Assembly: GCF_004209775.1 (NCBI RefSeq)
Contig: NZ_CP035914.1
Coordinates: 1 to 64,000 of the forward strand
Source of the DNA: Synechococcus sp. WH 8101
GTDB lineage: Bacteria; Cyanobacteriota; Cyanobacteriia; PCC-6307; Cyanobiaceae
Direction of reading: 5' to 3'
DNA: 64,000 nucleotides
Position 1 is the first letter of the stretch; each line of letters opens with the position of its first letter. A model generated the notes under the pieces. It was given only the letters and a program-made list of their open reading frames with translations. It made no database searches and had not been told where the DNA came from. A program made the translations under genes and the position numbers. Below are positions 1-64,000 of the stretch, piece by piece.

Positions 1-1197
1 ATGGTTTGCCCGGACGTTGACGCCATGAAACTGGTCTGTTCTCAGGCTGAACTCAACGCCGCTCTGCAGCTCGTCAGTCGGGCCGTTGCGTCCAGACCCA
101 CCCATCCGGTGCTGGCCAACGTCCTGCTCACCGCGGATGCCGGCACCGGACGGCTCAGCCTCACCGGTTTTGACCTCAACCTCGGGATCCAGACGTCCCT
201 GCCCGCATCGGTGGAGAGCAGTGGTGCCGTCACCTTGCCGGCGCGTCTGTTGGGGGAAATCGTGTCGCGTCTTTCGAGTGATTCACCCGTGACCCTCGCC
301 AGCGATGGCGCTGGCGAACAGGTGGAGCTCACCAGCCTCAGTGGCAGTTACCAGATGCGGGGCATGCCCGCCGATGAGTTTCCCGAGCTGCCCCTGGTGG
401 AAAACGGCACGGCCCTGAAAGTGGAGGCCGCTGCGTTGGCTCGCGCCTTGCGCGCCACCCTGTTCGCCAGCAGCGCTGATGAGGCCAAGCAACTCCTCAC
501 GGGTGTGCATCTGCGTTTTTCCGGTTCTCACCTGGAAGCAGCGTCCACGGATGGCCATCGCCTGGCGGTACTCGCCGTGACCGATGCCCTCCGCGAGGCC
601 CCCACACTGGAGGGTGGGGAAGCCAGCGAGGGGGAGGCCTCTGATCTATCCGTCACCCTGCCGGCTCGATCGCTGCGGGAGGTGGAACGCCTCGTGACCA
701 GCTGGAAAGGCGACGATCCAGTCACCTTGTTCTACGACCGTGGTCAGGTGGTGGTGCTCGCTGCCGATCAGATGGTGACCAGTCGCACCCTGGAGGGCAC
801 TTATCCCAACTACCGCCAGTTGATCCCCGACAGCTTCAGTCGGGTGTTTGAACTGGATCGCCGTGGTTTCGTCGCTGCCCTGGAGCGGGTGGCGGTGCTG
901 GCGGATCAGCACAACAATGTGGTGCGGATCAGCAGCGAGCCCGAGTCGGGGCTGGTGCAGATCAGCGCTGATGCCCAGGATGTCGGCAGTGGTTCTGAGT
1001 CGTTGGCTTCTGATCTCAGCGGTGAGCCCGTGCAGATCGCCTTCAACGTGCGTTACGTGCTGGATGGCCTCAAGGCCATGGAAGCCGACCGGATCAAGCT
1101 GCGTTGCAATGCGCCCACCACGCCGGCCGTGCTCACCGCCGCCGATGATGACTCCGGGTTCACGTATCTGGTGATGCCCGTTCAGATCCGCAGCTGA
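1..1197 (+). CDS. dnaN: DNA polymerase III subunit beta (sliding clamp)
   Basis: Ring-shaped processivity clamp that tethers DNA polymerase III to DNA and serves as a docking platform for repair proteins. The 398-aa reading frame has the three-repeat clamp architecture (about residues 10-130, 140-260 and 270-398) and ends in YLVMPVQIRS, matching the family's C-terminal strand. The window opens on an ATG, but the in-frame ATG at 25 (MKLVCSQAELN) is the start expected for picocyanobacterial homologues, so the first eight residues are doubtful. The chromosome was probably linearised at this gene. The following gene begins 4 nt after the stop. Confidence 0.97.
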   Translation: MVCPDVDAMKLVCSQAELNAALQLVSRAVASRPTHPVLANVLLTADAGTGRLSLTGFDLNLGIQTSLPASVESSGAVTLPARLLGEIVSRLSSDSPVTLASDGAGEQVELTSLSGSYQMRGMPADEFPELPLVENGTALKVEAAALARALRATLFASSADEAKQLLTGVHLRFSGSHLEAASTDGHRLAVLAVTDALREAPTLEGGEASEGEASDLSVTLPARSLREVERLVTSWKGDDPVTLFYDRGQVVVLAADQMVTSRTLEGTYPNYRQLIPDSFSRVFELDRRGFVAALERVAVLADQHNNVVRISSEPESGLVQISADAQDVGSGSESLASDLSGEPVQIAFNVRYVLDGLKAMEADRIKLRCNAPTTPAVLTAADDDSGFTYLVMPVQIRS

Positions 1198-1201
1198 GGC
1201 C

Positions 1202-1942
1202 TTGTCCCGTCCTGATCAGATCCTTCTGAGCGATCTGCTGCGCCATCGCGTGCGTTGCGATCAGGGGCTCGACCATGGTCCTGGCGTCATGGCCTGGATG
1301 CATCCGCCTGTGCATCGTCTGCTCGGTTGGGTCAGTCGTCCTTCGGCGCTGCGCACCCGTCGCGCGGTCTGGCGTCTCGATCAGTGGCGCGGGCTCAGTG
1401 AGCAGGAGGTGTTTGTGAAGGGACCATCGGCTGAGGCTGATCTCGTCACATTGGAACGGCTTCCCACGCTTCTGGAGGCCGATCTTCTGGATCGACACGG
1501 TGAACGGCTGGGGAGCATCGCCGATCTGGCGGTGGTGCCGGCTACAGGCCAGATCCTCCACTATCTGGTCTCGCGCAGCGATCCGCGCCTACCCGGCAGC
1601 AGCCGTTGGCGACTCACACCCGACCGCATCGTCGATCAGTGCCCCGGCCAGGTGTCCACGGCGCTGACCGAGCTGGATGAGCTGCCCCTGGCCCGCTCCA
1701 GTGTTCGACAGGATCTGCTGCGTCGTTCCCGCTCCTGGCGTGAGCAGCTGCAGCAGATCGGTGATCGGGCCGGAGAGCGACTGGAGGGTTGGTTGGAGGA
1801 GCCTCCCTGGGACGAACCTCACGATGCGAGGCCGGAAGCCTGGGACGACGACTGGGGAGACGCCAGTCCGAGGCGGCCTGATCGCCCATCCCGCTCCCCC
1901 CGTTCTGATGGGGGTGATGACGATCCGGATCCCTGGATCTGA
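1202..1942 (+). CDS. PRC-barrel domain protein, conserved in picocyanobacteria
   Basis: A 246-aa protein of unknown role, co-oriented between dnaN and purL. Residues about 78-140 ([18 protein letters not shown] and following) look like a PRC-barrel, a small beta-barrel found in the photosynthetic reaction centre H subunit and in RimM. The C-terminal 40 residues are rich in Asp, Arg, Ser and Pro and are probably disordered. The start is a TTG 4 nt after the dnaN stop, suggesting co-transcription and coupling. The PRC assignment rests on recognising the sequence pattern and is moderately sure; the cellular function is unknown. Confidence 0.75.
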
Positions 1943-4340
1943 ACCGCTGTCGGCAACACTGGAGATAGCTGATCAACCTCCAGTGGCCCAGTCCCCCGCT
2001 TCGGCGCCGTCGTTTGACGTGACGGCCGCTCTCCGCAAGGAGGGACTCACCGAGGAGGACTACCGCGAAATTCAGCGCCGTCTCGGTCGTGATCCCAACC
2101 GGGCCGAACTCGGCATGTTCGGGGTGATGTGGTCGGAGCACTGCTGTTACCGCAACTCGAGGCCGCTCCTGCGTGGTTTTCCGACGGAGGGGCCACGCAT
2201 CCTGGTGGGACCGGGGGAGAACGCCGGGGTGGTGGATCTGGGCGAGGGGCACCGTCTCGCGTTCAAGATCGAGAGTCACAACCATCCCTCGGCGGTGGAG
2301 CCCTTTCAGGGAGCGGCCACCGGTGTCGGTGGCATCCTGCGCGACATCTTCACCATGGGCGCCCGTCCGATCGCCCTGCTGAATGCCCTGCGTTTCGGCC
2401 CCCTGGAGGAGCCTTCCAATCGGGGACTGCTGGAGGGCGTGGTAGCCGGCATTGCCCATTACGGCAATTGCGTTGGCGTGCCCACCGTGGGTGGTGAAGT
2501 CGCCTTTGATCCCTCCTACAGCGGCAACCCGCTGGTGAACGCCATGGCCCTGGGGCTGATGGAAACGGAGGAGATCGTCAAATCCGGAGCCTCCGGCGTC
2601 GGCAATCCCGTGGTGTACGTGGGAAGCACCACCGGTCGTGACGGCATGGGGGGCGCCAGCTTTGCCAGCGCTGAACTCAGTGGCGCTTCCCTCGATGACC
2701 GCCCCGCTGTGCAGGTGGGTGATCCCTTCCTGGAAAAGGGGTTGATTGAAGCCTGTCTGGAGGCCTTCCAGAGTGGTGATGTGATCGCCGCCCAGGACAT
2801 GGGAGCGGCCGGTCTCACCTGCAGCTGTGCCGAAATGGCCGCCAAGGGGCATGTGGGCGTGGAGCTCGATCTGGATCGGGTGCCAGCACGGGAAGAGGGC
2901 ATGACCGCCTATGAATTTCTTCTCTCCGAGTCGCAGGAGCGCATGCTCTTCGTGGTGCGTGCTGGTCGTGAGCAGCCGCTGATGGAGCGTTTCCGCCGCT
3001 GGGGGCTGCAGGCGGCCGTGGTGGGACAGGTGTTGGCGGAGCCTGTGGTGCGGGTGTTGCAGCACGGAGCGGTGGCCGCTGAAATTCCCGCCCGCGCCCT
3101 GGCGGAAGACACGCCGATCAATCAGCACAGCCTGTTGGCCGATCCCCCCCTCGACATCCAGCAGCATTGGCAATGGCAAGACTCCGAGTTTCCCCTTGCC
3201 GCGTCGGAGCACGACTGGGGTGCCGACCTGCTCGCCCTGCTCGATGATCCGACCATCGCCAGCAAGCGCTGGGTTTACCGCCAGTACGACCAGCAGGTGC
3301 TGGCCAACACCGTGATTCCGGCTGGAGGCGCCGACGCCGCGGTCGTGCGACTCCGTCCTCAGCAGGGGGAAGGGTCCCTGCAGGGAACCGAGCGCGGTGT
3401 GGCGGCCACGGTGGATTGCCCGAATCGCTGGGTGGCGCTGGATCCCGAGCGTGGTGCGATGGCGGCGGTGGCGGAAGCGGCCCGCAACCTGAGTTGTGTC
3501 GGCGCCGAACCGCTCGCGGTGACCGACAACCTGAACTTTCCCTCACCCGACACCGATCGCGGCTACTGGCAACTGGCGATGGCCTGTCGTGGTCTGGCTG
3601 AGGCCTGCCGTCGACTGAACACCCCCGTGACCGGTGGCAATGTCTCCCTCTATAACGAGACCCGCAGTGACGATGGCGCGTCGGTGCCGATCCATCCCAC
3701 GCCCGTGGTGGGCATGGTCGGGGTGGTCGAGTCCATCGCCAAGGTGATCGGTCTGGGGTGGCGGCAGGCGGCTGATCCAGTGGTGCTGCTGGGGGTGCCG
3801 ATCGCTGGGCCGGCTGATGACCGGCTTGGGCTGGCAGGCAGTGCCTATCAGGGTGTGATCCACGGTGCCCTCACCGGCCGACCGCCTCGTCCGGATCTGG
3901 ATCTCGAGGCGAGGGTGCAGGCCCTGGTGCGGGCGGCGATTGCCAAAGGTCTGTTGGCGTCCGCCCACGATTGCAGCGACGGTGGCCTGGCGGTGGCGTT
4001 GGCGGAGAGTTGCCTGGCGGTGGGCCTGGGTGCCGCGATTGACCTAGGCAGCGGCGGGGTCCGTCCGGAGCAGCTGTTGTTTGCGGAGGGAGGCGCCAGG
4101 ATCATCGTGTCGGTGAAGGCGGAAGCCTTTGAGGCCTGGCAGGCGCTGTTGGCTGGAGCGCTCGGTCGTGATGTTCCGGCCACGCCCCTTGGCACCGTCA
4201 CGAATCAGGGGCGTCTGACGATGCGCTCGGGAGATCAGGCCTTGCTGGATCTCGAGGTCGCCGCCATGCGACTGGCTTACGACCAGGCGCTGCCCCGACG
4301 CATGGCCGCTTCGATGCCGGCAGGTGGTGTGGAGGCATGA
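1917..4340 (+). CDS. purL: Phosphoribosylformylglycinamidine synthase, PurL subunit
   Basis: Converts FGAR, glutamine and ATP to FGAM in purine synthesis. This is the small PurL type, which needs PurQ and PurS partners. Recognisable motifs are [15 protein letters not shown], the ATP-binding stretch [18 protein letters not shown] and the duplicated AIRS-like halves. The start is ambiguous: the ATG at 1917 overlaps the previous gene by 26 nt, and a GTG at 1983 would leave a 785-aa protein closer to the usual family size. Conserved sequence starts at [17 protein letters not shown]. The stop overlaps the purF start as ATGA, so the two are translationally coupled. Confidence 0.95.
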
Positions 4341-5845
4341 TGCAAAATTGTGACGACTTCATGACGTCGAGGCGCTCTGTGCATCAGTCCGAGACGGAGC
4401 GCCCCGACCGGATGGAGGAGGCGTGCGGCGTCTACGCCGTGCTTGCCGCCGAGCAGCCGGTGGCGAACCTCACCTATTTCGGTCTCTATTCCCTGCAGCA
4501 TCGCGGCCAGGAGTCGGCGGGAATCGCCGTCTTCAACCAGGGCAAAGTGCGCCTGCACAAAGATATGGGTCTGGTCAGCCAGGTGTTCGATCAGGACGTC
4601 CTGGCTCGCATGCCCGGCCATCTGGCCGTGGGGCACAATCGCTATTCCACGACCGGCAGCAGCAGGGTCTGCAATGCCCAGCCGGTGGTGCTGATGACGC
4701 GCCTCGGCCCTTTCGCCCTGGCCCATAACGGCAATCTCGTCAACGCAGCGGAACTGAGGCAGCGTGTTGATGATGGCCAGGCCGAATTCACCTCCACCAC
4801 CGACTCTGAATTGATCGCGCTGGCGATTCAGCAGGCGGTGGAGCGCGGCCTCGATTGGCAGCCGGCGATCACGGAAGCCGTGGCGTTATGTCGTGGTGCT
4901 TTCAGTCTGGTGATTGGCACCAATGACGCCCTCTATGCCCTTCGCGACGGCTACGGCATCAGACCCCTGGTGTATGGCCGCCTTGGCGAGGCCAGCGAGG
5001 GGCACTGGGTGGTGAGCAGTGAAACCTGTGGGCTCGACATCATCGGCGCCAGCTATGAGGCGGATGTGCAACCCGGCGAGATCGTGCGGTTTCATTGCGG
5101 TGAAACGGAGCCATCGATTGCGCGGTGGGTGGAGCCCTCCACTCGGATGTGTGTGTTCGAAATGATCTATTTCGCCCGGCCAGACAGCCGCTTCTTTGGA
5201 GAATCGCTGTACAGCTACCGGCAGCGCATCGGTCAGATCCTGGCGAAGGAATCGGCGGTGGAAGCAGATCTGGTGATCGGTGTGCCTGATTCGGGTATTC
5301 CTGCCGCCATCGGTTATGCCCAGGCGAGCGGATTGGCGTTTGCCGATGGCCTGATCAAAAACCGCTATGTCGGTCGCACCTTCATCCAACCGACCCAGGC
5401 GATGCGGGAAGCGGGGATACGGGTGAAATTGAATCCGTTGCCGGATGTGCTGGCCGGTCAGCGGGTGGTGGTGATCGATGACTCGATCGTGCGCGGTACC
5501 ACCAGCCGCAAGCTGGTGCAGGCCCTTCGCGATGCCGGTGCCACCGAAGTGCACATGCGGATCAGTTCCCCACCGGTCACCCATCCCTGTTTTTACGGCA
5601 TCGATACCGACACCCAGGATCAGCTCATCGCCGCCCGTCTCACGTTAGCGGAGATTCAGGAGCATCTCAAGGTCGACTCCCTCGCCTATCTCAGCAAAGA
5701 AGGGATGGTGGAAGCAGCGCGGGCCAGTTCGTCCCAGTTCTGCACCGCCTGTTTTGATGGCGCTTATCCGGTGCCGATGGATGAGGCGATGCGCTCCAGC
5801 AAGCTCATGCTCGAGCCGGCCGGTGTGGCGGCCTCACTCCGCTGA
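4337..5845 (+). CDS. purF: Amidophosphoribosyltransferase
   Basis: First committed enzyme of purine synthesis: PRPP plus glutamine gives phosphoribosylamine. An N-terminal nucleophile glutaminase is followed by a phosphoribosyltransferase domain. The catalytic Cys would be Cys30 in EEACGVYAV, so a 29-residue propeptide must be removed. The PRPP loop is [16 protein letters not shown]. Cysteines in [14 protein letters not shown] and FCTACF match the four [4Fe-4S] ligands of the Bacillus-type, oxygen-sensitive enzyme. The start overlaps purL by 4 nt. The 3' end overlaps the convergent topoisomerase gene by 12 nt. Confidence 0.96.
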
Positions 5846-8329
5846 GTCCTTCGTGCCGTTGATCAGCGGCACCAAAGCCTGAAGCGTTTCGCTCTCTCGC
5901 AGCGGCAGCTCCAGGCTGTGATCGTTGCTGATCGCCGTGCCGGCGACCCGTCCATGCCGCCCCTGGCTGGTGATTAAGCCCAGGAGCGGTGCCGCCAGGC
6001 AGATGGACACGAGTCGATCGTCCGGTGCAGCCGCTGCATTCAGATCGATCGCCAGATCGCCCAGATCGCCGCGATGGCACAGTCTCAGATCGCCGAGCGG
6101 GCGTCGGATCAACCGACCCTGATGCGTGGCGGCGATCAACTGGCCAGGAGCGTCGCCAGGCAGGCTGACCGCCCCGACCGGCTGCTCTCCGGGCAGCAGG
6201 CGCAGCGCCACCGGCCCCTGGGCCAGCTTTCCCATCAACGGCAGCGCCGTGTCATCCACCGGCAGCCTCAGCACCCGGCCGATGTTGGTCACCAGGGCGA
6301 TCGTTCCCCCTTCGGAGCAGATCACTCCAGCCTGGAGGCTGACGCCATCCTTGAGCTTCAGCACGCTGGCGGCCCGCCCCGACAGTTCCTGCAGGTCCTG
6401 CAATGGCAGACGCTTGAAACGACCGTCGCTGCTCAGCAGACCGAGGGACAGCGTCCGGTTGGCGTGATCGTCGTCGGTGTTGGGGAGAGGCAACAGGTTG
6501 ATAACGGTTTCACCCTCCATGGCGGTGGGTAGAAACCGTTCGAGCGGTCCTGGTTGTTGTCCGGCGAATTCCCAGCGCACCAGGGCAACCCGGCCCTGGG
6601 CGGTGAGGGCCAGCAACCGGGGTGGTGGGGCGATCGGCAGGATCAGGCGGGCTGGTGATGGTTCATCGCCGAGTGCGGCGGCGTCTTGCAGATGCATCCG
6701 GCCCAGCACCTGGGGGCTGATCACCTTGACCTGGCCATCGGCTTGGATCAGCAGACGGGCATCGCCAGGGAGAGCGCCCAGGGCCTGCTTGCGTTGCAAT
6801 TCGGCATTCGGGCGTTGGGTGGCGGCCCGTTCGGCCATTAGATGATCACCGCCTTCGATCAGGCGGGTGCGTCGCGGCGTGGCGAATCGTTTCTTGAGCT
6901 GCTTCAGCTCATCCACCAGAGCCGCTAGCAGAACGTCCCGTTGCTCGAGCAGGCGTTGCAGGCGACTGCGTTCCTGGCGAAGTTCCTCGGCTTCCTTCCG
7001 CAGGCTCTCCTGCTCCAGCCCGGTGAGTCGACGCAGCGGCATCGCCAGAACGGCATCGGCCTGTCGTTCGCTCAGGTCGAGGTGCACCATCAGGCTGGCC
7101 CTGGCGCTGGCCGCATCCCGCGCCTCCTGGATCATGCTGATCACCTGTTGCAGCGACTCGAGGGCGCGGTTGAGACCCTCCACCACCTCGAGGCGATCCT
7201 CGGTTTTGCGCAGGGCATGGCTGGTCCGACGGATCAGGGTTTGCTCGCGATAGTCGAGGAAGGTCTGCAGCAGCTGGCGCAGGGAGAGCTGCTGGGGCTG
7301 ACCGTTCACTAAGGCGAGCAGGATGGCTCCGAAGTTGCTCTGCAGCGACGTGCGTCGCTGCAGGTCGGCAAGAACCTTGCCTGGATCGGAATCCCGTCGC
7401 AGTTCCACCACCACCCGCATGCCGTCGCGGTCGCTCTCATCCCGGATGTCAGCGATGCCACCGATGCGCCCATCGTTCACCTGCTCCGCCAGCTTTTCGA
7501 TCCAGCCCGCTTTGCTCAGTTGAAAGGGCAGTTCGGTGATCACCACGGCATTGCGCTTGTGGCGCCCTTTGCCGGGCTGCACCTCCTCGATGTGAGCCAC
7601 GCCCCGCATGGGGATGCTGCCGCGACCGGACAGGTAGGTCTCCCGGATGCCAGTGCCTAACAGCACTTCGCCGCCAGTTGGAAAATCCGGGCCGGGAATC
7701 AGGGTCAGGAGTTTGTCATCGCTCAGCTCCGGTTGGCGCACCAGGGCCACCAGGGCATCCACCACCTCGCCGAGATTGTGAGGCGGGATGTTGGTGGCCA
7801 TGCCCACGGCAATCCCGGCACAGCCGTTGAGCAGCAGGAAGGGCAGCTGGGCCGGCAGCACGGTCGGTTCCTGCTGGGAGCCGTCGAAGTTCGGAGCGAA
7901 ATCAACGGTGTCGTCGCCGATTTCATCGAGCAGTCCCTGATGGGCGATCGGAGCCAGGCGGGTTTCGGTGTACCGCATGGCAGCCGGCGGATCGTCATCC
8001 ACGGATCCGAAGTTGCCGTGGCCATCCAGCAGGGGGTGGCGGCTGGAGAAGGTCTGCACCAGCCGCACCAGAGCGTCGTAGACCGCCTGATCACCGTGCG
8101 GGTGATATTTTCCCAGCACATCGCCAACGACGCGGGCGCACTTGCGGTAAGGCCGATCCGGTGTCAGGCCCAGTTCGTGCATCGCATAGAGGATGCGGCG
8201 CTGCACCGGCTTGAGGCCATCGCGGGCATCGGGCAGGGCCCGACCCACGATCACGCTCATCGCGTACTCGAGGTAGGAGCGCTGCATCTCCTGATGCAGG
8301 GCGATCGGTTGAACGCGCTCCTCGGCCAT
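5834..8329 (-). CDS. DNA gyrase / topoisomerase IV subunit A-like protein (ParC-type)
   Basis: Breakage-reunion subunit of a type IIA topoisomerase, 831 aa. The catalytic tyrosine is about Tyr120 in [10 protein letters not shown], and the DNA gate segment [17 protein letters not shown] is intact. The C-terminal beta-pinwheel region (about 510-820) lacks the QRRGGKG GyrA box; the nearest stretch is QGRHGRV. That argues for topoisomerase IV-like decatenation rather than full supercoiling activity, so the gyrA name often given at this locus may be wrong. Picocyanobacteria usually have a second GyrA elsewhere (general knowledge). Convergent with purF. Confidence 0.9.
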
Positions 8330-8396
8330 CCGGATCGGAAATTCTGAGGGCGGAAGGGGCTCAGCCTACAGATCTCCCCTGGGATGACCAGTCCTG

Positions 8397-9290
8397 TCAG
8401 CTGGCGCTGCTGGGATCGGCGTTGGCTTCTGCACGCTCCACCGCATCCTGGAGGGCCGGGTTCGCCAGCAATGTTCGCGTCGCCAGCCTCAGGTTCAGCC
8501 CCCACAGCTGCTGTTTCTGATGCCCGGGGAGCACGTAATTCGGATCCTCGGCCAGGGCTTGTCGCGCCAGGGTCAGCGCCTCTTCATTACCTGGAGATTG
8601 GCTGTTCAGTGCAGCGGCCAGGGCGAGCATGGGTTCGGCGTTGCGTTGGATCGTGAGCACGCGTCGCCAGCGTTGAATCGCCTCACGGGTGTTGCCCATT
8701 TCGAACAGCACGATCGCCTGGTTGTTCACCGCTTCCCAGAAGGTGGGTTTGAGGCTGGCGGCTTTTTCAAAGGCCTTGAGTGCGGCGCCATAGCGCGACT
8801 GCATCACCCTGGCGTTGCCCAGGTCGAAATAGGCGCCGGGGTTGTTGGGATCGAGCTTCAGCCCCTCATCAAGCAGAGGGATGGCATCCTCCGGCCGGTT
8901 GTCGCGCAGGGCCAGGGAGGCCTCGGCAAACCAGAGTCCGGCTTTGTTGGGATTGAGTTCCTTGGCCTTGGCCAGGGAGCGGGCGGCCGCATCCAATTGC
9001 TGGCTGCGGAGTTGGGCCTCAGCCAGCACTGACCAGAGCCGTTCATCCTCTGGTTGGAGCCGCACGGCCAGCGCCGCCAGCCGGGCGGCTTCTTCCGGCT
9101 GCCCCAGCTTGAGCAACTGCGCCGCCGTGCGTCCGATGCCGATGCCGGAACCCTCCAGTTCCTGCTGGCTTGGCACAAACACCGTGGGAATGAGCGCCTT
9201 GGCAGGCAGGGGCAGAATTGCGCCCGCCAGGGCGAGCAGGGTCGCTGCACACCTGGTTGCACCGGGTTTGAAGCGCGCGTTGCGACCCAT
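8397..9290 (-). CDS. Exported TPR-repeat protein
   Basis: A 297-aa protein with an N-terminal signal-type segment (basic residues, then LLALAGAILPLP ending in AKA) followed by about six tetratricopeptide repeats, for example NPGAYFDLGNARVMQSRYGA. TPRs mediate protein-protein contacts; the partner is unknown. The start at 9290 is chosen because its ATG overlaps the queG stop as TGATG, a strong sign of translational coupling. An upstream in-frame ATG at 9359 would sit deep inside queG. It is probably a periplasmic or lumenal scaffold. Confidence 0.8.
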   Translation of the reverse strand: MGRNARFKPGATRCAATLLALAGAILPLPAKALIPTVFVPSQQELEGSGIGIGRTAAQLLKLGQPEEAARLAALAVRLQPEDERLWSVLAEAQLRSQQLDAAARSLAKAKELNPNKAGLWFAEASLALRDNRPEDAIPLLDEGLKLDPNNPGAYFDLGNARVMQSRYGAALKAFEKAASLKPTFWEAVNNQAIVLFEMGNTREAIQRWRRVLTIQRNAEPMLALAAALNSQSPGNEEALTLARQALAEDPNYVLPGHQKQQLWGLNLRLATRTLLANPALQDAVERAEANADPSSAS

Positions 9291-10267
9291 CACTTTGTTG
9301 TTGATCCGTCCAGGGTAGGAGGGCTCTCCATACGCGTTGCTTCGGCGTTGCGTCTCCACATCCAGGGCTTGATTCTGCGCAGCGCCGAACCACGCAGTTT
9401 CTCCAGCCAGGTGGCGTCATCCCAGCTCAGGGCCTGGTCGCGCTGCAGGTTGAGGATCCAGGGCCGGGGCTGCACATCGGGATCCTCACTGCAGGGCAGG
9501 GGCCCTTCATTCCAGGGGCAGACCTCCTGACAGATATCGCAGCCCGCCAGCCATGGACCCAGGGCAGCCTGGATCGCCTCAGGTAGTTGTGGATTGCGGT
9601 TTTCAATTGTGTGATAAGCGAGGCAGCGGCGGGCATCGACCACAAACGGCTCCCGGATCGCGTCCGTGGGGCAGGCGTCGATGCAGCGATGACAGCGTCC
9701 GCAGAGGGGTTCGGCGGGTTGATCCGGCGGCAGGTCGAGGCTGGTGAGCAGGTGACCGATCACCATCCAGGACCCCCGTTGGCGGTGGATCAGGTTGCTG
9801 TGTTTGCCGATCCAACCCAGACCGGCTTCCTCCGCCCAGGCTTTGTCGAGCAGGGGGTCGGCATCCACGCAGGCTCTCCAGCCCACGCCCAGATGCTGCT
9901 GCTCCAGCCAGCGTCCGAGCCGCTTCAGCCGTTGCATGACGACGCGGTGGTAATCCCGCCCCCAGCCATAGCGGGCGATCGCCAGCGTTCCCGGGTTCCG
10001 CCTGGCCGCCACGTGATAGTTCAGACCCACTGCCAGAAGGCTCCTGGCACCGTCGAGCAGCCGTTCCGCCGCCAGCCGCCGTGGTGCGGCCATCCAGGCC
10101 ATGTCGGCTTGATGTCCTGCCTCCAACCAGCGTTGCAGGGCTGCCGTCCGCAGTTGGAGTCGGGGACTGCCCGGTAACCGGGCGAGACCCACCGGCTCGA
10201 AGCCCTGCTGCCGCGCTTCCCGCTTCAGGGCCGCGGCCAGCCTTGCCAGATCGGTGTCAGCGGACAC
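9290..10267 (-). CDS. queG: Epoxyqueuosine reductase
   Basis: Last step of queuosine synthesis: cobalamin-dependent reduction of epoxyqueuosine to queuosine in tRNA. The 325-aa protein has the two [4Fe-4S] ferredoxin motifs CGRCHRCIDACPTDAI and CDICQEVCPWN. The conserved segment DADPLLDKAWAEEAGLGW contains the catalytic acidic residue region. Cobalamin use fits the cobalamin-synthesis gene cbiD further along. It is followed in the same operon by a TPR gene through a 1-nt TGATG overlap. Divergent from the membrane protein gene starting at 10309. Confidence 0.95.
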   Translation of the reverse strand: MSADTDLARLAAALKREARQQGFEPVGLARLPGSPRLQLRTAALQRWLEAGHQADMAWMAAPRRLAAERLLDGARSLLAVGLNYHVAARRNPGTLAIARYGWGRDYHRVVMQRLKRLGRWLEQQHLGVGWRACVDADPLLDKAWAEEAGLGWIGKHSNLIHRQRGSWMVIGHLLTSLDLPPDQPAEPLCGRCHRCIDACPTDAIREPFVVDARRCLAYHTIENRNPQLPEAIQAALGPWLAGCDICQEVCPWNEGPLPCSEDPDVQPRPWILNLQRDQALSWDDATWLEKLRGSALRRIKPWMWRRNAEATRMESPPTLDGSTTK

Positions 10268-10308
10268 GGAAAGCGACCGTACAGTTGGGCGACTTCAGGC
10301 ATCCTGCC

Positions 10309-10974
10309 GTGTCCGCTTCTGCTCCAGGTTCCTCGTCCACGCTGCGTCTCGCCCCTGTGCTGCGCTGGCTGGGTCTCACTCTGGTGGTGCTCCTGGTTCT
10401 GCAGATCGCTGTGGTGCTCAGTGGTGCCGACTGGGCCGAGGCGTCGTTTCAACAGCTGCTGATCGAACGGCTCGTCAGTCAGGCCCCGATGGGATTTGTC
10501 GGCTTGTTGCTGATGTTGATTGGGTCGCGCCTGGATCATCCCGTTGCCGATCGGCTGCCGATTCGTTGGGTGGTGTGCGTGCTTTCGGCTCTGCTGGCGA
10601 TCGCCATGATCGCAGTGGTGCCGATGGCGATCAGTGGCAATCAATCGCTCGCCGGTCAGGCGGATCAGACGCTGCAGCAGCGCCGCAGCCAGCTGGAGAT
10701 GGCTCGACAGCAGGGCAAGAATCCCGACAACGTGAAGATGCTGGGCGAGCAGCTGGCCCAGGCCGGGCAACTGCCTGCTGACGCCACCGATGACGACAAG
10801 GCCAAAGCGGCCCGGGAGTTCATCGATGGTCAGCTGCAACAGATGAATGACCAGATTCAGCAGGCAGAGCGCCAGCGCAATCTGGCGATGAATCAGCGTC
10901 GTTTCGGTGGCACTGTCAGCGCGGTGGTGCTGGCCATTGCCTTTGTGTTGCTCGCATTCGCGGCTGTTCTCTGA
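10309..10974 (+). CDS. HpsJ-like membrane protein
   Basis: A 221-aa protein with a hydrophobic N-terminal segment (about 18-38), two more predicted membrane spans (about 59-75 and 86-107), a long polar coiled-coil-like region rich in Gln (about 115-195) and a final span (201-221). This layout resembles cyanobacterial HpsJ-family proteins, first linked to hormogonium polysaccharide secretion. A unicell cannot form hormogonia, so the role here is open. The start is a GTG; the reading frame extends upstream into queG antisense but has no credible start there. Family assignment is tentative. Confidence 0.65.
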   Translation: MSASAPGSSSTLRLAPVLRWLGLTLVVLLVLQIAVVLSGADWAEASFQQLLIERLVSQAPMGFVGLLLMLIGSRLDHPVADRLPIRWVVCVLSALLAIAMIAVVPMAISGNQSLAGQADQTLQQRRSQLEMARQQGKNPDNVKMLGEQLAQAGQLPADATDDDKAKAAREFIDGQLQQMNDQIQQAERQRNLAMNQRRFGGTVSAVVLAIAFVLLAFAAVL

Positions 10975-11024
10975 TCGCTGGTTAGGTTGGTTGGATCACG
11001 TCATCGCAAGGACCGGGACCTTTC

Positions 11025-11774
11025 TTGGTGCAGTCCAACCCCAGACCCGATCTGCCGCTCGGCGCCAGACTTCAGCAGGATCTCAAAAATGATCTGATTG
11101 CTGGTCTGCTGGTGGTCATTCCGTTGGCCACCACGATCTGGTTGGCGACCACGGTGAGCCGCTTTGTGTTGGCGTTTCTCACGTCGATTCCAAAGCAGTT
11201 CAACCCATTCATCACGCTCAACCCACTGCTGCAGGACCTGATCAATCTGGCCCTCGGCCTGACGGTTCCCCTGCTGGGGATTCTTCTGATCGGCTTGATG
11301 GCCCGCAACATCGTGGGCCGATGGTTGCTGGAGTTCGGCGAAGGCACCTTGTCACGGATTCCCCTGGCGGGATCGGTGTACAAAACGCTGAAACAGCTCC
11401 TTGAAACCTTCCTTCGCGACAATTCCCAGCGGTTTCGTCGTGTCGTTTTGGTGGAGTATCCCCGCGAGGGTCTGTTCAGCGTCGGTTTTGTGACCGGTGT
11501 GGTGGGGCCCTCGTTGCAGGCCGAACTTGAGGAGCCCCTGCTCAGTGTGTTCATCCCCACCGCTCCCAATCCCACTACCGGCTGGTACACCCTGGTGCCT
11601 GAGTCATCGGTGCGGGATCTCAATCTCTCGGTGGAGGATGCTTTCCGCACGATCATTTCCGCTGGGATCGTCAACCCGGATGAACGGGAAGCCCCTGTGA
11701 ATCGCAGTTTTTCCAGTCTTCTCTCCCAGTTGCGCGCCTCCTCCCCGTCGTCGTCCCGTGCTTCGGAAGCTTGA
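11025..11774 (+). CDS. DUF502 family membrane protein
   Basis: A 249-aa protein of the DUF502 family, with two membrane spans near the N-terminus (about 24-50 and 72-95). A conserved soluble part follows, containing GTLSRIPLAGSVYKTLKQLL and FSVGFVTGVVG. Function is unknown; plant homologues are membrane-associated. The start is a TTG at 11025, with a GTG at the next codon as an alternative. It lies 50 nt after the HpsJ-like gene and 30 nt before nusB, likely in one transcription unit. Confidence 0.85.
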   Translation: MVQSNPRPDLPLGARLQQDLKNDLIAGLLVVIPLATTIWLATTVSRFVLAFLTSIPKQFNPFITLNPLLQDLINLALGLTVPLLGILLIGLMARNIVGRWLLEFGEGTLSRIPLAGSVYKTLKQLLETFLRDNSQRFRRVVLVEYPREGLFSVGFVTGVVGPSLQAELEEPLLSVFIPTAPNPTTGWYTLVPESSVRDLNLSVEDAFRTIISAGIVNPDEREAPVNRSFSSLLSQLRASSPSSSRASEA

Positions 11775-11804
11775 TCTTCCTGTGCCCACCTTCGCTTGAC
11801 CTCC

Positions 11805-12449
11805 ATGCAGTCCCGTTCCCTGGCCCGTGAGCTGGCGCTCCTGGTGCTCGGTCAGCTTCCTGACCGTGATGGCCAGGTGATGGCTGATGTCTCCCTGGAG
11901 AGCCTGCTCCAGAAGGCGCTCGACACCCTGATGCAGCACTGGCGGGAGACCTTGGATGGCTGTGCCGCTGATCTGGAGAAGGCCCAGCAGCATCTGCTTG
12001 ACAGCGAACTACAGGATGGTGGCGATCGAGGCGGCACACAGGTTGCTGTGCGTGACCAGCTGCAGGCGTCGATCGGCGCGGCCGAACAGGTGCTCAATGG
12101 TCTCTCCGGCTGCCTGGAGCTGCCCCGTTTGCTGGCGCTGGCTGATCAGGATCAGGTGCGTGATGACGCCCGCCGGCGGGTGGCTCTCGTGCTGGAGCAA
12201 CGCAGCGCGATCGATGCCCGTCTGGATGGGGTGATGGAAGGCTGGCGCCTCAGCCGTCTGCCACGGATTGATCGCGACATTCTCCGCTTGGCGGTGGTTG
12301 ATCTCACCGCTCTCCACACGCCGGCAGCGGTGGCCTGCAATGAAGCTGTGGAGCTGGCCCACCGTTACAGCGATGATCAGGGCCGGCGCATGATCAACGG
12401 TGTTCTGCGCCGACTGCAGCAGGCGGCAACGACTGCCGCCAGCTTCTGA
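11805..12449 (+). CDS. nusB: Transcription antitermination protein NusB
   Basis: RNA-binding factor that with NusE (S10) binds boxA and supports rRNA antitermination. The 214-aa protein begins MQSRSLARELALLVLGQLP and has the typical C-terminal helical motif RIDRDILRLAVVDL and NEAVELAHRYSDDQGRRMING. It is longer than the roughly 140-aa E. coli protein because of an inserted helical region (about 30-110), which I regard as normal for cyanobacteria. A TTG nine bases upstream is an alternative start. ftsY follows 40 nt downstream. Confidence 0.93.
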   Translation: MQSRSLARELALLVLGQLPDRDGQVMADVSLESLLQKALDTLMQHWRETLDGCAADLEKAQQHLLDSELQDGGDRGGTQVAVRDQLQASIGAAEQVLNGLSGCLELPRLLALADQDQVRDDARRRVALVLEQRSAIDARLDGVMEGWRLSRLPRIDRDILRLAVVDLTALHTPAAVACNEAVELAHRYSDDQGRRMINGVLRRLQQAATTAASF

Positions 12450-12489
12450 GCCCCGTCTTCTGACCTCTGGTCACCACACTGCCGCTTCG

Positions 12490-13956
12490 ATGGTTTACGA
12501 CTGGTTCAACCGCTCGTCCGTTCCCAACGGTGAGGATGCAACGTCTCCACCAACCCCAGAGGTTGGTGAAGCTGCGGCTGAAGCGACTGATCAAACAGCT
12601 TCTGAAGCGACGGAGGAGGATCCGCTGGAGTGGGCCCGTCAGGCTTACGCCCGCCTGAAAGCGCAGAAGGCCCAGGCCCAGGCGGCTCAGGACACTCCGA
12701 AGCAGGAGCGCGCAGCCGAACCTGACTCCTCGCCTGATCCTGACCCTCCGGTTGCGCCTCCATCACCCCCACCAGCCCCGTCGGCTCCCCTGTCGTTGTT
12801 GGAGCAGGCGGCGGCGCAGCGTCAGGAGCGTCTGCAGGATCTCGAGAGTCGGGCCTCCCGCGTCGAGGAGCCCGCACCGGTTCCCCCCGTTCGCACTGCG
12901 CAGACCTCGGAGACGGTTCAGGACAGTCAGGAGCCCCAGCTCGGTGACTTTGATGACACCTTCACCTGGTCAGCGGAGGTTCTGGCCGCCCAGGGCCGTC
13001 AGGTGGATCAGGTGTCGCTGGAGGAGATCGATTGGCTCGGTCGCCTGCGCCGCGGTCTGGAGAAGACCCGACAGGGCTTTGTCACCAGCCTGCTCGAAAC
13101 TCTCGGTGATGACCCCCTCACCCCCGAGGTGGTCGATGATCTCGAGGCCTTGCTGCTGCGGGCGGATGCCGGGGTGCAGGCCACCGATCAGGTGATGGAG
13201 GCTCTGCGGCGTCGCCTCAATGAAGAGGTGGTGGATCCCGGTGAGGGGATCCGTTTTCTCAAGGAGCAGCTTCGCGGTCTGCTGGAGCAGCCGATTCAGG
13301 CCAGCGGTGTTGAACTGCTGGCGCCGGAACGGGGTCGTTTGAATATCTGGTTGATGGTGGGCGTCAACGGTGTTGGCAAGACCACCACCCTGGGCAAGCT
13401 CGCCAATCTGGCCGTGCGCAGTGGCTACAGCGCTCTGGTGGCCGCGGCCGACACGTTCAGGGCCGCTGCGGTGCAGCAGGTGGCGGTGTGGGCGGAGCGG
13501 AGCGACGTGCCGGTGATCTCCAATCCATCAGCGAACGCCGATCCTGCCGCTGTGGTGTTCGATGCGATCGGTGCAGCCCGCTCCAAGGGTGTGGATCTGC
13601 TCCTGGTCGACACGGCCGGACGTCTGCAGACCAAGCACAACCTGATGGAAGAGCTCCAGAAGATCCGGCGCATTGTCGATCGATTGGCTCCGGAAGCCAG
13701 GGTGGAGTCGCTGCTGGTGCTGGATGCCAGCCAGGGGCAGAACGGCCTCAAGCAGGCGATGGCCTTTGCCAAGGCTGCTGATCTCACCGGTGTGGTGATC
13801 ACCAAACTCGATGGCACCGCCCGCGGTGGTGTCGCTCTGGCGGTGGCATCGGAAGCCGGCTTGCCGATCCGGTTCATCGGGGCTGGCGAAGGGATTCGAG
13901 ATCTCCGGCCCTTCAACAGCTTTGAATTTGTCGAGGCGTTGCTGGCTGGCCGCTGA
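12490..13956 (+). CDS. ftsY: Signal recognition particle receptor FtsY
   Basis: GTPase that receives SRP-ribosome complexes at the membrane. The first ~190 residues form an acidic, Pro/Gln/Glu-rich A domain. The conserved NG GTPase domain follows, with G1 GVNGVGKTTTLGKLA, G3 DTAGRLQTKHNLMEEL, G4 TKLDGTARGG and the insertion-box ADTFRAAAVQQ. The ATG at 12490 (MVYDWFNRSS) is chosen because it follows the nusB stop and keeps the typical start. Total 488 aa, within the range for the family. Confidence 0.96.
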   Translation: MVYDWFNRSSVPNGEDATSPPTPEVGEAAAEATDQTASEATEEDPLEWARQAYARLKAQKAQAQAAQDTPKQERAAEPDSSPDPDPPVAPPSPPPAPSAPLSLLEQAAAQRQERLQDLESRASRVEEPAPVPPVRTAQTSETVQDSQEPQLGDFDDTFTWSAEVLAAQGRQVDQVSLEEIDWLGRLRRGLEKTRQGFVTSLLETLGDDPLTPEVVDDLEALLLRADAGVQATDQVMEALRRRLNEEVVDPGEGIRFLKEQLRGLLEQPIQASGVELLAPERGRLNIWLMVGVNGVGKTTTLGKLANLAVRSGYSALVAAADTFRAAAVQQVAVWAERSDVPVISNPSANADPAAVVFDAIGAARSKGVDLLLVDTAGRLQTKHNLMEELQKIRRIVDRLAPEARVESLLVLDASQGQNGLKQAMAFAKAADLTGVVITKLDGTARGGVALAVASEAGLPIRFIGAGEGIRDLRPFNSFEFVEALLAGR

Positions 13957-13992
13957 ACCCTTGCTACCTTGCGGGTCCTGCCATGGTCGGCC

Positions 13993-15402
13993 GTGAGCAG
14001 CAAGCCACCACGGCGCCATTCCACTCCGCGTCAACGCAACAGCGTTCAGCCGTTGACGGCCACGGCGTCTCTGCGTCAGCTGCTCGATAGTCTTTCCAAC
14101 GAGCAACGCACCAACCAAGACCTTCTGGTCTCGCTGGGATTCGCTCTGCGCAGCTTCACCAATCTGCATCGGTTTCTGGAACTGGTGCCGGTGGTCGCCT
14201 CCCGTTTGGCGGGCGTGGATGGTGCCTTGCTGGTGCCCTTTCAGCCTGATGGTCGGCTCTGGCGGGAACAACTGCAGGTGCTTCCTGTGGAGCGTTCGCA
14301 AGAATTGCTCCGCCAGATCGCGGCCTTTGGACCCGGCCATGCGGTTGGTTTTGCCTCCGAAGAGGCTCAGGTGCAGGCCCTGGATCAGCTTGTGCAGCGC
14401 CAGCTCGGCCGTTCCGATCTGTTCGCCACCTCCCTGGTGGCGCGCGGGCGGCAGCGTGGGCGTCTGTATGTCTTCAACAGCACCGGGCCGCTGGTGTGGA
14501 GTGAGGTGCACCGCCGCCATGTGCAGCTCGTCGCCGATCTCACTGGCGTGGCGATTGAGAACGATCTCATGCTGCAGGAGGCGCGCCGGCATGAGCGGGT
14601 CGATCGACAGCTGAGCATCGGCGCCGAGATCCAGGCCCAGTTGCTGCCGGATCACTGCCCGGTGATTGAAGGCGTGGAACTCTCGGCCCGGTGCCGGCCT
14701 GCGTTTCAGGTGGGCGGCGACTACTACGACTTCATTCCCACCCGTCCGGAACTGATCGGTCGCCGCCGGGAGCGGGGGCGTTGGGCTCTGGTGATGGGCG
14801 ATGTGATGGGAAAGGGTGTTCCCGCTGGGCTGTTGATGACCATGTTGCGCGGCATGCTGCGCGCGGAGGTGCTGAGCGGCCTGCCGCCGGATCGGATTCT
14901 TCACGATCTCAATCAACTGGCCCAGGAAGACCTGGCCCAGTCGCACCGGTTTGTGACGCTGTTCTATTCCGATTTCGATCCGCGCACCCGTCGGCTCCGT
15001 TTTGCCAATGCGGCTCACAATCCACCGTTGATCTGGCGGGCGCAGCAGCGCAGCATCGGGCGGCTGGATGCGCCTGGTCTGTTGATTGGATTGCAACCGG
15101 AAGCGGATTACGGCTGTGGTCAGGTGGTGCTCGAACCGGGTGATGTGATCCTCTATTACACCGATGGGGTCACCGAGGCACCGGGAATCACCGGGGATCG
15201 CTTTGATGAGGCCAGGCTCATGCGCACCCTGGAAGGTGCTTGCCGATCCGGGATGGGATCCCAGGGAATCCTCGATCAGCTCTTCACCCGATTGGATCGT
15301 TTCGTGGGTGCGGACCGGCAGCTGGAGGATGATGCCTCGATGGTGGTGCTCAAGGTGCGCGAGGAGGTGATGCTGCCGTCCGTCCCCCGTGCGTCCCTCT
15401 GA
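13993..15402 (+). CDS. SpoIIE/RsbU-type protein phosphatase with N-terminal GAF-like domain
   Basis: Probable PP2C-like serine phosphatase, 469 aa. Residues about 45-190 resemble a GAF sensor domain. The C-terminal half has the metal-binding motifs VGGDYYDF, GDVMGKGVPAGLLMTMLR, YTDGVTEAPG and DDASMVVL of SpoIIE/RsbU enzymes, which control anti-anti-sigma factors in partner-switching pathways. No anti-sigma gene lies beside it. The GTG at 13993 is preferred over the TTG at 13969. It lies 36 nt after ftsY and 32 nt before argH. Confidence 0.88.
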   Translation: MSSKPPRRHSTPRQRNSVQPLTATASLRQLLDSLSNEQRTNQDLLVSLGFALRSFTNLHRFLELVPVVASRLAGVDGALLVPFQPDGRLWREQLQVLPVERSQELLRQIAAFGPGHAVGFASEEAQVQALDQLVQRQLGRSDLFATSLVARGRQRGRLYVFNSTGPLVWSEVHRRHVQLVADLTGVAIENDLMLQEARRHERVDRQLSIGAEIQAQLLPDHCPVIEGVELSARCRPAFQVGGDYYDFIPTRPELIGRRRERGRWALVMGDVMGKGVPAGLLMTMLRGMLRAEVLSGLPPDRILHDLNQLAQEDLAQSHRFVTLFYSDFDPRTRRLRFANAAHNPPLIWRAQQRSIGRLDAPGLLIGLQPEADYGCGQVVLEPGDVILYYTDGVTEAPGITGDRFDEARLMRTLEGACRSGMGSQGILDQLFTRLDRFVGADRQLEDDASMVVLKVREEVMLPSVPRASL

Positions 15403-15434
15403 CAAGCTGAGGCTGTGTGCTGAGATCGGCAGCG

Positions 15435-16847
<1,413 letters not shown>

Positions 16848-16912
16848 ACGAACCGTCTGACTGGGTCTACGCTGAGCAGGCCAGAGGCTCTTGATCCCTT
16901 CCAGGACCATGC

Positions 16913-16939
16913 ACCGATGGCATGTCAGGTCCCATCGGT
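16913..16939 (+). promoter_or_regulatory. Inverted repeat in the leader of the RRM protein gene
   Basis: A perfect 8-bp inverted repeat (ACCGATGG, 11-nt loop, CCATCGGT) lies 27 nt before the chosen GTG start of the RNA-binding protein gene. Overlapping GGACC and GGTCC stretches allow an alternative fold. Cyanobacterial rbp genes have structured, cold-responsive leaders, so this may be a thermosensitive or autoregulatory element. That role is inferred. Confidence 0.45.
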
Positions 16940-16966
16940 CCCTTTCAACAACGGTCCACCAGGAAA

Positions 16967-17485
16967 GTGAGCATTTTCGTCGGCAATTTGCCCTTCCGCG
17001 CAGAGCAGGAAGACGTCATTGAACTGTTCGCCGCCTATGGCGAAGTCACCAATTGTGCCCTTCCCCTTGAGCGCGATACCGGACGCAAGCGCGGTTTCGC
17101 TTTCATTGAAATGGCAGATGAAGCGGCTGAATCCGCAGCCATTGAAGCTCTGCAGGGTGCGGAGCTGATGGGTCGTCCGTTGCGGATCAACAAAGCCGAA
17201 CCGCGCGGCAGCGCACCCCGTCGCGGCGGCGGTGGTTATGGCGGTGGCGGCTACGGGGGAGGCGGCTACGGCGGTGGTGGTCGCGGCGCAGACCGCGGTG
17301 GCTACGGCGGTGGCGGTTATGGCGATGGTGCCGGCTCCGGAGCGCGTGGTTGGGAAGACCGCAGTTATGGCGGCGGCGCACCTCAGGCCGGTGACGACGA
17401 CGGCCGCAGCCGGCGTCGTCGCGGTGGCGCTGCTCCCGCGCCTCAGAGTGATGACTACGGCGATTACGGCGGTGCCGAAGGCTGA
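16967..17485 (+). CDS. Glycine-rich RRM-type RNA-binding protein (Rbp)
   Basis: A 172-aa cyanobacterial Rbp: one RNA recognition motif (residues about 1-80) with RNP2 IFVGNL and RNP1 KRGFAFIEM, followed by a Gly/Tyr/Arg-rich tail that is likely disordered. Such proteins bind mRNAs, are often cold-induced and help localise thylakoid mRNAs in some cyanobacteria. The GTG at 16967 (MSIFVGNLPF) is chosen because AGGA lies just upstream and homologues start there. An in-frame ATG at 16922 would add 15 unconserved residues and lies inside the leader hairpin. Confidence 0.92.
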   Translation: MSIFVGNLPFRAEQEDVIELFAAYGEVTNCALPLERDTGRKRGFAFIEMADEAAESAAIEALQGAELMGRPLRINKAEPRGSAPRRGGGGYGGGGYGGGGYGGGGRGADRGGYGGGGYGDGAGSGARGWEDRSYGGGAPQAGDDDGRSRRRRGGAAPAPQSDDYGDYGGAEG

Positions 17486-17529
17486 GCGCTGATCGCCATC
17501 TCTGGCGCGATGTTCAGATGGAGGGGTGT

Positions 17530-18534
17530 TCAGAGCCCGGCAGCTTCCAGTTGTCGGGCGGCATCCTCGAACACGCTCAGGTCGGCCCCCTTGCGCTGGG
17601 CGTTCTGACCAAGATCGCGGCGCCAGTGCCGCGCTCCCGGCACCCCTTCCACCAGATGCACCAGGTGGCGGCCTAGATCCCAGAGGCGGCCGCCGCGTTG
17701 CAGGTGGCGTTCGGCATGGGGAAGCAGCCCTCGCACCACGCCGGCGGCGCTGATCCTCCGGGCTTGATCGCCATAGATCAACGCATCGATGGCCGTCCAT
17801 CGCAGCGGATGGGCGTACACAGCGCGGCCCACCATGGCGCCATCGCAGTGCTGGAGAGCTTCAAGGCAATCGTCTGGAGTTTCCAGGCCTCCGTTCAGTT
17901 CGATCAACAGCTCCGGTCTGCGTCGCTTCAGGGCGATCACCCGGTCATATTGAAGCGGTGGAATCGTGCGGTTCTGTTTCGGATCCAGACCATCGAGCCA
18001 GGCCTTGCGGGCATGCACGGCGAAGCGGCTGGCGCCAGCGTCGGCCAGCCGATCCACAAAGGCCTGCAGCAGAGCATCGCTATCGAGGTCATCGATGCCC
18101 ACGCGGTGTTTCACCGTCACCGGCAGAGGCGAGGCTCTGACCATGGCCTCGACGCAGCGGGCCACGGTGTCGGGTTCGGCCATCAGGCAAGCTCCGAAGT
18201 TGCCCGCCTGCACCCTTGGGCTTGGACAGCCCACATTGAGGTTGATTTCGTCGTAGCCCCAGTCGGCTGCCATTCGCGTCGCCTCCGCCAGGAGGGCGGG
18301 ATCGTCGCCTCCCACCTGCAGAGCCAGGGGATGCTCCATTGGATCGAAGTCCAGCAGCCGCTCCCGCCGCTCGCTGTGGTGCAGGGCCTGCGCCACCACC
18401 ATTTCGCTGTAGAGCAGAGCCCGGCGGCTGATTTGCCGCATCAAGATTCGGAAATGGCGGTCGGTGCAATCGAGCATCGGCGCCACGCTGAAACGCCATG
18501 GGGGTTCCCGTTCGGGCTCGATCGGAGGCTCCAT
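17530..18534 (-). CDS. dusA: tRNA-dihydrouridine(20/20a) synthase DusA
   Basis: Flavoenzyme that reduces U20/U20a in the tRNA D-loop. The 334-aa protein has VAPMLDCTDRHFR at the FMN site, the catalytic Cys in NLNVGCPSPRVQAGNFGA, and the DusA-specific VHARKAWLDGLDPKQNR. The ATG at 18534 (MEPPIEPERE) is chosen; an upstream ATG at 18609 would overlap the divergent msrB start. The 3' end lies 44 nt from the convergent RNA-binding protein gene. Confidence 0.93.
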   Translation of the reverse strand: MEPPIEPEREPPWRFSVAPMLDCTDRHFRILMRQISRRALLYSEMVVAQALHHSERRERLLDFDPMEHPLALQVGGDDPALLAEATRMAADWGYDEINLNVGCPSPRVQAGNFGACLMAEPDTVARCVEAMVRASPLPVTVKHRVGIDDLDSDALLQAFVDRLADAGASRFAVHARKAWLDGLDPKQNRTIPPLQYDRVIALKRRRPELLIELNGGLETPDDCLEALQHCDGAMVGRAVYAHPLRWTAIDALIYGDQARRISAAGVVRGLLPHAERHLQRGGRLWDLGRHLVHLVEGVPGARHWRRDLGQNAQRKGADLSVFEDAARQLEAAGL

Positions 18535-18602
18535 GTCCCCATGCTGCCTCGCACCGGCTCCCGCCTCCTTTAAAACGGAGTCATTGGGTTGTAGGTCCAG
18601 TG

Positions 18603-19115
18603 ATGTCATCGGGACTCTCCGACAGGCTTCTGCCCCGCCGGTCGCTTCTGCTCAGCGGTGTGGCGGGTGTGGCGGCGTGGCTCGCGGCGCCGAGGCCTGT
18701 CCTCGCTGCCTCCAAGGCCGGTGATTCTGCCTGGAACCTCTCCGATGCGGAGTGGAAGAAGCGTTTGTCTCCCGAGGCTTATCAGGTGTTGCGGCGGGAG
18801 GGAACGGAGCGACCCTTCAGCAGTCCGCTCAATGCGGAAAAACGTTCCGGTACGTATCACTGTGCCGGTTGTGATCTCCCCCTGTTCTCCGCCAAGGCGA
18901 AATTCGACAGCGGCACCGGCTGGCCAAGCTTCTGGGCACCGCTCACCAGCGCGATTGCCACAAAAGTAGATTTCAAATTGATCATTCCGCGCACCGAATA
19001 CCACTGTCGTCGATGCGGCGGACATCAGGGTCATGTGTTCAATGACGGCCCAAAGGCCACAGGAAAGCGCTACTGCAACAACGGCGTTGCCCTGCGTTTC
19101 CAGCCCGCTGTATGA
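18603..19115 (+). CDS. msrB: Exported peptide-methionine (R)-S-oxide reductase MsrB
   Basis: Repairs methionine-R-sulfoxide in proteins. The 170-aa protein has structural zinc motifs CAGC and CRRC, FDSGTGWPSFW, and the catalytic cysteine in GKRYCNNGVAL. The N-terminus (LPRRSLLLSGVAG then a hydrophobic run ending near AASKA) looks like a twin-arginine or Sec signal, so the enzyme probably acts in the periplasm or thylakoid lumen. Its 3' end overlaps the next gene by about 29 nt if the latter starts at 19087. Confidence 0.94.
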   Translation: MSSGLSDRLLPRRSLLLSGVAGVAAWLAAPRPVLAASKAGDSAWNLSDAEWKKRLSPEAYQVLRREGTERPFSSPLNAEKRSGTYHCAGCDLPLFSAKAKFDSGTGWPSFWAPLTSAIATKVDFKLIIPRTEYHCRRCGGHQGHVFNDGPKATGKRYCNNGVALRFQPAV

Positions 19116-20355
19116 CCTGATCGTGGTTGGGGGTGGTCCCGCTGGTTATCTGGCGGCGATCACGGCGGCGGAGCAGGGGCTGGAGCGGGTTGCGGTGCTG
19201 GAGGCCACGCCCGAGCCCCTCACCAAGGTGCGTCTCAGCGGTGGTGGGCGCTGCAATGTCACCCATGCCTGCTGGGATCCCACAGATCTGGTGCGCCATT
19301 ACCCACGCGGAAGTCGGCCATTGCGGGGCCCGTTCAGTCGTTTTGCCTGTGGTGATGCGGTGGCCTGGTTTTCTGAGCGCGGCCTCGAGCTGGTGGAGGA
19401 GGCCGACGGCCGGATGTTTCCCCGCGCCAACCGCTCGGACGCGGTGATTCAGTGCCTGCAACGGGCGTCCCTGGATGCCGGTGTGCAGCTGCACACCGGA
19501 TCACCGGTGCGGGGGCTGGTGCGCTGTGCCGAAGGGTTTCAGCTGGAGGGTTCCGGTCGGCCGTCCCTGCCCCGTTCGTCCTGGCAGGCCCGACGCGTGC
19601 TCCTCGCCACCGGCGGGCATCCCAGTGGCCGCAAGCTGGCTGCTGGCCTCGGTCACCGGATCATCGCGCCCCTGCCTTCCCTGTTCACGCTGGCCCTTGA
19701 CGCCCCCGGTTTGACGGCCTGTTCCGGCGTTGCCCTTGATGATGTGGAGCTGGAGCTCAGCCTTCCTGGCGGACGCTGGCAGCAGCGCGGCAGGGTCTTG
19801 ATCACTCATTGGGGACTGAGTGGGCCGGCGACGTTGCGCCTCACGGCTTTTGCGGCCCGGGCGCTCCATGCCGAGCGTTATCGCGGTGTTCTCACGGTGC
19901 GCTGGCTCGACGGGTTGAGCCCCGAGCAGGGGGTGGCGGTTGTGCGAGCGCTCCGCCATGACCAGGCCAGACGCACTCTTGCCGCCGCCAGGCCCTGTCC
20001 CGATCGCCTGCCCCGTCGGCTCTGGTTGGCTCTATTGGAGCAGGTGGGGGCGGATCCTCAGCGCCGTTGGGCGGATTGTCCCGCCGCCTGGGAACGGGCT
20101 CTGGCGCAGGCGCTCCCCGCCAGCAGCTACAGCATCCGTGGTCGTGGCCCATTCGGCGAAGAATTCGTCACAGCCGGTGGTGTTGATCTGGGCGAGGTGA
20201 ATTTGGCCACAATGGAAAGCCGGCTGGTGCCCGGGCTGCATTTCGCTGGAGAGCTACTCGATGTGGATGGCGTCACCGGTGGCTTCAATTTTCAGCACTG
20301 CTGGAGCAGTGGCTGGCTTGCGGGTCAGGCGATCGCGGCAGCGCTTACTACTTGA
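19087..20355 (+). CDS. HI0933-family FAD-dependent flavoprotein
   Basis: An aminoacetone oxidase/HI0933-type flavoprotein of uncertain substrate, 422 aa. The Rossmann FAD motif is LIVVGGGPAGYLAA. The family's KVRLSGGGRCNVTH and the C-terminal GGVDLGEVNLATMES and GELLDVDGVTGGFNFQ segments are present. The start is uncertain: a TTG at 19087 gives the shortest overlap with msrB, and an ATG at 19042 would overlap it by 74 nt. The 3' end overlaps the convergent pilC by 8 nt. Confidence 0.85.
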   Translation: MPCVSSPLYDLIVVGGGPAGYLAAITAAEQGLERVAVLEATPEPLTKVRLSGGGRCNVTHACWDPTDLVRHYPRGSRPLRGPFSRFACGDAVAWFSERGLELVEEADGRMFPRANRSDAVIQCLQRASLDAGVQLHTGSPVRGLVRCAEGFQLEGSGRPSLPRSSWQARRVLLATGGHPSGRKLAAGLGHRIIAPLPSLFTLALDAPGLTACSGVALDDVELELSLPGGRWQQRGRVLITHWGLSGPATLRLTAFAARALHAERYRGVLTVRWLDGLSPEQGVAVVRALRHDQARRTLAAARPCPDRLPRRLWLALLEQVGADPQRRWADCPAAWERALAQALPASSYSIRGRGPFGEEFVTAGGVDLGEVNLATMESRLVPGLHFAGELLDVDGVTGGFNFQHCWSSGWLAGQAIAAALTT

Positions 20356-21604
20356 TCTGATCAAAGACCGTGAACATCGGCAGATACATCGCCAGCAGAA
20401 TCGAGCCGACAATGCCACCCACCACCACGATCATGGCCGGCTCGAGCATCGAGGTGAGCGCTTTCACCGAGGCGGTGACTTCGTCTTCATAGAAGTCGGC
20501 CACTTTGCTGAGCATCTGATCCATCTCCCCCGTTTCTTCGCCGATGGCGAGCATGCTCAGGGCCATCTCGGGCAGCACGTTCTGGCGAATCAGAGCAGCA
20601 CTGAGCAGCACGCCTTCCTGCACAAGGCCGCGGGAGGCGAGGATTGCATCGGAGATGATCGAATTGCCGGCTGTGTCACTGGAAATCTCCAGCGACATCA
20701 GGATGGGCACACCCGCTCGGGTGAGGGAACTGAAGATCCGGCAGAACTGCGCTGTGGCGGTTTTCATGATCAGATCGCCGAACAGGGGAAGGCGAAGTAG
20801 CAGACGGTCGATTGCGCGTCGCCCCTTGGCGGTGGCGTAATACCGGCTCAGCATCCACACCGCCATCAGTAGGCCGCCAGCCAGAAGCAGGGACACGGGT
20901 GAACGCAGCAGCTCGCTGAGATCCACCATCAACTGGGTGAACAGGGGCAGTTCGGCCCCGAGGTCCTTGAAAATGCCGGCAAAGGTGGGAATCAGAAAGA
21001 TCGTCATCCCCAGGAAGACGAGAATCGCGATCACCAGCACGGCCACCGGGTATCCCAGGGCTCCTTTGATCTGGTTCTGGAGTCGGGCGTTGTCCTCCAG
21101 AAGCTTGGCCAGCCGTTTGAGGGATTCGTCGAGCACCCCACCGGCTTCACCGGCTTCCACCATGGCGATGCTCAACTGATCGAACACCTTGGGCCACTGG
21201 CGCATGGCCGCCCCCATGGCTGTGCCCTGGTTGACCTCAAGGCTGATCTGCAGCAAGGCTCGTTTGAACATCGGCAGGCGCTGCTGACGGGCCATCAGAT
21301 CGAGGCTGCGCACGATCGGCACCCCCGCATCCACAAGGGCCGCCAGCTTGCTGGCAAACACCGCTTTCTCTTTCACCCCCGGGGCTTTTTCCAGCGCTGC
21401 GTTCCAATCGATGGAGAGCCACGAGCGTGAGCTCCCCCCAGTGCGCGGTTTATCGCCTGTGGTGCTCGGGTCCGCCACCAGGCTGTTGGCGCGGATGCCG
21501 CGACGGCGCAGCAGCTTGCGGGCGCTGCTGACATCTTTGGCCTGAATGCGAATGCTGCGGTTGTCGCCGGCAGGACCGCTGTAGGTGGCAACGAAGCTGG
21601 CCAT
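20348..21604 (-). CDS. pilC: Type IV pilus inner-membrane platform protein PilC
   Basis: Polytopic GspF/PilC-family protein (418 aa) on which PilB and PilT act during pilus extension and retraction. Two GspF repeats (about 75-200 and 280-405) each end in hydrophobic spans, for example AVLVIAILVFLGMTIFLIP and IVVVGGIVGSILLAMYLP. It is the last gene of the pilB-pilT-pilC operon, 12 nt after pilT. Pili of this kind serve motility, adhesion, floating or DNA uptake in cyanobacteria. Confidence 0.95.
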   Translation of the reverse strand: MASFVATYSGPAGDNRSIRIQAKDVSSARKLLRRRGIRANSLVADPSTTGDKPRTGGSSRSWLSIDWNAALEKAPGVKEKAVFASKLAALVDAGVPIVRSLDLMARQQRLPMFKRALLQISLEVNQGTAMGAAMRQWPKVFDQLSIAMVEAGEAGGVLDESLKRLAKLLEDNARLQNQIKGALGYPVAVLVIAILVFLGMTIFLIPTFAGIFKDLGAELPLFTQLMVDLSELLRSPVSLLLAGGLLMAVWMLSRYYATAKGRRAIDRLLLRLPLFGDLIMKTATAQFCRIFSSLTRAGVPILMSLEISSDTAGNSIISDAILASRGLVQEGVLLSAALIRQNVLPEMALSMLAIGEETGEMDQMLSKVADFYEDEVTASVKALTSMLEPAMIVVVGGIVGSILLAMYLPMFTVFDQIK

Positions 21605-21616
21605 GGCTTAGTCGGA

Positions 21617-22693
21617 TCAGGATCCGCCCAGCAAGCGGTCCAGTTCACCCGGTTTACCCGCTTTGGCCATGGCCTCATCCCGGCTGATGCTGCCGGCTGT
21701 CACCAGATCGGCCAGGGCCCGTTCGAGGGTCTGCATGCCCAGATCCGCACCGGTTTGCAGCTGGGAATAGAGCTGGGCGGTTTTGCCTTCACGGATCAGG
21801 TTCGCGATCGCCGGAGTGTTGATCAGGATCTCCTGGGCCATCACCCGGCCGAACTGCCCCGGTTTCGGATCGAGCCGACGGCAGAGGGTCTGGGCAAAAA
21901 CGGCCACCAGGCTGCCGGAGAGTTGCACCCGGATCTGGGTCTGCTGGCCGGGCGGGAACACATCCACCATTCGATCCACCGTCTGGGCGGCGGAGCTGGT
22001 GTGCAGGGTTCCAAACACCAGATGACCGGTTTCCGCTGCGGTGATCGCCAGCTGGATCGTTTCGAGATCGCGCATTTCACCCACCAGGATCACGTCCGGG
22101 TCTTCGCGCAAGGCGGCGCGCAGCGCATTGGCAAAGCTGCGGGTGTCTTCATTGAGCTGGCGCTGGTGCACCATGCTGCGGTCGCTGCGATACACGAATT
22201 CGATCGGGTCTTCGATCGTGAGGATGTGTTCGCTGCGGCTGTGGTTGATGTGGTCGAGCAGGGCGGCGAGGGTGGTGGTTTTGCCTGATCCGGTCGGTCC
22301 GGTCACCAGCACCAGGCCTCGCGGTCGGGCGCAGGTGTCCACCACCACCGGCGGCAGCTCCAGCGAGGCGATGCTGGGGATCGTGTTGCCCAGGGCCCGC
22401 AGGCAGGCGGCGTAGCTCCCCTTCTGCCGATACACGTTGACGCGGAAGCGGGCCACCCCCTTGAGGCCATAGGCGCAATCCAGCTCCCAGGTTTGTTCGA
22501 GGGTCTTGCGCTGGCTGTTGTTGAGCATCGAAAAGATCAGCCGGTTGCAGCTTTCTTCGCTGAGCGGCGTTTCCGAGAGGGGGCGGAGCTGTCCGTTGAA
22601 GCGGCCGTAGGGCGGCTGCCCGCTGGCCAGATGCAGGTCGCTGCCGCTGCCCTGCACCAGCTGCTCCATCAGGTCTTCGATCATCAGCTCCAT
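21617..22693 (-). CDS. pilT: Type IV pilus retraction ATPase PilT
   Basis: Hexameric secretion ATPase that powers pilus disassembly. The 358-aa protein has Walker A GPTGSGKTTTLAALL, an Asp box (HILTIEDPIEF), Walker B DPDVILVGEMRDLET and a His box (GHLVFGTLHTSSA). The length and the lack of an N-terminal accessory domain fit PilT rather than PilB. It sits between pilB (10 nt gap) and pilC (12 nt gap). Confidence 0.95.
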   Translation of the reverse strand: MELMIEDLMEQLVQGSGSDLHLASGQPPYGRFNGQLRPLSETPLSEESCNRLIFSMLNNSQRKTLEQTWELDCAYGLKGVARFRVNVYRQKGSYAACLRALGNTIPSIASLELPPVVVDTCARPRGLVLVTGPTGSGKTTTLAALLDHINHSRSEHILTIEDPIEFVYRSDRSMVHQRQLNEDTRSFANALRAALREDPDVILVGEMRDLETIQLAITAAETGHLVFGTLHTSSAAQTVDRMVDVFPPGQQTQIRVQLSGSLVAVFAQTLCRRLDPKPGQFGRVMAQEILINTPAIANLIREGKTAQLYSQLQTGADLGMQTLERALADLVTAGSISRDEAMAKAGKPGELDRLLGGS

Positions 22694-22703
22694 GGCGGGC
22701 GCC

Positions 22704-24341
22704 TCACTGACGTGGGGTCAGACAGTACGGACATTCCAGCCAGCCTTCCTGCAGTCCGCCACCGCAGCCCTCGCAGGTGAGGCTGTGCAGGGCTCGGGCG
22801 CGGCGTTCCGATTCCAGACCGGCATCGGTGAGGATCATTCGGCCCACCTCCTCCAGGGTGGTCTGGCCGCGGCGCACCAGTTCCAGGCTGTAGCCCAGCA
22901 GCGTCGTCATGCCGCTTTCCAGAGCGAGCCGCCGGATCACGTCGGTGGTGGCGCCACGGGCCACCGCCGTCGCCAGCTCCTCATTCATCCGCAGCACTTC
23001 ATAAACCCCCACCCGGCCCCGATACCCACTGCCCTGGCAGTGGGGACAGGCCTGGCCGTCGCCATCGTGGTGATGGGCGCGCACAAAGCGCACATCCGCT
23101 TCGTTGTGGGTCATCAGTCCGAACCGCCCCAGTTCGCTGGCATCGGGCTGATAGCTCTCGCAGCAGTGGTTGCACACCTTGCGCAGCAGGCGTTGCGACA
23201 CGATGCCGATCAGGGAGGCGCTGACCATGAACGGTTCCACCCCCATCTCGCTCAGGCGGGCGATGGCACTCGGTGCATCGTTGCAATGGAGTGTGGTCAG
23301 CACCAGGTGACCGGTGAGCGCCGCTTCGATCGCTGTCTTGGCGGTCTCCAGGTCGCGGGTTTCGCCCACCAGCAGCACGTCCGGGTCCTGGCGCATGAAG
23401 GCGCGCAGGGCGGTGCTGAAATCAAAGCCTTTGTCGCGGTTCACCTGGCACTGCGTGATGCCCGGCAGGGTGTATTCGATCGGATCTTCAACGGTGGAGA
23501 TGTTGATGCCCGGATCGTTGCGCTCCGCCAGCAGCGAATACAGCGTTGTCGATTTTCCTGAGCCCGTTGGCCCGGTCACCAGGATCATTCCGAAGGGTTT
23601 GGCGCCGAGATTGCGCACCAGCTCCAGGGCCGCCGGGTCGGTGATCAAGGTGTCCAGCCCCAGCTGGGTGGCGGAGCTGTCGAGCAGGCGCAGCACAATC
23701 TTTTCGCCGAAGCGGCTTGGCAGGCTGTTGACCCGGAAATCCACTGTGCGCTCCTGGAAGCGCCTGCGGATGCGGCCGTCCTGTGCCTGGCGGCGTTCGG
23801 CGATGTCCAGGTCGGCCATGATCTTGAAGCGGGAGGTCACGGCGGGCACCAACCGACTCGGCAACGGTTCGCTGTAGCTCTGCAGCACGCCGTCCTGTCG
23901 GAACCGCACCTGCAGGCCTGCCTGCTGCGGTTCCACATGAATGTCGCTGGCACCCAGTTGCAGGGCCTGCAGCAGGATCCGGTTCACCAGATTCACCACC
24001 GGTGAGGTTTCGGAGTCCCTCAGGCTCTGCTCCAGATCTTCGTGCAGGCCTGCCAGTCGGGCGTTCTCGTCGGGGTCCTCCTCAAGAACTCCCTCCGGGT
24101 TGAACCCATCGAGCAGGGATGGGGCTGGGGCGTCGTGGCTGTCGTCGCGGCTGTCGTCGCGCCGGGCCAGGAGGGGTTGCAGCTGCTGGGTCAGATCCTT
24201 CCGTCGCATCGCCTCCTGCAGTTGCGCATCAGCGGCAGCGTCGAGACGCTCCGGTACTGGTACCTGGAGCAGCAGCTCCAGCTCCAGTCGTTGCTGGTGC
24301 CAAGGGTTCTGTGCAGCGGCGGCAGGTGCGTGGACGGTCAA
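22704..24341 (-). CDS. pilB: Type IV pilus extension ATPase PilB (short form)
   Basis: GspE/PilB-family ATPase (545 aa) driving pilin polymerisation. Motifs: [45 protein letters not shown] and [15 protein letters not shown]. The zinc-binding insert appears as CNHCCESY with [12 protein letters not shown]. The N-terminal ~120 residues are Gln/Asp-rich and lack an evident MshEN domain. The C-terminus ends in a small Cys4 ribbon, [18 protein letters not shown], which is not part of the usual PilB. The TTG start is supported by an in-frame stop just upstream. Confidence 0.92.
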
Positions 24342-24449
24342 GCGTCACTCCGGGGCAGTTTCTGGAGCGGCAGGTGCGGGCTTCCGCCGCTTGTGGGAGG
24401 TGAGCCTCACCCATCAACATGTTTAAACGTGAATCCGCTTTCGGTCAGC

Positions 24450-25199
24450 ATGAGTGGTGATCCCTCCTCCCCCGCGCAAGAGCCCGTCCATGATGCGACG
24501 CCTGAAGGCGAGGTCCAGGCATCGGTGGTCGAGCCTGCCGACGCCAATGCTGCGGCCGCGGATCAACCCGCTGCGAACCAATCCCCCGTTGACCAACCTG
24601 CTGCGGGCCAACCCGCTGCGGACAACGAGGCCAGGCTGGAACAGCTGGAGCGCGAGCACAGCACTCTGCGCGATGAGCACGAGACCCTGCGCAGTCAATA
24701 CATGCGCATCGCTGCCGATTTCGACAACTTCCGCAAGCGCCAGAGCCGGGATCAGGACGATCTCAAGCTTCAGATCACCTGCAGCACCCTGAGCGAAATC
24801 CTGCCGGTGGTCGACAACTTCGAACGGGCACGCCAGCAACTCAACCCGGAAAGCGAGGAGGCCCAGTCGCTGCATCGCAGCTATCAGGGTCTCTACAAAC
24901 AGCTGGTGGATGTGCTCAAGCAGCTGGGCGTTGCCCCGATGCGGGTGGTGGGTCAGGAGTTTGACCCGACCCTGCACGAAGCGGTGCTCCGCGAACCGAG
25001 TGATGAGCACGGCGAAGATGTGGTGATCGAGGAGCTTCAGCGCGGCTACCACCTGCAGGGCCGCGTGCTTCGTCACGCCATGGTGAAGGTGTCGATGGGT
25101 CCGGGTCCTCAGGATCAGGCCGGGGCAACCCCGGCGACGGAGGCCTCGGCCGAGAGCGCTGAGCCGGAGGGCGGACAACCCGACCATGATCAGGCCTGA
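24450..25199 (+). CDS. grpE: Nucleotide exchange factor GrpE
   Basis: Releases ADP from DnaK in the Hsp70 cycle. The 249-aa protein has a long low-complexity N-terminus rich in Ala/Pro/Asn/Gln with repeated DQPA-like units (about residues 30-60). A coiled coil follows, then the GrpE core with [17 protein letters not shown] and [13 protein letters not shown]. The ATG at 24450 is chosen; a GTG at 24429 is possible. dnaJ starts 44 nt downstream, so the two form a chaperone cassette without dnaK nearby. Confidence 0.94.
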
Positions 25200-25243
25200 G
25201 GGGCACAAGTTGGCCCTTAGGGTGACGAAGGGATGACGAGCTG

Positions 25244-26371
25244 ATGGCCGATTATTACGACATGCTCGGCGTCGGTAGGGACGCCGATGCCGACACGCTG
25301 AAGCGGGCCTATCGGCGTCTGGCTCGCCAGTACCACCCGGATGTGAACAAGGATCCCGGTGCGGAGGATCGCTTCAAGGAGATCGGCCGGGCCTACGAAG
25401 TGCTCAGCGATCCCCAGACCCGTGCCCGTTACGACCAGTTCGGGGAAGCGGGGCTCGGTGGTGCTGCCGGCATGCCCGATATGGGCGATATGGGCGGCTT
25501 CGCCGACTTGTTCGAGACCTTCTTCAGTGGGTTCGGCGGCGCAGGTGGTGGCGGCCGACAGCGCCGTCGTGGGCCCCAGCAGGGCGACGATCTGCGTTAC
25601 GACCTCACGATTGATTTCGAGCAGGCTGTTTTCGGGCAGGAGCGGGAGATCCGGATTCCCCACCTCGAAACCTGCACCACCTGCAATGGCAGCGGTGCCA
25701 AAAGCGGCAGTGGTCCCACCACCTGCACCACCTGTGGTGGCGTGGGCCAGGTCCGTCGCGCCACCCGCACCCCCTTCGGCAGTTTCACCCAGGTGGCGGA
25801 ATGCCCCAGCTGCAATGGCAGCGGTCAGGTGATCGCCGATCCCTGCACCGCCTGTGGTGGTCAGGGGGTGCAGCAGGTGCGCAAGAAGCTGCGCATCAAC
25901 ATTCCTGCGGGTGTGGACACGGGCACGCGCCTGCGGGTTGCCGGTGAAGGTAATGCCGGCCTGCGGGGAGGTCCCGCTGGCGATCTCTATGTGTTTCTCA
26001 CGGTCAAACCCCATCCCAGCCTGCGCCGGGATGGCCTCACCGTGCTCTCCGAGGTGAAGGTCAGCTACCTGCAGGCGATTCTCGGCGACACGATCGAGGT
26101 GGACACCGTGGATGGGCCCGCCAATCTCGAGATTCCGGCAGGGACCCAACCCAATGCCGTGCTCACCCTCGAGAACAAGGGAATTCCCAAACTGGGCAAC
26201 CCGGTGGCCCGCGGCAATCAACGCATCAGCGTCACGGTGCAGCTGCCCACCCGGCTCAATGACGATGAACGCCGTCTGCTTGAGGATCTGGCCGGACACC
26301 ATTCGGCCCGTGGTGAGCAACACCATCACCACAAGAGCGGCCTGTTCGCCCGGTTGTTCGGGCAACGCTGA
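25244..26371 (+). CDS. dnaJ: Chaperone protein DnaJ
   Basis: Type I Hsp40 (375 aa) that delivers substrates to DnaK and stimulates its ATPase. The J domain carries HPD in [15 protein letters not shown], then a Gly/Phe-rich linker. The zinc region has four CxxCxGxG repeats ([32 protein letters not shown]), followed by the C-terminal beta-sandwich substrate domains. Complete, with a His-rich stretch near the end (EQHHHHKSG). Confidence 0.97.
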
Positions 26372-26373
26372 CC

Positions 26374-26616
26374 GTGGAGTCGTCTGGGGCCGATCCAAAC
26401 CTCGATCTGCGCGGCACGCCCTGTCCCGTGAATTTCATCCGTTGTCGCCTGGCCCTGGAGACGCTTCCTTGCGGCGCTCAGCTGCAGGTGACGCTCGATC
26501 GGGGTGAGCCGGAGGCGATGGTGCTTCCTGGTTTGCAGCAGGACGGTCACGCCGTCTCGGTGCTTCACACCGATGCGGATTGGTTGCGGATTGTGGTGAC
26601 CCGTGGACCGGCCTGA
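26374..26616 (+). CDS. TusA/SirA-like sulfurtransferase family protein
   Basis: An 80-aa protein with the family signature LDLRGTPCPVNFIRCRLAL, in which the Cys-Pro dipeptide is the sulfur-carrying site in TusA. TusA-like proteins relay sulfur for tRNA thiolation or cofactors; the substrate here is unknown. It starts with GTG two bases after the dnaJ stop, and its 3' end overlaps the rsgA start by 14 nt, so it is embedded in one operon. Confidence 0.85.
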   Translation: MESSGADPNLDLRGTPCPVNFIRCRLALETLPCGAQLQVTLDRGEPEAMVLPGLQQDGHAVSVLHTDADWLRIVVTRGPA

Positions 26617-27505
26617 GCGCCAGCCCGGTGTGGTGGTGGCGCTTCAGGCCAATTACCTCGAGGTGGAGTTGGAGAGGATTGAGTCTGGGCTGCGTCTTCT
26701 CTGCACCCGTCGCACCCGACTCGCCCATCGGGGTGCGGCGGTGCATGTGGGAGATCACGTCTGGGTGGAGGCGATCGATCGACGCCAGGCCCGGGCGGTT
26801 GTGGCATCGGTGGAACCACGCAGCAGTTGGTTGGCACGACCGCCGGTGGCCAACGTCACCGCGGTGGTGGTGGTGCTGGCGGTGGAACAACCGGCTTTCG
26901 ATCTCGACCAGGCCAGTCGGTTTTTGCTCACTGCCGAACAGACCGGATTGGCGGTGCAGGTGTTGCTGAGCAAATCAGATCTGATCCCGGAGGAGCAGTT
27001 GCGCTTGCTGGTGCAGCGTCTGCAGGGCTGGGGCTATGGCGTGCTGCCGGTGTCGAGCCAGACCGGCATGGGCTTGGATACGTTGCGTTCCCGGTTGGCG
27101 TGCCAACCGCTGTCGGTGCTCTGCGGGCCTTCGGGGGTGGGCAAGAGTTCCCTGCTCAATGCCCTGATTCCTCAGCTTGAACTCCGGGTCGGAGCGGTGT
27201 CTGGTCGCCTGCAACGGGGCCGTCACACCACCCGGCACGTGGAGTTACATCCCTTGGCTTCCGGAGCGCGGGTGGCTGACACGCCCGGGTTTAACCGCCC
27301 GGAGTTGCCAGCTGATGCGCACAACCTGGAGGTGCTGTTTCCGGAATTGCGCTCTCGGATCGCTCAGCACCCCTGCCGTTTCCGTGATTGCCTCCACCGG
27401 GATGAGCCCGGTTGTGGTGTGGATCGCGACTGGGATCGCTACCCCGTCTACCGGCGTGCAGTGGAGGACCTGCTGGCTGTCAGCCGCCCATCCCGGGGAG
27501 GTTGA
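26603..27505 (+). CDS. rsgA: Small ribosomal subunit biogenesis GTPase RsgA
   Basis: Circularly permuted GTPase that acts late in 30S assembly. The permuted order is visible: G4 LLSKSDL precedes G1 [12 protein letters not shown] and G3 [10 protein letters not shown]. An N-terminal OB fold (about 1-75) precedes the GTPase. A C-terminal zinc motif is formed by [14 protein letters not shown]. The start is a GTG overlapping the TusA-like gene. The last 26 nt overlap the convergent ybaB. Confidence 0.93.
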
Positions 27506-27821
27506 GGTTGAGCCCACCGGTGAGCTCCTCCATGCGCTCTTTCATGGTGCCGGTGGAGCGTTCGTAGGCGGATTGCAGGGCGGCGAGCACAGCGGCTTCG
27601 GCAGCGGCCTGGCCTTCGGCGAGCAAGGCGGGGTCGAGACGCACCCGCAGGGGCTGTTGATTGCCCGAGAGCCAGATGCTGGCCTTGCCATCCTCAGAGC
27701 TCCCCTCGATTTCCATGGCATCCAGTTCTTCCTGGAGCTTCTGGGCGTCCTGCTGGATTTGCTGGGCCTTCCGGAAGGCTTCCGTGAGCTGACCGAAATT
27801 GGGGAGTCCGAACCCTGCCAT
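27480..27821 (-). CDS. YbaB/EbfC family nucleoid-associated protein
   Basis: A 113-aa dimeric DNA-binding protein of the YbaB/EbfC family, which coats DNA and affects nucleoid structure. The sequence [21 protein letters not shown] is the typical N-terminal helix; the following strand region [14 protein letters not shown] matches the family's GxGxVxVxxNG pattern only loosely. In many bacteria it neighbours dnaX and recR; here it lies downstream of murB on the same strand, 32 nt away. Confidence 0.88.
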
Positions 27822-27853
27822 GACGCGTTGGGAAGAACAGGAAGGTTACGCGG

Positions 27854-28771
27854 TCAGAGCGGCGTGGCTTCGGGGAAACCGAGTCGCTTCACCTCCGGGT
27901 GCAGATGGATGCCGTGATGCTTGGTCACGGTGGTCTGCACCAGTTCGATCAGGTCGCTGATCTGTTCGGCCGTGGCGTGGCCCAGGTTCACAATGAAATT
28001 GGCATGCATTGGTGACACCTGGGCATCACCGATGCGCTGGCCTTTGAGCCCGAGCGCTTCGATCAGTCGTCCGGCTTTCAACGGCTCCGGATTACGAAAC
28101 ACACTGCCGCAGCTTGGCCACTGATAGGACTGAGTTCCGGTGCGATGGCTGAGATTGCTGCTGGTGCGCTGGGTCAGTGCTGTTGGGTCGTGGCCGGGTT
28201 CCAGCTGGAAGTGACCCCGGATCACCAGATGGTGGCCGTTCTGTAGACGGCTGTGTCGATAGTCGAAGTCAAGCTCGTTGTGCTTAAGCCTGAGCCTGGC
28301 TCCGCAGGTCTCGCCATCGAGACTGAGCACATCCACAGCCACCAACCGCTCGGCGGTGCAGCCCCCCTGGGCTCCGGCGTTCATCACAGCCGCTCCTCCC
28401 ACGGTGCCAGGAATGCCCACAGCCCATTCCAGGCCGTGCAGGCCGGCGCGGGCCGCTCGCCGCGCCAGCGTCGGAATCGGTTCACCGGCCCAGGCGCTCA
28501 CCGTTCCGCTGTCGGCATCGAGGTCACTGCCCTGCAGTTTGCGTAGGCAGAGCGTCAGTCCGGGCAGGCCGCCATCGTGGATCAACAGGTTGGAGCCGGC
28601 ACCGATCACGCGGCAGGGAAGGCCTTCGTCCTGAGCCCACTGGAGCAGGGCATCGAGTTGCTCGTCGTTCGAGGGCTCCGCCAGCCATTCAGCTGGGCCA
28701 CCCACCCGCCAGGTGGTGTAGTCAGCGAGCGAGACCTGACGCTTGAGCAGGCCGGACTCCACCAGCTGCAT
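27854..28771 (-). CDS. murB: UDP-N-acetylmuramate dehydrogenase MurB
   Basis: FAD enzyme that reduces UDP-GlcNAc-enolpyruvate to UDP-MurNAc in peptidoglycan synthesis. The 305-aa protein has [12 protein letters not shown], the FAD motif [28 protein letters not shown] and the catalytic serine region [10 protein letters not shown]. The ATG at 28771 overlaps the murC stop as TGATG and is preferred over an upstream start at 28837 that would sit inside murC. Confidence 0.95.
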
Positions 28772-30222
28772 CAGGCCGCCAATGGGGAATGCTGGGGCTG
28801 GGGCGAGGAAACGCTGTCGTCGGTCAGTCGTGTCCACAGGCTGTTCACATCACCGGCCCCCATGGCCAGCACCAGATCATCCGGGCGACTGTGCTCCTGC
28901 ACCAGAGCGGTCAGCTCGTCCATGCTGTCGGCCACGAGCACGGCTTGTTCCGGCGCTAGATGCCGCATGGAACCTGCGAGAGCATGGCTGCTGACCTCGG
29001 CGATCGGCGCTTCACCGGCGCTGTAGACGGGTGCCAGCAACACCAGGTCGGCCACGGTGAGAGCGGCGGCGAATTGATGCAGGAATTCCTGGGTGCGGCT
29101 GTAGCGGTGAGGTTGAAACACCACGGTGAGCCGTTGGGGCTGGCGGGGCAGGGGGCTGCGGCCACTGCTCACCATCAATCGCGCCATGGTGAGGGTGGCA
29201 CTCACTTCGCTGGGGTGGTGGGCGTAATCATCCACGATCTGACGCCCTTGCCAGTCACCGCGGAAATCGAAACGGCGACCCGGTGCCTGCAACTGCTCCA
29301 GTCCCCGTTGCAGTCGGCTGAACTCCACCCCAGCCAAACGGCAGGCGGCAAGGGCGCCGGTCACGTTGCTGAGGTTGTGCAGGCCCGGCAGCGGCAGGGT
29401 GATACGGCCCACCAGCCCACCCTTTTCGTAGAAGTCGGCGATGGTGCGATCGCCATCGAGCCGCACCGGGAGGGCCGCGAAGTCAACACCTTCGCGGCGT
29501 TCCACCGACCACCAGGCGGTCGCCTGGAAATGGTCCCGCAGGATCGGGTCGTCCTGATTGGCCAGCAGTCGCTCGCAGCCGGAGGCAAAGCGCTGCAGGG
29601 TGGCCACGAGGTCATCGAGGCTGTTGTAATGGTCGGTGTGGTCGAGCTCCAGGTTGGTGAGCACTCCCAGCTCGGCCTGGAATTTCACCAGGGACCCATC
29701 CGATTCATCCGCTTCCGCCACCAGGTAGCGGCCGTTGCCCGCATGACCATTGCTGCCGTAGCAGGGCACCACGCCACCGATCACAGCGGTGGGATCCTCT
29801 CCCGCAGCGGCCAGCAACGTGGTGATCACGGTGCTAGTGGTGGTTTTGCCGTGGCTGCCCGCCACGGCGATGGCCGGTTGTTCCGCGATCAGGGCGGCGA
29901 GGATGTCGGAGCGGTGCCAGATGCTGAGCCCCCGGGCCCGCGCTGCAATCAATTCGGGATTGGATTCTGGAATGGCGGTGCTGACCACCACCAGAGGTAG
30001 GGAAGCTGCACCCGCGACCAGCCGGTCGATGGTGCTGGCCAGCTGGGCATCCATCACGGTGATGCCACGCGCCATGAGCTGTTGCACGATGGCCGAGTGG
30101 CGCGGCTCCGAGCCGCTGACGCTGTAGCCCCGTTCCGCCAGGATCAGGGCGAGGGCCGACATGCCGATGCCGCCGATGCCGATGAAGTGAATGGGCTGCT
30201 GGCGGCTAAGCAAACGGGCCAA
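28771..30222 (-). CDS. murC: UDP-N-acetylmuramate-L-alanine ligase MurC
   Basis: Adds L-alanine to UDP-MurNAc. The 483-aa protein has an N-terminal Rossmann motif [17 protein letters not shown], the ATP loop [19 protein letters not shown], and [14 protein letters not shown] in the C-terminal domain. The start is a TTG. It is coupled to murB by a 1-nt stop-start overlap. The gap between its start and gap2 (206 nt) holds divergent promoters. Confidence 0.96.
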
Positions 30223-30383
30223 TGGGCTGGATCGTGAGTCCGAAAGATAAGTCAGGCGTCGCGAGAAGGCTTGCTTTTGATTCGCCTCTCCGGCCTGGGA
30301 TTGCGCCGTGTTACGGACTGTGGTGGCACCGGGCGCCAGGAGGGGAATGGAGCCGTGGCATCAGGGAATTCAGAAGATTTCTG

Positions 30384-30389
30384 TATGAT
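30384..30389 (+). promoter_or_regulatory. Possible -10 element (TATGAT) of gap2
   Basis: TATGAT lies 40 nt before the gap2 ATG, close to the sigma70 consensus TATAAT. No good -35 hexamer is visible 16-18 bp upstream, which is common in these cyanobacteria. Assigned from sequence only. Confidence 0.4.
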
Positions 30390-30428
30390 CGGCGGCCAAA
30401 CCACCCCATGCGGTAAGCCGCTGTTGCC

Positions 30429-31451
30429 ATGACCCTGCGCGTTGCGATCAATGGATTCGGCCGAATTGGTCGCAACTTCATGCGTTGCTGGATCAGCCGT
30501 GGTGCCAACACCGACATCGAGGTGGTGGGTCTGAACGACACGTCGGATCCCAAAACCAATTCTCACCTGCTCACCTACGACACCATGCTGGGTCGGATTC
30601 AGGGAGCTGAGATCGGTTACACCGAGGACACCCTGATCGTGAATGGCAAAACGATTCAGTGCTATTCCGACCGCAACCCTCTGAATCTTCCCTGGAAGGA
30701 ATGGGACATCGATCTGGTGATCGAATCCACCGGTGTTTTCAACACCGACGAGAAGGCCAGCATGCACCTCCAGGCCGGCGCCAAGAAGGTGATCCTCACC
30801 GCTCCTGGTAAGGGTGATGGCGTGGGCACGTTCGTGGTGGGTGTGAACGCCGACCAATATCGCCACGAGGATTTCAACATCCTCTCCAATGCCAGCTGCA
30901 CCACTAACTGCATGGCGCCGATCGTGAAGGTGATCGACCAGGAATTCGGCATCGTCAAAGGGTCGATGACGACCGTGCACAGCTACACCGGTGACCAGCG
31001 CATTCTCGACGCCAGCCATCGCGACCTGCGTCGTGCTCGTGCTGCAGCAATGAACATCGTCCCCACCACCACCGGCGCCGCTAAGGCCGTGGCCTTGGTT
31101 TATCCCGAGGTGAAGGGCAAGCTCGATGGTCTCGCTTTGCGCGTTCCCACCCCCAATGTGTCCTTGGTGGACATGGTCTTCAACGTGAGCAAGAACACCA
31201 CGAAGGAAGAAGTGAATGCGGCTCTCAAGGCGGCATCTGAGGGTTCCGCCAAGGGCATCATCAAATTCTGCGAACTGCCCCTGGTGTCCACTGACCATGC
31301 CGGCACCGATGAATCCACCATCGTTGATGCTGAACTCACCAAGGTGATGGGCGGTGACCAGGTGAAGATTCTTTCCTGGTACGACAATGAGTGGGGTTAC
31401 AGCCAGCGTGTGGTTGATCTCGCCGAGATCGTGGCCAAGAACTGGAAGTGA
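30429..31451 (+). CDS. gap2: Glyceraldehyde-3-phosphate dehydrogenase, photosynthetic (Gap2 type)
   Basis: Calvin-cycle and gluconeogenic GAPDH. The 340-aa protein has [15 protein letters not shown] at the NAD(P) site and the catalytic cysteine in [15 protein letters not shown]. The segment [16 protein letters not shown] is typical of the NADP-using cyanobacterial Gap2 and plastid GapA/B lineage, as opposed to glycolytic Gap1. It is monocistronic, with its own terminator 25 nt after the stop. Confidence 0.96.
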
Positions 31452-31475
31452 GCTGAGTCTGCATCAGCAACTGTG

Positions 31476-31502
31476 GCCCCCTCTGCGTCGGGGGCTTTTT
31501 AG
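31476..31502 (+). terminator. Rho-independent terminator of gap2
   Basis: A perfect 6-bp GC stem (GCCCCC, 8-nt loop, GGGGGC) is followed directly by five T residues. It starts 25 nt after the gap2 stop and precedes the convergent thiL. Confidence 0.85.
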
Positions 31503-31528
31503 TTTCAAGACCAAAATCCAGCCTTGAA

Positions 31529-32542
31529 TTAGGCCTGGAAATGTTGAAATTCTCCGCCTGCTGACACGACCCCACGGCCGTCACTCCAGAGGATGCCTGC
31601 ATTGGTGTTGGTCGTGATCCGGCCGATCCGTTGTCGACCCGGTGCCTGGGCGATCCATGGCTTGGCCCACTCCGGCGGCAGGCTGAGCACGAGTTCGAAG
31701 TCTTCCCCTCCGGTGAGGCACCAGCTCTCCCGGTTCAGCTCCTGGGGCCAACCTGGAGCCAGGGGCAGCGTTGTGGGATCCAGTTCAGCGCTGCAGCCGC
31801 TGCTGCGGCATAGATCCTGCACGGCTCTCAGCAGTCCGTCACTGCTGTCGGTGCCAGCTGCGCGCCAGGGCAGATCCAATGGCTTGCAGGCCAGGAGGTC
31901 ACGGAGGGCTGCGAAGCGTGGTTGAGGCCGTTGATGCTGCAGGATCGCCGCTGCATGGAGTTGGTCATCGATTGAGTGGTGGTGAAGGTCGACCTCCCCG
32001 CGCAACAGAGCGAGCCCCAGCCGGCTGAGCCCATGGGGCCCACTCACCACGAGCCAGTCGCCGGCCTGTGCCTGGTTGCGATGCAGTCGCAGCGGCCCGC
32101 AGTGACCCAGGGCGGTGATCGCGAGCATGCGCTGCTGCCCTCCGGTGCAGTCGCCCCCCAGTAAGGAGCCGCCATGGCGGCTCAGGGCTGCGCTGAGTCC
32201 TTCATAGACCCCTTCCACCCAGCGCCATGGCGTCTGCGCTGGTGCCACCAGGCCCACGGTGAGCCCCACGGGTTCGGTCACGCCGCTGGCAGCCAGATCG
32301 GAGAGGTTGGCGGCGGCGGCCCGCCAACCCACATCTTGTGGGCTGGTGGTGGTGTCGCTGAAGTGAACACCCTCCACCAGCAGATCGGTGTTGATCAGCA
32401 GGGTGTCGTTGTCGCCCTGCACGGCTGCCGTGTCGTCATCGAACTGGCCTGGAGGGGCAAAGCGCGCCAGGCGGCGGATCAGCTCCGCTTCTCCCAGATC
32501 GCGCAGGCATTCCGTTATGGCCGCGGTCTCAGGCAGGGCCAT
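31529..32542 (-). CDS. thiL: Thiamine-monophosphate kinase
   Basis: Phosphorylates thiamine monophosphate to the active cofactor TPP. The 337-aa protein has DDTAAVQGDNDTLLINTDLL at the metal/nucleotide site, HFSDTTTSPQDVGWRAAA, and GGDCTGG. It lies 4 nt downstream of a cyclophilin gene and is probably co-transcribed with it. A second thiamine gene, thiG, is elsewhere in the window. No TPP riboswitch was seen upstream. Confidence 0.94.
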   Translation of the reverse strand: MALPETAAITECLRDLGEAELIRRLARFAPPGQFDDDTAAVQGDNDTLLINTDLLVEGVHFSDTTTSPQDVGWRAAAANLSDLAASGVTEPVGLTVGLVAPAQTPWRWVEGVYEGLSAALSRHGGSLLGGDCTGGQQRMLAITALGHCGPLRLHRNQAQAGDWLVVSGPHGLSRLGLALLRGEVDLHHHSIDDQLHAAAILQHQRPQPRFAALRDLLACKPLDLPWRAAGTDSSDGLLRAVQDLCRSSGCSAELDPTTLPLAPGWPQELNRESWCLTGGEDFELVLSLPPEWAKPWIAQAPGRQRIGRITTNTNAGILWSDGRGVVSAGGEFQHFQA

Positions 32543-32546
32543 GCTT

Positions 32547-33620
32547 TCAGGCGTGGGCCTGCAGCCGATCGGCGCCGTCCGTCACGGTGATGGTCAGCAC
32601 CCGGTCGTCCACGCCGAGCTCTTCGAGCACGTCGAAGCCATCCACCACGTAGCCGAAGGCGGCGTTGCGTCCATCCACCAGGTTGAGCCCGGCGGGGGTG
32701 AGCTCGGCCTCATACAGGAACATGAAGAACTGGGACGATCCGTCATCCAGCGCCTGATCGGAGTGGGCCCATCCCAGGGTGCCCAGGGTGGCGAAGGGAA
32801 GGGTCGGCGTCGCTTTGTACAGCCCCACATCCTCGAAGGTCTGGTTGTAAAGCGTTTCAGGCTCTCCGGGCACCCGGATTTCCAGTGGCACGTGGCGTTC
32901 CTGCTTGGTGCTCGGATCGATGTAGCCGATTTCCGGACCTTCCGGATCACCCGTCTGAAGGATGTAGAAATCCTCGGCCCGTGTGAAGGGAAGGCCGTCG
33001 TAGAAGCCTTTGAGGGCGAGATCGATGAAGGCGCCCGCCGTCAGAGGGGCGTTGTAGCCATCCACCACGGCCGTCATTGCTCCCTGGGTGGTGTTGATCG
33101 TCACGGTGGCCCGTCCCAGCAGGCGGGGCAGGGCGTCGAATTCGGAAGGGATCTCGGGGATCGCGTCCTGCATCAGCATCGCTTCCAGGTCACCGATGCG
33201 ATTCAGGGTGCTGCGGCGGGTTTGCAGGAAGTCGGCTTTGTCCTGGGCCTCCACCTCCTCCTGGAGTTGATGGATGCCGTCTGAAACGGTGTCGAGCAGG
33301 TGCTCAGCGCTGGCCTGCTCCGGTTCGGGAATGGCCTCGAGGATGACCCTGCGCCGCGTGGCGAGCAGGGCCTGGCTGCGGCTGAGCGATCGTGACAGGG
33401 CACTCCAGCGCTTGGCGCGCAGGTCATCGCTGGTTCCCTCCAGACGATGTTGTAGCTCGCGCAGATCGGGCTGATCGAAGGGCAGGGCATCCCGCAAGAT
33501 CGCCGCCGGGTCTTTGACGGCGTTGCCCTGCGGTAAGCCGGCATGGGCCGGTTCAGCCAGGACCAGCCCAACGGCGCTGATCAGGGCAACCAGCAGGGCG
33601 GAGAGACGCTGAAGTGCCAT
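32547..33620 (-). CDS. CYP38/TLP40-like exported peptidyl-prolyl isomerase
   Basis: A 357-aa cyclophilin-type protein with an N-terminal signal peptide ([18 protein letters not shown]). A helical domain (about 30-185) is followed by a divergent cyclophilin domain (about 190-350) with [20 protein letters not shown] and [15 protein letters not shown]. This two-part layout matches the thylakoid-lumen CYP38/TLP40 of plants, which aids photosystem II assembly. By homology it likely acts in the lumen; isomerase activity of this subgroup is doubtful. Confidence 0.88.
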
Positions 33621-33657
33621 GGGGAACCCAGGTGCTGCCTGGACTTTGGCACAGCCG

Positions 33658-33663
33658 TATGAT
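33658..33663 (+). promoter_or_regulatory. Possible -10 element (TATGAT) of efp-accB
   Basis: TATGAT 22 nt before the efp start, in the same sequence context (GTATGATC) as the candidate before gap2. No convincing -35 hexamer. It also overlaps the divergent cyclophilin leader. Confidence 0.35.
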
Positions 33664-33684
33664 CCCCTGAACCGTTCAGCGGGA

Positions 33685-34248
33685 ATGATCTCCAGCAACG
33701 ACTTTCGCACCGGCACCACGATCGAGCTCGACGGTGCCGTCTGGCGCGTCGTCGAATTCCTGCATGTGAAGCCGGGCAAGGGTTCAGCCTTCGTGCGCAC
33801 GAAGCTCAAGGCGGTGCAGAGCGGCAGCGTTGTGGAGAAAACCTTTCGGGCCGGGGAGATGCTCCCCCAGGCCATGCTTGAGAAGTCGACGCTTCAGCAC
33901 ACCTATATGGAGGGTGAGGACTACGTCTTTATGGACATGTCGTCCTATGAGGAGACTCGTCTCACCGCGCAGCAGATCGGCGACAGCCGCAAATATCTCA
34001 AGGAGGGGATGGAGGTGAATGTGGTCTCCTGGAACGGCAAACCCCTGGAGGTGGAGCTGCCCAACTCCGTGGTGCTGGAGATCACTCAGACCGATCCGGG
34101 TGTGAAAGGTGACACGGCCACCGGAGGCACCAAGCCCGCCATCCTTGAGACCGGTGCCCAGGTGATGGTGCCCCTGTTCCTGTCCATTGGCGAGAAGATC
34201 AAGGTGGACACGCGCAACGACACCTATCTCGGCCGCGAGAACGGATGA
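33685..34248 (+). CDS. efp: Translation elongation factor P
   Basis: Relieves ribosome stalling at polyproline. The 187-aa protein has the domain I tip [14 protein letters not shown], whose lysine is the site modified in many bacteria, and two OB domains after it ([19 protein letters not shown]). The ATG at 33685 is conserved in the family ([10 protein letters not shown]). The stop overlaps the accB start as ATGA; the efp-accB pairing is a long-conserved arrangement. Confidence 0.97.
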
Positions 34249-34730
34249 CCATGCAGCTTGATCACGACCAGCTCCATCGCCTGCTTATGGCGCTTGGTGA
34301 GAGCGACATCCAGGAATTCCGTCTGGAAGGCGATGACTTCCGCCTCGAGGTGCGTCGCAACCTGCCCTCGGCCGTGGTGCCTGTTGCCGCTGCCGCACCG
34401 GTACAGCCCTCCGTGGTCGCCGCCGCTCCCGAGACCGCCGCAGCGGCTCCAGCCACGCCACCGCCGGCGGTGGCGGCCACCCGGTCTGACCTTCAGGATG
34501 TGACCGCCCCGATGGTCGGCACCTTCTATCGCGCACCTGCTCCCGGTGAGGATCCGTTCGTGGAAGTGGGCACGCGGATCGGCGTCGGTCAGACCGTGTG
34601 CATCCTCGAGGCGATGAAGCTGATGAATGAGCTCGAGTCGGAGGTCTCCGGTGAGGTGGTGGAGATCCTGGTGGATAACGGTACGCCGGTGGAATTCGGT
34701 CAGGTGCTGATGCGGGTCAAGCCCGGCTGA
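34245..34730 (+). CDS. accB: Acetyl-CoA carboxylase biotin carboxyl carrier protein
   Basis: Carries biotin for malonyl-CoA formation in fatty acid synthesis. The 161-aa protein has an N-terminal helix and an Ala/Pro-rich linker (about 45-80). A biotinyl domain follows with the biotinylated lysine in [14 protein letters not shown]. Translationally coupled to efp by a 4-nt overlap. The last 31 nt overlap the convergent pdxA. Confidence 0.96.
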
Positions 34731-35743
34731 GACAGATCCCAGGCGGCACGCAGTGCCGCCACCATGCTGTCGCTCCGAGCGATCCCACGGCCGGCGATAT
34801 CAAAACCGGTGCCGTGATCCGGTGAGGTGCGCAGAAAAGGCAGGCCGAGAGTGGTGTTCACCGCCTGATCAAAGGCCAGCAGTTTCACCGGGATCAAACC
34901 CTGGTCGTGATAGAGCGCCAGGATTCCGTCCGGGCTGTGGCGCTCCGGTCCCTGCATCCAGGCTCGAGCAGCTGGAAGCCAGCAAGTGTCTGGTGGCAGC
35001 GGCCCCTCTAGCTGAACCTCCGGGTGCTCTGACGCCCATTGGCGCAACAGGGGGATCAGCCAATCCCGCTCCTCCTTCCCAAGGTTGCCTTGTTCGCCGG
35101 CATGGGGGTTGAGGCCAGCCACCAGCAGGCGGGGTGCGGGATTGAAGCGACGGCAGAACTCCGCCAGGTGGTTGAGCTTCTCCAGCAGCCGGTCCGGCGT
35201 GAGTGCCTGGGGAACGGCTGCCAGTGGAATGTGCGTAGTGGCCAGCAGGGTGTTCAGGCGCCAGCCGCTCAGGGGCGAGAGCGCGGTGAACAGCATGGCG
35301 GCGCGATCGGTGCCGCACAGTTCCGCCAGCCGTTCCGTCTGGCCTGGATAGTCATGGCCAGCGGCGTGCCAGGCATGTTTGGCGATCGGTGCGGTCACGA
35401 GGGCGCGACCCTGACCGGCCAGCACCGCCCTGACGGCGTCAGTCAGCCATTGGAAACTGCACGCACCGGTGAGGGCCGACGCCTCCCCAGGTCGGATCGG
35501 GGCTGGCACGGGTCGATCGAGAACCTGCAGCCGCTCCGGGTCGGCCAGGGGGGTGATGCCGCGCGCGCACAGATCGCGGTGGACCGCTTCCAGGCTGCGG
35601 CGACAGCCCACCAATAACGGTGTCAGGTCGCGGGGAAGTTCCTCTGAAGCCAGAGCTTTCAGGGTCACCTCCATGCCGATGCCCGCAGGATCGCCAAGGG
35701 CAATCAGCAGGGTCTGACTAGCGTCGGTGCACTCAATCGACAT
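34700..35743 (-). CDS. pdxA: 4-hydroxythreonine-4-phosphate dehydrogenase
   Basis: Pyridoxal phosphate synthesis (DXP-dependent route). The 347-aa protein has GDPAGIGMEVTLKAL at the N-terminus, the metal-binding His segments LNPHAGEQGNLG and LYHDQGLIPVK, and FLRTSPDHGTGFDIAG. Its presence implies that PdxJ is encoded elsewhere. The start at 35743 (MSIECTDASQ) is divergent to, and overlaps, the start of a small membrane protein gene. Confidence 0.93.
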   Translation of the reverse strand: MSIECTDASQTLLIALGDPAGIGMEVTLKALASEELPRDLTPLLVGCRRSLEAVHRDLCARGITPLADPERLQVLDRPVPAPIRPGEASALTGACSFQWLTDAVRAVLAGQGRALVTAPIAKHAWHAAGHDYPGQTERLAELCGTDRAAMLFTALSPLSGWRLNTLLATTHIPLAAVPQALTPDRLLEKLNHLAEFCRRFNPAPRLLVAGLNPHAGEQGNLGKEERDWLIPLLRQWASEHPEVQLEGPLPPDTCWLPAARAWMQGPERHSPDGILALYHDQGLIPVKLLAFDQAVNTTLGLPFLRTSPDHGTGFDIAGRGIARSDSMVAALRAAWDLSQPGLTRIST

Positions 35744-35960
35744 GGCGATGCTGCGCTGGTTGCTTCTGGGGCTGTTGTTGTATGGGCTCGGGACGGCTCT
35801 GCGTCATGGTTGGCTGGAGGTGCAGTGGCATCGTCTGTTGCATGACGCCGGTCTCACCTTCGTCGATCCGGACAAACCGATCGAGCTCCACGAGCTGCCC
35901 CTGTTCAAGCCGACGCCCTCTCCGAAGCAGCCTTCGACGCTGAAGCAGCCGATGCCTTGA
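35742..35960 (+). CDS. Small conserved membrane protein
   Basis: A 72-aa protein with one N-terminal membrane span (LRWLLLGLLLYGLGTAL) and a Pro/Lys-rich tail. The ATG at 35742 is chosen; an ATG at 35727 would add five residues. It overlaps the pdxA start by 2 nt on one side and the 3' end of an epimerase gene on the other. No known family recognised. Confidence 0.6.
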   Translation: MAMLRWLLLGLLLYGLGTALRHGWLEVQWHRLLHDAGLTFVDPDKPIELHELPLFKPTPSPKQPSTLKQPMP

Positions 35961-36858
35961 AGCCCTCCGCCTTCCAGCAGTCGAGTAGACCGCTGCGGAA
36001 GGTGGGATGGAGCAGGGTGTATCCAAGCTCCTCGCAGAGCAGAGCGTTGCTGACGCGCCGGTTTTCCGCCCAGAAGGAGCGGGCCATGGCACTCATGGTC
36101 TGGCTCGCGTCGCTGTAGGGACGCGGTTGGGGCAGGGTGATGCCGAGCAGCTCGGCCGCATAACCCTGGATCTGCGCTGAGGGAGCCGGTTCGTCGTCGC
36201 TGATGTTCACGATCGGCGGCCGCCTGCCTTGGGCCGCCTCCTGGATCAGGTGCCAGCAGGCTCCGGCGATGTCATCCACGTGCACACGAGAAAACACCTG
36301 GCCAGGTTTGTCGATCGGTTGGAGATCGCCGCGAAGAATGGCCTGAAACGGTGATCGCCCAGGACCGTAGATGCCTGGAAGTCGCAGGATCTGCACAGGC
36401 CCATCGAAGCGTTGCCAGGCCTCTTCGCAGGCCAGACGGCGTTGGCTGCGCTCCTGCATCGGAGTGGCTGGATCGGATTCGCGCACCCAGGCCCCCTGGC
36501 GGTCGCCGTAGACGCCGGTGGTGGAGAGGTAGCCCACCCACTGCAGGGGCAAGCGCTGCAGGGTGTCGCCCAGGCAGCGGATCACGGGATCCTGGCCATC
36601 CCGTTCGGGTGGGATTGTGCTGAGCACATGGGTCACCCCCTGGAGCTGGGCCGGGTCGGGCAGTTGGTTCAGCTGGCTGTCGAAGCGCAGGGTGCTGGGG
36701 TCGCTGCTGTCGGCGGGGAGTCGCACGCTGGTGAGTACGCGCGTTCCCAGCTGCCGGGCCAGGGCGGCGAGGTGGCCACCACTGAAGCCCGCACCCAGCA
36801 CCAACAAAGTCGCATCAGCGGGCAGGGGCCGGCACCGGTTGACAAGATCCGAAAGCAT
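35905..36858 (-). CDS. NAD(P)-dependent epimerase/dehydratase-family protein
   Basis: A 317-aa extended short-chain dehydrogenase-like protein, close in style to YeeZ. The nucleotide-binding loop is LVLGAGFSGGHLAALARQLG, and YLSTTGVYGDRQGAW holds the conserved Thr/Tyr region. The expected YxxxK is not clear, so the substrate and even catalytic activity are uncertain. The C-terminus is a run of Ala/Ser/Lys (ASAASASKAASERASA) overlapping the convergent small gene by 56 nt. Confidence 0.8.
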   Translation of the reverse strand: MLSDLVNRCRPLPADATLLVLGAGFSGGHLAALARQLGTRVLTSVRLPADSSDPSTLRFDSQLNQLPDPAQLQGVTHVLSTIPPERDGQDPVIRCLGDTLQRLPLQWVGYLSTTGVYGDRQGAWVRESDPATPMQERSQRRLACEEAWQRFDGPVQILRLPGIYGPGRSPFQAILRGDLQPIDKPGQVFSRVHVDDIAGACWHLIQEAAQGRRPPIVNISDDEPAPSAQIQGYAAELLGITLPQPRPYSDASQTMSAMARSFWAENRRVSNALLCEELGYTLLHPTFRSGLLDCWKAEGFKASAASASKAASERASA

Positions 36859-36888
36859 CAGTACAAGTGTATTAGTTGTTGGTCATCC

Positions 36889-37089
36889 GTGGCGAATTCC
36901 TGCCTCAGCCTCGTTGCGCCTCCCGCCATCATCGCTCCGCCGCGGCGCCAGCCTTTTGCCTCGCTTCGCCTCGGTGTTGTGGCGGCCGCCTGTGTGACCG
37001 GGGCGTTTCTGCTGGCGCCGGAACAGCCCCAGCAGCAGGCGGCGATCTGCGAACGGCATCAGCCGGCGGCGGCCTGTCGGGTCTGGTGA
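36889..37089 (+). CDS. Small conserved protein with one membrane span
   Basis: A 66-aa protein starting with GTG and containing one hydrophobic segment (LGVVAAACVTGAFLLAP). It ends in ICERHQPAAACRVW, where paired cysteines could form a disulfide outside the membrane. The frame is open further upstream but only across the antisense of the epimerase gene, so the GTG 30 nt from the divergent gene is preferred. Unknown function. Confidence 0.55.
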   Translation: MANSCLSLVAPPAIIAPPRRQPFASLRLGVVAAACVTGAFLLAPEQPQQQAAICERHQPAAACRVW

Positions 37090-37113
37090 GGTTTGGCTCT
37101 AATACCTTGCCAA

Positions 37114-37545
37114 TCAGGCCGGTTGGAGTTGCCAGCCGCCCCTGTGGAGGTCATCGTCGGCATCGCGGTTGTCCAGATCGGCAACCTGTGCGGTGTCGAG
37201 ATCCGGCTGGGCCCACTGCAACAGGCGGAGCGCCAGGCGTAGATCGCCATCCATCCAGGCCCGGATTGCCATCGCGCGTCGCGGGTCGTAAAAACGCTGC
37301 CGACGATACCAATCGAAGGCATCCGCATCGGATTTGTGTCCGTTGCAGGAGAGGCAGGCGGGAACACAATTTTCGGTGACGCTCAGGCCACCACGGCTGC
37401 GGGGCAGCACATGATCAATCGATTCAGAGGGTTTGCCGCAATAAATGCAACTTTTTCCGGTGTAAGTGTGGAGCGATTGACGCCATCGTCGGACACGTAA
37501 CTTCGGGCAGAGATCTTCAAGGAAAACCGCATCCCTGCTGTGCAT
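37114..37545 (-). CDS. HNH endonuclease
   Basis: A 143-aa compact HNH nuclease: zinc-binding cysteines in CIYCGKP and CLSCNGHK flank the catalytic IDHVLPRSRGG. The C-terminal half has an Asp/Arg-rich region with no known domain. Many cyanobacteria encode a stand-alone copy; its substrate is unknown. It is transcribed divergently from the SNF2-like helicase gene, with 124 nt between them. Confidence 0.88.
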   Translation of the reverse strand: MHSRDAVFLEDLCPKLRVRRWRQSLHTYTGKSCIYCGKPSESIDHVLPRSRGGLSVTENCVPACLSCNGHKSDADAFDWYRRQRFYDPRRAMAIRAWMDGDLRLALRLLQWAQPDLDTAQVADLDNRDADDDLHRGGWQLQPA

Positions 37546-37669
37546 CCGAGTGCCTCGGTTGGGCGCAGTGTGCCGTCTCCAGCCCCGACGTCAATGTGTC
37601 GAAGACTGCATTTCCGCCCTTCTGTTGCTGTGAGCCAGCTGCGATTCATCGCCCACTCACAGTCGACTG

Positions 37670-39319
37670 GTGCCCTTCGCCAGGCGGGCTAAATTCATAG
37701 CTTCCGATGGATTGATCACGGCTTCAACGGCGCAGCGCTGTTATCTCGGTTTGTCTCCCACCGGCCTCGTGCGGGTGATGCATCCTTTTGACGCCGTGAC
37801 CCACGCGCAGGTGCGACGCATTCGGCCGAGGGGTATCTGGCGCGGTGCCGCTCAGGGTTGGGACTTTCCCCTCGCCGCAGCTCAGAGCCTGCAGGAGCAG
37901 CTTGGCCCTCGCTTTCCTGTGCGCGACGACCTGGCGCGCTGGCTGCAGTGGCATCGCCATCCTCTGCCGCCACTGCCGCCGCACCGCCAGCTTGTGGCGC
38001 TGGCTGATCTGGAGGCGCCCTTGCCGGATGGCCGTCTGCCCTTGCCCCATCAGCGCTCTGGGGCGCGGTGGTTGCTGGCCCGGCGTGGCGCCGTGCTCGC
38101 AGATGAGATGGGCCTGGGCAAGACGCTCACCGCTCTGCTGGCAGCACGGGCCATGCTGCGCGCCCAGCCTCTCGCCCTGCAGGTGATCGCTCCGGTGGGT
38201 TTGCATGATCATTGGCGCCGGGAGGCCAGTGGTCTGGATCTGGATCCCACCCTGCTCAGCTGGGCCAATCTTCCGCAGGAGCTGCCGGAGGCGGGCACCC
38301 TGTTGCTGGTCGACGAAGCGCATTTCGGTCAGTCCATGGCTGCGCAGCGCACCCAGGCCCTGCTGCGCCTGGCTCGCCACCCCCGCTTGCGGGCGATCTG
38401 GCTGCTCACCGGAACGCCGATGAAAAACGGACGTCCCGACCAGCTCTTCCCTCTGCTGGCTGCGATCGACCATCCGATCGCTCGCGATCAGCGTCGTTTT
38501 GAAGAGCGCTATTGCCAGGGTCACTGGAGTGAGCGGAGTGGTCAACGCCGTTGGCAGTCGGGGGGAGCCAGCCATCTGGAGGAATTACGCCGTCTCACTC
38601 GCCCCCTGGTGTTGCATCGACGCAAACAGCAGCTGCTGGGTCTAGCTCCCAAGCGACGGCGACTGCACCCTCTCGTGCTGTCGGAACCGGAAGCTCGGGG
38701 CATGGACCATCGCGTCGATCAGGTGATCGACGACTACCGCCGGCGGGTGCGTGCCGGTCTTGTGCGCTCCGATGCCGAAGCCTTTGCCCTGCTCACGGCC
38801 CTGCGACAGATCGCTGCCGAATTCAAGCTGCCGGCAGCCGAGCAGCTCATTCGCAAATGTCGTGCCGAGTCCGACACCGTGGTGCTGTTCAGCACGTTCG
38901 TGGAGCCGCTGCATCTGCTGCAGCAACGGCTGGGTGGTGCTGTGCTCAGCGGTCGTCTTCGGCCCAGCGAGCGCCAGGCGGTGGTGGATCGCTTCCAGGC
39001 CGGTGGCACAGACCTGTTGCTCAGCACCTACGGCACCGGAGGCCTGGGATTCACCCTGCACCGAGCACGGCACATCATTTTGCTGGAGCGTCCCTGGACC
39101 CCTGGTGCTGTGGATCAGGCGGAAGACCGCTGCCACCGCATCGGCATGGAGGGAGAACTGATCAGCCATTGGCTGCAGCTCGGCGTAGCCGATCAATTGG
39201 TGGATGGCCTGGTGGCCAGCAAAGCGAAGCAGATTGAGGTGCTGCTGGGCCCGCGCCGTCTGTCGTTGCAGCGTCAGCCCTTGCCGGCGTTGCTGACGCG
39301 TTGTCTGCAGGACGCCTGA
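37670..39319 (+). CDS. SNF2-family DNA helicase/translocase (SMARCAL1-like)
   Basis: A 549-aa compact SNF2 ATPase. Helicase motifs: I LADEMGLGKTLTALL, II LLVDEAHFGQ, III LLTGTPMKNGRPDQLFPLL, V STYGTGGLGFTLHRA, VI QAEDRCHRIG. The first ~110 residues include RIRPRGIWRGAAQGWDFPL, which resembles the HARP domain of SMARCAL1 annealing helicases. A role at stalled forks or in DNA repair is inferred. GTG start. The 3' end overlaps a convergent gene by 46 nt. Confidence 0.87.
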   Translation: MPFARRAKFIASDGLITASTAQRCYLGLSPTGLVRVMHPFDAVTHAQVRRIRPRGIWRGAAQGWDFPLAAAQSLQEQLGPRFPVRDDLARWLQWHRHPLPPLPPHRQLVALADLEAPLPDGRLPLPHQRSGARWLLARRGAVLADEMGLGKTLTALLAARAMLRAQPLALQVIAPVGLHDHWRREASGLDLDPTLLSWANLPQELPEAGTLLLVDEAHFGQSMAAQRTQALLRLARHPRLRAIWLLTGTPMKNGRPDQLFPLLAAIDHPIARDQRRFEERYCQGHWSERSGQRRWQSGGASHLEELRRLTRPLVLHRRKQQLLGLAPKRRRLHPLVLSEPEARGMDHRVDQVIDDYRRRVRAGLVRSDAEAFALLTALRQIAAEFKLPAAEQLIRKCRAESDTVVLFSTFVEPLHLLQQRLGGAVLSGRLRPSERQAVVDRFQAGGTDLLLSTYGTGGLGFTLHRARHIILLERPWTPGAVDQAEDRCHRIGMEGELISHWLQLGVADQLVDGLVASKAKQIEVLLGPRRLSLQRQPLPALLTRCLQDA

Positions 39320-39687
39320 CGCACCTTCAGTTCATGGCGCACCATCGGATCCACCGCTGAGCCCTTGCTGTTCATCAGCGTCATGGCCCGATCCACATCC
39401 CGGCAGGCCTGATCGATGCGGCCCAGCAGGATGTAGAGCAGGGAGCGATCGGTGAGCGGTGCCGGGTCGGTGCGATGGGCCTGCACCACCGCATTGCAGC
39501 GTTGCAAGGCCTGGTCCAGTTGGCTCAGGTCAAGCTCCTCCAGGCAGGCCTGGCTGTTGAGTTCCGATTGATCGGGTCGGGCGCTGGATTCGGAGCGCCC
39601 GGCGCTGCCCAGACCTGCAATCAGAAGGCCTGCCATCAATAGGCCGCCCAGCAGGCGCCTGGGATCAGTAGCTGTAGCGCTGTTCAC
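39274..39687 (-). CDS. Exported TPR-like small protein
   Basis: A 137-aa protein with an N-terminal hydrophobic signal (LLGGLLMAGLLIAGLGSAG). One or two TPR-like helices follow (RSLLYILLGRIDQACRDVDRA) with four cysteines that could form disulfides. It overlaps the preceding co-oriented gene by 23 nt and the 3' end of the helicase gene by 46 nt. No named family recognised. Confidence 0.65.
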   Translation of the reverse strand: MNSATATDPRRLLGGLLMAGLLIAGLGSAGRSESSARPDQSELNSQACLEELDLSQLDQALQRCNAVVQAHRTDPAPLTDRSLLYILLGRIDQACRDVDRAMTLMNSKGSAVDPMVRHELKVRQASCRQRVSNAGKG

Positions 39688-40087
39688 CGTAGGAAGAGGA
39701 GGAGTTGGACCCGTAGCTGGAGGTTTTGGGCTGGTTTTCAGGCAGTTGACCAGAGCCGCTGGAGGCCCCGAACAGATCGCCGAGATAGCGGCCGCAATCG
39801 GGATAGTTGCCGGGTGAATTGACCACCGCTTCTGTGATCATCACCGATGCATGCTCCGGCGACGTTTTGAACAGACTGTTGCCTTGCCGTTTGATCACGG
39901 CATAGGAGGCTTCCCAGCTGACGCTGTGGCTGTTGCCGTTGCTGCGCATGAAGCAGTAGATCTGCGCGCCTTTGGCAGCGGTCGGGTCCGTGCTGGCCTG
40001 ATTCGCTTGGGCACTGACACCCAGTCCCGTGCCGGTCAGTCCGGCCAGGGAGAGGGCAGCAGCGAGACAGTGACGGATCCTGACCAT
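39665..40087 (-). CDS. Exported conserved hypothetical protein
   Basis: A 140-aa protein with a signal peptide (LAAALSLAGLTGTGLGVSAQA) and a mature part containing two cysteines (IYCFMRSNGNSHSVSWEAS and DCGRYLGDLF). The tail is Ser/Tyr-rich and probably disordered (SSYGSNSSSSYGEQRYSY). The start at 40087 places the signal at the N-terminus; an ATG at 40129 would add 14 residues. It leads a two-gene unit with the TPR-like gene. Function unknown. Confidence 0.65.
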   Translation of the reverse strand: MVRIRHCLAAALSLAGLTGTGLGVSAQANQASTDPTAAKGAQIYCFMRSNGNSHSVSWEASYAVIKRQGNSLFKTSPEHASVMITEAVVNSPGNYPDCGRYLGDLFGASSGSGQLPENQPKTSSYGSNSSSSYGEQRYSY

Positions 40088-40150
40088 GGCTGGACGTTGA
40101 GGACGATCTGCGCCAACGTATCGATTCACCTGTTTCTGTCCAGGTCTGTT

Positions 40151-40666
40151 TCAGGACTCACCGATCCCGAGGGGGGTGAGCAGTTTCACCACCAACGGCA
40201 GCACTAACAGCACGGTGATCAGGCGCACGGCATGGAGCGCGGCCACGGCAGCTCCGACGCCGAATTCAGCGCCCACCAGACTCATGCCGCTGATGCCGCC
40301 CGGAGCGGCGCCGAGCAGGGCGACCACGGGATCAACCCCGAGCAGGCGACTGGTCCAGAGTCCCACCACGAGGCCGGTCATCACCAGGGTGAGCGTGATC
40401 AGCACCGCAGGCCGCCAGAGCTGTTGCAGCTGATGCAGGGCGTCCCGGGTCAGGCCTGTGCCGATCACGGTGCCGATGCCGATCTCCAGGGCTGTGCGCG
40501 TGCCGTGAGGCCATTCGGCCACAGGCAGGCGTCCGCTCATGCTGACCAGTCCGGCGCCAAGCAGAGCTCCGGCGAGGGGAGCGGCGGGAATGCCGGTGCG
40601 CAGGGCCAGCAGGCCCAGGGTTGCTCCAGCCAGCAGATACACCAGAGGCGTTGCCGGAACAGGCAT
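40151..40666 (-). CDS. AbrB-duplication-domain membrane protein (single repeat)
   Basis: A 171-aa very hydrophobic protein with about five membrane spans. It contains APLAGALLGAGLVSMSGRLP and LLGAAPGGISGMSLVGAEFG, the signature of the AbrB/ammonia-monooxygenase-associated membrane family. Typical members carry two tandem copies; this has one and probably dimerises. It is often mislabelled a transcriptional regulator, but it has no DNA-binding domain. Substrate unknown. Confidence 0.75.
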   Translation of the reverse strand: MPVPATPLVYLLAGATLGLLALRTGIPAAPLAGALLGAGLVSMSGRLPVAEWPHGTRTALEIGIGTVIGTGLTRDALHQLQQLWRPAVLITLTLVMTGLVVGLWTSRLLGVDPVVALLGAAPGGISGMSLVGAEFGVGAAVAALHAVRLITVLLVLPLVVKLLTPLGIGES

Positions 40667-40748
40667 GGAAGGGATTCCGATCAGGAAGCCTTCCAGTCTG
40701 ATCTGCCATGTGTTGTCATCGGCTCAGTCCTTCCGGCTCGCCGCGGCC

Positions 40749-41036
40749 ATGACCCAGTCCGTGTCCTTTCGCATCACCCGCACCGCTGAGGATGTGGCCC
40801 AGACCCTCAATGCCCTTTCGCAACGGTTGGTGAAACTGGAGCAGCGGCTTGAGAGCCTGGAGCTTCAGCTGCGCCAGCAGCAGCAGGCCGGAACGATGGC
40901 CGCCGAGGAGCTTGAGCGCCTCGATGGTGTGGATTTGATCCTGCAGGAGTGTCAGGACCTGCTGCGCGAGTCGGAAGCGATCACGGAACCATCCAGTCGT
41001 GATCAGGACATGGCGCTGGAGAGCCTGGCTGCCTGA
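40749..41036 (+). CDS. Coiled-coil conserved hypothetical protein
   Basis: A 95-aa protein dominated by a predicted coiled coil (LSQRLVKLEQRLESLELQLR and the following Gln run), with no cysteine-rich or catalytic motif. The ATG at 40749 is chosen, 82 nt from the divergent AbrB-like gene. The length is typical of small picocyanobacterial conserved proteins. Function unknown. Confidence 0.7.
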   Translation: MTQSVSFRITRTAEDVAQTLNALSQRLVKLEQRLESLELQLRQQQQAGTMAAEELERLDGVDLILQECQDLLRESEAITEPSSRDQDMALESLAA

Positions 41037-41102
41037 GGCTGAGTGGCCTTGGAACACCAGCACATCCTGGCCAGAGGTGTCAAAATAAAAAGAAAGCCAA
41101 CC

Positions 41103-41330
41103 ATGGCACACACCAACTCCCTCTCTTGTGCTCCGGGTGCTTCCCTCCGCCCGGCTCGGATTGCTTCTCCCTCCTGTGCCCGCCGAGGTTTCGTTGAGGG
41201 TGGGCATCAGTTGGAGAAACTGGAATTCGCCCTCGCTGTGGCGATGAGCCGCGGCGATGATGGCCGCTCCGCCCAGCTGCGTGAGCAGATTGAAGCCCTC
41301 GGCGGCAATGTCGAAGAGCCGGGAACCTGA
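41103..41330 (+). CDS. Small conserved hypothetical protein
   Basis: A 75-aa protein whose C-terminal half (HQLEKLEFALAVAMSRGDDG) is helical and more conserved-looking than its Ser/Arg-rich N-terminus. The ATG at 41103 is chosen; an upstream start at 41043 is possible but the added residues look unstructured. Followed by a strong hairpin. Unknown function. Confidence 0.55.
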   Translation: MAHTNSLSCAPGASLRPARIASPSCARRGFVEGGHQLEKLEFALAVAMSRGDDGRSAQLREQIEALGGNVEEPGT

Positions 41331-41341
41331 CATCTCTGGCT

Positions 41342-41368
41342 GCGGCATCGATGCAGCGTCGATGCCGC
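41342..41368 (+). terminator. Strong hairpin, probable terminator
   Basis: A perfect 10-bp stem (GCGGCATCGA, 7-nt loop, TCGATGCCGC) 11 nt after a stop codon. The downstream T-tract is weak and displaced, so this is either a terminator with a poor tail or an RNA-stabilising hairpin. Confidence 0.55.
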
Positions 41369-41435
41369 GGGGCTCACATCGGATGGTTGTTTTGTGCTGA
41401 GCAGAGATAAGATTGCAGAAGATTGATTGTTTGCA

Positions 41436-41669
41436 TTGACCTCCACATTGCTGAAGTCCACGCCAGCGCGTTCGCTGTCTGTGGCTGGGGCGGATCAGCG
41501 ACAGTCGCATCTCAACCAGGCACAGTCATTGTTTGCGGAAGCCCGTGCCCATGCCGATGCCGGGCGCATTGATGCCTCAGCTGCATGCATTCTCAAAGCC
41601 CTGGATCAGGAGCGGCGTGCCGGTAGCGTTGGACCACAGGTGTTGCAACTGATCAAACCGAGGTCGTAA
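41436..41669 (+). CDS. Small conserved hypothetical protein
   Basis: A 77-aa protein with a helical core (HLNQAQSLFAEARAHADAGR and CILKALDQERRAG), resembling half a TPR unit. The start is uncertain (TTG at 41436; another TTG at 41427). It lies between a hairpin and the tRNA-Gly gene. No family recognised. Confidence 0.5.
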   Translation: MTSTLLKSTPARSLSVAGADQRQSHLNQAQSLFAEARAHADAGRIDASAACILKALDQERRAGSVGPQVLQLIKPRS

Positions 41670-41709
41670 ACACGGTTGATCGCAGTTGAACACTCCTATT
41701 AATTCCGTA

Positions 41710-41781
41710 AGCGGGTGACCGGACTCGAACCGGCGACGTTCAGCTTGGGAAGCTGACATTCTACCACTGAATTACACCCGC
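41710..41781 (-). tRNA. tRNA-Gly (anticodon CCC)
   Basis: Cloverleaf drawn by hand: acceptor GCGGGTG/CACCCGC (7 bp) with discriminator U, and D-arm around TTCAGTGGTAGAA. The anticodon stem TCAGC/GCTGA encloses loop TTCCCAA, giving anticodon CCC for GGG codons. The T-arm loop is TTCGAGT. CCA is not encoded. 72 nt including the discriminator, the normal size for tRNA-Gly. Confidence 0.95.
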
Positions 41782-41825
41782 ATGAGCGGCAGTGTATGTC
41801 ACTGCCGCCGGATTTTTGGTCGCGC

Positions 41826-42977
41826 TCAGCCTTGCAGCGCTTCAGCTGCCGCCGCAACGCCGGCTCCCATGCTGCCCTTGTGCAGACCCAGCCCATGGAG
41901 TGTGGCTTCGATCGCCGAGACGGCGGTGAGCACATCGCGATCGCAGACGAAGCCGAGGTGGCCGATCCGGAACACCTGGCCCTTGAGATGGTCCTGGCCA
42001 CCGGCCAGGAGGATGTCGAAGCGATCTTTCACGGCCTTGCGCAGTTGTTCGGCGTCGAGACCTTCGGGGGCCACCGCCGTGATCGCCGGGCTGCCATGAC
42101 CTTCAGCGGCGTAAAGGCGCAGACCGATCGCTTTCATGCCGGCCTGGGCGGCGGCCCGGTGGCGGGCATGACGGGCAAAGATCGATTCCAGGCCTTCAGC
42201 CTGCATCATCTCCAGGGCCGCTTCTAGGGCGAAATAGAGGTTGACCGCCGGTGTGAATGGATTGCTGTGTTTCGCCGCCGTTTTCCGATACGGACCCAGA
42301 TCGAGATAGAACTTGGGCAGATCGGAGCGCTCGTAGGCCTGCCAGGCCCGCTCGCTCATGGCCACAAAGCTCAACCCCGGCGGCATCATGTAGCCCTTCT
42401 GCGAGCCAGAGGCCACCACATCCAGGCCCCAGGCATCCATCGGCACGTTGCTGGCCCCCAGGCTGGTGACACAGTCGGCGATGGTGAGTGCTGTGCCGTG
42501 GGCCTTCACGTGGGCGCTGATCGCCTCCAGGTCATTGATCACCCCGGTGGAGGTTTCCGAATGGGTGAGGATCACGGCGCGGATCTCTTTCTGCGTGTCT
42601 GCTTCCAGGGCGTTGCGGAAGGCCTCCGGATCGAGGGGCTGCCCCCATTCGGCCTTGATCACCTCCACGTTGAGCCCATAGGCGCGGGCCACTTTCACCC
42701 AGCGTTCCCCGAACTTGCCGTTGTCACCGCAGAGCACCCGATCACCGCGGCTGAGGGTGTTGATGATTCCCGCTTCCATCGCTGCGGTGCCGCTGCCCGT
42801 GATCACGAGCACATCGCCGCTGGTCTGATGCAGCCAACGCAACTGCTCGGTGGTGCGTTGCACCACGGCCTGGAACTCACCGCTGCGGTGTCCGATCGGA
42901 TGCCGGCCCATCGCCTTGAGCACCGTCTCGGGCACCGGGGTCGGCCCGGGGATCATCAGGGTGAGCTTGTCCTGCAC
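41826..42977 (-). CDS. Class V aminotransferase (alanine/serine-glyoxylate type)
   Basis: PLP enzyme of the alanine-glyoxylate/serine-glyoxylate aminotransferase group, 383 aa. In cyanobacteria it probably converts glyoxylate to glycine in photorespiration. The PLP-lysine is in GSQKGYMMPPGLSF, and the substrate segments are MIPGPTPVPETVL and IGHRSGEFQAVV. The GTG at 42977 (MQDKLTLMIPGP) matches family length; an upstream start at 43043 would add 22 unconserved residues. Divergent from cbiD. Confidence 0.9.
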   Translation of the reverse strand: MQDKLTLMIPGPTPVPETVLKAMGRHPIGHRSGEFQAVVQRTTEQLRWLHQTSGDVLVITGSGTAAMEAGIINTLSRGDRVLCGDNGKFGERWVKVARAYGLNVEVIKAEWGQPLDPEAFRNALEADTQKEIRAVILTHSETSTGVINDLEAISAHVKAHGTALTIADCVTSLGASNVPMDAWGLDVVASGSQKGYMMPPGLSFVAMSERAWQAYERSDLPKFYLDLGPYRKTAAKHSNPFTPAVNLYFALEAALEMMQAEGLESIFARHARHRAAAQAGMKAIGLRLYAAEGHGSPAITAVAPEGLDAEQLRKAVKDRFDILLAGGQDHLKGQVFRIGHLGFVCDRDVLTAVSAIEATLHGLGLHKGSMGAGVAAAAEALQG

Positions 42978-43045
42978 GGGCCTCGGATCGGGAATCGGAC
43001 ATTGTAAAAAATGACCACAGGCCTCCTGTTGCAACGCGAACACCC

Positions 43046-44209
43046 ATGGCCGAGGCCCCCCGCATGGATTCGTCTGGTCTGACCCTCCCGGTGTGGGTGG
43101 CGGCAGCGGCGCGGGCTGCTCTTCAGTGCCTGCTGGGGATGCCGGTAGAGGAGACGCAGGTGTTGACGCTGCCCGATCGCAGCGAGCCCCTGCGCGTGCC
43201 GGTGCAGTCGGTCGCTCCCCTCGCCCAGGGTGAGCAGGCTCTGGCGATCAGTCTGTGTGATCCCGGTCAGGGGCTTGACCTGACCCGTGGGCTGGAGATC
43301 TGGGTGCGGCTCTGTTGGCGACTGCCGGCGCCGATCGAAACGGAGGGCGACGACTGGTTGGAGCTGGTGGCCGGGGAAGGGGTGGGGCGGATGGAGGCCG
43401 ATCAGCGGCTCTGCATCTCCTCCTTCGCGCGCCAGTTACTGCAACGGAATCTGCAGCCGTTGTTGCCCCGGGGCCGCGCCCTCAGGCTCGAGGTGATCCT
43501 GCCGGCCGGCCGGGCCCTGGCGGAGCGCACCAGCAATGCCGCCTTCGGGGTGGTGGATGGACTGGCCCTGATCGGCACCCAGGCCGAGGTGCAGGCCAGC
43601 GCCTCACCCGACCAGCTCAAGGCGACGCTCGAGCAACTGACGCAACTCACCCGGGCTGCCGCTTTTGAGGGCGCTCTGGTGGTGGTGATCGGCGAAAACG
43701 GTCTCGATCTTGCCCGCAGCAGCGGTCTGGCCGATCGGCTGCCCGTGCTCAAGGTGGGCAATTGGATCGGTCCGGTGTTGGTGGCGGCGGCGGAAGCGGG
43801 CGTTCAGGAGTTGTTGTTGCTCGGGTATCACGGCAAGTTGATCAAACTGGCCGGTGGGATCTTCCACACCCATCACCACCTGGCCGATGGCCGCCTCGAG
43901 GTGTTAGTTGCCCTGGCGGTGCGTGAGGGCTGGGCCTCGGAACGGCTGCAGCCCCTGCTCCAACTCCCATCACTGGAGGCGGCTCTCCTGGCCTTGTCGG
44001 AGTGCGATCCCGAGGCGGCCGGCGCTTTGTGGCAGGCGATCGCGGCCGCAGTGGAGCAGCGCAGCCGCACCTACCTGGAGCGCTATGGCCGTTGGCCGCT
44101 CCGGATCGGCGCCGCCCTGTTCGATCGTTCCCGTTGCCTGCGCTGGGCCGGGCCCGAGGGCCTGCGCCTACTGAACCGTTGGGGCAGCGGTTTGCAGAGG
44201 CCGATCTGA
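43046..44209 (+). CDS. cbiD: Cobalt-precorrin-5B C(1)-methyltransferase
   Basis: Anaerobic-route cobalamin synthesis: methylates C1 of cobalt-precorrin-5B. The 387-aa protein has ARAALQCLLG near the N-terminus, RTSNAAFGVVDGLALIGT, and LLGYHGKLIKLAGGIFHTH, all typical of CbiD. In picocyanobacteria it makes pseudocobalamin. guaA follows 56 nt downstream on the same strand. Confidence 0.93.
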   Translation: MAEAPRMDSSGLTLPVWVAAAARAALQCLLGMPVEETQVLTLPDRSEPLRVPVQSVAPLAQGEQALAISLCDPGQGLDLTRGLEIWVRLCWRLPAPIETEGDDWLELVAGEGVGRMEADQRLCISSFARQLLQRNLQPLLPRGRALRLEVILPAGRALAERTSNAAFGVVDGLALIGTQAEVQASASPDQLKATLEQLTQLTRAAAFEGALVVVIGENGLDLARSSGLADRLPVLKVGNWIGPVLVAAAEAGVQELLLLGYHGKLIKLAGGIFHTHHHLADGRLEVLVALAVREGWASERLQPLLQLPSLEAALLALSECDPEAAGALWQAIAAAVEQRSRTYLERYGRWPLRIGAALFDRSRCLRWAGPEGLRLLNRWGSGLQRPI

Positions 44210-44265
44210 GCCCTTCATTACGCTGAAGATCACGACGGTCGTCCTGATTCGACCCACCTGCCGAG

Positions 44266-45852
44266 ATGTCCTCAACCCAGTCCGATGGCCAGCGCAAGCC
44301 GGCCATCGTCATTCTTGATTTCGGTTCCCAATACTCCGAGCTGATTGCTCGGCGCGTGCGTGAAACCGAGGTGTATTCGGTGGTGTTGGGCTACAGCACC
44401 TCCGCCGAAGAGCTTCGCGAGTTGGCGCCAAAGGGAATCATTCTCAGCGGGGGCCCCAGTTCGGTGTACGCGGAGGGAGCTCCCCTCTGTGATCCGGCGC
44501 TCTGGAGCCTGGGGGTCCCGGTGCTCGGCGTCTGTTACGGCATGCAGCTGATGGTGCAGCAGCTGGGGGGCCGCGTCGAGGCGGCCACCGGCAAGGCGGA
44601 ATACGGCAAGGCCCCTCTGGTGGTGGACGACCCCACCGACCTGCTCACGAATGTGGACGACGGCTCGACGATGTGGATGAGCCACGGTGATTCCGTTGAG
44701 GCGTTGCCGGAAGGCTTCGTGGGCCTCGCTCACACGGCCAACACGCCGATGGCGGCTGTGGCCGACCATCAACGCCGGCTTTACGGCGTGCAGTTTCACC
44801 CCGAAGTGGTCCATTCCACCTGCGGGATGGCCCTGATCCGCAACTTCGTGTATCACATCTGCGGTTGTGAACCCGACTGGACCACGGCGGCCTTCATTGA
44901 AGAGGCCGTGAGGCTGGTGCGGGAGCAGGTGGGTGAGAAGCGCGTGCTGCTGGCCCTATCGGGTGGTGTGGACTCCTCCACGTTGGCCTTTCTGCTCAAG
45001 AAAGCGATCGGCGATCAGCTCACCTGCATGTTCATCGATCAGGGATTCATGCGAAAGGGGGAGCCCGAGTTCCTCATGGATTTCTTCGATCGCAAGTTCA
45101 ACATTCATGTGGAGTACATCAACGCGCGCAAGCGTTTTCTCGACAAACTCGCCGGCATCACCGATCCTGAGGAGAAGCGCAAGATCATCGGCACGGAGTT
45201 CATCCGGGTGTTCGAGGAGGAGAGCAAGCGCCTTGGCCCCTTCGATTACCTCGCCCAGGGCACCCTGTATCCGGATGTGATTGAGAGTGCCGGCACCAAC
45301 ATTGATCCCAAGACCGGCGAACGGGTGGCCGTGAAGATCAAGAGCCACCACAACGTGGGCGGTTTGCCGAAGGATCTGCAGTTCAAGTTGGTGGAGCCGC
45401 TGCGCAAGCTGTTCAAAGATGAGGTGCGCAAGGTGGGCCGCAGCCTCGGTCTGCCGGAGGAGATCGTGCGTCGCCATCCCTTCCCCGGACCGGGCCTGGC
45501 CATCCGCATCCTCGGTGAGGTCACCGATGAGAAGCTCGACTGCCTGCGCGATGCCGATCTGATCGTGCGTGAGGAGATCAAGGAGGCTGGCCTTTATCAC
45601 GAGATCTGGCAGGCCTTTGCCGTCTTGCTGCCCGTCCGCTCCGTGGGTGTGATGGGCGATAAGCGCACCTATGCCTGGCCGATTGTGTTGCGTTGCGTAT
45701 CGAGCGAAGACGGCATGACCGCGGATTGGTCGCGTCTGCCGCCGGAGCTGATGGAGCGGATCTCCAACCGGATCGTCAATGAGGTGAAGGGGGTGAACCG
45801 GGTGGTGCTCGACATCACCAGCAAGCCACCCGGAACAATCGAGTGGGAGTAG
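44266..45852 (+). CDS. guaA: GMP synthase (glutamine-hydrolysing)
   Basis: Converts XMP to GMP. The 528-aa protein has the class I amidotransferase nucleophile in GVCYGMQL with partner HPE, the ATP-pyrophosphatase loop [14 protein letters not shown], and a dimerisation domain ending GTIEWE. Complete. Its last 15 nt (including the stop) are the left attachment repeat of the island inserted downstream, so the last codons may have been supplied by the element. Confidence 0.97.
45838..45852 (+). repeat. Left attachment repeat (attL)
   Basis: ATCGAGTGGGAGTAG, the end of guaA (codons I-E-W-E-stop). It matches 54949-54963 at 14 of 15 positions; the one difference (GAG/GAA) is synonymous, so either copy gives an intact guaA end. 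Confidence 0.8.
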
Positions 45853-45890
45853 TTCAGGGGGTCTAATCCCTTACTACAACTACCTGTAGG

Positions 45891-45971
45891 GGGTTTCACC
45901 TGCGTTTCACCCCGTGTTTGGGGTGACTGGGGACAAGGGGTTTGGAAGGTCGGTTTCACCCGAGTTTCACC
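45891..45971 (+). repeat. Left-end paired GTTTCACC motifs
   Basis: Two pairs of GTTTCACC: 45893 with 45904, and 45953 with 45964. Members of each pair are exactly 11 bp apart and the pairs 60 bp apart, all in the same orientation. The first pair lies in a 22-bp stretch repeated perfectly at 54744-54765. These resemble arm-type binding sites of a tyrosine recombinase. The rest of the 282-nt gap before the integrase holds the GTAGAGA control region. Confidence 0.75.
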
Positions 45972-46044
45972 CAATGCCCTGTCTCCGTCTCTACAGAGAT
46001 GTCGTCCAACTCTGGTTTTCTCTACGGGTGTGTCTCTACGACGT

Positions 46045-46119
46045 GTAGAGAATTCGTAGAGAACAAGTCCCTTCCTAAACAGCACTTTTCTACGACACAA
46101 CGTAGAGAAAACGTAGGAA
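46045..46119 (+). promoter_or_regulatory. Control module upstream of the integrase gene (GTAGAGA repeats)
   Basis: Four GTAGAGA-type half-sites: 46045, 46056, 46102 and a degenerate one at 46113. They form two pairs with 11-bp spacing, 57 bp apart. An inverted TTCTACG arm faces the third site. The interval 46081-46110 is 29/30 identical to 48561-48590. It ends 16 nt before the integrase start, so it probably covers its promoter and operator. Confidence 0.65.
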
Positions 46120-46134
46120 AATACCTATGTCGTC

Positions 46135-47532
46135 ATGGAAGGGAGAACTGAAGTGGGAAGCAGAGGAAACAATCAGACCTCCTATGCCCTGTATGAGGAA
46201 CTGATGCACCTACGGGTTAGTCCCGAAGCACAGGTGCCTTACCTGTACAAACGAAGGGACAAGCAGGTGCATCTCCCTGTTGAGGAACGCACCTATCAAC
46301 TCCGCATCCCTGTCCCCAACACCAAAGGTCTTAGGAAGTCTCTGAGGACCTCTGACAGGTCTGCTGCCATAGAGAAAGCAGCAGAGGAGGTTCTGGAACT
46401 CAAGTACGTTCTGAAGAACGGAGGGAGTGTCCTGCCTTTGTCTGTGGAGGACCTGGTGGAAAAGTTTCTCCAGACCAAACGTGCCCTCATACGTGGGGAA
46501 TGGGAGGGGAAGGAAGACGCAGGACGCAGAAGCATCACCAAGGAGAGGTATGCCCTGATTGCAGGGAAACTGCGGAACTACTTGGTTCCGTTCCTTGGTG
46601 CCAAGTCAGATGCCCGCAGCATTCCCTATGCCAAGTGGAAAGAGTGGCAGACGTGGAGGGTTGAGAGCAGGCACACCCGCACTGGTGGAAGGCCAAAAGC
46701 AATCACCCTCCAAAACGAGATGGGAATGATTAGGGAGTGCTGGAAATGGGGGATGGAGAACTCCCATCTGCCCCTCTCTCCAAAACTCCCCTTCCAGGAC
46801 GAGAACCTGGTGACTGACGACAAGGTGAGGAGGGACACCTGGGAACCCGATGAGTGGAAACCCTTTAGACGTCGTCTCCGTGAGTGGTTGAAAGAGCAGC
46901 AGCAACTACCCCAGGAGGAGTTCTGGGATGCCTGGGTTGCCTATCAGATGGTGTTTTTCCTTGCCAACTGCGGGATGCGTGTTGGGGAACTCGTGAAGGT
47001 CAAGAGGAAGGACCTTACGTTTTTTCAACGCAACGTTGGGAAGAATGGAGAGGACGAAACGATGCTTTGCTGCCTCGTTCAGGTTCATAAGTCCAATAAA
47101 ACGGGTGCCCGTGAGGTGAATGCGATGGGTGGTCTCTTTGCCCGTCGTGTCTGGGATAAGTCACAGCATCGTTCTATGGATGATTTTCTGTTCTGCCATT
47201 TGGATGGAACCCCATTCACTACCAAGCAGTTCAGAACTCAGTTCCGAAGGATGATTGCTTTCACAAAGGAGGAAGAGAGGACTGGCAAGCACCTGGTTCC
47301 ATACGCACTAAGACACTTTTATGCATCCATCCGTTTGCAGAACGGCACGTCTCGTTCTGCACTTTGTGAAAATATGGGATGTACAGAACCTTATCTGCGG
47401 AAGCACTATTCCCACTACCTCAACCGACTTGCGACTGCTGACCTAATGAGGATGAATAAGGATATTGGTCTTGGTGGAAAGGTTATTCCTGAAGGAGAAG
47501 ATTTCCTCGTTCCTGATGTGATGCTTGATTAG
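46135..47532 (+). CDS. Tyrosine recombinase (phage-type integrase)
   Basis: A 465-aa integrase that probably moves the island. The N-terminal part (about 40-200) is an arm- and core-binding region; the catalytic domain follows. Arg I is in NCGMRVGELVKVKRKDL. Box II is YALRHFYASIRL (Tyr in place of the usual first His). The likely nucleophile is the Tyr in LRKHYSHYL. It lies beside attL and reads inward. Codon use is less GC-rich than in the host genes. Its stop overlaps the convergent 318-aa gene by 4 nt. Confidence 0.9.
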   Translation: MEGRTEVGSRGNNQTSYALYEELMHLRVSPEAQVPYLYKRRDKQVHLPVEERTYQLRIPVPNTKGLRKSLRTSDRSAAIEKAAEEVLELKYVLKNGGSVLPLSVEDLVEKFLQTKRALIRGEWEGKEDAGRRSITKERYALIAGKLRNYLVPFLGAKSDARSIPYAKWKEWQTWRVESRHTRTGGRPKAITLQNEMGMIRECWKWGMENSHLPLSPKLPFQDENLVTDDKVRRDTWEPDEWKPFRRRLREWLKEQQQLPQEEFWDAWVAYQMVFFLANCGMRVGELVKVKRKDLTFFQRNVGKNGEDETMLCCLVQVHKSNKTGAREVNAMGGLFARRVWDKSQHRSMDDFLFCHLDGTPFTTKQFRTQFRRMIAFTKEEERTGKHLVPYALRHFYASIRLQNGTSRSALCENMGCTEPYLRKHYSHYLNRLATADLMRMNKDIGLGGKVIPEGEDFLVPDVMLD

Positions 47533-48485
47533 AGTAGACCACTTCTTTTGAGGATGGTGTTATTCCAGATTGCCAACTCTTTTCTTTTGCCTAATACCTC
47601 TTCTAAACGCAACTTGTAGTTGTATCGTTGTGCTCTGTCTTCTATGCTTGCCATTAGATATTGCACTTTGGAGACGTATGCCTGTCCGTGTGTCTCCCAG
47701 AACTTGTCTCTGCCTCCATCTGTCTTGATGAGGAACCCTGTGAATTGACGTAGGGGTGTGTCTCGCACCTCATCAATGGTCTTGAGGTTGAACTGCTTCT
47801 TCACGTCCTCAGGAAGTTGCAAGAACCACTTGTGCGTGAGTTCTCCTTCCAGGACTTCTCTCCAGAAGGCAGCACGTTTGCGTCTCTCCTCTTCTCTCAG
47901 AGATGCAATGCCTGCTGTGGTTGCTTGCCTCAGGACCACTCCGTGCTCCTGACACACCCTTCTGAGTGCCTCCTCGAGTGCCTTGGATGCCTTCCCTGCC
48001 AGAGGTGTCTCTTCGGGTCTGAAGACACTCCAGAGGTGTTCTTGCTTGGCACCCCAACGACCTTTGTCCCCATCTGTTGCTGCAAGTGCAGGGAACCTGA
48101 CTTGCTTGGCATATGCCCTTGCTGCACTGACGGAAGTAGCAGGAGTGATGCTCTTGCTTCTGATGCCCGTGACCAGTTCCGCAGGGGTAAGGGAGCAGAG
48201 GACGTGGATGGTTGAGTAAGAGGCAGGGAGACCCTTAACCACGTCTCTACGTTCCTTGTCGGTCAGTTGCTTCAGGGTCTTGCCGATGACCCGCAACTTG
48301 GAGAACACCTTGTCGTTGATGCCTGTCTCCTCCCTGAAGAGGGAGAACGTTGGTCTCTTCAGACGTGTTGCTGTTGCATCTATCCCCAGGCACAGGGTCA
48401 CGATTTGCTCTGGGGTGCCTGTGTATGGGTTCTCTTCTGCCAGTCGCACGAAGGTGGCAAAACCTTTCTCCAGTTGGTCTGACAC
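47529..48485 (-). CDS. Orphan 318-aa island protein, possible DNA-binding regulator
   Basis: No family recognised. Residues about 50-125 are rich in short helices, including FREETGINDKVFSKLRVIG and LPASYSTIHVLCSLTPAELV. They loosely resemble ParB/KorB-type helix-turn-helix regions. The C-terminal half is Lys/Arg/Glu-rich and helical. It starts with GTG, 40 nt from the GTAGAGA module at 48525 and divergent from the small genes there. That makes it a candidate regulator of that module, which is inference. Confidence 0.7.
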   Translation of the reverse strand: MSDQLEKGFATFVRLAEENPYTGTPEQIVTLCLGIDATATRLKRPTFSLFREETGINDKVFSKLRVIGKTLKQLTDKERRDVVKGLPASYSTIHVLCSLTPAELVTGIRSKSITPATSVSAARAYAKQVRFPALAATDGDKGRWGAKQEHLWSVFRPEETPLAGKASKALEEALRRVCQEHGVVLRQATTAGIASLREEERRKRAAFWREVLEGELTHKWFLQLPEDVKKQFNLKTIDEVRDTPLRQFTGFLIKTDGGRDKFWETHGQAYVSKVQYLMASIEDRAQRYNYKLRLEEVLGKRKELAIWNNTILKRSGLL

Positions 48486-48524
48486 GTCACCCGTCTTCCG
48501 TATGGAGACACTCTACTGCGGAAC

Positions 48525-48599
48525 GTAGAGATTTTGTAGAGAAAAGACCCAAGGACAAAGAGCACATTTCTACGACACAACGTAGAGAAATTGTGGGAT
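48525..48599 (+). promoter_or_regulatory. Second copy of the GTAGAGA control module
   Basis: Half-sites at 48525, 48536, 48582 and a degenerate one at 48593, with exactly the same 11-, 46- and 11-bp spacing as the module at 46045-46119. The inner 30 bp are nearly identical in the two copies. A TATATA sequence follows at 48600, a plausible -10 for the downstream small genes. It also lies in the leader of the divergent 318-aa gene. Confidence 0.65.
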
Positions 48600-48635
48600 T
48601 ATATAAGGGTCAAACAAAGCAAAGGAGATTTCCTT

Positions 48636-48878
48636 ATGTCTAATTCAAAAACCCTCACAATCAAGTTTGATTCTGCTCGAAGTGCTAAGTCATTCATGGA
48701 TGACATTACCGATCTGATTTACTGGAATGATCAGGAAAGGGATTCTGATGATCGTTGTTTTGAGGGTCCTGATGAGTCCAATCAAATTGGATTTTCGTGG
48801 GATGGTGATACCTTTCTCTCTGCTAATTCTGCAAGTCGGCAAATCCGTCAAGAGGTGTATGGGGTTTGTGGTTTCTGA
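48636..48878 (+). CDS. Small island protein (80 aa), unknown
   Basis: An acidic 80-aa protein (DDITDLIYWNDQERDSDDR) with no recognised family. The start at 48636 is supported by AAAGGAG about 10 nt upstream. It is the first gene after the second GTAGAGA module and TATATA box, with another small gene starting 1 nt after its stop. An acidic phage-like inhibitor or decoy role is possible but unproven. Confidence 0.65.
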   Translation: MSNSKTLTIKFDSARSAKSFMDDITDLIYWNDQERDSDDRCFEGPDESNQIGFSWDGDTFLSANSASRQIRQEVYGVCGF

Positions 48879-48879
48879 A

Positions 48880-49143
48880 ATGAACTCAGCACAGGTCAAT
48901 CGCAGGATTGAGGACTACCTTCGGGACCTTGCTGATGAAGGAACCTTCCGTATGCGTAAGAAGACAGGGCATCCTGTCTGTGTTGCTTCCTATGGGGGTG
49001 AACAGAGATCTTTCACCCTTTGCTCATCCCCTGGAGGGAACTACCAGAAGTATGCGGTCTGGAACCTGAATCGGTTCGTGTCGTCTCTCCCTTTGGAGGA
49101 GGCACAAAGGTTCTCTCTACATAAGTTCTTCGAGGACCTCTGA
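48880..49143 (+). CDS. Small island protein (87 aa), unknown
   Basis: An 87-aa protein with NSAQVNRRIEDYLRDLADEG at the N-terminus and a basic middle (FRMRKKTGHPVCVASYGG). No family recognised. It begins 1 nt after the previous stop, so the two are co-translated. Its GC content is intermediate, similar to the integrase region. Confidence 0.6.
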   Translation: MNSAQVNRRIEDYLRDLADEGTFRMRKKTGHPVCVASYGGEQRSFTLCSSPGGNYQKYAVWNLNRFVSSLPLEEAQRFSLHKFFEDL

Positions 49144-49226
49144 CCCTCGTAAAACCCTGGTTTTGGGGACCAGGAGACAGAAGGTAATAACTCCCCTTTT
49201 ATTCACTTACTATTGGAGAAAATCTT

Positions 49227-49418
49227 ATGAATTACACACCAGAACAACTTGATGCGATGAAGGCAAAAACTCAATGTCTTCATAATGCTCGGAATGCCCT
49301 TAAGAAAGCACTTCGACAGGTTTTGAACTCACCCGAGCATGAACGACTTTCCAACTACTGCAAGGCAGATATCCTGTTGGACTTGGAGAACAATGGTGAA
49401 TATAACCCTCTCGGGTGA
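49227..49418 (+). CDS. Small island protein (63 aa), unknown
   Basis: A 63-aa helical protein (LHNARNALKKALRQVLNSPE) ending NYCKADILLDLENNGEYNPLG. GGAG lies about 9 nt before the ATG. A terminator follows at 49464. A decayed copy of its C-terminal half appears at about 49730-49820. Unknown function. Confidence 0.6.
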   Translation: MNYTPEQLDAMKAKTQCLHNARNALKKALRQVLNSPEHERLSNYCKADILLDLENNGEYNPLG

Positions 49419-49463
49419 TTGATCTAATAGGGGATCAGATAATACCTCCTCCTTGATTGCTTG

Positions 49464-49501
49464 ACCCCCTGGGAACTCAAAAATCCTGGGGGATTTTTTT
49501 A
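49464..49501 (+). terminator. Rho-independent terminator
   Basis: Stem CCCCC-T-GG pairing with CC-T-GGGGG (one T-T mismatch), followed by seven T residues. It closes the rightward small-gene cluster of the island. Confidence 0.8.
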
Positions 49502-49717
49502 GACATATGGATTTTTAGTTCGTTTGAGGATGCATACTTTTGTAGCACTAAAGGCCCCATTGATTTTTATCGTATTATCTGCCATGTCACGAATACCTTC
49601 ATTCGTGTACATAGTTTACAGGTAAAGACAAATTTAAAAAGATTGAAGTTCCAGAAAATGGTGCAAAAATGAAAATTCTCTTATGCACTCGAACTATGAT
49701 CCTAGGATGTAAGTCAA

Positions 49718-49825
49718 ATGGGACTAATAAAAGTTGGCAAATTGCTAAAGCATAAGCAACTGAACAATTTCACAAAGACAGAAGTGCTCCTGGATCTTCA
49801 AAGCAATGAGAAATCATTTGTTTCC
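49718..49825 (+). pseudogene. Decayed paralogue of the 63-aa island gene
   Basis: The frame reads HKQLNNFTKTEVLLDLQSNE, which aligns with HERLSNYCKADILLDLENNG of the 63-aa protein (identical or similar at most positions). The homologous N-terminal part is missing and the frame continues into unrelated sequence antisense to the lipoprotein gene. The stretch from 49502 to 49717 is AT-rich with nothing recognisable. Confidence 0.4.
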
Positions 49826-49838
49826 TCTGCGATGCAAT

Positions 49839-50348
49839 TCATATTTGCTTGTATTGCAATGCTTCACAGAGAGAGTCTTTTGATACTGTTAGGATCGGTA
49901 AAGTGTTCTGATAGTATTGAATGCATATATTGCCCTTTTTAGTTACTTCATGAATTGATTGACTGGTCAATATGCTTTTCCCGTATGCAGTATCAGGGAA
50001 AATCATAAACTTAAATGCATTTGCATCTCCCTGATTGCTTTTATGAATGAGTATATCCGTTTTGCCAATCTCAATATTGTTCAATCTTAGGTAGCATGAG
50101 TTGTATTTTGACCACATTCCATATGATGTTTTAGCATCAATCTCTCCATCTGAGTTGCAACTGCTCAAAATTTTGTTTCTATAATCTTCATCAAAAAGTA
50201 ATCTCTCTTCATCTGATCGAATAGATTTGTCAACTTTTTCTGTGTCTTTTGCCTCTGGAAGAGATTTGCTTTGATTTATCGAGGAGCATGAAGTTAATAA
50301 AATAGCAAGGAGAATTAGTGGTTTATGCACTTTCCTCCTCTGATTCAT
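49839..50348 (-). CDS. Putative lipoprotein of the AT-rich island core
   Basis: A 169-aa protein with a lipoprotein signal: basic N-terminus, hydrophobic KPLILLAILLTSC with the lipobox Cys at position 21, then a Ser/Lys/Asp-rich tether. The mature domain has three further cysteines. No family recognised. Strongly AT-rich. Its start overlaps the 3' end of the RHH gene by 26 nt, so it is the last gene of the leftward unit. Confidence 0.65.
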   Translation of the reverse strand: MNQRRKVHKPLILLAILLTSCSSINQSKSLPEAKDTEKVDKSIRSDEERLLFDEDYRNKILSSCNSDGEIDAKTSYGMWSKYNSCYLRLNNIEIGKTDILIHKSNQGDANAFKFMIFPDTAYGKSILTSQSIHEVTKKGNICIQYYQNTLPILTVSKDSLCEALQYKQI

Positions 50349-50511
50349 TTTCTCTATGATCTAAAATTTCAATATCTGAACTTTGTTTTTCTTTGCAAAA
50401 GGTATACAATGCTTCTCTGGTTACAGAAGAAATGGTTCGATTTTCGATAAATGCAAGTTTTTTAAGAGAAAGATGTAAATCATCGGACACCAAAAGAGTT
50501 ATTCTTCTCAT
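50323..50511 (-). CDS. Ribbon-helix-helix (CopG-like) protein, 62 aa
   Basis: Small DNA-binding protein: a strand MRRITLLVSDDLHLSLKKLA followed by two helices (FIENRTISSVTREALYTFC), the MetJ/Arc/CopG pattern. Such proteins are plasmid copy-number regulators, antitoxins or autorepressors. The acidic tail (HRENESEEESA) is variable. It lies just after the 8-bp tandem repeats, which could be its operator. The adjacent gene encodes a lipoprotein, not an obvious toxin. Confidence 0.7.
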   Translation of the reverse strand: MRRITLLVSDDLHLSLKKLAFIENRTISSVTREALYTFCKEKQSSDIEILDHRENESEEESA

Positions 50512-50615
50512 GTGTTTTTAACCACTACACCAAACTCTCATGTTAGAAGCAGGCATGTCAAGTTGCAGCACTGCATTTTGCTGCTTTATGCAGTTTTCGC
50601 ATTATGTGCTTTGTG

Positions 50616-50651
50616 GCAGCACAGCAGCACAGCAGCACAGCAGCACAGCAG
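50616..50651. repeat. 8-bp tandem repeat GCAGCACA x 4.5
   Basis: Four perfect copies of GCAGCACA plus GCAG, in the gap between two leftward genes. A single extra GCAGCAC lies at 50565-50571. In this AT-rich setting it could be an iteron-like protein-binding array or a slippage-prone promoter element. Confidence 0.85.
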
Positions 50652-50653
50652 TT

Positions 50654-50863
50654 TTACTCTCTTAAACTGCTATTGACTATGTTTTCTCCAAACAATTTGT
50701 TCTCTTCTGCTTGAAGGTGTTCTTTTTTCCAGTGCGATATTTGTTCTTTGAGATAGTTTATTGATGATAAATCTTCCTTTTGCTCTTCGTCCAACGCATA
50801 TAGTTTTGAATAGTAAAACTCAAGTCGTTCTTCGATTTCACGAATAGAATATGTCTTTTGCAT
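50654..50863 (-). CDS. Small coiled-coil island protein (69 aa)
   Basis: A 69-aa protein predicted to be almost entirely helical (SIREIEERLEFYYSKLYALD, then Glu/Lys-rich helices). No family recognised. It starts 12 nt after the stop of the 43-aa RHH gene and ends 2 nt before the tandem repeats, in the leftward gene row of the AT-rich core. Confidence 0.55.
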   Translation of the reverse strand: MQKTYSIREIEERLEFYYSKLYALDEEQKEDLSSINYLKEQISHWKKEHLQAEENKLFGENIVNSSLRE

Positions 50864-50875
50864 TTCTAAATCTCG

Positions 50876-51007
50876 TTACCTTTTGTGTTTAGTGTTGTAA
50901 GAGTCTCTGATTAGATCTTCCAGAAGATCCTCAATAGAGATTCTTCTCTTTTTAGACAACTCTACAAGCATGTGATAATGAACGTTGCTTAACTTGATTT
51001 GTTTCAT
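50876..51007 (-). CDS. Ribbon-helix-helix-like protein, 43 aa
   Basis: A very short gene read directly from the minus strand: ATG at 51007, TAA at 50876. The protein starts MKQIKLSNVHYHMLVELSKK and continues RRISIEDLLEDLIRDSY, fitting a strand plus two helices as in minimal RHH proteins. It lies 6 nt after the 63-aa gene and 12 nt before the coiled-coil gene. No strong Shine-Dalgarno is visible, so translation may be coupled. Confidence 0.5.
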   Translation of the reverse strand: MKQIKLSNVHYHMLVELSKKRRISIEDLLEDLIRDSYNTKHKR

Positions 51008-51013
51008 TGTTAA

Positions 51014-51205
51014 TCAGATAAAAGTCAGATCCTTCTGCTGCTGATGCACTTTGTAAAGATACTTAAGTGCATATTTGTGTAGATCAGAACGAGTAGGTAT
51101 GCATAAGTCGTCTATAAGTGATTTTTCAAGATTCCAGAAAGCACCTGCTTCTCTCTCCTTATAAGACATCTGGAATCTATTTTGTTTCTTGTTTAATACT
51201 GGCAT
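51014..51205 (-). CDS. Small island protein (63 aa), unknown
   Basis: A basic 63-aa protein (PVLNKKQNRFQMSYKEREAG) with a helical C-terminus (RSDLHKYALKYLYKVHQQQK). AGGAG lies 8 nt before the ATG, giving a confident start. First gene of the leftward unit running to the lipoprotein. No family recognised; could be a nucleic-acid-binding or regulatory peptide. Confidence 0.6.
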   Translation of the reverse strand: MPVLNKKQNRFQMSYKEREAGAFWNLEKSLIDDLCIPTRSDLHKYALKYLYKVHQQQKDLTFI

Positions 51206-51579
51206 TCTTTGTGACTCCTTTTGGTGTATTGATGTTCAAGTGGGGTTTTTCAGATTATCCTGTAACTTTATTGGTCTCAGTCTAGGATCACCAGACATAC
51301 TTTCTTCAAACCAATTCTAAATTACTTTCTTAATGCTTTCACTCACCTTCGGTTCGTGAAAATGCCTGCGGCATGAACTCTCTTGGGACTTTATGGTTAA
51401 GACCAAAGGGACAATTTCCTGAAACCCCTTATGTATTATATAGACAAATTAGAAGTTTAAGATGCACTCTTGCCTTGAATTCACTATGTTTACATTATAA
51501 TTGAAATTTGATGCTTTGTCAAGTCTATTTGGCTCAGTAGGGTGTTGACTTATGTGGTGTCTTGTGTCATAATTCACTC
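51206..51579. other. AT-rich non-coding gap with two small hairpins
   Basis: 374 nt between divergent island genes. I see no gene. Two dyads sit side by side: TTCAC...GTGAA (51338-51360, with an inner ACC/GGT) and ATGCC-TGC-GGCAT (51362-51374). The gap should contain the divergent promoters of the leftward unit and the zinc-ribbon gene. Confidence 0.5.
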
Positions 51580-51972
51580 ATGACTGAAGAGTCAATAATA
51601 TGCATTTCACACTTAAATCTAATGAATATCACGGATTGCGTTAAACAGATCAAAGATGCCCTTGTCATTTCTGTCGAAGGTAAAACAGTCTATCCAGAAG
51701 ATTTCCCAATTAAAGATGGTTGGGGGATAGGTTTTAAGTTTGCTTGTCCATATTGCTGTCATAGAAAGCAGAGACCATCCAAGAAAAGAGAAAAGTGTGC
51801 GAGGATTTACCCAGTAACAGGTTGTTATACCTATAGATTTAGTTGCAATAAGTGTAATCAGTCTATGAGTATTCACAAATTTCTTGAAAACAAATTCCCT
51901 TGTGTATATCAAAGATACATGAGGGAAAAGATGATGCGGCAGAAAGACTATCGTCCAAAATTCAATGATTGA
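51580..51972 (+). CDS. Zinc-ribbon protein of the island (130 aa)
   Basis: A 130-aa protein with two CxxC knuckles, FACPYCCHRKQRPSKK and RFSCNKCNQSMSIHKF, about 35 residues apart, forming a zinc ribbon. The arrangement recalls the zinc-binding module of CHC2-type primases, but no TOPRIM catalytic region is present, so it may be a nucleic-acid-binding fragment or regulator. The ATG at 51580 is chosen; 51622 is possible. AT-rich. Confidence 0.6.
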   Translation: MTEESIICISHLNLMNITDCVKQIKDALVISVEGKTVYPEDFPIKDGWGIGFKFACPYCCHRKQRPSKKREKCARIYPVTGCYTYRFSCNKCNQSMSIHKFLENKFPCVYQRYMREKMMRQKDYRPKFND

Positions 51973-52071
51973 TTTTTCCCCTTTGATTTGCGTCAAGCAA
52001 GATGGTTTTCATCTTCGGTTCTACAGTAATAATAGATTGCCTGAGAATTCCAAAGAAGAGATAGAAGATAT

Positions 52072-52431
52072 CTAGTTCATGATGCTTGTTTTGCATTTTG
52101 CCTCCTTTGTCCCAATGTCCTCCCCTTTCTTGTCGAAATTTGCAAGCAACTCGTTTGTTTTTGCATTGTAAATGAAACTTGCTCTTCCCATTGCGTCGTT
52201 GCCCATAGATGCGTAGACAATTTCGTCTATCTCTGCTGATGGCATTACTTCGTTGTAGACTTGATTTCCTATCTTGACGAAGACCAATTCATTTTTCTTG
52301 GGTCTGTAGATAAAGGTTTCTTCGTTGGTGCAACTAATTAGGATTTGTGGATTGTCGGAGAGGGTCTTGTAAGCAACTGCTCCTGCTGCTGCAACAACTG
52401 CTGTTGCTGTTGCCAAAAGGATTTTCTTCAT
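52072..52431 (-). CDS. Small exported or membrane-anchored island protein
   Basis: A 119-aa protein with an N-terminal hydrophobic signal (KKILLATATAVVAAAGAVAY) and a mature part with two cysteines (LISCTNEE and EAKCKTS). The beta-rich central region has the look of a surface or inhibitor domain. No family recognised. It lies 8 nt after the serine recombinase stop and is probably co-transcribed with it. Confidence 0.6.
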   Translation of the reverse strand: MKKILLATATAVVAAAGAVAYKTLSDNPQILISCTNEETFIYRPKKNELVFVKIGNQVYNEVMPSAEIDEIVYASMGNDAMGRASFIYNAKTNELLANFDKKGEDIGTKEAKCKTSIMN

Positions 52432-52439
52432 CGGACTGC

Positions 52440-53012
52440 CTATGCTTCCTTGATGATGCGGGTAATGGTTGCAAGAGCAAGTCCTGTCTGCTCCTTGATT
52501 GACCTGTAGGACTCCCCTTCCTTACGGAGACGAAGCACCAAGGACTCCTTCTTCCCAGTGGTCTTGGGTCTTCCACCAAGGTTCCCTCCTGTTCTTCTGC
52601 GGTGCTCCACGGACTCTCTGCTCCTCTCTTGGATCAGAGATCTCTCCACCTCAGAAAGTCCCGTAAGCAGTCCCACGACCAGGGGTGCCATCTTTCCCAG
52701 TGCTTGCGTATCGATCAGACCATCCAGGGTCTTCACATGGATCCCCTGCTGTTGGAGGTCGTTCAGTCGGTTGATCACTTCGACCTGAGACCTGCCCAGT
52801 CGATCCAACTTAGCAACGCAGAGAAGATCTCCTTTGCGGAGGACTGACAAGCAAGCACGGAGTTGGTGTCGTTGATCCAGGGTCGTGGTGCTGGAGACCT
52901 TCTCAGAGAAGACCTCTTCGCAACCTGCTTCCTTCAGTTCTTGGACCTGAGCATCCAGACCCTGCTGTTGGTGGGTCGTGGATGTCCTTGCGTAACCGAT
53001 TTTCCGTCCCAT
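52440..53012 (-). CDS. Small serine recombinase (resolvase/invertase family)
   Basis: A 190-aa resolvase/invertase. The nucleophile is Ser11 in IGYARTSTTHQQQGLDAQ; other conserved pieces are LCVAKLDRLGRS and LTGLSEVERSLIQERSRES. A C-terminal HTH ends the protein (SYRSIKEQTGLALATITR). The ATG at 53012 is chosen over an extension to 53081, which would cover the site cluster just upstream. It may resolve cointegrates or invert a segment of the island. Confidence 0.88.
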   Translation of the reverse strand: MGRKIGYARTSTTHQQQGLDAQVQELKEAGCEEVFSEKVSSTTTLDQRHQLRACLSVLRKGDLLCVAKLDRLGRSQVEVINRLNDLQQQGIHVKTLDGLIDTQALGKMAPLVVGLLTGLSEVERSLIQERSRESVEHRRRTGGNLGGRPKTTGKKESLVLRLRKEGESYRSIKEQTGLALATITRIIKEA

Positions 53013-53013
53013 C

Positions 53014-53150
53014 TGTTCGGAAAGAGTGAGCCTTTCTAGAATTACAACCCGAACACCCTTTCCGAACAACATCGCACCCAAAAAACTTAGTTCCGTCGGT
53101 TGTTCGTTTTTGTCTGAGGAACTCCTGAGTCTCCGAACAGCAACCGAACA
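53014..53150. repeat. CCGAACA site cluster upstream of the serine recombinase
   Basis: Within 137 bp are TGTTCGG (53014) and CCGAACA at 53049, 53062, 53132 and 53144, plus a partial GGTTGTTCG near 53098. TGTTCGGAAAG (53014-53024) and CTTTCCGAACA (53058-53068) form a perfect 11-bp inverted repeat. The position directly before the recombinase gene suggests a res-like recombination site or operator. Confidence 0.65.
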
Positions 53151-53197
53151 CCGATCTCTTGCTATGACTAATACGCATGTATTCGTGGAGGGTGATC

Positions 53198-53446
53198 ATG
53201 GGAGACGGGTGGTTGTCGGACCCCGAAACGACCTGGACCTATCGGTTCCATCGGGATGACAAGTCCTGGGTGAGAGACCCCAAGGTCTTTGTGGATATGG
53301 GTCGTCCGATGTCCGATGGGTCTGCTGCTCTGCTGAAGACTCGTCGGCACATACGAAGGGAGCAAGCAGAGTCCATGTGGAAGGACCTGGTGCGTAAGGG
53401 GTGGAAGAAGGTCCCTGCTGTCTGGGGTCCTGACGCAGAACCCTGA
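53198..53446 (+). CDS. DUF1651 family protein
   Basis: An 82-aa protein with the DUF1651 pattern: GWLSDPETTW, a central DDKSWVRDPKVFVDMGRP, LLKTRRHIRREQAESMW, and an ending KGWKKVPAVWG. The family is largely restricted to picocyanobacteria and its function is unknown. The ATG at 53198 has GGAGG just upstream; an ATG at 53177 is less likely. The ISAs1 element inserted 13 nt past its stop. Confidence 0.78.
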   Translation: MGDGWLSDPETTWTYRFHRDDKSWVRDPKVFVDMGRPMSDGSAALLKTRRHIRREQAESMWKDLVRKGWKKVPAVWGPDAEP

Positions 53447-53459
53447 GACCGCACCAGTC

Positions 53460-53469
53460 CCTAATGCAC
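53460..53469 (+). repeat. Target site duplication of the IS, left copy
   Basis: CCTAATGCAC, repeated exactly at 54734-54743 on the other side of the insertion sequence. Confidence 0.85.
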
Positions 53470-54733
53470 CAGGGCTGCCTGAAAGTCATTCGGAATTCGC
53501 CTGCGCGAGCCGAACCCCACCCAACGCCAGCATCCCTTTGATGTCGTAGGCCAGCTCCCGGAAGCCCTGGCGGATTGAGCGATAGCCACCACGGCGCAGC
53601 AGGTTCATCACCACGGTTCGCAGGAAGGAGAACACGCCGACACCGGTCCGATTGGTGTAGCGGTGTGCGTCCTCACCGAGCTGCGTATCGCGCACCCAGT
53701 GCCACTCGTTCTCAATGCTCCATCGCTGACGGACCAGTCGCAGCAGAGCATCTGGTGTGGTGCGCAGGCTGGTGATGAATCTGTGGCAGGCGATGTCCCG
53801 CTTGCCTTTGAGGGTCGTGCTGCTGGTGATCACCTCCACGATCCAGGCGCTGCCTGGCCAGTTCGCCTTGATGTGCTCTGGCGCCTCTTTGGCCTTGAGT
53901 TCCCAGCGTGTCTGGCGTCCGTGCCGCTTCTCGACATCCGTTGCTGCAAAAGGGATCTTGCGCTTTCCCTCGAACTGGCAGCCGATCTGCCGGTACAGGA
54001 TCTTTTGGTTGGATTTGACGGTCAACAGGAGGTCGGCCCCCTGCTCCAGGCACCAGCGAAAAACGCCTGTGTCGTGTGCAGTGCGTCGGCCTGGATCAGG
54101 ACGCCATTGAGATCAAGCGTGCTGAGCAGCTCCTTGAGCGCTGCCTTCTCACTGGACTCGTGGGTGTCATAGGTCGTCTGGGCCAACGCCACCCCAAGGG
54201 CTCGGGCGTAGACGGTGACCTGGGCAACGAACCGGTGGTTGCCGTCATCTGTCTCGATGGCGGAGCCCCGCAGGGTTTTCCCGTCGCAGACCAGTTGGTC
54301 CAGACCCTCGGCGCCACCTGGGATCTGGCTGATCATCCAGGCCTGCAGCACCTCGCCAAACTGCTGAAGATGCGCCTTATTGAACAGGTAAAGGAAGGTG
54401 GCATCTGACGGCCAGCGCTTGAAGTTCAGGTCCAGGGCCTGGTTCAGCGCCTCCCGGTGCCGCTTGGCAAAAGCCTCCAGATCGCGAGAGCTCCTGCAGC
54501 CGCTCAGGATCCCAAGCACCGCCACCAACAGCAGGAACCACTGCGGGTAACGCACGCCACGCCGGTAGCGGCCGTCGGGAATGGCCTTGAGAAAGTTGAT
54601 CAGATCATCCGGTGCGCTCAGATCAGCTGCAACGGAGGCGGTTTCGGGCATCGGGAGCGGTGAGACCCGCTGACGAAACCCAATGGTGACAGGCCCGCCA
54701 AGGACTACAGGGACAGACTTTTAGGCGGCCCTG
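53470..54733 (-). mobile_element. ISAs1-family insertion sequence (1264 bp)
   Basis: Terminal inverted repeats CAGGGCTGCCTGAAAGTC (left) and CAGGGCCGCCTAAAAGTC (right, complement) match at 16 of 18 positions. A perfect 10-bp target duplication flanks them. The element encodes one transposase frame broken by a 1-nt shift. It is GC-rich like the host genes, unlike the island core, which suggests a recent arrival from a host-like genome. Confidence 0.9.
53486..54651 (-). pseudogene. ISAs1-family transposase, split by a -1 shift
   Basis: N-terminal part from ATG 54651 (DLINFLKAIPDGRYRRGVRY, DGKTLRGS, QADALHTTQAFF) runs out of frame after a TTTTTC run. The continuation in the next frame reads RWCLEQGADLLLTVKSNQKI and then RWSIENEWHWVRDTQLGEDA to a TGA inside the left inverted repeat. 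A -1 slip at the T-run (plus-strand 54059-54063) or one missing T explains it. Fused length about 388 aa, normal for ISAs1 DDE transposases. Confidence 0.85.
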
Positions 54734-54743
54734 CCTAATGCAC
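54734..54743 (+). repeat. Target site duplication of the IS, right copy
   Basis: CCTAATGCAC, identical to 53460-53469. Confidence 0.85.
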
Positions 54744-54892
54744 GGGTTTCACCTGCGTTTCACCCGACGGGGACACGATTTCTCTGCGTCTGAAGACGTT
54801 CCTTCTGCTTCACGACTTCTCTATAGATGCGTCGTCAGACCCCTCTAGAACCCTCTGTGAGAGGTGCTTCTGGGTTTCACCCCCGTTTCCCC
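54744..54892 (+). repeat. Right-end paired GTTTCACC motifs
   Basis: Pairs at 54746/54757 and 54874/54885 (the last is GTTTCCCC), each 11 bp apart, in the same orientation as those at the left end. 54744-54765 equals 45891-45912. The non-coding stretch from the IS to 55028 also holds a CTGGGG...CCCCAG dyad (54900-54925, 14-nt loop) and the right attachment repeat; I see no gene in it. Confidence 0.72.
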
Positions 54893-54948
54893 ACCTAAAC
54901 TGGGGTTGAATCCACGAGTCCCCAGCAGGACGGGTGCTGAACTGGACT

Positions 54949-54963
54949 ATCGAGTGGGAATAG
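54949..54963 (+). repeat. Right attachment repeat (attR)
   Basis: ATCGAGTGGGAATAG, a 14/15 copy of the guaA terminus at 45838-45852. Read in the guaA frame it still encodes I-E-W-E-stop. Confidence 0.8.
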
Positions 54964-55028
54964 GGCCGATCAGGGGCTGGTGATCCAGGCCCATCATCGA
55001 TACCCTGAGCCCCCGGCCTGATTGTGTT

Positions 55029-55640
55029 GTGACCGCTGCCCAACAGCAGGACCAGCAGCTGCAGCGGCGTCTGCAGCAGGACAGCATTCAGCTGGCCGGT
55101 AAGACGATCTACATCAATCCGTTTCTCTACTGGCGCCGTTTCGACAGCAACACCGATCGCTGGTTGCGGGAGCCCGGTCAGCTGGGTGAAGAGCAGATCC
55201 GTAGCAACCGCGGTCGCTTTTATCCCGAACTGGCCTGGGATCTGCTCGACGAGGACGCCGTCCGCATCAAGGACGGTGCCGTGGAGATGTTTCTCAAGAG
55301 CCTGGAGCTGATCAGTACCTTTCATCCCGAGCTCACCTCCGGCCAGCTGCTGGAGGTGGAGCGCAAGATGGCGGTCACCAAGAAGCGCTCGTTTGAGCGC
55401 TGGGTGGAGAAGTCGTATCGCCGGCGCTTCAAGCAGGAGGTGCGGGAGCGGCGCCGTTTCGCCCGCGACCGTTTCCTGCGGGGGTGGCGGGAGTGGCTGG
55501 CGCTCGACACCACCCATCAGGCGATCGCTCCCCTGCTGGCTTTGATCGTGTTGGCGGCGGTGGGGGGGTGGACCCTTGGGGCTTCACAGTCGAGTTGCCC
55601 CACATTGATGCTGCCCGCAGAGCAGACTGGAGAGCGCTGA
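55029..55640 (+). CDS. Conserved cyanobacterial protein with a C-terminal membrane span
   Basis: A 203-aa protein: charged, helical body (FLYWRRFDSNTDRWLREPGQ, then an Arg-rich region about 120-165) and one C-terminal membrane span (IAPLLALIVLAAVGGWTLGA). GTG start. It is the first host gene after the island, so in an island-free relative it should follow guaA directly. Function unknown. Confidence 0.75.
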   Translation: MTAAQQQDQQLQRRLQQDSIQLAGKTIYINPFLYWRRFDSNTDRWLREPGQLGEEQIRSNRGRFYPELAWDLLDEDAVRIKDGAVEMFLKSLELISTFHPELTSGQLLEVERKMAVTKKRSFERWVEKSYRRRFKQEVRERRRFARDRFLRGWREWLALDTTHQAIAPLLALIVLAAVGGWTLGASQSSCPTLMLPAEQTGER

Positions 55641-55652
55641 TCGCCCCGGGCC

Positions 55653-56036
55653 ATGGCCGACTCCCGACCCTTCGACGCCATGCGGCTGGCCCTGATGCAG
55701 GACGTGTTGCCGGTGGGGCTGGCGTTGCTGGACCGGGCGCGGCGTGGTGGTCCCGGCCGGGTGGTGGAGAGCTTCACGACCTCGCCCGAGCCGTTCAGTG
55801 ATCTGCGCTCGGAGGGAGAGCCGGCGGCGCGTGAGCTGCGCGAACGCCTCGATCAGGTGAGCCCTGGTCTGGGTAATCCGGTGATGGAAGTAGCTGTGGA
55901 GGTGGAGGAGACGGTCGACGAGAAGGTGAAGGAGGAGTTGCCCGTGACGGTGGAAGACGAACGGCTGGCCCTGCAGGAAGCCCTGACCCGGATCGAGCAA
56001 CGTCTTGTGCAGCTGCGGCAGCAGCTTGCATCCTGA
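55653..56036 (+). CDS. Conserved hypothetical protein (127 aa)
   Basis: A 127-aa acidic protein with FDAMRLALMQDVLPVGLALL at the N-terminus and a coiled-coil C-terminus (ALTRIEQRLVQLRQQLAS). It lies 12 nt after the previous gene and 20 nt before mrdA, so it is probably in one operon with them and may aid cell-envelope functions. No family recognised. Confidence 0.7.
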   Translation: MADSRPFDAMRLALMQDVLPVGLALLDRARRGGPGRVVESFTTSPEPFSDLRSEGEPAARELRERLDQVSPGLGNPVMEVAVEVEETVDEKVKEELPVTVEDERLALQEALTRIEQRLVQLRQQLAS

Positions 56037-56056
56037 GGGCATGGTCTGACCCCGCC

Positions 56057-57856
56057 ATGACACGCGCCATCAGCAGTCGGGACGGGCATCGCCACAGCGG
56101 CATGCATCAGCAACCACTGGTGTTGCTGGGAGTGGTGTTGTTGTTCTGCGGGGCGATGCTGACCCGCCTCACCTGGTTGCAGGTGCTGGAGGGTGCCCAT
56201 TACAAGGAGCTGGCCGACGAGAATCGCATCCGCTTGGTGCCACGCTCACCGATTCGTGGCCGTCTGCTCGATCGCCACGGCAAGGTGCTGGCGTCGAGCA
56301 AGCTCACCTATTCGCTTTATCTTGAGCCGCGCCTGGTGGATGAGGCCAGCTGGCCGGATCTGCGCGATCGCCTCGCCCGTCTGCTCAACCTTTCGGCGCA
56401 GGATCTTGATGCCCGTCGCGGTCGCGGCGTTGATCGCGATGGTTATCGGATCACCCTGGCCACCGACCTGAAACCCGAACAGGTGCTCCGTTTCAGGGAA
56501 CAGGCCCTCGGGCTCAAGGGTGCCCAAGTGGATGTAGACATCCTCCGCTTTTACCCCCACGGATCGCTCGCGTCTCACGCCCTCGGTTACACCCAGCCGA
56601 TCACGGAGGAGGAATACAAGCAGCTGGCTGAGAAGGGATACAAGATCCGGGATCGGATCGGCCGCACCGGCGTGGAGGCGGCCTACGAGTCCTGGCTGCG
56701 CGGCAAGTGGGGCGGGCAGATGCTCGAGGTGAATGCCATGGGCGAGGTGCAGCGCAACCTTGGCGATCGGCCGTCGGTGGCGGGCAAAGACCTCACCCTC
56801 ACCCTCGACCTCGATCTGCAGGAGGTAGCGGAACAGGCGCTGGCGGATAAACCCGGTGGCGCGATCGTGGCCATGGATCCCCGCACCGGAGCGGTGCTGG
56901 CTCTGGCGAGCAAACCCAATTTCGATCCCAATTTCTTCTCCAAGCTGGTCACCACCCAGAAGGAATACGACGCCCTGTTCTCCAACCCCGCCAAGCCTCT
57001 GCTCAGCCGGGCGATGAACCCCTACGACCCCGGCAGCACCTGGAAACCGGTGACAGCGATGGCCGGGATGGAATCGGGCAAGTTTCCGCCCGACACCAAG
57101 CTCAACACTATGGCATGCATCACTTACGGCGGCCACTGCTTCCCGGATCACAACGGTGCCGGTTTCGGCCGGATCGGTTATGCCGATGCTCTGCGCTTTT
57201 CCAGCAACACGTTTTTCTATCAGGTGGGTGTGGGGGTGGGCTCCCGCGCCTTGAAGAAAGCAGCCACGCAGCTCGGTTTCGGTGGCAAGAGCGGCATTGA
57301 GATCGGCTGGGAGGAGAGTGTGGGGTTGGTGGGCGATGAAGATTGGGCTGCCGCCGGTCGGGGCTGGGCCCAGCCGGGCACCACCCCCTGGATTCCGGAA
57401 GACATGGCGAGCGCGTCCATCGGTCAGTCGGTGGTGCAGATCACGCCGCTGCAGCTGGCGCGCGCCTATTCCGTTTTCGCTAACGGCGGTTGGTTGGTGA
57501 CGCCCCATCTCGCCGATCAGGGACTCGACTGGACCGCTCCCTCCCGGCGCACCAAAGTGGACATGAAACCCTCCACGCTGGCCAAGATCAGGGAGGGCTT
57601 GCGCAAGGTGGTTTCCGATGGCACCGGCTACGGCCTCAATGGACCCGGTATCCCCTCGGCGGGAGGAAAAACCGGCACGGCAGAGGACAGCACCGGTGGA
57701 CCTGACCATGCCTGGTTCGCCACCTATGCCCCTTACCCCGAAGGCGAGATCGTGATCGTGGCGTTCGCCCAGAACACCCCCGGAGGTGGCTCGGTGCATG
57801 CCCTGCCGATGGCCAAGAAGGTGATGGAGGTGTGGAACCGCAAGCGGGCGAAGTAA
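56057..57856 (+). CDS. mrdA: Penicillin-binding protein 2 (peptidoglycan transpeptidase)
   Basis: Class B PBP for lateral wall growth, partner of RodA. The 599-aa protein has an N-terminal membrane anchor (about 15-35), a pedestal domain, and the transpeptidase motifs SxxK in GSTWKPVTAMAG, SxN in SSNTFFYQVG and KTG in GGKTGTAED. The 3' end is 3 nt from the convergent sqdX. Confidence 0.95.
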   Translation: MTRAISSRDGHRHSGMHQQPLVLLGVVLLFCGAMLTRLTWLQVLEGAHYKELADENRIRLVPRSPIRGRLLDRHGKVLASSKLTYSLYLEPRLVDEASWPDLRDRLARLLNLSAQDLDARRGRGVDRDGYRITLATDLKPEQVLRFREQALGLKGAQVDVDILRFYPHGSLASHALGYTQPITEEEYKQLAEKGYKIRDRIGRTGVEAAYESWLRGKWGGQMLEVNAMGEVQRNLGDRPSVAGKDLTLTLDLDLQEVAEQALADKPGGAIVAMDPRTGAVLALASKPNFDPNFFSKLVTTQKEYDALFSNPAKPLLSRAMNPYDPGSTWKPVTAMAGMESGKFPPDTKLNTMACITYGGHCFPDHNGAGFGRIGYADALRFSSNTFFYQVGVGVGSRALKKAATQLGFGGKSGIEIGWEESVGLVGDEDWAAAGRGWAQPGTTPWIPEDMASASIGQSVVQITPLQLARAYSVFANGGWLVTPHLADQGLDWTAPSRRTKVDMKPSTLAKIREGLRKVVSDGTGYGLNGPGIPSAGGKTGTAEDSTGGPDHAWFATYAPYPEGEIVIVAFAQNTPGGGSVHALPMAKKVMEVWNRKRAK

Positions 57857-57859
57857 GGA

Positions 57860-59005
57860 TCAGGCGACCTGGGCCAGCTCCGGCTTCAGCACCTTGCGGT
57901 AGTAGGTGCGCAGCTGTTCCGTGGCTCCGGCCCAGCCCCAGCGCTCCGCTTCCGTACGGGCCGCCCGGCGCAGGGCCTGCCGTTCGAGATCGTTGCCCAG
58001 CAGTCGTTGCGTGGCCTGGATCAGACTGGCGGCGCCTCCATCGGCCCCATCCGGCTCGTAAAGGCAGCCGTTGAGGCCATCGCTGATGATGTCAGGGATG
58101 CCACCGCGGTTGGCGCCCACCACGGGACACCCCGCAGCCATCGCCTCCAGCAGCACCAGGCCGAGGGTTTCGGTGCTGGAGGGGAAGAGGAAGGCATCGC
58201 CACTGGCGTAGGCACTGGCCAGCTCTTCGCCAGCGAGGTAGCCCACGAAGGTGGTGGCGGTGCCCTCGAAATGGCGCTCGAGTTGCTGGCGGTGCGGTCC
58301 GTCCCCCACCAGGGCGAGACGGGCATCGGGGAGGGCTTCCAGCACCGGACGGATCCGCTCGATTTGTTTTTCGGCTGACAAGCGGCCCACATAGAGCAGG
58401 AGTGCGCCGCGGTCGTCGTGTGCACCCAGCAGCCGCTGACGCATGGCGTCGCTGCGCAGCTCGGGCCGGAACAGCTCGGTGTCGACGCCTCGCTGCCAGA
58501 GGGCGGTGTGCTGGATGCCCTTTTCGCTCAGTTCCTTCACCATGGCGGTGGAGGTGCAGAGATTGAGTTCGGCCTGGTTGTGGGCCGCCTTCAGCAACTC
58601 CCAGAGCAGGGGCTCGAGCATCCCCATGCCGTAATGCTCCAGGTATTTCGGCAGATGGGTGTGATAGCTGGCGATCAGGGGGATCGACTTGTTTTTGGCC
58701 AGCCAGATTCCTCCGAGGCCAAGAACGGCCGGATTCACCACGTGCACCAGATCCGGCTGGAAGGCGTCAATCGCTTCCGACACAGCGGGCCGCGGCAGGG
58801 CGAGCTTGAGCTCCGGGTAGAGCGGCAGCGGCATGGCTGGCACACCGATCACCCCTGCGCCCATGTACTCGCTCGGAGCGCCTTCCGGACAGAACACGAG
58901 CACTTCATCGCCGGCCTCCACCAGGTGCTTCACCGTCTTGGTGAGACGGGTGACGATCCCATCCACCTTCGGCAGAAAGGTTTCAGTGAAAAAGGCGATC
59001 TTCAC
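57860..59005 (-). CDS. sqdX: Sulfolipid synthase SqdX (sulfoquinovosyltransferase)
   Basis: GT4-type glycosyltransferase that moves sulfoquinovose from UDP to diacylglycerol, making SQDG of thylakoid membranes. The 381-aa protein has FTETFLPKVDGIVTRL at the acceptor side, SYHTHLPKYLEHYGMGM, and the donor-site motif FLFPSSTETLGLVLLEAMA. It follows sqdB on the same strand with a 30-nt gap. Confidence 0.94.
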   Translation of the reverse strand: MKIAFFTETFLPKVDGIVTRLTKTVKHLVEAGDEVLVFCPEGAPSEYMGAGVIGVPAMPLPLYPELKLALPRPAVSEAIDAFQPDLVHVVNPAVLGLGGIWLAKNKSIPLIASYHTHLPKYLEHYGMGMLEPLLWELLKAAHNQAELNLCTSTAMVKELSEKGIQHTALWQRGVDTELFRPELRSDAMRQRLLGAHDDRGALLLYVGRLSAEKQIERIRPVLEALPDARLALVGDGPHRQQLERHFEGTATTFVGYLAGEELASAYASGDAFLFPSSTETLGLVLLEAMAAGCPVVGANRGGIPDIISDGLNGCLYEPDGADGGAASLIQATQRLLGNDLERQALRRAARTEAERWGWAGATEQLRTYYRKVLKPELAQVA

Positions 59006-59035
59006 GGAGTGGGAGAGCAGGCAGGGAACGCGGAA

Positions 59036-60232
59036 TCAGGCCTTGGCCCGGATCGCTTCAGCTTGTTGGTTGGTCCAGGCTGACACGCAGGGGATCCGCT
59101 TCCGATCGCAGCGGTCGGCGTAGCGCGTCGCGATCTCCACCACTTCCTTGAGCAGGCCGTCATCGAGGGTGGTCGGGTTGAGCCCCAGTTCGATGAAGCA
59201 GCGGTTGTCCACGATCAGATCGTTCTCGACCGCTTCGTTGCGCGGGTTGGGCAGGTTGTTGATGGCGGCGCCGGTGAGGGCAGCCACCTTTTTGGCCAGT
59301 TCGCCCACCTGATGGCTCTCGGTCATCTGGTTGAAGATTTTCACCCGCTCACCCTTCTGTGGGGGGTTCTCCAGGGCCAGCTGCACGCAGCGCACCGAGT
59401 CGCGGATGTGGATGAAGGCGCGGGTCTGGCCGCCGGTGCCGTGCACGGTGAGCGGGTACCCGATCGCCGCCTGCATCAGGAAGCGGTTCAGCACCGTGCC
59501 GTAGTCACCGTCGTAGTCGAAGCGGTTGGTGAGGCGCGGGTCGCGGTCGGTGGCTTCGGTGTTGGTGCCCCAGACGATGCCTTGATGCAGATCGGTGATG
59601 CGTACCAAATCGTTTTTGTTGTAGTAGAGGAAGAGCAGCTGATCCAGCGTCTTGGTCATGTGATAGACGCTGCCCGGGCTGGCCGGGTGGAGAATTTCCT
59701 CCTCGAAGCGGGAGCCATCCGGCTGGGGCACCTCCACCTTCAGGTAGCCCTCAGGGATCGTGGCGCCGCGGTGGGAGCCGTAGCCATACACGCCCATGGT
59801 GCCCAGGTGCACCACGTGGATGTCGAGGCCGCTTTCGACGATGGCGGCCAGCAGGTTGTGGGTGCCGTTGACGTTGTTGTCCACGGTGTAGCGCTTGGTG
59901 GCGCTGCTCTTCATCGAATAGGGCGCAGCGCGCTGTTCGGCGAAGTGCACCACCGAATCCGGGCGCTCCTCCAGCAGCAGATCGAGCAGGCGCTGGTACT
60001 CATGGGCAATGTCCATGTGCACGAAGCGCATCGGCTTGCCACCGATCTCCTCCCAGGCCTGCAGCCGCACGCCGATGCTGGTGATCGGGGTGAGCGATTC
60101 CACTTCCAGATCGATGTCGATCTTGCGACGGCTGAGATTGTCGACGATCAGCACCTCATGGCCCTGATCCGCCAGGTTCACAGCACACGGCCAGCCGCAG
60201 AAGCCGTCACCGCCGAGAACGAGAACTTTCAC
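59036..60232 (-). CDS. sqdB: UDP-sulfoquinovose synthase
   Basis: Makes UDP-sulfoquinovose from UDP-glucose and sulfite. The 398-aa extended SDR has the NAD loop VLVLGGDGFCGWPCAVNLA, YGYGSHRGATIPEG, and the catalytic YxxxK in SVYHMTKTLDQ. Together with sqdX it forms the complete cyanobacterial sulfolipid pathway. Confidence 0.97.
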   Translation of the reverse strand: MKVLVLGGDGFCGWPCAVNLADQGHEVLIVDNLSRRKIDIDLEVESLTPITSIGVRLQAWEEIGGKPMRFVHMDIAHEYQRLLDLLLEERPDSVVHFAEQRAAPYSMKSSATKRYTVDNNVNGTHNLLAAIVESGLDIHVVHLGTMGVYGYGSHRGATIPEGYLKVEVPQPDGSRFEEEILHPASPGSVYHMTKTLDQLLFLYYNKNDLVRITDLHQGIVWGTNTEATDRDPRLTNRFDYDGDYGTVLNRFLMQAAIGYPLTVHGTGGQTRAFIHIRDSVRCVQLALENPPQKGERVKIFNQMTESHQVGELAKKVAALTGAAINNLPNPRNEAVENDLIVDNRCFIELGLNPTTLDDGLLKEVVEIATRYADRCDRKRIPCVSAWTNQQAEAIRAKA

Positions 60233-60290
60233 CCCAAACTCCTGCCGAAGCGTGCAAGCCGCTGATCTGAGGCAAGCTACTACAGGCTTT

Positions 60291-60458
60291 TCAGCTGATT
60301 GCTGCGGAGATGGCCATCAGGCTCAGCACCAGCACGGCCCCGCCGAGAATCAGCAGCCGGGAGCCGTTGCTGCGGCTAGCGGAAGCGTCCATCACCTCCA
60401 TCCGGGGCTCTTTGGCGAAGGCGTTGAGACGGCCGCCGTCTTCCTGGGTGACCTGCAT
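60291..60458 (-). CDS. psb34: Psb34-like small membrane protein
   Basis: A 55-aa single-span protein with the family motif EDGGRLNAFAKEPRM followed by a hydrophobic helix (LLILGGAVLVLSLMAISAAI). This matches the ssl1498/Psb34 group, which binds a CP47-containing photosystem II assembly intermediate. The ATG at 60458 is preferred; 60473 would add five residues. It has its own leader between sqdB and thiG. Confidence 0.78.
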   Translation of the reverse strand: MQVTQEDGGRLNAFAKEPRMEVMDASASRSNGSRLLILGGAVLVLSLMAISAAIS

Positions 60459-60547
60459 GGCCCTGAGCTGCATCTGCGCAGACCTTATGGAGTCCGTTCA
60501 GCTGTGGCCTGCTTCTGCCATGCAGCTTCACGGCCGGTGATCCTTCG

Positions 60548-61375
60548 TTACGTCACCCGGCCGCTGGTGGGGGAGCTGGCGGAGGCCTCTTGACGGAGGG
60601 GCAGGCGACCGGCGCGATGGGCGAGGCGTCCGGCCCGCACGGCGTCAGCCATCGCTTCTGCCATGGTGGCTGGATCGCCCGCCAGGGCGATGGCGCTGTT
60701 CACCAGCACAGCGTCCGCACCCATCTCCAGCGCCTGGGCAGCCTCACTCGGCACCCCGATGCCCGCATCCACCACCACGGGCACGCCGGCGTTCTCGATG
60801 ATCAGGGCGATATTGGCGGCATTGCGCAGCCCCTGACCGGATCCGATCGGAGAGCCCAGGGGCATCACCGTGGCGCAGCCCACCTCCTCCAGGCGTTTGG
60901 CGAGCAGCGGATCAGCGTTGATGTAGGGCAGCACGGTGAAGCCCTCGTTCACCAGCTGTTCCGCCGCTTCAAGGGTGCCGAAGGGATCGGGGAGCAGATG
61001 GCGGCTGTCGGGGATCACCTCCAGCTTCACGAAGGTGTTGTCCTCCTGTCCGGCCAGCTTGGCCAGCTCCCGGCCGAGGCGGGCAACCCGAACCGCCTCC
61101 TCAGCGGTGGCGCACCCGGCGGTGTTGGGCAACATCAAGATCCTTGTCCAGTCGATCGCCTCCATCAAGCCGGCATGGCCGGCGGCCACAGCCTGCACGC
61201 GGCGCACGGCCACGGTCACCATCTCGCAGCGCGAACGCTGGAGGCTGGCCTGCATCGTGCTGAGGTCGGGGTATTTGCCTGTGCCGGTGAAGAGCCGACT
61301 GCTGAAGCAACGGCCGCCGATGTGCAACGGATCGTCTGCGGCGGACGGGCTTGCGGGGCTGGAGGTGAGATCCAT
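60548..61375 (-). CDS. thiG: Thiazole synthase ThiG
   Basis: Forms the thiazole ring of thiamine from DXP, dehydroglycine and ThiS thiocarboxylate. The 275-aa TIM-barrel protein has [35 protein letters not shown], the Schiff-base Lys region [16 protein letters not shown], and the phosphate-binding [12 protein letters not shown]. The C-terminal tail is variable. Second thiamine gene of the window after thiL. Confidence 0.95.
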
Positions 61376-61468
61376 GGCGCGTGCGGCGGATTGGTGTGAG
61401 AACCGGATCAGGGGGCGCTCCCGTCGTTCGGGATGGCACTACCGTGCGCCCATCATCCATTTCCATCC

Positions 61469-61990
61469 ATGCCCGTTCCAGTCGCCGTGGATCTGCCGGT
61501 TCAGTCTCCGGTGGTGTTCGAGGCTCCTCTGCCGTTGGATTCCTCCCAGCTGGCGACGCCGATGGTGCTGGAGGGAACGGTGGACACCTTTGATCCGGTG
61601 GCACGGGCCGCATCGCTGGCCTCTTCGATGTCGCGTCAATGGTGCGGCTCTTACCGCTCCTTCACCGGCGGCGCGGTGCAGCCCGTGCAGGTGACGCTTG
61701 CCAGCGTGCAGCCCATGGGTCAGATGGTGGTGCTGCGCGGCGACATGCGCATCGGCGAGACCAGCACGCCGGTGCAGGGCAACCTGAATGCCAAGTCAGA
61801 TCAACTCGATCTGCTGCCCCTGGCGGATCCGCTCACCGCGGGCCTCGAGCCCGGTGGTTCCTTCCTTGGCCTGCAGGGTGCCACCCTGGCTGGCTGGGTC
61901 GCGCCGCGGATGACCTATCCCGGTGGTCGCCTCAACCTTGCCGCTGAGTGTGGGAGCTCAGAAGCCCTTCCGATCCGCGGCCTCTGGTGA
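61469..61990 (+). CDS. Conserved hypothetical protein (173 aa)
   Basis: A 173-aa beta-rich protein with no recognised domain; a central SRQWCGSYRSFTGGAVQPVQ contains one of two cysteines. The ATG at 61469 (MPVPVAVDLP) is chosen over an upstream CTG/ATG region inside the intergenic space after thiG. No signal peptide is evident. The 3' end overlaps the convergent TPR gene by 33 nt. Confidence 0.65.
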   Translation: MPVPVAVDLPVQSPVVFEAPLPLDSSQLATPMVLEGTVDTFDPVARAASLASSMSRQWCGSYRSFTGGAVQPVQVTLASVQPMGQMVVLRGDMRIGETSTPVQGNLNAKSDQLDLLPLADPLTAGLEPGGSFLGLQGATLAGWVAPRMTYPGGRLNLAAECGSSEALPIRGLW

Positions 61991-62533
61991 GGCGTTGCTC
62001 CGAGCAGCACTGCGGCGCAGCTGCTGCTCGACACGCTTCAGGCGACGGGAGGCCGTGGCGTTCGTGGGCTCCAGCTTGAGCGATTGGCGATAGAGCTCGG
62101 CCGCCCCATCCAGGTCGAGAAGTCGCTCCCTGGCGAACGCCAGGTTGTTGAGGGCCACGGGGTAGTCGGGCTTCGCCTGCAGTGCCGCTCTGTAGTGCTT
62201 CACCGCCCCCTCGAAATCTTTCTGGGCGGCGAGAGCGAAACCAAGCGCATTTTCCACGAGGGCCCGCGCTTCATCGGGCTCACCGGACAGACGTTTCAGC
62301 GCCTGACGCAGGGTGGTTGTGGCCTGGGGATAGAGGCGTTTGCGCAGTTGCACCGACGCCAGTTCATAGAGCTGTCCAGCGTCGCGGGAGGCTGCTGCAC
62401 CCTCCTGTTCAAGGCGAATGAGTGAGAGTTCGTCACGCCGCACACGCAATAACTGCCGACCTACCAGCACGGCCACGATCGACAACAGGCCGATCAGACC
62501 GAGCAGGTAAGTCTGGGGAACGAGGATGTCCAT
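61958..62533 (-). CDS. ycf37: Ycf37-like TPR membrane protein
   Basis: A 191-aa protein with an N-terminal membrane span (YLLGLIGLLSIVAVLVGRQL) and about three TPRs (AVKHYRAALQAKPDYPVALN, AAELYRQSLKLEPTNATASR). This fits Ycf37, a photosystem I assembly factor in cyanobacteria and algae. The name is by architecture and is not certain. Confidence 0.7.
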   Translation of the reverse strand: MDILVPQTYLLGLIGLLSIVAVLVGRQLLRVRRDELSLIRLEQEGAAASRDAGQLYELASVQLRKRLYPQATTTLRQALKRLSGEPDEARALVENALGFALAAQKDFEGAVKHYRAALQAKPDYPVALNNLAFARERLLDLDGAAELYRQSLKLEPTNATASRRLKRVEQQLRRSAARSNASPEAADRKGF

Positions 62534-62562
62534 GAACGCTGACTCCTCGACTCAGTGTGACC

Positions 62563-62910
62563 TCAGGCCTTGGCGGTGGAGACCACGGTGGTGAAGGTGC
62601 CCGGATCGACCACGGCGAGCTGGGCGAGCATTTTGCGGTTGATGCGCACATCGGCCTTCTTGAGGCCACCGATCAGGCGGCTGTAGCTCATGCCATTGAG
62701 GCGAGCGGCAGCATTGATCCGGGCGATCCAGAGACGACGGAAATCGCGCTTGCGACGACGACGGTCGCGGTAGGCGTTGCAGAGGGCCTTCATCACCCGC
62801 TGATTCGCGGTGCGGAAGAGGGTGCCGTTGCTGCCGCGGAAACCGCGGGCAAGGCGAAGAATCTTGTTGCGGCGCTTGCGGGCGACGTTGCCTCTTTTGA
62901 CGCGAGCCAT
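62563..62910 (-). CDS. rplT: 50S ribosomal protein L20
   Basis: 115-aa L20, needed for early 50S assembly. Typical basic N-terminus [20 protein letters not shown] and core [20 protein letters not shown]-like region. Follows rpmI by 73 nt on the same strand; L20 often autoregulates this pair, though no clear operator was identified here. Confidence 0.97.
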
Positions 62911-62983
62911 GGATGTGGGGAGAACTAGTTAAAGGACGATCTGAACGCGGTTCCGTGTCTGCTCGATCGAACAGGCCTGGGAC

Positions 62984-63181
62984 TCAGGCGTAGGGCATCA
63001 TCAGGGCCACACGCTCTTCATCGGTGCGGTCCACCACTGCTTTGGTGGCGAGGTGACGCTTCAGCTTCGGGCTCTTGTGATCGAGCAGGTGATTGCGGAA
63101 GGCGCGACGACGCAGGAACTTGCCAGTGGCCGTCGCCTTGAACCGCTTGGCGGCAGCTTTGCGGGTCTTGAGCTTGGGCAT
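62984..63181 (-). CDS. rpmI: 50S ribosomal protein L35
   Basis: 65-aa L35: [20 protein letters not shown] start, highly basic, ending VALMMPYA. The ATG at 63181 is the family start; a longer upstream reading frame is only antisense to the SpoIID gene. First gene of the rpmI-rplT pair. Confidence 0.95.
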
Positions 63182-63238
63182 GTCTCTGGCTGCGCGTGGC
63201 ACAAACGACAACAATACGCCTTCGACTGCCACCCTTGG

Positions 63239-64000
63239 ATGACCCGATTCTCCTCCGTTGTGATGAAGGGATGGATTGCGCCCGCCCTGGTGGCGGTCAC
63301 GGCCTTCACCGGTGGTTGTCGGGCCCAGGATCTCGCCGTGCCGCCCGCAGCTGAGGAGATCAGCCTGCAGCGGCCCACCCACCGGCAGGTGCCCAAGCCA
63401 CCGGCGGCGACGGCCCAGGCTCTTTGGGTGGCGCTGGCGGACCATCTCGGCCAAGCCGCAGGCGGTGATCATTCGGCTGCTCTGCTGACCCTGCGCAGTG
63501 CCGGGGCGGCTCCGCTGCGGTTGCTGGCGCCCGGCGGTGGCTCCAAGCCCTTGGCGACGGGAGCCAGTCTTCGTTTCAGCTGGCGGGCGGTGCCGCTGGC
63601 CAAGCCGGTGGAGCTGGCGCGGCAGGTGGCCGGGCCGTTCGCCAGCTTTGAATCCGCCGATCGAGTGGCGCAACGCTGGCGCGCGCAGGGTGTGGAGGCT
63701 CTGGTGGCCCATCCCAAGGATTGGCAGGTCTGGGCGCCTGAATCGGCGGCGCCGCTGCCGAACGTGCCCACCCGGCTCTGGACCGCCACGGTGCAGGCCA
63801 CGGTGCAGCCGGTGCTGGAGGGGCCCAAGGGTGGCCGCACTCTGAAGGGCCCGCTGCTGATCGAGGCGCCGGATGGCTTGCGCTGGAAGGGTGGGGTGAT
63901 GCGTGGGCCGTTCCGGCTCCAGGCCGATGCCTATGGCAGCTGGACCCTGCTGGAGCAGGTGCCGTTGGAGCGCTACCTCGAGGGTGTGGTGCCCCATGAG
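63239..64000 (+). CDS. SpoIID/LytB domain protein (partial, 3' end beyond window)
   Basis: 254 codons are visible. The N-terminus has a signal ([14 protein letters not shown]) whose TGGC could be a lipobox. A SPOR-like or linker region follows, then the beginning of the SpoIID/LytB domain at [14 protein letters not shown], which in other members binds or cleaves denuded peptidoglycan glycans. The gene runs off the right edge. ATG at 63239, divergent from rpmI with 57 nt between. Confidence 0.85.

Follow-up and report, generated by a model that had tools for sequence, protein, structure and literature searches.

A putative guaA-specific family of integrative elements in Cyanobiaceae, with a stand-alone homologue of a T4-type primase zinc domain

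Introduction

What is the DNA that separates guaA from the next host gene in Synechococcus sp. WH 8101, and how might it move? Genomic islands are the source of much of the ecological variety of picocyanobacteria, and the routes by which they are transferred are poorly understood. The tycheposons that Hackl and colleagues described for Prochlorococcus in 2023 reportedly target tRNA genes. The window analyzed here (the whole stretch of 64,000 nucleotides, positions 1 to 64,000 of contig NZ_CP035914.1) has a sole tRNA gene, at 41710–41781, and the interval of interest, approximately 9 kb long, begins instead at the 3′ end of the GMP synthase gene guaA. An initial annotation proposed an integrative element in this gene end spanning 45838–54963, a proposal that empty sites and recurring cores now support.

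Results

The integration site

As first annotated, the last 15 nt of guaA, stop codon included, recur at the far end of the interval with one synonymous change (GAG to GAA, Glu in both); extended to 18 nt, the copies differ at two positions (table 1). The right-hand copy is the sole site within two mismatches of the core in the 12 kb 3′ of guaA, and none arose in 60 Markov shuffles. The empty site expected in relatives, with a spacer of 61–69 nt, was present in 15 of 29. These include the closest relative, G018, in which guaA is followed by 69 nt and then by the homologue of the gene at 55029, the two flanks being 96.4% and 94.1% identical to those of the host.

Where the two cores differ (G/A), G018 has G, the same base as attL, which tentatively favors a crossover at the stop codon, the base of the ancestral host being uncertain. 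The GuaA protein is unaltered by the insertion, the gene staying intact because the element brings a copy of its end. The initial suggestion of a rebuilt gene end is correct in kind, although the element could supply no more than the stop codon and a few bases before it.

Table 1. Features of the guaA element and its flanks in Synechococcus sp. WH 8101 (window coordinates)
Feature	Position	Strand	Remarks
guaA (GMP synthase), host target gene	44266..45852	+	Last 150 aa 84.7–99.3% identical in relatives with the full stretch
attL core, ATCGAGTGGGAGTAG	45838..45852	+	guaA end including stop
Left arm-type site pair 1, GTTTCACC ×2	45891..45912	+	Period 11; +55 from core start
Left arm-type site pair 2	45951..45972	+	
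Operator-like cluster of GTAGAGAA/TTCTCTAC	46018..46123	.	Before integrase gene
Tyrosine integrase, 465 aa	46135..47532	+	Pfam PF00589, E 6e-10
318-aa orphan	47529..48485	-	Conserved integrase partner
Operator-like repeat	48525..48603	.	Upstream of 318-aa gene
87-aa orphan	48880..49143	+	80% identical in G355 guaA element
AT-rich core module	49559..52406	.	From nucleotide comparison with second island of same genome
69-aa orphan	50654..50863	-	Common to G011 element
63-aa small protein	51014..51205	-	51% identical in G355 element
Stand-alone homologue of T4-type primase gp61 N-terminal zinc domain	51580..51972	+	
Small serine recombinase	52440..53081	-	PF00239, E 1.3e-32
DUF1651 protein	53177..53446	+	Cargo
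ISAs1-family insertion sequence	53470..54733	-	Later insertion; two reading frames
Right arm-type site pair	54744..54765	+	Same sequence as left pair 1
Right arm-type site pair nearer core	54872..54893	+	1 mismatch between its 8-mers
attR core, ATCGAGTGGGAATAG	54949..54963	+	
Host gene flanking site, 203 aa	55029..55640	+	

Gene content of the window element

The inward-reading tyrosine recombinase and the serine recombinase noted initially were both found by Pfam, and the AT-rich core is equally evident, G+C dropping from about 0.65 to 0.34–0.40. The integrase retains R282, K322, R393, and Y425, with Tyr390 replacing the first His of the HxxR motif, and Phage_integrase was the only Pfam family above the cut-off. 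The AT-rich module is 86.9% identical over 2915 nt to a second island in the same genome, whose integrase differs. Not all of the interval is original element: about 1.27 kb is a later ISAs1-family insertion with 18-nt inverted ends (16/18 alike), flanked by a 10-bp target duplication (CCTAATGCAC, 53460–53469 and 54734–54743); insertion and duplication together stop just short of the right arm pair. Orphan small genes are indeed present, but one of those so described is the homologue of a phage-primase zinc domain. Pfam found no AlpA, relaxase, or conjugation gene among the 10 window ORFs scanned, and Rfam gave no match in 45700–55100. PADLOC had no match for 9 of 10 proteins; two weak Cas12h models (E 0.002) on the tenth, an ORF of G009, were taken as chance.

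A family of elements at guaA

Nine full elements were found at guaA in genomes ranging from Synechococcus to Prochlorococcus. They have a common plan of inward tyrosine integrase, 318-aa orphan, small serine recombinase, and second guaA-end core, and span 5.7–13.5 kb where the integrase and both cores lie in one stretch. The second core closes all nine (the eight other full copies as well as the window element, as the initial annotation required) and also the G021 remnant, with one extra mismatch in G016 and G019. The family search gave eight close integrases of full length; all of them, and one from Prochlorococcus AG-355-P18, are directly 3′ of guaA. Integrase matches at E ≤ 1e-20 occur in 16 genomes, in five of which the gene was not seen adjoining guaA; these are fragments (G137 and G354) or distant homologues with short flanks only (G305, G287, and G423). 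Degraded copies are known in G021, G027, G032, G129, and G307, the integrase fragments of G027 being close to guaA without adjoining it.

The element genes of G019 and G016 are 94.1–98.8% identical, far more alike than guaA (82.6%) or the 55029 homologue (76.7%), so the element appears to move between species. Five tandem units, one with an integrase, occupy guaA in G378. Seven of the nine elements encode an HUH-type replication protein and two, the window element and one other, a stand-alone primase zinc domain in its place, as counted with part of the G016 element, which is split across two contigs, outside view. The statement that the window element has no recognized replication gene calls for revision in view of its primase-domain homologue and the HUH protein of relatives. 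Against phages the HUH protein gave four weak matches only (E 0.8), and against the PDB no true match.

Arm sites and the 318-aa partner

Of 15 units, 10 have paired arm-type sites (≤1 mismatch) at +52 to +57, some 54 nt from the core; in a control, 9 of 12 units had them against 0.2 expected, and none of 15 empty sites did, the +52 to +57 window having been set post hoc after arm positions had been inspected. Types in the family include GTTTCACC and ACTACCCC. Arm sequence tracks the N-terminal domain of the integrase best (Mantel r 0.81 vs. 0.60 and 0.59, n = 9); the arms vary in sequence with this domain while the core is constant. The integrase had no phage match at E ≤ 0.01 and one distant plasmid match.

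The 318-aa protein had neither phage nor plasmid matches at E ≤ 0.01. Residues 1–131 of its model are suggestively like ParB/Spo0J DNA-binding domains (Z 7.8–8.0), with the Raf1 alpha domain higher (8.6) in the same list of a VIA comparison, and Foldseek returned no significant match for the model. A 47-nt block of the operator-like cluster before the integrase gene recurs at 48557–48603, upstream of the 318-aa gene. This gene and the zinc domain are also found in tRNA-Ser loci; second copies (≥14 nt) of the tRNA-Ser end were sought in five of these (L120, L121, L123, L124, and L128) and none was found.

A homologue of the T4-type primase zinc domain

The zinc-domain profile matched gp61 in the PDB (E 9e-8) and cyanophage gp61 in hhalign (98.8%, or 95.4% with the window and G355 proteins only), and gp61 ranked first in a fold search; a second possible start, at 51622, defines the version used in these searches. 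The homologue shares with gp61 (8dvf, 8gao; cyanophages syn9 and S-SSM5) the N-terminal zinc ribbon and the stretch aligning with the helical hairpin through which T4 gp61 contacts the gp41 helicase. Unlike gp61 it has no catalytic half, which is missing from all element loci tested, and full-length gp61 was correctly recognized in L205 as a positive control. The window domain alone gave nothing significant against phages by BLAST (best match listed, E 7) and no Pfam match, the cyanophage gp61 zinc domain being missed by Pfam too.

The profile matches 48 of 400 genomes of the family, at least one of which (G465) has full-length gp61 instead. Recombinases lie near 15 of 18 loci inspected, on many different islands, and some loci have tRNA-Phe or tRNA-Cys with a serine recombinase. 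Viral contigs scanned with the integrase, HUH, 318-aa, and two zinc-domain queries (window and tRNA-Ser type) yielded no relative, and this collection therefore shows no sign of packaging.

Discussion

Insertion into this end of guaA was said to be known from other bacteria, and GIsul2 and ICERspD18B of Proteobacteria bear this out (PMC9376610, PMC7775301; Song et al. 2012 cited there); as a bacterial integration target guaA is not new. As described there, the islands resemble ours in the guaA 3′ end, insertion within GAGTGGGA, and an integrase at one end, and the GIsul2 map legend also lists resG. They differ in a P4-type integrase with neighboring AlpA, a combination that Pfam did not detect in the 10 window ORFs, and in the conjugation genes of the ICE, whereas our family has diversifying arm sites and an HUH protein or primase zinc domain as replication module. 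Literature searches, judged by the papers they listed and not covering the tycheposon paper itself, gave no report of a guaA-targeted element in picocyanobacteria. A picocyanobacterial element at tRNA-Phe or tRNA-Cys, compared by its description, has a new tyrosine integrase, in many cases accompanied by a small serine recombinase (PMC10187409), the same kinds of enzyme as here with another target.

We put at roughly 0.9 the probability that the interval belongs to a guaA-specific family of integrative elements in Cyanobiaceae, with arm sites, modules, and transfer as proposed. Comparison among genomes documents sites with and without the element, a core at either end, arm geometry, and, as read from sequence, interspecies transfer and tandem accretion. 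A chance repeat in ordinary variable DNA, for which one could cite its shortness (15 nt), is refuted by the empty sites, recurring cores, arm geometry, and transfer, and retains a negligible probability. It is unlikely that the element is a tycheposon with merely another target. Tycheposons are alike in tyrosine recombinase, variable cargo, size (4–200 kb), and picocyanobacterial hosts (PMC10872708), and the 318-aa gene and zinc domain at tRNA-Ser loci and the AT-rich core common to another island would fit; the target, however, is a protein gene rather than a tRNA gene. Somewhat more credible, though still doubtful, is that decay has left the window copy as an immobile remnant of a formerly mobile family, as the ISAs1 insertion near its right end, the missing HUH protein, and the degraded copies elsewhere might indicate. 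The integrase, 318-aa, serine recombinase, and zinc-domain frames are nevertheless open, the copy retains its two cores and four arm pairs, one of them mismatched, and the insertion spares the right arm pair.

On the guaA-family reading, the tyrosine integrase would recombine a circular form into the last guaA codons through GAGTGGGARTAR core sites and arm sites specific to the element. The ParB-like protein may bind the repeated GTAGAGAA sites and control both the integrase and its own gene, and the serine recombinase may resolve multimers. Replication would depend on an exchangeable module, an HUH protein or, here, a captured zinc domain that could couple the element to a T4-like cyanophage infecting the host. 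We infer that such phages may mediate its replication or interference. A broader and tentative proposal is that picocyanobacterial integrative elements, the guaA family included, are satellites of T4-like cyanophages, carrying only the primase domain needed for helicase binding and template reading. Docked on the phage helicase, this domain would either draw the phage replisome to the element once excised or derail phage replication, and HUH-bearing relatives would start their own rolling-circle replication. Of comparable, limited plausibility is that the protein is anti-phage cargo, unrelated to mobility, that blocks the phage helicase or template: the zinc ribbon and helicase-hairpin stretch are kept without a catalytic half, as in a dominant-negative decoy, and are spread over many different islands. 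The window ORF had no PADLOC match, however, and alternation with HUH better fits a replication role. The profile points to the T4-like cyanophage helicase as a specific partner.

Within the satellite proposal, distinct arm sites would let several elements occupy a single guaA site without excising each other, and the constant core with changing arms offers a natural series on how integrases separate same-site neighbors. With a fixed protein gene as target, attB, attL, and attR defined, and attP predicted as 54928–54963 joined to 45853 onward, excision lends itself to direct test. The WH 8101 copy itself, with an insertion sequence and without the usual HUH protein of the family, may be a poor mover.

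The guaA element and its target site

The initial annotation had proposed that an integrative island in Synechococcus sp. WH 8101 (G000, a single 2.63-Mb contig of which the window is part) inserted into the 3' end of guaA and restored the end of that gene. The last 15 nt of guaA do recur at the right end of the island with one synonymous difference, no further place within two mismatches of this core exists in the 12 kb 3' of guaA, and 60 shuffles gave no match at that tolerance. G+C falls to 0.34-0.40 in the middle of the element. A Pfam scan of ten window ORFs returned Phage_integrase, Resolvase and DUF1651 domains, seven of the ten having no match at E <= 0.1.

Coordinates of features in the window and in the second G000 island (L190), and arm motifs of the guaA elements
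Feature	Position	Strand	Where found
guaA end	45852		window
Left core	45838-45852		window
Tyrosine integrase gene	46135-47532	+	window
318-aa gene	47529-48485	-	window
Stretch shared with L190	49559-52406		window
Short array of GCAGCACA units in the AT-rich core	50616-50647		window
Zinc-domain ORF	51580-51972	+	window
Serine recombinase gene	52440-53081	-	window
ISAs1 copy	53470-54733		window
Right core	54949-54963		window
Flanking host gene	55029-55640		window
Second island	~4671-12339		L190 (G000:C1:620000-639500)
ISAs1 copy	13674-14938		L190
Arm motif GTTTCACC			window, G021
Arm motif GTTTCACG			G011, G355
Arm motif GTTTCACA			G064
Arm motif ACTACCCC			G019, G062
Arm motifs GTTTGTTG, GTTTGTCA, GGTTTCCC			three G378 tandem units
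Arm motif ATCACACA			AG-355-P18

Empty sites, which the annotation had suggested seeking in relatives, exist. Homologues of the flanking host gene are present in 34 of 60 genomes (G000 counted), and loci from 29 of the 33 others were surveyed. The guaA core is followed by the homologue after 61-69 nt in 15 of these loci and after 156-305 nt in four. Seven (G019, G011, G016, G027, G032, G009 and G021) are occupied, hold a remnant or are not resolved, and in three (L014, L016 and L025) the gap is ~1.2 kb, has no integrase and is perhaps old cargo. The nearest relative, G018, has an empty site with flanks 96.4% (upstream) and 94.1% (downstream) identical to the window, no element between them, and no match in a search with the window integrase.

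Close homologues of the window integrase are 57-67% identical to it, and a profile search of 400 family genomes found 16 with E <= 1e-20. Eight full-length integrases lie directly 3' of guaA (window, G011, G016, G019, G062, G064, G355 and G378), as do broken ones in G129 and G021; in G027 (L068) integrase fragments 3' of guaA are flanked by two copies of the host-gene homologue. Integrase fragments of G137 and G354 had no guaA beside them in the flanks inspected (14 kb and ~1.5 kb on each side), nor did distant homologues in G305, G287 and G423 in the short flanks inspected. A ninth guaA element was identified in Prochlorococcus AG-355-P18. All nine share the order core, integrase (+), 318-aa gene (-) and serine recombinase (-) at the right end, the serine recombinase of G016 being on a second contig beside the host-gene homologue. 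The right-hand core is likewise common to all nine, with one mismatch to the pattern in G019 and G016, and persists in the G021 remnant. Identity of the window serine recombinase to its G019 and G016 counterparts is only ~26%. An integrative element at a guaA site is well supported.

Islands at guaA with the core GAGTGGGA are described for other bacteria in two papers (PMC9376610, PMC7775301). Literature searches on guaA or GMP synthase in Prochlorococcus, Synechococcus or cyanobacteria yielded no picocyanobacterial guaA element among the papers listed, and an earlier mention in Hackl et al. 2023 or Eppley et al. 2022 is possible. Tycheposons and VEIMEs are listed as proposed satellites in a review (PMC11389934).

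Integrase and arm sites

By profile, the nearest solved relatives of the integrase are 3nkh ("Integrase") and 6en0/6emz ("Int protein"), the latter presumably the Tn1549 integrase. Alignment to these structures places the active-site R, K, R and Y, all retained; in each of the nine guaA-element integrases a Tyr stands in place of the first His of HxxR.

In 10 of 15 units there is, +52 to +57 from the core (an offset picked after inspecting the data), a pair of 8-mers with a period of 11 and at most one mismatch. In a chance control on 12 units, omitting two remnants (G021 and G032) and a G064 unit of 176 nt, nine had the pair versus 0.2 expected; none of 15 empty sites has it. A second pair occurs near +115 in 9/15 units, and a pair precedes the right core in 9/15, being absent in G011. 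Arm similarity correlates with the integrase N-terminal 100 residues (Mantel r 0.81, p 0.0006) more closely than with the remaining parts (r 0.60 and 0.59, p 0.002 and 0.004), at n = 9 with G016 and G019 near-identical and relatedness not corrected. We read this as arm binding of the kind used by the lambda or Tn916 integrases, with a specificity that would drift while the guaA core stays fixed.

An HUH protein or a gp61-like zinc domain

An HUH profile matches seven of the nine guaA elements. Four aligned HUH proteins have F[LI]TL[ST]F, LHLH and Y[VL]NK stretches in common, which we take to be the HUH motifs; three pass the Pfam REP_ORF2-G2P (PF23343) cut-off and the fourth falls below it. 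The G019 frame is interrupted by an in-frame stop. The G064 and G378 elements also encode proteins of 665 and 663 aa, respectively, the former with a DUF5906 match below cut-off. Searches with the HUH proteins or profile found none in the window and G355 elements, which instead encode a protein of ~117-130 aa with two cysteine pairs. It is mainly this alternation that argues for a replication role of the zinc domain.

In the PDB, a profile of ten zinc-domain proteins matched T4 gp61 (E 9e-8). PHROG 47 (DNA primase) matches six of the ten (E <= 1; best 1.8e-8) and PHROG 451 (function unknown) nine (E <= 1; best 7.8e-7). Against four cyanophage gp61 proteins, hhalign gave 98.8% and E 4.6e-17 over gp61 residues 2-103; when only the window and G355 proteins were used, the values were 95.4% and E 1.8e-8. 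Conversely, a model from only four cyanophage gp61 N-termini has one match in the window, the zinc-domain ORF, at E 3.3e-4. With the window protein alone, tblastn against phages found nothing significant (best among the matches listed, E 7); a tRNA-Ser-type member matched Synechococcus phage S-H25 at E 7e-8. Pfam has no match for the window ORF, nor does it find a zinc domain in syn9 gp61. The predicted fold, of low confidence (pLDDT 65), has 8gao_G and 8dvf_H as top matches at probability 1.00, E only ~0.02 and TM 0.55 and 0.52. None of the loci searched with the gp61 catalytic half gave a match. According to PMC10359460, the T4 zinc domain both reads the template and, via a motif after the ribbon, binds the gp41 helicase. 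In the element, the domain may be a link to T4-like cyanophages, as helper or enemy.

Spread of the zinc domain and a second island

Of 400 family genomes, 48 have a match to the zinc-domain profile, and G000 has three. Among 18 further loci, chosen by us from a longer list and at most ~20 kb long, 15 encode a recombinase of the tyrosine or serine type, by an integrase model widened on those same loci; for scale, 19 genomes (G000 and 18 of its genus) have 1-10 Phage_integrase matches each. L205 (G465, 8651-9637) has a full-length gp61-like primase, the positive control for the catalytic-half test; in a cyanobacterial assembly this would be phage DNA or contamination. The remaining loci without a recombinase are L194, truncated where its contig stops, and L206, which has a tRNA-Ser.

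The second G000 island lies at the 5' end of a 2-oxoacid dehydrogenase E2 gene (by Pfam) and has its own integrase, a serine recombinase, a ParB_N and DNA-methylase protein and an AT-rich core; its site in G018 is empty. It shares 2915 nt at 86.9% with the window, and the search with the window integrase did not pick up the integrase of this island. The core module therefore travels between integrases and targets. The ISAs1 copies of window and L190 are 100% identical over 1265 nt, and therefore point to recent transposition.

The 318-aa protein

Of 400 family genomes, 25 have a match to the 318-aa protein, fragments counted, including at loci where the integrase is a different one or a tRNA-Ser is present; named contigs with homologues belong to Synechococcus sp. 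AG-679-A04 and Prochlorococcus sp. AG-355-P18 and AG-409-O23. Two contigs with the gene (L152 and L153) are labelled Gammaproteobacteria MAG CPC27 and are possibly misbinned. In integrase loci L120 and L121 it occurs with the zinc domain, and a tRNA-Ser lies at the side far from the integrase.

The AlphaFold model is all-helical (pLDDT 84, pTM 0.44). Residues 1-131 resemble Spo0J/ParB DNA-binding domains (Z 7.8-8.0, rmsd 3.0-3.2 over 109-115 residues) and score higher with the Raf1 alpha domain (Z 8.6), values that may reflect no more than a common arrangement. The window has seven copies of GTAGAGAA, six of them inside the element, upstream of the integrase and 318-aa genes, and a 47-nt block is repeated at 85% upstream of both; G378 has a single GTAGAGAA. 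We infer that the 318-aa protein is a putative regulator of the integrase gene and its own gene.

Movement and tandem units

Between the elements of G019 and G016, DNA identity is 96.1% in the integrase, 98.8% in the HUH region, 97.5% in the 318-aa gene and 94.1% in the serine recombinase, versus 82.6% for host guaA and 76.7% for the flanking host-gene homologue. We read this as a recent transfer from one species to another at a shared site. Neither a circular form nor induction or packaging was observed, and all five scans of viral contigs came back negative.

G378 (L117/L154, contig 13) has six cores, which divide the stretch from guaA to the host-gene homologue into five tandem units, with an integrase, by the model used, in the first unit and none in the other four. 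One 0.94-kb unit has arm pairs at both ends and is possibly a non-autonomous mini-element. The last unit encodes several repetitive proteins that are TPR-like by eye.
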